Source of the DNA: a virus | Virus record (IMG/VR): IMGVR_UViG_3300020468_000068 | Coordinates: 1 to 24,744 of that record | Direction: 5' to 3' (one strand) | Length of the DNA stretch: 24,744 nt | Shown here: in pieces, positions 1 to 24,744 of the stretch | How the letters are laid out: every line of letters starts with the position of its first letter | Numbering within the stretch: the first letter of the stretch is position 1 | Notes under the pieces: model-generated | Database searches by the model: none | Told to the model about the DNA's origin: nothing | Seen by the model: the letters and a program-made list of their open reading frames with translations, nothing else | Made by a program: the position numbers and the translations under genes

Positions 1-96
1 AAAGTATATACTGAAAAGGAATATTGGGACGGATTAGTCCCTGATGATGAATTTGAGGAATATCTACAGAAGTATGGGTATGAATATACTCCTTGA
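1..96 (+). CDS. C-terminal end of an unidentified upstream gene
   Basis: The first 96 bases are an open frame ending in TGA at 94-96 and give the last 31 residues of a protein whose start lies before the window. The tail is acidic and rich in aromatic residues (ends EYTP), with no motif I recognise. It is followed after five bases by a late promoter, which marks it as the end of the previous transcription unit. By position it could be another baseplate or tail gene (in T4, gp53 and gp5 lie upstream of gp6), but the fragment is too short to assign. Confidence 0.7.
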   Translation, partial: KVYTEKEYWDGLVPDDEFEEYLQKYGYEYTP

Positions 97-101
97 TGGG
101 G

Positions 102-109
102 TATAAATA
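102..109 (+). promoter_or_regulatory. T4-type late promoter upstream of gp25
   Basis: The octamer TATAAATA is the established T4 late promoter core, read by host RNA polymerase carrying the phage sigma-like gp55 and coactivator gp33. Here it lies 18 bases before the gp25 ATG, in a short gap between genes, the expected place. The same octamer recurs at the two other promoter-like gaps of the window (15366 and 24642), and I did not find an exact copy inside the large genes. Confidence 0.82.
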
Positions 110-127
110 AAACTAAAAGTATTAATA

Positions 128-529
128 ATGGCGATTCAACGCAAATCAAGAGCATTTAAGGATATAAGTTTGTCTTTTTCACCACATCCAGTGACAAAAG
201 ACCTTCCTGTGCTCTCGAATGAGCGAGCGATTGTAAGGTCAGTAAGGAATTTAGTTGAAACAATACCCTCAGAGAGGTTTTTTAACTCAACTTTGGGTAC
301 AAGTATTAGAGATTCTCTTTTCTCAAACTTTGAACGTTCAACTGTTATGGTGATTGAAGACCAAATACGTAATACCATAAGAAATTTTGAACCAAGAGTA
401 GGACAAATTGGTGTCGAGGTTGACGCAATACCTGATTTGAATAGTCTTGAGGTAAAAGTGCTTTTTGATATCAACGGATTAGATGTTCCAACTCAATCGT
501 TTACTTTTATTCTAGAACCGACAAGATAA
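128..529 (+). CDS. 25: Baseplate wedge protein gp25
   Basis: A 133-residue protein of the GPW/gp25 family (PF04965); T4 gp25 is 132 residues. It is a small inner baseplate wedge subunit that, with gp6 and gp53, forms the core bundle near the tail tube and links baseplate to sheath. Family signatures are visible: an N-terminal segment leading to SERFFN and LGTSIRDSLF (residues about 48-66), then a helix and the FEPRVGQI segment (about 88-95), where the family has a conserved EPR. The ATG at 128 follows the late promoter closely, and no strong Shine-Dalgarno is visible. The stop is one base from the gp6 start, so translation is probably coupled. In T4 the gene lies elsewhere, and the gp25-gp6 neighbourhood is typical of marine T4-like phages. 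Confidence 0.93.
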   Translation: MAIQRKSRAFKDISLSFSPHPVTKDLPVLSNERAIVRSVRNLVETIPSERFFNSTLGTSIRDSLFSNFERSTVMVIEDQIRNTIRNFEPRVGQIGVEVDAIPDLNSLEVKVLFDINGLDVPTQSFTFILEPTR

Positions 530-530
530 T

Positions 531-2477
531 ATGCCCTTTACACAGTTTACAACTTTAGATTTTGATCAAATCAAGGTACAAATAAAAGATTTTCTTCGTT
601 CAAACTCAAATTTTACTGATTTTGATTTTGAAGGATCTAATTTTTCGGTTTTAATTGATACTTTAGCATATAATACCTATATTAATGCATTTAATGCAAA
701 CTTAGTTGCAAACGAATCATTTTTAGACTCTGCAACCATAAGAGAAAATGTAGTTTCACTTGCACGTAACATTGGTTATGTACCACGCTCAAAAACCGCT
801 GCAATCGCTACAATTAACATTAGTGATATAAACGTAGGAACAACGAATGACAACACTCCAAGGTTCTTAACTCTACGTTCAGGTCTGGTTTGTGTAGGTA
901 ATTCAGAAAATACAACATATCGTTTTTCAATACCTGATGAAATCACATCTTCACGAGTAGTTGACATAGGTGGCACATCATTTGCTCAATTTGACGATCC
1001 AATTAGTGTTTATGAAGGAACTTTACTTCAAAGAGTTTATAGAGTTGATGCATCTACAGATCAACGATTTATAATTGATAGTCCTAATATTGATAGTTCA
1101 ACCTTAAGAGTATTTGTAAAAGGAACTAATGATGTAGGTCTTGGAAGAAAATATTCAATGGTTGATAATATATTAAACATAACTAAAACCTCTGAAATCT
1201 ATCTTGCACAAGAAGTTCAAGATGAAAAATATGAAATACTATTTGGTGATGATTTATTTGGTAAAAAGTTAGAAAATGCTTCAGTTATTACTGCAAAATA
1301 TATTGTAACTGAAGGAAAATCTGGAAATGGTCCTTCTAATTTTAGTTTTCAAGGTTCATTTACAAAGAGTGATGGAATTCTCTTTACACCAACTGATAAT
1401 ATTACAGTAACTACCGTTACAAACGCTTCTAATGGTTCTGAAGTTGAAGATGTGTCGTCTATTAAGTATTTTGCTCCAAGACTCTACTCAGCACAATATA
1501 GAGCAGTTACACCTAGAGATTATGAAGCAATAATTCAAAACATTTTCCCACAAACTGAATCGGTTGCTGTTGTTGGTGGTGAAGAATTAGACCCTCCTAA
1601 ATTTGGTCAAGTTCAAATAAGTATTAAACCAAAAAATGGAACTTATGTATCAGATTTTGATAAATTACAGATTAAAAATAAATTAAAGAATTACTCTATT
1701 GCTGGTATAAATTCTCAAATAGTTGATTTAAAGATACTATATGTGGAATTAAATTCCACCATCTATTATAATCCTGCACAGATTCCTTCAGCAGCAAATT
1801 TAAGAACTTCTATTATATCAGGACTCAATCAATATGCAAGCAATGTTGAAATTAACAAATTTGGAGGAAGATTTAAATATAGTAAATTGAATACTTTAAT
1901 TGACCGAATTGATAATGGTATTACGTCTAATATTACGAAAATAATTATCAGAAGAGACATGAAAGCACTTCTGAATCAATTTGCTCAATATGAATTATGT
2001 TTTGGAAATCGCTTCAATATAAATCCTGCTGGTTTCAATATAAAGAGCACTGGATTCACAGTTTTAGGTTCAACTGAAACTGCATATCTTACTGATGTTC
2101 CAAATAAAGATGCTGGTGGAAATCTTGATACTAGTATGAAAGGAACTTTAAGTGTTGTTTATAAAAATGAAAAGAATGAACAGAAAGTTTTGATAAAAGA
2201 GGCTGGTATAGTTGATTATAAAAAAGGTGAAGTTATTTTAAATACTATCAACATAACATCAACAATCACTCAAAATAATATAATTGAAATTCAAGCATTT
2301 CCCGAATCAAATGATGTTGTTGGTCTTAAAGATTTATACCTCAGTTTTGACGTTTCTAAAAGCACGATAAATATGTTTAAGGATGTAATCGCTTCGGGTG
2401 AAGATGTTTCGGGTGTTGTATTCACTAGAGATTATTATACTTCTAGTTACTCTAATGGAGATTTAGAGAGGAAATAA
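531..2477 (+). CDS. 6: Baseplate wedge protein gp6
   Basis: A 648-residue homologue of T4 gp6 (660 residues), the wedge subunit whose dimers form a continuous ring around the hub and hold the baseplate together during the dome-to-star change. The N-terminal 110 residues show the conserved start (FDQIKVQIKDFL), the DFDFEGSNFSVLIDTLAYNT segment and the NLVANESFLDSATIRENVVS region. A mid-protein part with YSAQYRAVTPRDYEAII (about residues 319-335) resembles the baseplate-J-like core shared by gp6 proteins, and VEINKFGGRFKYSKL follows later. It begins one base after the gp25 stop and ends three bases before the next gene. No truncation is seen. Confidence 0.94.
   Translation: MPFTQFTTLDFDQIKVQIKDFLRSNSNFTDFDFEGSNFSVLIDTLAYNTYINAFNANLVANESFLDSATIRENVVSLARNIGYVPRSKTAAIATINISDINVGTTNDNTPRFLTLRSGLVCVGNSENTTYRFSIPDEITSSRVVDIGGTSFAQFDDPISVYEGTLLQRVYRVDASTDQRFIIDSPNIDSSTLRVFVKGTNDVGLGRKYSMVDNILNITKTSEIYLAQEVQDEKYEILFGDDLFGKKLENASVITAKYIVTEGKSGNGPSNFSFQGSFTKSDGILFTPTDNITVTTVTNASNGSEVEDVSSIKYFAPRLYSAQYRAVTPRDYEAIIQNIFPQTESVAVVGGEELDPPKFGQVQISIKPKNGTYVSDFDKLQIKNKLKNYSIAGINSQIVDLKILYVELNSTIYYNPAQIPSAANLRTSIISGLNQYASNVEINKFGGRFKYSKLNTLIDRIDNGITSNITKIIIRRDMKALLNQFAQYELCFGNRFNINPAGFNIKSTGFTVLGSTETAYLTDVPNKDAGGNLDTSMKGTLSVVYKNEKNEQKVLIKEAGIVDYKKGEVILNTINITSTITQNNIIEIQAFPESNDVVGLKDLYLSFDVSKSTINMFKDVIASGEDVSGVVFTRDYYTSSYSNGDLERK
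2465..2472 (+). promoter_or_regulatory. Shine-Dalgarno for the giant gp7-position gene
   Basis: The purine run AGAGAGGA at the very end of gp6 lies eight bases before the ATG at 2481. It is the clearest ribosome binding site in the window; most other genes here start behind weak A-rich leaders. It supports 2481 as the start. Confidence 0.6.
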
Positions 2478-2480
2478 TTT

Positions 2481-5400
2481 ATGTCACAAATTGACAAAAG
2501 AATAAAAGTCAATACGATTATTGAGAATCAATTGCCAGAGTTTTTGGTGAATGATTTTCCAAATGCTACTGAGTTTTTTAAACAATATTATATTTCACAA
2601 GAATTTCAAGGTGGTCCTAGTGATTTAATTACTAACTTTGACCAATATTTAAGATCTGATAATCTTGTTCCTGAAGTAGTTGTTGGAGTATCAAGTATTT
2701 CTTCTGAAATTACAGCAACAGATACTACTATTACAGTTGCAAGTACAAAAGGTTTTCCCTCAGAATATGGATTACTAAAGATAGATGATGAAATTATATC
2801 TTATACTGGCATAACATCTACATCTTTTACAGGATGTATTCGTGGATTTAGTGGTATTAGTGGATATAACGTTGGTATATCATCATCACTTCTTGAAATA
2901 AATCGAGAAAATTTAGTTTTTGAAGACACAACTGCATCATCTCATAGTTCTGGTAGTACAATCACTAATTTATCAGTACTATTTTTACAGGAATTTTATA
3001 AAAAACTTAAAAAAACATTTTTACCTGGTTTAGAGGGTAATGATTTTGATACAGATCTTGATGTAGGCAACTTCTTTAAGTTTGCTAGAAGTTTTTATCA
3101 GTCAAAAGGAATTCAAGAATCTGTAAGAATATTATTTAAGGTATTGTATGGTGTTGAATCAACAATACTGGATCTTGAAGGTAATTTGATAAAACCATCA
3201 GGTGCAGAATTTATTCGTAGAGAAGTGATTATTGCAGATTTAATTACTTCTACAGCAGACCCACAAAATTTAGTTGGACAAACTATATTTAAATCAACAG
3301 ATACATCAACAAATGCATCTGTATCTGAAGTTGAAATATTAAAAAGAGATCAAAAAACATACTATAAAATTTCATTATTTGTTGGATTTAGTGATCGTGA
3401 TTTAATAGAAGGTGTTTTTACAGTTCCAGGTAAAACAAAATCTCTATCTGATGTAGCGATTAATGGTAATGTTATATCAGTTGACTCAACAGTTGGTTTT
3501 GGAGCAACAGGAACTATTGTAAGTGGACAAAATAATATTGATTATACATCTAAAACAATTAATCAATTCTTTGGTTGCACAGGTGTGGGTGTTAAAATTA
3601 ATACTGCTGATGATATAAGATCAAATGAGACTATTTTTGGATACGAAAATGGGGATTTATCAAAAAGAGTGGATCTTAGAATTACAGGAGTTCTATCTGA
3701 ACTAGTTCCTATATCAGATATTAGTCTTGTGAATGAGGGAGAAAATATATTTGTTAAAAATATTGGTGAAAAAATTAAAAATGACAATTCATCTTACAAA
3801 GAAATATTTGCTAATTCTTGGAAATATAATACATCATCAAGATTTCAAATTGATATATTTGGAACAACATATACTTTTAGAGCACCTATAGATAAATCTA
3901 ATTTAAAAGTAGGAGATACATTCAATATCTTAAGAAGAAATCAACAGGTTATTGAAGGTACTGGAACTGTAAGTAGTATAGACACAAATCTAAACCAAAT
4001 TACAGTTGATAATGTTGTTGGTTTTACTACAATATCTAATCAATTGTATGATATTAGAAGAATACTTGAAACTGCAACAAGTACTGGAGTTGAAATAGAA
4101 CAAGGGAATGATGTTTTAATAACAGATGTGTTAAATGTGTATAGTGATGGTGAAACTGATGGATATGTTGCTTCTAACTCACTTCCAAATTATAATATTA
4201 CAGTTGATACAATTAAAGAAACGACTAGTGGATTGAGTCTCGATGGAAAGAATCCTTTAACTAATGAATACAGTTTTATACAATTCTCACCACCATCTAA
4301 TGAAAATATAAAGTTAATTCAAGGTGATGCAATTGTTTATAGTCCTCAAACTGAAGTTTTATCTGGTTTGGAATCTGGAAGAACTTACTATGTTGATCCT
4401 GTAACTCCTCCTGCAGGAGCAAACATATCAAAAATAGCATTATACCAATCTCGCAGTCAAATAGGCACTGCAAGCACCGTTCAGATAGGTATTGGGACAA
4501 CTTCGGTAGAAGATCATACTTTCATTTTACAATCACACGCAGATAGAAAACTACAATCAGATAAAATTTTAAGAAGAATTCCATTATCACAAAATTTATC
4601 CGTATCGTCAAAACATGAAACTCCAATTAATGATATTGGAATACTAAGAGATGGTGTACAAATTAGATCTCCAATATCTGATGATATCATATATTATGGA
4701 AATTTAGAATCTGTTGAAGTCTTAAATGGCGGTAAAGGTTATGATGTTATCAATCCACCCTCAATTAGTGTTGAATCTACTTCAGGAACAACTGCACTTG
4801 TTCAACCTGTTATTACTGGAATTGTTAATAAAGTTTTAGTTGATCCTCAAAATTTTGATATTGAGTCTGTAAAAAGTATTTCAGTAACAGGTGGTAATGG
4901 ATCAGGATGTGTTCTTCAACCTGTTGTGGGTATAAGGAATAGATTTGTTAATTTTGATAGTAGAGATATATTCTTTAATGGTGGTATTGATAAAGATGAT
5001 GAAACTATAACTTTTAAGACAGAACATAACTTAGAAAATGGACAATTAGTTTATTACAGTGCTAACAACAATTCTCCAATTGGTATCGGTGCTGCATATG
5101 ATAGTAATAATATTATTACTGGAACTTTATCTGATGGTGATCCATATTTTGTTAGGATTGTTAACCCAACAACAGTTAGAATATTTAATACAAAACAAGA
5201 TGCTCTTGCGGGTATAGCAGGTATTAATACTGTTGGATTATCAACAGATACTGGAGCTAGTGGAATTCATCGTTTTAGAACAGAAAATAGAACTACTCTT
5301 ATATCTGTTAAAGTATTAGAGTCAGGTTCAGGATATACAAATCGTAAATTAAAAGTAAATCCTTCAGGTATATCCACTGCTTATGATGTAATTAACTTTA

Positions 5401-8400
5401 AAAATCATGGTTTTGAAACTTCGGATATAATTGAATATAATTTTCAATCAGGTGGTTCAATAATATCTGGTTTAAGCACATCTAACCAGTATCATGTTGC
5501 AAAGATTGATGAAAATTCATTTAAATTGGCAACAGATTCAGTAAATTTAGAAAGAAAGGCATATGCTAATTTAACATCTTCAGGAGTTGGTTTACAAGAA
5601 TTTTTCTATCCAGAAATTAAAGTAAATATTGAAGTTTCTTATGGATCAACAGTTACAGGAACATTTAATTTAACACCTGTTGTTACAGGACAGATCACAG
5701 ATGCATATGTATATGAAGAAGGATCAAATTATGGTTCAACAATTTTAAATCACCAAATAAAACCTGATGTAGAAATTTTAACAGGTAAGAACGGTGAACT
5801 TAAACCAATAGTTGTAAATGGAAGAATTGATAGTGTATCGGTTGTTAACAAAGGGGATGGATATTTTTCCACACCAGACTTAGAGATAACAGACGCTGGA
5901 ACAGGGTCAGGAGCGATTGTAAGACCTGTAATACAGAATGGTCAGATTATCAATGCAATCGTTATAAACACTGGTATAGGGTACAGTAGTCTTACTACAA
6001 ATATTGATGTTGTACCAAAAGGATCTAACGGATCTTTAGGTGCCAGAGTTAGAAGTTTAAAATTAAATAGAGCAGAAAGATTTGGTAATTTTAATTTAAC
6101 ATCTCGAAAAAATTCTTTTGGATTTGGTGTTCTTGGGTATTCTCAAGATATTATTAGTACTTTAGAAGATAGTTTTTCAATTAAAACAAATGGTGATTTT
6201 GATCAGATAACTACACATTCACCCATAATTGGATGGGCATATGACGGTAATCCAATCTACGGTCCATTTGGATATTCTGATCCTGATAATATAAATTCTG
6301 ATTTAAAAATATTATCTCCTTCATATAAACTTGATGTATCAAAAGTTACTAATAGACCTACTGGATTGAAAGAAGGATTTTTTGTAGACGATTATGTTTA
6401 TGATGGACTAGGAGACTTAGATGCACATAATGGTAGATTTTGTAAAACTCCAGAATTTCCAAATGGAATTTATGCTTATTTTGCTTCTGTTGGAATTTCA
6501 TCAAATACAGGTAAATTAGAAGGAAAATATCCATACTTTATAGGAAAAACTTACAGGTCTCCTTTAATAAATGATAATTTAATTTTAGATCATGATTTTG
6601 ATTTTAATAATTCAAATTTACTAAGAAATACATTACCTTATCTTGTTGATGAGGAGTTTGGTGATAATGATTTTATTATTGAATCAAATGAAACAATTAG
6701 ACAAATAACAAAAATTGAATCTGTAACAAAGGGAAATATAAATGATTTAACTGTTTTAGATGGTGGAGAAGGATATAAAGTTGGTGATTTAACTGTCTTT
6801 GATAATACAGATACGAATGGATCTGGTTTTAGTGCTAAAGTTGATGAAATTGTAGGTATTGGTGTTTCAAGAATTGATACAACTTTACAGAAATTTGAAA
6901 ATGTAGTATTTACTTGGAAAGATAATGATAATGTAGGAGTAACAACTTTACCTTTCATAGAATTAAATGATCAAACTTCAATATCAATCTCTGGATTGAG
7001 TACAAGCATACTTAATCTTACAGGATCATTTAAAATAGGAATTTCTACAGATACTATTGATCTAACAAAACAAATGGCAGTTGGTAATGCTAATGGTGTA
7101 ATTCAAGATATCTACGTATCGGATATTCCAAATACAGTATCAATTGGTGGATCATTAAGAGTTGGATCTGAAATATTAAGAGTATTAAATCTTTATCATA
7201 TACAAAAGGTAATAAAAGTACAAAGAAATGAGGGAGGTAGCATTGGTATTGCTCATACTTCTGGATCAAAAATTGATGTATTGAATAGTCAAATCAATAT
7301 TCCAGTAAAAACTAAGAAATTTGAGTCTAAAACAAATGATTTAGTATACTTTAATGGACCTCAATCAGTAGGAGTTGGCACCACAAGTGGTGGTGCGACC
7401 AGTGTAAAATACTTTGTTGGAGATGTAGTAAAAGATTTATCAATACCTACTAGAACAATACATGTACCACATCATCCATTTAAAACTGGACAAAAAGTTA
7501 CTTTAGTTAAAAATAATGGTGCTAATAGATTTGATGTTGGTAGAACACCTAATGTTACAGAATTTAAACTACCTCATGTTGGCAAAAATACCCTTGATGT
7601 ATATGTTATTAATAAAGGACCAGATAATATAGGTATTTTGACCACTAAAGTTGGTATTGGAAGTACAAGTGAAGGTTTATACTTCTATTCAAAAGGATCA
7701 ACATCTGGAATTTCATCTGGTTTATATTATTTCTCATCCAATCATGAACAAGTAACTGGTGATCTTGAGAAAGTAACAACACTTGTTACAACTAACGTAT
7801 CTGCTGCAGATACAACTACACATAACCTCCAAGAAGGTGATGTTGTTAAAATGAATGTGGTTCCTAATTTATCGGTTGGTATAGGGACAACAGCATCAAT
7901 ATCAGTCAATTATAATTCTGAATATGAGAAATTATTAATCAATCCTTTAACCTTTGCAGCATCAGATGTTGAAGCAAATAGAATAGACATAAGTGATCAT
8001 GGTTTAAAAACTGGTGATAAGATATTCTACAGTGGAGGAGCAACTGGATTATCAACTGGTGATTATTTTGTTAATAAAGTAAGTGATAGATATTTCCAAC
8101 TAGCCGAAACCTTACCAGATTTAAATGTAACTCCAGTTAAAATAGTTTCAATCACAGCTAATACTGGTGGTGCAAATCAATCTATTTCTTTAATTAATCC
8201 TAGAATTGATGTTGTAAAAAATTCTAAGTTAACTTTTGGTTTATCAAGTACAACTTTATCTAATTTTGATTTTAAGGTATTTTATGATAGAGAGTTAACA
8301 AATGAGTTTCTAAGTTCTCAAGATTCTACTATTTTTAACGTAGTTGGAGTTGGAACAATAGGCATTGGAACATCACCAGATAGACCTCTAGGTGCTGAAC

Positions 8401-11400
8401 TTACAGTTCAATATTCAGAAAATACTCCTGATAGATTATACTATGGTTTATCAAAAGGTGGATATATCAGTACATCTGATACTGAAGTTAAAGATTATTC
8501 AGAAATAAGATTTGTTGATAGTACTTATAATGGTGAATATAAAGTTTTTGATGTCACAAATGAAACATTTAAAATATCACCGTTAGTTCCAGAATTTACA
8601 ACATACTTAGACACTGATTGTGAAAAATTAGAATATACTACAAGATCTACAAATGTTCAAGGTACAATTAAAGATTTCAAAATTATTTCATCTGGTTTTA
8701 ATTACAAAAAACTTCCTAAGTTTAAATCAATAACTAGTGCTAATGGTAAGAATGCTAATATTGTAGCAGTATCAACATCTATTGGAAGAATTAATGATGT
8801 AAGAATTGTAGATATCGGGTATGAGTATTCTTCTGATAAGACATTAAGTCCAGAGGCATTTATATCACCTGTTGTAAATATTGATAATCTTGATATTATT
8901 GAGAGTGTTAATATTGTAAGTGGTGGTGCAAATTATATAAATGCTCCAAATTTAATTGTCTTTAACCCTGTTAGAAATGTAGTAGTTGATAGTTCTTCAC
9001 TACAACCCATTGCACCTAATCAAACAATATCTGAAGTAAAGGTTATTGCACCTGTAACTGGATTAGATTCATTAAATCATCAGATTATTGCTATCAATAA
9101 TTCAAATGGAATTGGTATTAATTCAGTTCAAACAAGTTTAACAGGATTAGTCACTTGTTTCTTAGAAACACCTATGAATGGATTTGTCGATCCACAACCA
9201 TTTGCAATTGGCGATGAAATTTTTGTTGAAGGAGTGCAAAGAATTGGAGAAATTGGTGTCGGTGCAACTCAGGGGGGTATTTCAACAAATACAACAGTCG
9301 AAGGAGATGGATTTAATTCTGAAAATTATAACTATCAATTCTTTACAATAAGTGATTATATTGCAGGAGCACAAGCAATACTCAAATTTAATTTAGCAGG
9401 ATTAACAACTAATCCAGGTATTGCAAAAACATTCCAATCAGGATATGCGTCAATTATCAATAAATCAAATTATCCTGTAATTGAACCTATACAAACAAGG
9501 GGTGAATTTGAGTTAAATGAAACATTAATTGTTAATTCAATAAAAACAGATTTATTAGTCGTTGAAATTAGAGATGATTATATAAAAATTGATGGTAAAT
9601 TTGATCTCAAAAAAGGTGATAGAATTTTAGGAAGATCAAGTAATGTTTCTGCTGAAATAACAAGTTTAGTTAAAAATAAAGCAAAATTCAAAACTGATTT
9701 TTCAAACAGACAGGAATATGGATGGATTGATGATATTGGCAAGTTAAATGAAGATTATCAAGTAATTCCAGATAATGATTACTATCAAAATTTATCATAC
9801 ACAGTTAAGAGTACAATAGAATGGGATAAATTTGTAAATCCTGTAAATCGTATTGTTCATCCTGCTGGATTAAAGAATTTTGCAGATACTTCAATTGAAA
9901 GTCAAGTTTCTGTTGGTATTGGAACTACTGCTTTGACAAATGATTTGATTGTTCTTGATGTCTTAAATGTTTTAGATTTAGAAGAACAGCAAAGAGTTGA
10001 TGCTATAAACAATTTTGATCTTGTAAGAGATTATGATACAAGAACAAATAGTTCAAAGTTTATTGAATTATCAAATAGAGTATTAACAGATTTCACAAGA
10101 TGTAAAACAAACAGAGTTCTTGTTCATGATGATATAAGTGGAGAATTCTCAAGTACAGGTTTCCAAGAAAATAATACAATAATTGAAGAACTTTCAGAGG
10201 ATTTTGGAAATTATTTAATTCAAATTGTTGATCCAGATACATCTGATGTACAATTTACAGAAGTTATAACATTAACTACAACTGATAATGCATTCTTACT
10301 TGAAAAAACAACAGATTTTACAACTTTAGAGTTAGGAGAGTTTTCAACAGAAATAACTTCAACTGGAGAAAAAAATCTTATATTTACTCCAACAGAAAAA
10401 TTTACTAAAGATCATGATATTAAAATATTAAAAATAGATTTTAATTCAGATTTGACTGGCATTGGAACACAAGCAGTTGGACAAGTAGATCTAGTTGGTT
10501 CAAATGTAGGAGTAGATAGTACATCTAGTGGAGTAACTACAACAACAATTGCTCAATTCCCTAATACTGATTTTAACGGTTTATATGCGAGTATTTTTGT
10601 TCAAGATAGTATTACTAAAGAAATTAATTATAATGAAGTTATTGTAGATTTTGATGGAACAAGAACCACAACATCTCAAACATACGTTGATACATCTTTA
10701 GGTCTTAGCAATTCATCTGTAGGTGTAATAACTGCTAGATTTGAAAATAATTTAATAAAACTACAGTGCGAAAATGATAGAATTAATCCACTTGAAGTTA
10801 GATCAAATGTTGTTGGATTAGGAACCACTACAACTGGAATAGGTACTTATAGATTTTTAACAATAGGACAACCAACTGGTGCAGAAAGAAGTGCAAGATT
10901 GGAGTCAAACTATGTAACTGGAACTGCAAGTACGATAACTTATGGAACTATAAACAAAACTATTGATAGTTCTGTTAAATCGATTGTAAGGGTATCTTGT
11001 GGTGAAACATCTGCAATACATCAAATCATCTCATTGAGAGATACTGATGATGTTCTAACAGTTCAATACCCATTTGTATCTGCAGGTTCAACTACTGGTA
11101 TTGGTACTTTTGGTGGTGAAATATCTGGAAATGATATTAACTTGAGATTTTATCCAGACTCTGAATTTAATTCATTAATTGAAGTTCAATCATTTAGTCA
11201 AATTTTCTATACTGCTAACGATTTTTCTAATGTACCCCAAGATCTAACATTTGGAAGAGTTACAGAAAAATTATTCTTATCGTCTTATGATGGTTTAAGT
11301 GGATTAAGAGCAAACAAGACTGCATTTGATTTAAAATATGAAGGAACACCAATTTACATAAAAACATTCAATCCAGTTGGAATTAACTCAGTTGCAGATG

Positions 11401-14400
11401 GTGTAGGATTAGTTAAGACTACAGGTCTGTTTAACATTCCAAATCATTTCTTTAATACAAATGAACAATTAACATATACACCTGGATCAACATTTACTGG
11501 TATAGCAGCGACTGCAGTTTCTATTGGTCAAACTACCAATACTGCAGGTGTTGTAACAACCATATTGCCTAGCACCGTATTTGCAAAAGTTATTGATGAA
11601 AATAAATTTGAACTGTATACAAGACCTGAATATGTTTCATCAGGTGCTGCAGTAACATTTACTGGTAGTGGTGGTGGTAATGTACACAAATTGTCAATGA
11701 CAAAACAATTGACAAAATCAATTATTGGATTAGATGGTGTTGTACAACAACCAGTTACATTTACTAAGATTTCTCATACTTTAGGAACTTTTGATGGATT
11801 TACACATAATAGCACTGTTGGTATTGGTCTTACACAATTAGTTCTTAGCGGTATAGGTTCTATAACAACATCTGATATTTTAAAAATTAATGATGAATTT
11901 ATGATTGTTACTGAAGTTGGATTTTCAAGTACACCAACAGGAACAATTAATGATGCAATAGATGTTGCTGCAGGTATTGCAACACTTCCTACAGTAAAAG
12001 TAAGGAGAGGACAATTAGGCATTTCAGCAACTACTCATACTGCTGGAGCAACAGTAAGACTTCATAGAGGATCATTCAATATTATTGATAGTACTTTACA
12101 CTTTACAGATCCTCCAAAAGGAAATACTAGATCAAGAAAAGATGATACAAATTTACCTTTTGTTAAAGCAGATTTTAGTGGTAGAACTTTCCTCAGAAGT
12201 AACTATACTACTAATATGTTATTTGATGACATATCAGATGACTTTACAGGAATTGGTAAAACGTATAGTCTTACAGTTGGTGGAGCAAACACTTCTTCAG
12301 GTATAGGTATTGGTAATGGAGTTTTATTCATAAATGGTGTATTTCAAACACCAAAAACTTTAAACAATACAGGTAATAATTATGAATTTATAGCAGATAC
12401 AACTGCAGGTATTTCAACAGTTGAATTTACTGGTATAACTTCTACAAATGGTGATTTTATAGTATCAGAATCTGATATTAACCAAAACCAAGTTCCAAGA
12501 GGTGGAATAATAATATCTCTAGGATCAACTGCTGGTCTTGGGTACGCTCCATTACAAGGTGCAAAAGTAAAAGCATTTAAAAATAATGCTGGAGGATTAA
12601 CAAGTATTGTTGGTATTGGTACATCATCAGGATTTAATCTTGGTATTCAAACTGCTGCATACGATAATATCACAGGTATTATTACAGTAACTACTAACAC
12701 TGTTCACGGATTTGGACTTGAAAGACCAAACACTGTTAAATTAAAGAATTTAGAGTTTAGTTGTGTGGGTTATAGTGGTGTTACAACGACTATTTTCCAA
12801 GATCATGATAGACCTTTATTCTTAGTTGGAATTGTCTCTGATAGAACATTTAAAGTCCAAGCAGGACCAAGTACAATCTATCATACTTATCAAGGTGGTG
12901 GTGAAGCATATGAGTTCTTTGAAGATCTTACATTTGGTTCAGGATATCGTGGTGGTTCAGTTGCGATTGGTGTTACTGATCAGGCATATGTACATAGATT
13001 TGTGAGTTCTGGTATAGGTTCAGTTAAGAAAACTGCATTCTCAGGATCATCAAGTCAAGGATTTACTGCTACTAACGCAGATTATATCTCTCATACTGGA
13101 AATCTAATACTTACTATTCCAAATCATACTTTTACAACTAGTGATACAGTTGGTATTGATACTGGTGGACTAGTATTTAAATGTTCTAAAGATGATTTCT
13201 TCTCTGATCATCCTTATCCTCGTGAGGTATCAAAAACTAAGGGAACTGCATCTGATGGAGTTGGTGGTAAAGATCCATTTGCTGGAATACAAACTGGTAT
13301 TGGAGCAACTACACTTAATACAATCACATTCTTCGTTGGTCAAGGTGGTGGTGGTGGAACTGGTGCAAATGTTACTGCATCTGTTGGTGTTGGTGGAACT
13401 TTATCATTTAATATTGTTTCTGCAGGAACAAGTTATGTAAATCCAGAAATTATCATTCCAGAACCTAATTACGATAACTTACCTGTTGTTGGTGTTTCAA
13501 GATTAGGAGTTGGTTCAACTACAGATACTGGATCTAACTTATTAATTGATGTAGAAGTAGGAGCATCGAGAACAACAGTTGGTATTGGTTCAACTACATT
13601 TGAAATATCTAAGTTCCAAATAGCAAGACCTGGTCATTCATTTAAAATTGGTGACAAATTCAAACCTGTTGGATTAATTACTGCTGCACATTTATCACAA
13701 CCAATAAACGAATTTGAACTTGAAGTTTTGCAAATATTTAATGATAAGTTTTCTTCTTGGCAATTTGGTGAAATTGATTTTATTGATAATATTAAAAACT
13801 TACAAGATGGTTCAAGACTTAGATTCCCATTATTCTTTAATGGACAATTATTAAGTTTTGAGAAAGACAATACAAACTCACAATCTGCATTAATTGATTT
13901 GGATGCAGTATTATTAATATTTGTCAATGGAGTTCTTCAAAAACCAGGTGAATCTTATTCATTCCGAGGTGGTACAACATTTATATTTGAAGAAGCACCT
14001 ACGGGAGAGACATCACCAGGTGCAAATGATCACGATAAAGTTGATATATTCTTCTACAAGGGTCAAGATGGAGTTGATGTAGATTTAGTTGATGTTCAGG
14101 AGACAATAAAGATTGGTGATGAATTAAAGATTACAAAGAGTCCAATAGAGGTAACTACTTCTCAAACTGGTGAAAGAGTTGTTAAAGAAATATTAGGTGC
14201 AGATTTAGTTGAAACTAATATCTACACTGGATTAGGGGTTGATGAAGTTAATGAAAAACCAGTAAGATGGACAAAACAGAAAGTAGATTTAGTTGTAGGT
14301 GGACAAGTAATTGATAAATCAAGACCTTCTCTTGAACCACAAGTTTATCCTACTGCAAAAATTATTGGAGATCTTTCAGTAATTTCTGGTACAAATAGTG

Positions 14401-15353
14401 CAAATAGTATATTTGTTGATGAAGTTGAATCGTTCATTTATGAAGACGATGTTTATGGTTTATCAGCATTTGAATTTGATGCTCTAATAACATCAGGAAA
14501 GATAAATGTTGGTGCTTCAGCAACTGCTATTGTTTCTGCTGCTGGAACCATCTCAATTGATATTACAAATGCAGGATCTGGATACTTATCAGCACCAAGT
14601 ATTACAATTAGACCACCAATCGGTTCTGGAACTACAACTGGTATTGGATCTACAGCATTTGCAACAACCACTGTAACAAATGGTTCAGTTACTGATACAT
14701 CATTTACTGCTGTTGGTCTTGGTTATACACATTCAAATCCTCCAGAAGTTATCATAGAGTTACCTCCATTCCAAACTGAAAAAATTACATCATTTGATCA
14801 GGTAGAAGGTTTTACAGGAATTATAACAGGTATAACAACTACAACTACTAATAGTGGAACACAAGCAGCACTTAAATTCTTCTTTAGAGCAACAAAAACT
14901 GTTCAACCTAGACTTCAAGTAGGATATCCAGTCTTTATAAGAGATACATCAGTTGGTCATGGAGTTACATCCGTTGATGGACACAATTCTTCTATAGTTA
15001 GTATTGGCACAACATTCTTAGATAACATTTATAAAGTAGCTTCTATTTCAAGTGGTGGAGGTGAAGATGCTGAAATCGTTTGTAATGTTGAGAACGGTTC
15101 TAATATTGTTGGTATTGCAACCACAGGTTTCCACTATCCATCTGGAATTACTACATCTACATCATTGGGTCGATTAAGTTGGGGTAGATTATACGATGGA
15201 GTACGATCAAGTAATCCTATTTCGATAGGTGTGACTGGATTAACAGTCAATACTGGTTTAACTACATTCCCAACTATTCAAAGAAAAAATTATGATCCAA
15301 CATCACATAGGGGTCTCAGATCCACTGGTGCGATCAGAGTATTTGGACTTTGA
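2481..15353 (+). CDS. Giant baseplate wedge protein in gp7 position, YHYH-type domain
   Basis: A 4290-residue structural protein between gp6 and gp8, where T4 carries gp7 (1032 residues), the wedge initiator that binds gp10 and gp8. The N-terminus (LPEFLVNDFPNATEFFKQYY) and a helical segment at about 164-254 (FYKKLKKTFLPGLEG, then SKGIQESVRILFKVLYG and IKPSG) are of a kind seen at the start of such proteins in marine T4-like phages and probably anchor it in the wedge. A YHYH-like domain lies at about 1246-1362. The rest is a mosaic of beta-rich modules: 12 GxGY repeats, eight His-Gly/Thr-Gly-Asp type modules, three EIxxYT/RG modules and three NGVxQxP modules. A last conserved region (about 3750-4000) includes GLGVDEVNEKPVRWTKQKVD. 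There is no signal peptide, membrane segment or recognised enzyme site. It may form wedge plus side-fibre structure. Assignment to gp7 rests mainly on synteny. Confidence 0.82.
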   Translation: MSQIDKRIKVNTIIENQLPEFLVNDFPNATEFFKQYYISQEFQGGPSDLITNFDQYLRSDNLVPEVVVGVSSISSEITATDTTITVASTKGFPSEYGLLKIDDEIISYTGITSTSFTGCIRGFSGISGYNVGISSSLLEINRENLVFEDTTASSHSSGSTITNLSVLFLQEFYKKLKKTFLPGLEGNDFDTDLDVGNFFKFARSFYQSKGIQESVRILFKVLYGVESTILDLEGNLIKPSGAEFIRREVIIADLITSTADPQNLVGQTIFKSTDTSTNASVSEVEILKRDQKTYYKISLFVGFSDRDLIEGVFTVPGKTKSLSDVAINGNVISVDSTVGFGATGTIVSGQNNIDYTSKTINQFFGCTGVGVKINTADDIRSNETIFGYENGDLSKRVDLRITGVLSELVPISDISLVNEGENIFVKNIGEKIKNDNSSYKEIFANSWKYNTSSRFQIDIFGTTYTFRAPIDKSNLKVGDTFNILRRNQQVIEGTGTVSSIDTNLNQITVDNVVGFTTISNQLYDIRRILETATSTGVEIEQGNDVLITDVLNVYSDGETDGYVASNSLPNYNITVDTIKETTSGLSLDGKNPLTNEYSFIQFSPPSNENIKLIQGDAIVYSPQTEVLSGLESGRTYYVDPVTPPAGANISKIALYQSRSQIGTASTVQIGIGTTSVEDHTFILQSHADRKLQSDKILRRIPLSQNLSVSSKHETPINDIGILRDGVQIRSPISDDIIYYGNLESVEVLNGGKGYDVINPPSISVESTSGTTALVQPVITGIVNKVLVDPQNFDIESVKSISVTGGNGSGCVLQPVVGIRNRFVNFDSRDIFFNGGIDKDDETITFKTEHNLENGQLVYYSANNNSPIGIGAAYDSNNIITGTLSDGDPYFVRIVNPTTVRIFNTKQDALAGIAGINTVGLSTDTGASGIHRFRTENRTTLISVKVLESGSGYTNRKLKVNPSGISTAYDVINFKNHGFETSDIIEYNFQSGGSIISGLSTSNQYHVAKIDENSFKLATDSVNLERKAYANLTSSGVGLQEFFYPEIKVNIEVSYGSTVTGTFNLTPVVTGQITDAYVYEEGSNYGSTILNHQIKPDVEILTGKNGELKPIVVNGRIDSVSVVNKGDGYFSTPDLEITDAGTGSGAIVRPVIQNGQIINAIVINTGIGYSSLTTNIDVVPKGSNGSLGARVRSLKLNRAERFGNFNLTSRKNSFGFGVLGYSQDIISTLEDSFSIKTNGDFDQITTHSPIIGWAYDGNPIYGPFGYSDPDNINSDLKILSPSYKLDVSKVTNRPTGLKEGFFVDDYVYDGLGDLDAHNGRFCKTPEFPNGIYAYFASVGISSNTGKLEGKYPYFIGKTYRSPLINDNLILDHDFDFNNSNLLRNTLPYLVDEEFGDNDFIIESNETIRQITKIESVTKGNINDLTVLDGGEGYKVGDLTVFDNTDTNGSGFSAKVDEIVGIGVSRIDTTLQKFENVVFTWKDNDNVGVTTLPFIELNDQTSISISGLSTSILNLTGSFKIGISTDTIDLTKQMAVGNANGVIQDIYVSDIPNTVSIGGSLRVGSEILRVLNLYHIQKVIKVQRNEGGSIGIAHTSGSKIDVLNSQINIPVKTKKFESKTNDLVYFNGPQSVGVGTTSGGATSVKYFVGDVVKDLSIPTRTIHVPHHPFKTGQKVTLVKNNGANRFDVGRTPNVTEFKLPHVGKNTLDVYVINKGPDNIGILTTKVGIGSTSEGLYFYSKGSTSGISSGLYYFSSNHEQVTGDLEKVTTLVTTNVSAADTTTHNLQEGDVVKMNVVPNLSVGIGTTASISVNYNSEYEKLLINPLTFAASDVEANRIDISDHGLKTGDKIFYSGGATGLSTGDYFVNKVSDRYFQLAETLPDLNVTPVKIVSITANTGGANQSISLINPRIDVVKNSKLTFGLSSTTLSNFDFKVFYDRELTNEFLSSQDSTIFNVVGVGTIGIGTSPDRPLGAELTVQYSENTPDRLYYGLSKGGYISTSDTEVKDYSEIRFVDSTYNGEYKVFDVTNETFKISPLVPEFTTYLDTDCEKLEYTTRSTNVQGTIKDFKIISSGFNYKKLPKFKSITSANGKNANIVAVSTSIGRINDVRIVDIGYEYSSDKTLSPEAFISPVVNIDNLDIIESVNIVSGGANYINAPNLIVFNPVRNVVVDSSSLQPIAPNQTISEVKVIAPVTGLDSLNHQIIAINNSNGIGINSVQTSLTGLVTCFLETPMNGFVDPQPFAIGDEIFVEGVQRIGEIGVGATQGGISTNTTVEGDGFNSENYNYQFFTISDYIAGAQAILKFNLAGLTTNPGIAKTFQSGYASIINKSNYPVIEPIQTRGEFELNETLIVNSIKTDLLVVEIRDDYIKIDGKFDLKKGDRILGRSSNVSAEITSLVKNKAKFKTDFSNRQEYGWIDDIGKLNEDYQVIPDNDYYQNLSYTVKSTIEWDKFVNPVNRIVHPAGLKNFADTSIESQVSVGIGTTALTNDLIVLDVLNVLDLEEQQRVDAINNFDLVRDYDTRTNSSKFIELSNRVLTDFTRCKTNRVLVHDDISGEFSSTGFQENNTIIEELSEDFGNYLIQIVDPDTSDVQFTEVITLTTTDNAFLLEKTTDFTTLELGEFSTEITSTGEKNLIFTPTEKFTKDHDIKILKIDFNSDLTGIGTQAVGQVDLVGSNVGVDSTSSGVTTTTIAQFPNTDFNGLYASIFVQDSITKEINYNEVIVDFDGTRTTTSQTYVDTSLGLSNSSVGVITARFENNLIKLQCENDRINPLEVRSNVVGLGTTTTGIGTYRFLTIGQPTGAERSARLESNYVTGTASTITYGTINKTIDSSVKSIVRVSCGETSAIHQIISLRDTDDVLTVQYPFVSAGSTTGIGTFGGEISGNDINLRFYPDSEFNSLIEVQSFSQIFYTANDFSNVPQDLTFGRVTEKLFLSSYDGLSGLRANKTAFDLKYEGTPIYIKTFNPVGINSVADGVGLVKTTGLFNIPNHFFNTNEQLTYTPGSTFTGIAATAVSIGQTTNTAGVVTTILPSTVFAKVIDENKFELYTRPEYVSSGAAVTFTGSGGGNVHKLSMTKQLTKSIIGLDGVVQQPVTFTKISHTLGTFDGFTHNSTVGIGLTQLVLSGIGSITTSDILKINDEFMIVTEVGFSSTPTGTINDAIDVAAGIATLPTVKVRRGQLGISATTHTAGATVRLHRGSFNIIDSTLHFTDPPKGNTRSRKDDTNLPFVKADFSGRTFLRSNYTTNMLFDDISDDFTGIGKTYSLTVGGANTSSGIGIGNGVLFINGVFQTPKTLNNTGNNYEFIADTTAGISTVEFTGITSTNGDFIVSESDINQNQVPRGGIIISLGSTAGLGYAPLQGAKVKAFKNNAGGLTSIVGIGTSSGFNLGIQTAAYDNITGIITVTTNTVHGFGLERPNTVKLKNLEFSCVGYSGVTTTIFQDHDRPLFLVGIVSDRTFKVQAGPSTIYHTYQGGGEAYEFFEDLTFGSGYRGGSVAIGVTDQAYVHRFVSSGIGSVKKTAFSGSSSQGFTATNADYISHTGNLILTIPNHTFTTSDTVGIDTGGLVFKCSKDDFFSDHPYPREVSKTKGTASDGVGGKDPFAGIQTGIGATTLNTITFFVGQGGGGGTGANVTASVGVGGTLSFNIVSAGTSYVNPEIIIPEPNYDNLPVVGVSRLGVGSTTDTGSNLLIDVEVGASRTTVGIGSTTFEISKFQIARPGHSFKIGDKFKPVGLITAAHLSQPINEFELEVLQIFNDKFSSWQFGEIDFIDNIKNLQDGSRLRFPLFFNGQLLSFEKDNTNSQSALIDLDAVLLIFVNGVLQKPGESYSFRGGTTFIFEEAPTGETSPGANDHDKVDIFFYKGQDGVDVDLVDVQETIKIGDELKITKSPIEVTTSQTGERVVKEILGADLVETNIYTGLGVDEVNEKPVRWTKQKVDLVVGGQVIDKSRPSLEPQVYPTAKIIGDLSVISGTNSANSIFVDEVESFIYEDDVYGLSAFEFDALITSGKINVGASATAIVSAAGTISIDITNAGSGYLSAPSITIRPPIGSGTTTGIGSTAFATTTVTNGSVTDTSFTAVGLGYTHSNPPEVIIELPPFQTEKITSFDQVEGFTGIITGITTTTTNSGTQAALKFFFRATKTVQPRLQVGYPVFIRDTSVGHGVTSVDGHNSSIVSIGTTFLDNIYKVASISSGGGEDAEIVCNVENGSNIVGIATTGFHYPSGITTSTSLGRLSWGRLYDGVRSSNPISIGVTGLTVNTGLTTFPTIQRKNYDPTSHRGLRSTGAIRVFGL
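2712..2880 (+). repeat. EIxxYT-RG module, copy 1 (gp7-position protein)
   Basis: Residues about 78-133 read as a small beta-rich module: GFPSEYGLLKIDDEIISYTG, then FTGCIRGFSG. The pattern (short strand, G-x-L-x-I-D-D-E-x-I-x-Y, then a Cys/Arg-Gly turn) recurs at about 7143-7280 and 11817-12072 in this protein and at 23214-23433 in the DUF4815 protein. It resembles small tail-protein domains in which IxxExxxY is followed by an RG turn. Function unknown; probably structural. Confidence 0.55.
5703..6020 (+). repeat. GxGY repeat cluster 1 (gp7-position protein, three copies)
   Basis: Three successive copies centred on Tyr1084 (EEGSNYG), Tyr1128 (NKGDGYFSTP) and Tyr1168 (NTGIGYSS), spaced 44 and 40 residues. 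Each reads hydrophobic-x-hydrophobic-x-x-x-G-x-G/N-Y, then a short proline or strand segment, a glycine-rich turn (GTGSGAIVRPVI) and a strand with G-x-I. Single copies also occur at Tyr754 (NGGKGYDVINPP), Tyr952 (ESGSGYTN), Tyr1432 (DGGEGYKVGD) and Tyr3652 (SAGTSYVNP). The period and composition suggest a beta-solenoid or tandem beta-sandwich arm, which is an inference. Confidence 0.7.
6216..6564 (+). other. YHYH-like domain within the giant gp7-position protein
   Basis: Residues about 1246-1362 match the layout of the YHYH domain (PF14240): a GWAYDGNPIYGPFGY segment at the start, then LDAHNGRF and KTPEFPNGIYAYF, and finally YPYF. In the family name-giving motif the residues are Tyr-His-Tyr-His; here they are Tyr1331-Ala-Tyr-Phe1334, so both motif histidines are absent. 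His1316 in DAHNGRF is the nearest remaining one. The domain occurs in large virion proteins of marine T4-like phages and in bacterial extracellular proteins, and its role is not established. Recognition is by motif layout only. Confidence 0.72.
7143..7280 (+). repeat. EIxxYT-RG module, copy 2 (degenerate)
   Basis: Residues about 1555-1600: GSLRVGSEILRVL, then VQRNEGGSIGIAHTSGSKID. The order is that of the other copies (G-x-L-x-x-x-x-E-x-x-x-x, an Arg turn, A-H-x-x-G), but with Asn in place of the usual Gly after Arg. Confidence 0.5.
8670..8970 (+). repeat. GxGY repeat cluster 2 (gp7-position protein, three copies)
   Basis: Copies centred on Tyr2075 (SSGFNYKKLP), Tyr2116 (DIGYEYSSD) and Tyr2152 (SGGANYINAP), spaced 41 and 36 residues. 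They have the same build as the cluster around residues 1084-1168. The middle copy is the least regular, with the Gly-x-Gly replaced by Gly-Tyr-Glu. Confidence 0.66.
11430..13210 (+). repeat. His/TGDxVxY module array, copies 6-8 (gp7-position protein)
   Basis: Further copies open at His2989 (PNHFFNTNEQLTYT), His3409 (VHGFGLERPNTVKLK) and His3549 (PNHTFTTSDTVGI). The first continues to VFAKVIDENKFELYTR and the second to LFLVGIVSDRTFKVQ, matching the strand pair of copies 1, 2 and 5. The third has no clear second half. These three are about 1150 residues downstream of the first group, separated by unrelated-looking sequence. Confidence 0.58.
11722..14040 (+). repeat. NGVxQxP modules, three copies (gp7-position protein)
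   Basis: Three copies of a short motif with a hydrophobic run followed by [ND]-G-V-x-Q-x-P: IGLDGVVQQPVTF (about 11722-11760), LFINGVFQTPKTL (about 12323-12360) and LIFVNGVLQKPGESY (about 13914-13958). The last two continue to a Y-x-F segment and then to STVEFTG or TTFIFEEAPTG. NGVLQxPGxxY is a familiar motif of phage tail-fibre beta domains. The third copy sits in a longer conserved C-terminal region. Confidence 0.6.
11817..12072 (+). repeat. EIxxYT-RG module, copy 3
   Basis: Residues about 3113-3197: DILKINDEFMIVTEV, then VKVRRGQLGISATTHTAGATV. The ATTHxxGxxV ending is almost the same as ATTHAEGSLI in the DUF4815 protein (around 23390-23415), which links the two giant genes. Confidence 0.6.
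14553..14770 (+). repeat. GxGY repeat cluster 3 (gp7-position protein, two copies)
   Basis: Two near-consensus copies at Tyr4035 (TNAGSGYLSAPSITI) and Tyr4082 (AVGLGYTHSNPPEVII), 47 residues apart and close to the C-terminus. A run rich in GTTTGIGSTA lies between them. The first copy is the closest to the pattern seen widely in phage and bacterial tail proteins (GGSGYxxxPxVxI). Confidence 0.72.
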
Positions 15354-15365
15354 TTAAATAACCAC

Positions 15366-15373
15366 TATAAATA
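15366..15373 (+). promoter_or_regulatory. T4-type late promoter upstream of gp8
   Basis: TATAAATA lies in the 42-base gap between the giant gene and gp8, 22 bases before the gp8 ATG. It would give gp8 and the downstream DUF4815 protein their own late transcript, independent of a 15-kb read-through from the promoter at 102. No hairpin terminator is visible in the gap. Confidence 0.82.
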
Positions 15374-15395
15374 AAAAGAAAAGCAAAATTTTAAG

Positions 15396-16988
15396 ATGTC
15401 GGCAATAGTTACTGACCAATTTAGAATTCTGAACGCAAATAACTTTGTTGAATCAGTAGAAAATACAAATAATTCATACTATGTTTTTGTAGGACTAGCA
15501 AATCCTCAAGGAGCAGATACTGTAGTAGGTTATGGAAGATCAGGAAATTGGAACTCAAATACTCCTGCACCAACAGATAGTTTTTCATATAGAGCACACT
15601 CTGGAGATACTATGATGTTTGGTAAAAAGGTATCATCAGCAAATATACGAAGAATTATAAGAAGAGTTGATTGGATATCTGGAAATAGATATGAAATATA
15701 CAGAGATGATTATAGTGCTACAAATCAAAGTCCTCTAACTAAAGCAAATAGATTGTATGATGCGAACTACTACGTACTTAATTCCGACTTTAAAGTTTAC
15801 GTTTGTATTGATAATGGATCAAGCGGAACTAACCTACTTGGGAACGTCTCACAAGATGAACCAACATTCACAGATTTGGAACCATCAAAAGCAGGAAACA
15901 GCGGTGATGGATATGTTTGGAAGTATCTTTTCACTGTTTCGCCTAGTGATATTATTAAATTTGACTCAACTGAGTTCATCACTGTCCCTAATGATTGGTC
16001 TTCCAGCACTGATGCTCAAATAAGAGCAGTACGTGAAAATGGAGATTCTACGGTAAATGAAAATCAAATCAAACACATCTATATTGAAGATGGTGGTAAT
16101 GATTATGCAGACGGGTTAGGTCAAGAAGTTGATATTATTGGTGATGGTTCAGGTGGTAAGGCGAGAGTTGATGTGGTAAACGGTACAATCACAGATGTAA
16201 GTGTGAGTGCAGGTGGAAAAAATTACAGTTATGCTTTAGTTGATTTAGGAACACTCAATAGTAATGTTGGTGCAGATAAAAAAGCAAAACTTATTCCTAT
16301 AATACCACCAAAGTTGGGACACGGAAATGATGTATATACTGAATTAGGGACTGATAGAGTGATAGTATATGCTAGATTTGATGATTCTACAAAAGATTTT
16401 CCAATTGACACTAAATTTGCACAAGTAGGTATTGTAAAAAACCCAACGAAAGTAGGTACAGCATTAACCTATACAGATAATACTTATTCATCCTTACAAG
16501 CAGTTAAATTTAGTACTGTAGCTGGATCTTCACCTAAAATAGGTGAAGAAATTAGACAAACTCTGTCTGTTTCTCCACTTAATGGAAAAGTTGCAACAGG
16601 TTTTGTAGCATCATATGATCTTGAAACTAAAGTTTTAAAATATTTCAGAGATAGATCTTTAAATTTTAGCAGAACTTTTTACGATCATACTGACTATTCA
16701 GGAATTTCTACATCGGGTAGAGTATATGAATTTGAAAATGCAAGCACTTCAAATAATATAGTTGGAACAGCAACTTCATTCTCTGGAGCAGTTGATATTA
16801 CTTTTTCAGATGCCACAGTAAACCCAAATGGAACCAAGGTAATTAACTTGGGGACAACGTTTGCTCAAGGGTTATCTGATAGTGAGATAAATAAAGGGTC
16901 TGGTGAAATAATCTATCTAGATAATAGACCAATAATCAATCGAAATCCTCGTCAAAAAGAAGACATAAAAATCATACTAGAATTTTAA
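15396..16988 (+). CDS. 8: Baseplate wedge protein gp8, enlarged
   Basis: A 530-residue homologue of T4 gp8 (334 residues; PF09215), which forms dimers that clamp gp7 in the wedge arm. The N-terminal half carries the expected features: MSAIVTDQFRILNANNF, SYYVFVGLANPQGADT, ANIRRIIRRVDWISG with YEIYRDDY, LYDANYYVLN and DGYVWKYLFTVSPSDIIKF (to about residue 190). An insertion with two GxGY repeats follows (Tyr237 and Tyr277), as described separately. The C-terminus resumes gp8-like sequence, including LDNRPIINRNPRQKEDIKIILEF. The start is fixed by the late promoter 22 bases upstream. The stop lies three bases before the next gene. Most of the extra length over T4 is in the middle and C-terminal half. 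Confidence 0.9.
   Translation: MSAIVTDQFRILNANNFVESVENTNNSYYVFVGLANPQGADTVVGYGRSGNWNSNTPAPTDSFSYRAHSGDTMMFGKKVSSANIRRIIRRVDWISGNRYEIYRDDYSATNQSPLTKANRLYDANYYVLNSDFKVYVCIDNGSSGTNLLGNVSQDEPTFTDLEPSKAGNSGDGYVWKYLFTVSPSDIIKFDSTEFITVPNDWSSSTDAQIRAVRENGDSTVNENQIKHIYIEDGGNDYADGLGQEVDIIGDGSGGKARVDVVNGTITDVSVSAGGKNYSYALVDLGTLNSNVGADKKAKLIPIIPPKLGHGNDVYTELGTDRVIVYARFDDSTKDFPIDTKFAQVGIVKNPTKVGTALTYTDNTYSSLQAVKFSTVAGSSPKIGEEIRQTLSVSPLNGKVATGFVASYDLETKVLKYFRDRSLNFSRTFYDHTDYSGISTSGRVYEFENASTSNNIVGTATSFSGAVDITFSDATVNPNGTKVINLGTTFAQGLSDSEINKGSGEIIYLDNRPIINRNPRQKEDIKIILEF
16077..16247 (+). repeat. GxGY repeat pair inside gp8
   Basis: Two copies at Tyr237 (EDGGNDYADG) and Tyr277 (SAGGKNYSYALVDLG), 40 residues apart, with a GDGSGGKARVDVV turn and an NGTITDVSV strand between them. 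This is the same build and period as the repeats in the neighbouring giant proteins (Tyr1128 to Tyr1168 there is also 40 residues). T4 gp8 has no such repeat as far as I know. Confidence 0.7.
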
Positions 16989-16991
16989 CCG

Positions 16992-19900
16992 ATGCCACAG
17001 AAGACTAACTTAAATATATCACCTTATTATGATGATTTTAATAAGGATAAGAACTTTTATAAGGTTCTATTTAAACCTGGATATCCCGTACAGGCAAGGG
17101 AATTAACTGGTTTACAGTCTTTATTGCAAAATCAGGTTGAGTCATTTGGAAAACATATATTCAAAGAAGGATCAATGGTCATACCTGGTGGTATTGAATA
17201 TGATCCAACTTATTTTTCTGCAAAGGTTAACGGAACACACTTAGGTATTGATATTTCCGTTTACTTAAGTAATATTATTGCAAATAATGATGGAAAAGGC
17301 ACAAGAGTAAGAGGACAAAGTTCTGGTATAGTTGCAACAATTAAAAACTTTATTTTACCTCCAGAAGAAGGTGTCGATGATATAACAATTTTTATAAAAT
17401 ATAATCAATCTGGAACTGATGGTGAAAGTGCTGCATTTCCTGACGGTGAAATATTAATACTTGAGGAAAATGTAACTTATGGTAATACAACATTAAACAC
17501 TGAGGAAACAGTTTTAACTTTAGTGTCTGAGAATGCAACTGCTACAGGATCTGCATTTGGTGTTAACAAAGGTGTATATTTCTTACGTGGTGCATTCGTA
17601 GACGTACCAACCTCTCAAATTATTTTAGATCCCTACTCTAATGAACCATCTTATAGAGTTGGTTTTGAAATTTTAGAAGAGATTATAAATGCAAACGATG
17701 ACTCTTCATTGTATGATAATGCAAAAGGATTTACAAACTTTGCAGCACCTGGTGCTGATAGATTTAAAGTTACAGTAAAACTTGCTAAAAAGGATTTACA
17801 AGATTTTCAAGATACTAATTTTGTTGAATTATTCAGAACAAATCAGGGTCAAACTAAAAAATTACAAGATTCTACAGTATATTCTGAGTTAAAAAAATAT
17901 TTTGCAAAGAGAACATTTGATGAGTCAGGTAATTATTCAGTTGAACCTTTCCGTGTAACAACTCAAGACTCATTAAATGATGAAACTGGATCTGGTGGGT
18001 TATATGCTGAAAATCAAGTAACAGATGAAGGAAATACTCCTATCGATGATTTAATGTGTGTTAAATTGTCACCAGGTAAAGCGTATGTAAGAGGTTTTGA
18101 TGTATCATTACCAGGAACCACTGTAATTGATGTAGAAAAACCAAGAACTACTAAAACAGTTAAAAATGCATCTATCCCATTCAGTATGGGTAGTTTGGTA
18201 AAAGTAAATAATGTTAATGGTGCACCTACAATCAGTCTTGGTGGAAATAATACTAATGTTGTTCAGTTAAGAAATCAAAGAGTTGGTACTAACAAGACAT
18301 TGGCACAAGGACTACAAGTTGGAGAAGCAAGAGTGTACTCTTTTGGACTTTCTGATGCTTCATATGCAGGTGCAACAACACCTTGGGATTTAAATCTATA
18401 CGACGTTCAAACATTTACTATTTTAAAATGTAGTGCTTTCGTAGATTCTGATGTATTAAAAGGTACAAAGATAAGAGGTTTAGCAAGTGGAGCGATAGGT
18501 TATGCTGCTAAAAATGCTGGTGCAACAGGAATAGACGAAATAGTATTATCTCAAACAACAGGTACATTCATAAAGGGTGAGCAAATTAAAATAAATGAGA
18601 GAGATATAGTTGGAAAAATATCTATTAAAGAAATATTAGCATTCACAGTCGATGATATCAAATCAATTTATCAAAGTAATTTTAGTGCAGGTATATCAAC
18701 CTTTAATGCTGACACTATATTATATGATCGAGTTTTACCAAATTTTTCAATATCAGATGAATTAAACATAGTTGGAAGTGCAGCAAGTGTTGCAAATAGA
18801 AGTTTTGCTGGAGTTGGTATTAATACAAATACGATTATTGCATATAATAAAGGTAATTATCAAGACCCTACATTTAATGAAATTTCTAATATTTCTAATG
18901 ATGGAAAAATATTAACTCTATCAGCAACAACAAATGTTGTAGGTGTAAGCACAGGAACTATATCTGCAACTTCATCATCATTTAGAATTAAAGTGCCTAG
19001 AATATTAAATTTAGAAAATTCTGGCATATATTCAAAATTACCAAGAAAAATTATTTCTAGTGTTGACACTGCAAACTCTAATTTAATTATTAGTAGACAA
19101 ATTAGTGGTCAAACAGTTTCAGCAAGTGGATCTTTAACAATTAACTCCCAACTAGGGTTGGATGCAGGTTCAGGTATTTCAAGTGCTTTCTTTGAACCAT
19201 TTGATGCCGAAAAATATTCTATTCATTATCAAAATGGTTTAATTGAAACTCTAACTGCAGATCAAGTATCTGTTGATAATGCAAACAATGATGTTACATT
19301 TAACGGTTTATCTCAGTCTTCAGCAACTCAAGTGACAGTGAATGTCTCTATGAAAAAAGTTGGTGCTTCCAGTAAATCAAAAGATTATACAAGAAGTCAG
19401 CAACTTGAAGTAACACGAACAGTTGGTATATCGACTTTAACAAGTTTACTAGTACCAAGTAATGCATATGGATTGAGAGTTGAAGATAGAGAGATTTCAC
19501 TTAATGTACCAGATGTATCAAAAGTCGTTGCGGTTTATGAGTCAAAAACAACAAGTGCTCCAACATTAGATGCTTTGACATTTGTATCTGGTTTGTCACT
19601 AAACACAAATGCTATTCTTGGAGAGAAAATAGTTGGTAAAGATAGTAGAGCAGTAGGACAAATTGTAGCACGACCAAGTGCAACTGAAATTAGATTTGTT
19701 TATCTAAATGGAAATAAATTTGTAATTGGGGAGGTTGTTGAATTTAAGGAATCGGGTGGTGAGCACATATTACAAGGAACAATAGCAGGTAATTTTGTTG
19801 ATCGTACAAACAATTTTGTTTTAGATAAAGGTCATAAAGCACAATATTGTGATTATTCTAAAATTATAAGAAAAGCAAAAGTAGGTGTTCCATCTAAAAA

Positions 19901-22900
19901 ATTATTAGTTATTTTTGATCAATATCAAGTTGCAAGCGGAAACAGTGGTGATTTCTATTCAGTAAATTCATATACAAAAGAAAGATATTCAAAGGATATT
20001 CCTTTGATAGACGGAAATAGGGCAACAGATGTAATTGATTTAAGACCTAGAGTAAAAACTTTTACTGTAAGTAATGAGAATGTTTCTCCTTTCTCATTTG
20101 GAGCAAGAGAATTTGAATCAACAAATCCATATGTAGTTACTCCAAATGAAAGTTCAATATTAGGATATAGTTACTATCTACCTAGAATTGATAAACTTGT
20201 GATCAATCAATATCAAGAAGTAAAATTAATAAAAGGTGAACCTGCAGAAGAACCAGTACCTCCAACTGAAGAAGGAAATTCAATGGAGGTTGCTGAGATA
20301 TCTCTACCACCTTATCTTTTCAACACTGTTAAATCTCCAAATATTAAAATGTTTGAAAATAAGAGATTTACAATGAGAGATATTGGTGCTCTTGAAAAAA
20401 GAATTGAAAATTTAGAATTAACAACAACTTTGAGTGCATTAGAAGTAAATGCACAATCACTTCAAGTAAGAGATGCTGACGGTCTTAATCGATTTAAAAC
20501 TGGATTTGTTGTCGATAATTTCTCAGATAGAAACTTTATTGACTTTACACCAGAGACAGGATCAAGATGTGATGTTGATGTTGTAAATAAGGAATTAATC
20601 AGTGCAACTGATTTCTGGTCAATTAATCCAGAGTTAGCTGTAAATCCATCTATCGATATTGATTCTGCTGATCTTAACTCTAATCTACAACTTTTAGATA
20701 CAAACTGTAAGAAAACTGGTGATTTAATAACATTAGATTATACTGAGATTGATTGGTTAACACAACCACAAGCTACTGAAGCAGAAAATGTAAACCCATT
20801 CAATGTTATCGTCTTTATGGGTGGTATTATTTTAGATCCACCATCTGATAATTGGGTTAGAACACTCTATTCAAATAATGAAAGAATTGAATCTACAGGT
20901 GCTACATGGGCAGAGGTTGCTAATGATGAGGCAATTGGACCCATAATTGAAACGGATACAGGTAAAGATGTTGATACAAATAGATCTATTCGAGATCCAG
21001 ACTACAATTCTTACAGAAGAAGAATAAGAATTGTACAAAATGTATTTTCACAAAAACAACAATTTAGAAGAACATTTTCAAATGTTTTACAAGGTCCTAG
21101 TCATGAATTTGATTATGTTGAAAGTATTAAATTAACAAGTGAAGCAGATCCTTATATGCGTTCACGAAATGTTTTCTTCAGTGCAAATGGATTGAAACCT
21201 AATACAAAACATCATCATTATCTTGACAATGGAGTTCCTGATATAGTTCCTAAGTTAGTTGAAATTACAATGACTTCTGGAACATTTACTGTGTTTGAAG
21301 ATATAAGCATCGAAATAGATGGAACAGAAATTGGATTTGCTAGGATACAACAACCAAATCATAAATTTGGAGATACATCAAGACCTGATGTTGGAGCAGG
21401 ATTAGGATCTCCATCAGTTCTAGTAGAGAAGTATACAGTCGATCCTTTTGATACTTCAAGACCAGCACCATCAAATACTTATTCAGCAACATCTAAGTTA
21501 CTTAACATTGATACAATATCACTTGCAAATCAAGAAAAATATTTTGGTTATATTAATAAGGGTGCAAAAATTATAGGTAAGAGTAGTGGTGCAGTTGCAA
21601 CTGTAAGTAGTATAGATTTATTCAGTGATAATTGGGGAGACTTACTTGGAACATTCTTTTTTAGAGATGCAACTAAAACTCCAAAACCACCAACTTTATT
21701 TGCTACTGGTACAAAAACATTTAGAATAACATCTGCCCCAGAGGGCACTATACCCGTTCCTGGTAGCACTGATCATTCTAGTGATGCATCTGGCACATTT
21801 ACAGGAACAGGCACTATACAAACTCAAATACAGAGTAATGTGCAAGTAAGAAACCCACCCGCACCATCTGGAACACGTCCAAGTGAAATAATCACAAGAA
21901 CAAATCTAATATGGAAAGAGGGTTTAGGTGCAAAATTCAAAGCTCCTCATAGAGATCCATTAGCACAATCATTTACAGTTGATGAAACAGGTGCATTCTT
22001 AACATCATTTGATGTATTCTTTAAATCTAAAGATGAAAAAGCAAAATTATTTGTTGAGTTAAGATATGTTGAATTAGGAACTCCAACGAATTATCTTGTT
22101 CAGGATTATGCTCAAATTGCAGTAAATCCAAATAATATTAATGTATCTGATGATGCTTCAGTTGCAACTACTTTAAATTTCCCATCACCAATTTATCTTG
22201 AACCTGAAAAAGAATATGCTTTAGTATTCTTAGCACCATCTTCTGATAAGTATGAGATGTGGGTTGCCACAATGGGTCAAAAAACTGTTGGTACAACAAA
22301 TCTACCTGATGTTGAAAACGTAGTTGTATCTAAACAATATATTGGTGGTAGTTTATTTAAATCTCAAAATGGTACAATTTGGACTGCTAGTCAATATCAG
22401 GATTTAGCATTTAAATTACGTAAAGCATCATTCGTCAATTCAGGAACTGCTACATTCTATAATACTCCAATTGAAGCAGGAAATCTTAATACACAAATAT
22501 TACCTGATAATCCAATACGAGTATTACCAAGAAAATTAACTGTAAAATGTTCTGGTGCTTCATCTGGTGATTTCCCTCTTGGAAGAAAGGTAAGTACTGA
22601 TAATGGATCTAATTCTGCAGCAGGAAATGAAGATTTATTCGTAACAGGTATTGTTGAAGGTAGAGGTGCTGCAATCAATACTAATACTTCATTTGATATA
22701 GTTTCTAATGGTGCTGGATATGCAGCTACAGGTACCAATAATGTTCCACTTGTTTCACTAACTGGTAGTGGTACAGGTGCACAGTGTTCTATTTCTATAG
22801 ATGCTACAACTGGTGCAATTAATTCAATATCTAACTTAACCACTGGATCAGGATATCAAATAGGTGAGGTTTTAACTATTGATAATACAAATGTACAAAT

Positions 22901-24437
22901 TACAAGAGGTGCTGGATTTAAAGTAGTTGTAACTGCAATTAATGCTTCTGCTGACACTTTATTCTTAACTGATGTTCAGGGTGATAAATTTACAAGTGGT
23001 CATAAACTTGTTCACTATGGTGCAAACAATAATACAAGGACGTTATCATCTGTAACTGTAAATTCACCTCAACAAAGCTCATCATTCCTAACAAGTGATT
23101 TATTTACTGGTAGCGTATTTGAAGTAACACAGTATAATCATGCACATCACGGTGCTACAAACAAAGTTGAAATCAAAAATGTTAAACCAGATACAACACT
23201 TGTCGCAACTACATCTGAATTAACTGCTGAAGGAACAACTGTATCAGTTGCAAATACATCACCATTTGCCTCATATGGTGGCATATCTGTTAGCACTGGT
23301 GAAGCATTAATAGGTGAAGAGATTGTTTCCTATACAGTTGGAATAGGTCAATTAACTCTTACAAGAGGTAAATTTAATTCAAACGCAACAACACATGCAG
23401 AGGGTTCTCTAATTCAAACATATGAAGTTGGAGGAATGCCTTTAGTTGGTATTAATACCACACATACTGTTCCAACAAATACTACTTTAGTAAATGCAAC
23501 AAACATTGATAATTATTACCTAGATGTTAATGTAACAGGTATTTCCACAAGGACAAATGAACAACAATTGTGTTTTACAAATGAAAAGGGTATTGGTGGA
23601 TTAGATGTCAAGATATCCCAAAATCATCAATATAGTTCAATTACACCACAATTTAATGTAATTACACCTGGTAGCACTACTCGTGTTAATTCAACACTGA
23701 GATCAGTAAGTGGAACAAGTGCAGATGGGACAGAAGTTTCATTCATTGATCAAGGATATGAACCCATTGCACTAAATAACGCATCATTCTTTCCAACACC
23801 AAGATTAGTTGCATCTAAGATTAATGAAACTAATAAACTTGCTAATCTTCCAAAGCAAAAATCTTTAACAATGGATGTAAATATGAGTTCTTCTGATCCA
23901 AATTTATCTCCTGTTCTGGATATTAAAAATGCTACATTTATTCTAGGAAGAAATAAAATTAATAATCCTGTAGGATTTGACAATTATGATTCAGATAATA
24001 GAACAAATCAAATTGAAGATGATCCACATGGATCTGTGTTTATTTCGAGAAAAGTTAATTTAAAACAACCTGCAACCTCATTAAAAGTTTTAGTAGGTGC
24101 TAGTGTACAACCTGAAGCAGACTTCAGAGTATATTACAGATTATTCAGTCCAGATTCAAGTGAAGTCTCTCAAACATATCGAGCATTTGCAGGTTACAAA
24201 AATTTAGTTGATATTGATGGTGATGGATTTGGTGATGATATCATTGATTTGAGTAGGAATGATGGTAGAGCAGATGCTTATGTATCTCCAACAAATTTTG
24301 ATAAATTTGCTGAATATCAATTCTCAGTTGATAATTTAGAGCAGTTTAGTGGATTTACAATTAAGATTGTTATGATTTCTACTAATGAGTCATATCCTGT
24401 TAGATTAAAAGACTTTAGAGCAATCGCATTAGCATGA
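16992..24437 (+). CDS. Giant DUF4815 baseplate/tail-fibre protein (gp9/gp10 position)
   Basis: A 2481-residue virion protein starting three bases after gp8. The N-terminus is a DUF4815 domain (PF16075): ISPYYDDFNKDKNFYKVLFK, PVQARELTGLQSLLQNQ and KHIFKEGSMVIPGG, continuing to roughly residue 560 with GEARVYSFGL near 445. Next come DLRPRVKTF (about 1017), SYYLPRIDKLV (about 1060) and a coiled coil IGALEKRIENLELTT (about 1128-1160). Then follow LKPNTKHHHYLDNG (about 1402) and FFFRDATKTPKPPTLFATG. A conserved domain spans about 1655-1815 (DPLAQSFTVDETGAFLTSFD to IWTASQYQDLAFKLRKASF). GxGY repeats and an RG module come next, and a C-terminal domain ends VRLKDFRAIALA. T4 has gp9 and gp10 here; neither is recognisable. 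It probably forms the outer wedge and holds fibres. Confidence 0.88.
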   Translation: MPQKTNLNISPYYDDFNKDKNFYKVLFKPGYPVQARELTGLQSLLQNQVESFGKHIFKEGSMVIPGGIEYDPTYFSAKVNGTHLGIDISVYLSNIIANNDGKGTRVRGQSSGIVATIKNFILPPEEGVDDITIFIKYNQSGTDGESAAFPDGEILILEENVTYGNTTLNTEETVLTLVSENATATGSAFGVNKGVYFLRGAFVDVPTSQIILDPYSNEPSYRVGFEILEEIINANDDSSLYDNAKGFTNFAAPGADRFKVTVKLAKKDLQDFQDTNFVELFRTNQGQTKKLQDSTVYSELKKYFAKRTFDESGNYSVEPFRVTTQDSLNDETGSGGLYAENQVTDEGNTPIDDLMCVKLSPGKAYVRGFDVSLPGTTVIDVEKPRTTKTVKNASIPFSMGSLVKVNNVNGAPTISLGGNNTNVVQLRNQRVGTNKTLAQGLQVGEARVYSFGLSDASYAGATTPWDLNLYDVQTFTILKCSAFVDSDVLKGTKIRGLASGAIGYAAKNAGATGIDEIVLSQTTGTFIKGEQIKINERDIVGKISIKEILAFTVDDIKSIYQSNFSAGISTFNADTILYDRVLPNFSISDELNIVGSAASVANRSFAGVGINTNTIIAYNKGNYQDPTFNEISNISNDGKILTLSATTNVVGVSTGTISATSSSFRIKVPRILNLENSGIYSKLPRKIISSVDTANSNLIISRQISGQTVSASGSLTINSQLGLDAGSGISSAFFEPFDAEKYSIHYQNGLIETLTADQVSVDNANNDVTFNGLSQSSATQVTVNVSMKKVGASSKSKDYTRSQQLEVTRTVGISTLTSLLVPSNAYGLRVEDREISLNVPDVSKVVAVYESKTTSAPTLDALTFVSGLSLNTNAILGEKIVGKDSRAVGQIVARPSATEIRFVYLNGNKFVIGEVVEFKESGGEHILQGTIAGNFVDRTNNFVLDKGHKAQYCDYSKIIRKAKVGVPSKKLLVIFDQYQVASGNSGDFYSVNSYTKERYSKDIPLIDGNRATDVIDLRPRVKTFTVSNENVSPFSFGAREFESTNPYVVTPNESSILGYSYYLPRIDKLVINQYQEVKLIKGEPAEEPVPPTEEGNSMEVAEISLPPYLFNTVKSPNIKMFENKRFTMRDIGALEKRIENLELTTTLSALEVNAQSLQVRDADGLNRFKTGFVVDNFSDRNFIDFTPETGSRCDVDVVNKELISATDFWSINPELAVNPSIDIDSADLNSNLQLLDTNCKKTGDLITLDYTEIDWLTQPQATEAENVNPFNVIVFMGGIILDPPSDNWVRTLYSNNERIESTGATWAEVANDEAIGPIIETDTGKDVDTNRSIRDPDYNSYRRRIRIVQNVFSQKQQFRRTFSNVLQGPSHEFDYVESIKLTSEADPYMRSRNVFFSANGLKPNTKHHHYLDNGVPDIVPKLVEITMTSGTFTVFEDISIEIDGTEIGFARIQQPNHKFGDTSRPDVGAGLGSPSVLVEKYTVDPFDTSRPAPSNTYSATSKLLNIDTISLANQEKYFGYINKGAKIIGKSSGAVATVSSIDLFSDNWGDLLGTFFFRDATKTPKPPTLFATGTKTFRITSAPEGTIPVPGSTDHSSDASGTFTGTGTIQTQIQSNVQVRNPPAPSGTRPSEIITRTNLIWKEGLGAKFKAPHRDPLAQSFTVDETGAFLTSFDVFFKSKDEKAKLFVELRYVELGTPTNYLVQDYAQIAVNPNNINVSDDASVATTLNFPSPIYLEPEKEYALVFLAPSSDKYEMWVATMGQKTVGTTNLPDVENVVVSKQYIGGSLFKSQNGTIWTASQYQDLAFKLRKASFVNSGTATFYNTPIEAGNLNTQILPDNPIRVLPRKLTVKCSGASSGDFPLGRKVSTDNGSNSAAGNEDLFVTGIVEGRGAAINTNTSFDIVSNGAGYAATGTNNVPLVSLTGSGTGAQCSISIDATTGAINSISNLTTGSGYQIGEVLTIDNTNVQITRGAGFKVVVTAINASADTLFLTDVQGDKFTSGHKLVHYGANNNTRTLSSVTVNSPQQSSSFLTSDLFTGSVFEVTQYNHAHHGATNKVEIKNVKPDTTLVATTSELTAEGTTVSVANTSPFASYGGISVSTGEALIGEEIVSYTVGIGQLTLTRGKFNSNATTHAEGSLIQTYEVGGMPLVGINTTHTVPTNTTLVNATNIDNYYLDVNVTGISTRTNEQQLCFTNEKGIGGLDVKISQNHQYSSITPQFNVITPGSTTRVNSTLRSVSGTSADGTEVSFIDQGYEPIALNNASFFPTPRLVASKINETNKLANLPKQKSLTMDVNMSSSDPNLSPVLDIKNATFILGRNKINNPVGFDNYDSDNRTNQIEDDPHGSVFISRKVNLKQPATSLKVLVGASVQPEADFRVYYRLFSPDSSEVSQTYRAFAGYKNLVDIDGDGFGDDIIDLSRNDGRADAYVSPTNFDKFAEYQFSVDNLEQFSGFTIKIVMISTNESYPVRLKDFRAIALA
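20373..20475 (+). other. Coiled-coil linker in the DUF4815 protein
   Basis: Residues about 1128-1160 (MRDIGALEKRIENLELTTTL, then SALEVNAQSLQVRDADG) have heptad spacing of Ile/Leu at a/d positions. The sequence then runs into RFKTGFVVDNFSD. This coil-plus-GF-VDNF arrangement is common in large phage fibre proteins and suggests that the protein assembles as an oligomer, probably a trimer, though that number is inference. Confidence 0.65.
22692..22880 (+). repeat. GxGY repeat pair in the DUF4815 protein
   Basis: Two copies at Tyr1910 (SNGAGYAATGTNNVP) and Tyr1955 (TTGSGYQIGEVLTI), 45 residues apart, separated by LTGSGTGAQCSISID and TGAINSI. The turn GSGTGAQ matches GTGSGAI of the gp7-position protein. 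The pair lies just after the conserved 1655-1815 domain, where an insertion would project from the surface. Confidence 0.7.
23214..23433 (+). repeat. EIxxYT-RG module, copy 4 (DUF4815 protein)
   Basis: Residues about 2075-2147: GTTVSVANTSPFASYGGISV, then EALIGEEIVSYTVG, LTLTRGKFNSNATTHAEGSL. It is the clearest copy, with Glu-Glu-Ile-x-x-Tyr-Thr, Arg-Gly and Ala-Thr-Thr-His-x-x-Gly all present. Confidence 0.62.
24210..24239 (+). other. DxDGDG calcium-type loop near the C-terminus of the DUF4815 protein
   Basis: Residues 2407-2416 read DIDGDGFGDD, the Asp-x-Asp-Gly-Asp-Gly-x-x-Asp spacing of calcium loops in dockerin and thrombospondin type 3 repeats. It lies in the conserved C-terminal domain between a tyrosine-rich strand (FRVYYRLF) and the final strands. 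Calcium binding is inferred from the motif only. Confidence 0.5.
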
Positions 24438-24637
24438 TACCAGTAGAAGGACATAAAAATTTATTTCGTGATGAGAAAACTGGTGCCATAATTAATATGG
24501 ATAACGCTGGTTATTCTAACTATATGTCTGATAAACGTAGAAATACTGACAAACAGGCAGAAATGGATGCTATGAAAGAGGAACTTGAGACTCTTAAATT
24601 GATGTTAAATGATCTTGCATCAAAGATAACAACATAG
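24434..24637 (+). CDS. Small conserved coiled-coil protein, function unknown
   Basis: A 67-residue protein whose ATG overlaps the TGA of the DUF4815 gene by four bases (ATGA), so it is translationally coupled to it. The N-terminus (VEGHKNLFRDEKTGAIINMD) is a compact charged segment. From about residue 34 the sequence is an amphipathic helix with Leu/Met heptads (MDAMKEELETLKLMLNDLAS), a likely coiled coil. I recall similar small proteins with GHKNLxRDExxGAIIN and a C-terminal helix in marine T4-like phages, but know no assigned function. It could be an assembly chaperone or a minor baseplate or neck component. It is followed by a late promoter. Confidence 0.8.
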   Translation: MIPVEGHKNLFRDEKTGAIINMDNAGYSNYMSDKRRNTDKQAEMDAMKEELETLKLMLNDLASKITT

Positions 24638-24641
24638 TAAA

Positions 24642-24649
24642 TATAAATA
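24642..24649 (+). promoter_or_regulatory. T4-type late promoter upstream of the last gene
   Basis: TATAAATA lies four bases after the stop of the 67-residue gene and 28 bases before the next ATG. It is the third exact copy of the octamer, each in a gap between genes. Confidence 0.8.
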
Positions 24650-24677
24650 CTTTCTAGATCTGAATATGCTAACTTAG

Positions 24678-24744
24678 ATGGCAGATATCAAAGTCAGAGT
24701 TGGACAACAAAATGCCACAAAGGTGATTTCATCTCTGGCAGGTG
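24678..24744 (+). CDS. N-terminal start of a further gene, cut by the window edge
   Basis: ATG at 24678 opens a frame that stays open to the end, giving MADIKVRVGQQNATKVISSL and two more residues. Its own late promoter 28 bases upstream and its place in the baseplate block point to another virion structural protein. The MADIKVRVGQ start is familiar to me from marine T4-like structural or fibre-like proteins, but 22 residues do not allow an assignment. No strong Shine-Dalgarno is visible. Confidence 0.7.
   Translation, partial: MADIKVRVGQQNATKVISSLAG

Follow-up and report, generated by a model that had tools for sequence, protein, structure and literature searches.

We detected one family of GxGY repeats in three proteins of a viral baseplate gene cluster and suggest, with a probability of roughly 58%, that it is a portable docking/adhesion beta module of T4-like virions, distantly related to domain I of the T4 sheath protein gp18. 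The window (the whole stretch of DNA analysed, 24,744 nucleotides) is from a T4-like cyanophage near Prochlorococcus phage P-SSM2 (Kyanoviridae) and comprises its baseplate cluster, with a gene order identical to that of P-SSM2:

128-529: gp25
531-2477: gp6
2481..15353, + strand: giant baseplate wedge protein at the gp7 position, 4290 aa, 12 listed copies (open reading frame; phrog_2885; P-SSM2 gp7 position)
15396..16988, + strand: gp8 baseplate wedge protein, 530 aa, two copies (PF09215; T4 gp8 1n7z)
16992..24437, + strand: DUF4815 baseplate protein, 2481 aa, two copies (PF16075; phi812 ORF65)

The phrog_2885 match spans residues 3-4269 of gp7, gp8 matches PF09215 (E 4.9e-15), and the DUF4815 protein is above the cut-off for PF16075 (E 1.4e-55) and matches phi812 ORF65 (9euf; E 2e-41). 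T4 gp8 (334 aa; PF09215, 1N7Z) has the same backbone as the modelled window gp8 (Z 18.4) but lacks the GxGY module, and sequence homology between the two stops near residue 198-229. In phi812 ORF65 (9EUF), a homologue of the DUF4815 protein, the best-scoring stretch (1597-1827) ends before the window DUF4815 module at 1892.

All 16 tyrosines listed in the earlier note were found at their stated residues of gp7, gp8 and the DUF4815 protein, and adjacent copies are 44, 40, 41, 36 and 47 residues apart in gp7, 40 in gp8 and 45 in the DUF4815 protein, within the spacing it gave. The start it gave for the feature, 5703, does not hold, with gp7 Tyr754 and Tyr952 lying upstream at window positions 4740 and 5334. 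The GxGY label is strict in nine of the 16 copies, but the other seven read GxNY, GxDY, GxEY or GxSY; the consensus in the gp8 family is GxGY, yet the two window gp8 copies read GNDY and GKNY. The bare motif is not diagnostic either: gp8 Y173 (PGDGYVW) is part of a motif conserved in T4 gp8, and two further gp7 sites, Y3355 and Y3489, match GxGY yet were not recovered as units. Taken singly, three gp7 copies (952, 2116 and 3652) are weak units, and Tandem Repeats Finder found no repeat in the DNA. The units are as follows:

4692..4814, + strand: gp7 Y754 (GKGY)
5286..5408, + strand: gp7 Y952 (GSGY), weak as a unit, with a P-SSM2 positional counterpart
5682..5804, + strand: gp7 Y1084 (GSNY), first of three in tandem
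5814..5936, + strand: gp7 Y1128 (GDGY)
5934..6056, + strand: gp7 Y1168 (GIGY)
6726..6848, + strand: gp7 Y1432 (GEGY-xVGD subtype), nearest to DUF4815 Y1955 (hhalign E 4e-10; BLAST E 0.002)
8655..8777, + strand: gp7 Y2075 (GFNY)
8778..8900, + strand: gp7 Y2116 (GYEY), weak
8886..9008, + strand: gp7 Y2152 (GANY)
13386..13508, + strand: gp7 Y3652 (GTSY), single, weak
14535..14657, + strand: gp7 Y4035 (GSGY)
14676..14798, + strand: gp7 Y4082 (GLGY)
16056..16178, + strand: gp8 Y237 (GNDY), first half of the predicted barrel; G234 and Y237 invariant in 89 gp8s
16176..16298, + strand: gp8 Y277 (GKNY), second half of the predicted barrel; G274 and Y277 invariant
22671..22793, + strand: DUF4815 Y1910 (GAGY)
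22806..22928, + strand: DUF4815 Y1955 (GSGY-xxGE; VGD in orthologues), the orthologous unit in ACG-2014f being matched by PF22639

We scored an HMM built from the gp7 copies alone on the two proteins left out, gp8 and the DUF4815 protein, against shuffles. It gave 13.5 bits on gp8 against a maximum of 6.6 over 500 shuffles, and 17.6 against 9.0 when the gp8 module segment was shuffled locally. The top site on the DUF4815 protein was 1899-1915 (Tyr1910), at 4.5 bits against a maximum of 3.5 (200 shuffles), and shuffling of the local segment gave 10.0 against 9.4 (1000 shuffles); taken alone, this single-sequence link appears borderline. With the reverse HMM (gp8 and DUF4815 copies), the five best gp7 matches were all listed copies. 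Profile–profile comparison, using orthologue alignments drawn from viral contigs, matched gp8 to DUF4815 (E 9e-9), to gp7 1066-1192 (E 5e-8 and 5e-9) and to gp7 4002-4098 (E 1e-7), and DUF4815 to gp7 1414-1456 (E 4e-10, hhalign). These orthologue profiles argue strongly, at the level of sequence, for all three links among gp7, gp8 and DUF4815. Additionally, G234, Y237, G249, D250, G251, G274 and Y277 are invariant in 89 gp8 proteins with identity down to about 31%.

NCBIfam and Pfam assign no family to the phage GxGY units, and a literature search of partial coverage found no paper on the repeat. A tblastn search with an invented consensus gave no match, with low-complexity masking the probable cause. 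Comparison of the unit profile with PDB sequences yielded P-loop-like chance matches only, and a match of the DUF4815 segment to the metapneumovirus fusion protein (E 0.005) was judged to be chance.

The repeat does occur in three baseplate proteins, as had been proposed, but it extends beyond three adjacent genes, being present in P-SSM2 gp14, gp5 and fibres too. A scan of P-SSM2 with the unit HMM matched gp7, gp8, neck gp14 (four copies), hub/lysozyme gp5 and tail fibre PSSM2_293; matches in the DUF4815 protein and fibre PSSM2_021 were at the edge, and the remainder were at noise level. S-CAM22 had 38 unit matches, including long tandem arrays, carried by a 6273-aa wedge protein (arrays of six or seven units), gp7, gp8, gp14, DUF4815 and other structural proteins. 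We found 13 matches in ACG-2014f, five in Ps15 and three in Melnitz-2, and no match with the unit HMM over phage T2. Judged by these matches, the repeat is limited to virion proteins in P-SSM2, S-CAM22, ACG-2014f, Melnitz-2 and Ps15, and member units match mostly virion PHROGs (wedge, Hc2 neck, hub/lysozyme, fibre). Every one of the 336 phage records matched by an S-CAM22 array query was cyanophage or marine. By the same kind of match the GxGY repeat is not exclusive to phages, since proteins with 2-14 units were also detected in planctomycetes, Pinibacter and Patescibacteria.

The best P-SSM2 match of 15 of the 16 window units is the positional counterpart, and BLAST among the gp7 copies found no pair at E 0.01; the copies are therefore old and predate this phage group. 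Both results speak against the proposal that the module moved between neighbouring genes, as does the same repeat in gp14, gp5 and fibres, which are non-adjacent virion genes; recent gene-to-gene hopping was rejected on the positional matching. The closest sign of exchange between genes is the pair gp7 Y1432 and DUF4815 Y1955 (BLAST E 0.002), which share a subtype also seen in relatives. In Escherichia T4-like phages the gp8 alignment is limited to about residues 3-229, and the GxGY module is missing from T2 gp8, which indicates that different lineages acquired or lost it long ago.

A model of gp8 built from an 89-sequence alignment (pLDDT 85 overall, 84-95 within the module) placed strands at 227-232, 240-249, 252-261, 264-275, 280-282 and 298-302, with no helix in residues 219-302, and the two units are predicted to form one six-stranded barrel. 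The best solved match to gp8 226-305 was T4 gp18 domain I (3foa 99-186, Z 5.3, rmsd 2.9 A over 72 residues), together with T4 gp18 3fo8 99-188 (Z 5.2) and phage KP1 sheath domain I 98-187 (Z 4.5). A Z of 5 is weak on its own, and since 5.3 is below 8, the likeness could reflect a common barrel arrangement. AlphaFold modelled gp7 1041-1473 at pLDDT 56 (30-65 in the module region), and this model had no PDB match at Z 2 or more. The shared fold that had been expected is thus predicted with confidence for gp8 only, the gp7 segment model being weak. The repeat family probably has one fold.

Several comparisons point to gp18 domain I as a relative of the module. An HMM of the units, built without sheaths, had its top match among T2 ORFs at gp18 99-118 (9.8 bits, with 2.2 for the runner-up). 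Of 72 sheath orthologues, about 60 were matched at the position of T2 98-102, with up to 13.4 bits. By hhalign, the DUF4815 module matched gp18 domain I with a probability of 72% (E 3.4e-5) and the gp7-1432 module with 63%; a two-unit profile against full gp18 reached only 5.5%, at the correct location, which counts against homology. We ran PF22639 (Gp18_dom_I; curated cut-off 27 bits) over six whole phage records, where it matched the T2 sheath (1.6e-41) and exactly three non-sheath proteins: Ps15 gp7 (E 2.7e-6, 24.7 bits, the best GxGY unit), the ACG-2014f DUF4815 orthologue (E 0.002) and P-SSM2 gp5 (E 0.007), each match overlapping a GxGY unit. No phage unit reached the 27-bit cut-off, and PF22639 had no match to the window proteins at E 10. 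In the sheaths of Stenotrophomonas phages Ps15 and YB07, which lack the T4 domain I stretch, two strong GxGY units (45.0 and about 36 bits) lie near the end of domain II.

T4 gp18 domain I (PF22639, 3FOA/3FO8) resembles the module in the six strands predicted for gp8, in a GxNY turn after strand 1, in a second Gly/Ser turn before the last strand, and in being a surface insertion in a tail protein. The GxNY-type turn directly follows strand 1 at both gp8 Y237 and T2 gp18 Y110, the structural match starting at 226 and 99, respectively. Domain I differs in being a single copy, in the sheath, with a helix between its halves, whereas the window units are in wedge and DUF4815 proteins, have no such helix and stay under the Pfam threshold; the Ps15/YB07 Menderavirus sheath pair is the same repeat, but inserted near the end of domain II and not at the domain I site. 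Given the 5.5% hhalign result, the window proteins without a PF22639 match and gp8 without the domain I helix, we regard the GxGY module as a probable divergent relative of gp18 domain I and not as a PF22639 member.

In T4, gp18 domain I binds the baseplate and retracted long tail fibres, and the mutations G106S, S175F and A178V inhibit fibre retraction (PMC3004832). The T2 gp18 stretch reads NIEYTISTPGSNYAVGDKITV...GKITEVDADGKIKKINI...SSSSGLAAVI, and counted with the Met the mutant residues in T2 gp18 are G107, S176 and A179; only Met-less numbering fits all three, which makes G106 the first Gly of GSNY. S175 and A178 lie in SSSSGLAA, the Gly/Ser turn before the last strand, which by alignment would correspond to the GxGSGA turn. 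The T4 mutants thus fall in the two hallmark turns of the repeat.

We propose that a unit of about 40 residues would run strand, GxGY turn, strand, GxGSGA turn, strand; two units would close into a small six-stranded barrel, as predicted for gp8 226-303, with longer tandem runs in giant wedge proteins. The modules would be divergent relatives of gp18 domain I, a solvent-exposed knob inserted in the sheath subunit, and by analogy would most likely act as exposed docking/adhesion pads on the cyanophage baseplate, neck, hub and fibres, with both glycine turns at the contact edge. Candidate partners in cyanophages are their own fibres, neighbouring wedge proteins and the host surface. We infer the docking function from T4 domain I, and with that qualification count the surface decoration or contact role suggested in the earlier note as supported. 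Modules in hub/lysozyme gp5 and in secreted-looking bacterial proteins fit fibre docking poorly, suggesting that binding may be general.

The modules might instead be host-surface adhesins that bind cyanobacterial surface glycans and not the phage's own fibres, comparable to phage Ig-like domains. Exposed baseplate and fibre proteins carry them, as do seemingly secreted or surface-exposed planctomycete, Bacteroidota and Patescibacteria proteins with arrays, one bacterial array protein having autotransporter-type PATR repeats. A sheath survey suggests that added beta domains aid adhesion (PMC9230969), and gp8 was one of the genes with parallel mutations when S-PM2d and Synechococcus co-evolved (PMC9910659). 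However, the conserved positions are Gly and Tyr, with no conserved polar pocket visible, and the module also occurs at sites remote from first host contact, the neck and hub. On balance this reading is unlikely. Phage Ig-like domains and bacterial PATR repeats resemble the module as promiscuous surface beta modules but differ in motif; Ig-type Pfam families were not listed at E 1 for the window proteins or 41 units, an absence that is weak evidence.

It is less likely still that the repeat is a structural spacer, a rigid beta scaffold that lengthens or stiffens giant wedge proteins without specific binding. The 6273-aa S-CAM22 wedge protein with its tandem runs of six or seven units, the conservation of these arrays in about 300 cyanophages and the fact that conserved residues are mainly turn glycines would fit such a role, but gp8, DUF4815 and the Ps15 sheath have single pairs that add little length, and gp18 domain I makes no sheath–sheath contacts and is a known binding site (PMC3004832). 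Convergence, with short GxGY beta turns originating several times over and implying no kinship among the three proteins, is highly improbable: the copies are short, Gly-rich and divergent, the motif also occurs by chance (gp8 Y173) and the DUF4815 single-sequence test is borderline, but profile–profile alignments at E 1e-7 to 4e-10 span 37-73 columns covering both turns, local shuffles were beaten and T2 has no comparable matches. The copies thus matched each other better than Gly-rich noise, and the single homologous repeat family proposed for gp7, gp8 and DUF4815 stands.

If the docking/adhesion module is the right reading, gp18 domain I would be one member of a virion-wide docking module and no peculiarity of the sheath. 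A further step, possible but doubtful, is that marine T4-like cyanophages put T4's single-use sheath domain on neck, wedge, hub and fibres as a standard docking part. Were that true, fibres or host ligands could be held at many sites along the tail, and T4 and cyanophages would share one ancient module as the basis of fibre docking. The repeat of these giant, mostly uncharacterised structural proteins of an abundant marine virus group gains a name, a fold and a testable function, and is now linked to a tail surface domain for which, unlike most, mutants are known.

In the tail sheath of Ps15 (L488 197-2170), domain II holds an insertion of two GxGY units close to its end, and the T4 domain I stretch is absent from this sheath. 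The gp18 frame of T2 (record AP018813, comparison sequence L399, 24526-26505) bears the annotation 'chaperone for long tail fiber formation', but Pfam identifies its product as the tail sheath protein gp18, contrary to that annotation. We detected GxGY arrays in proteins of planctomycetes, of Pinibacter soli and of Patescibacteria (L483-L487), with PATR autotransporter-type repeats in one of the planctomycete proteins.

Within gp7 of the window, Pfam placed a YHYH domain (PF14240, E 2.9e-25) at residues 1242-1337 (window 6204-6491), where it is flanked by GxGY copies Y1168 and Y1432 and ranks with the most strongly conserved stretches of its gp7 segment. Proteins at the gp7 position varied very widely in length across five phages, from 896 to 5195 aa, and in S-CAM22 a separate 6273-aa wedge protein adjoins the one at this position.

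Lengths of gp7-position proteins
P-SSM2, L084 25005-40592: 5195 aa
Window: 4290 aa
S-CAM22, L092 15838-19965: 1375 aa
T2, L399 9050-12148: 1032 aa
Melnitz-2, L091 14496-17186: 896 aa

In contig L022, gp7 and the DUF4815 protein each appear split over several frames, probably through sequencing errors. In the window, these two proteins also match each other over a second module, a short one that reads TTxxVAxTxxF...GEEIVSYT, at BLAST E 0.038.

Copies of the second short module
gp7, residues 74-109: window 2700-2807, plus strand
DUF4815 protein, residues 2074-2115: window 23211-23336, plus strand

This module is possibly a further repeat common to these neighbours.
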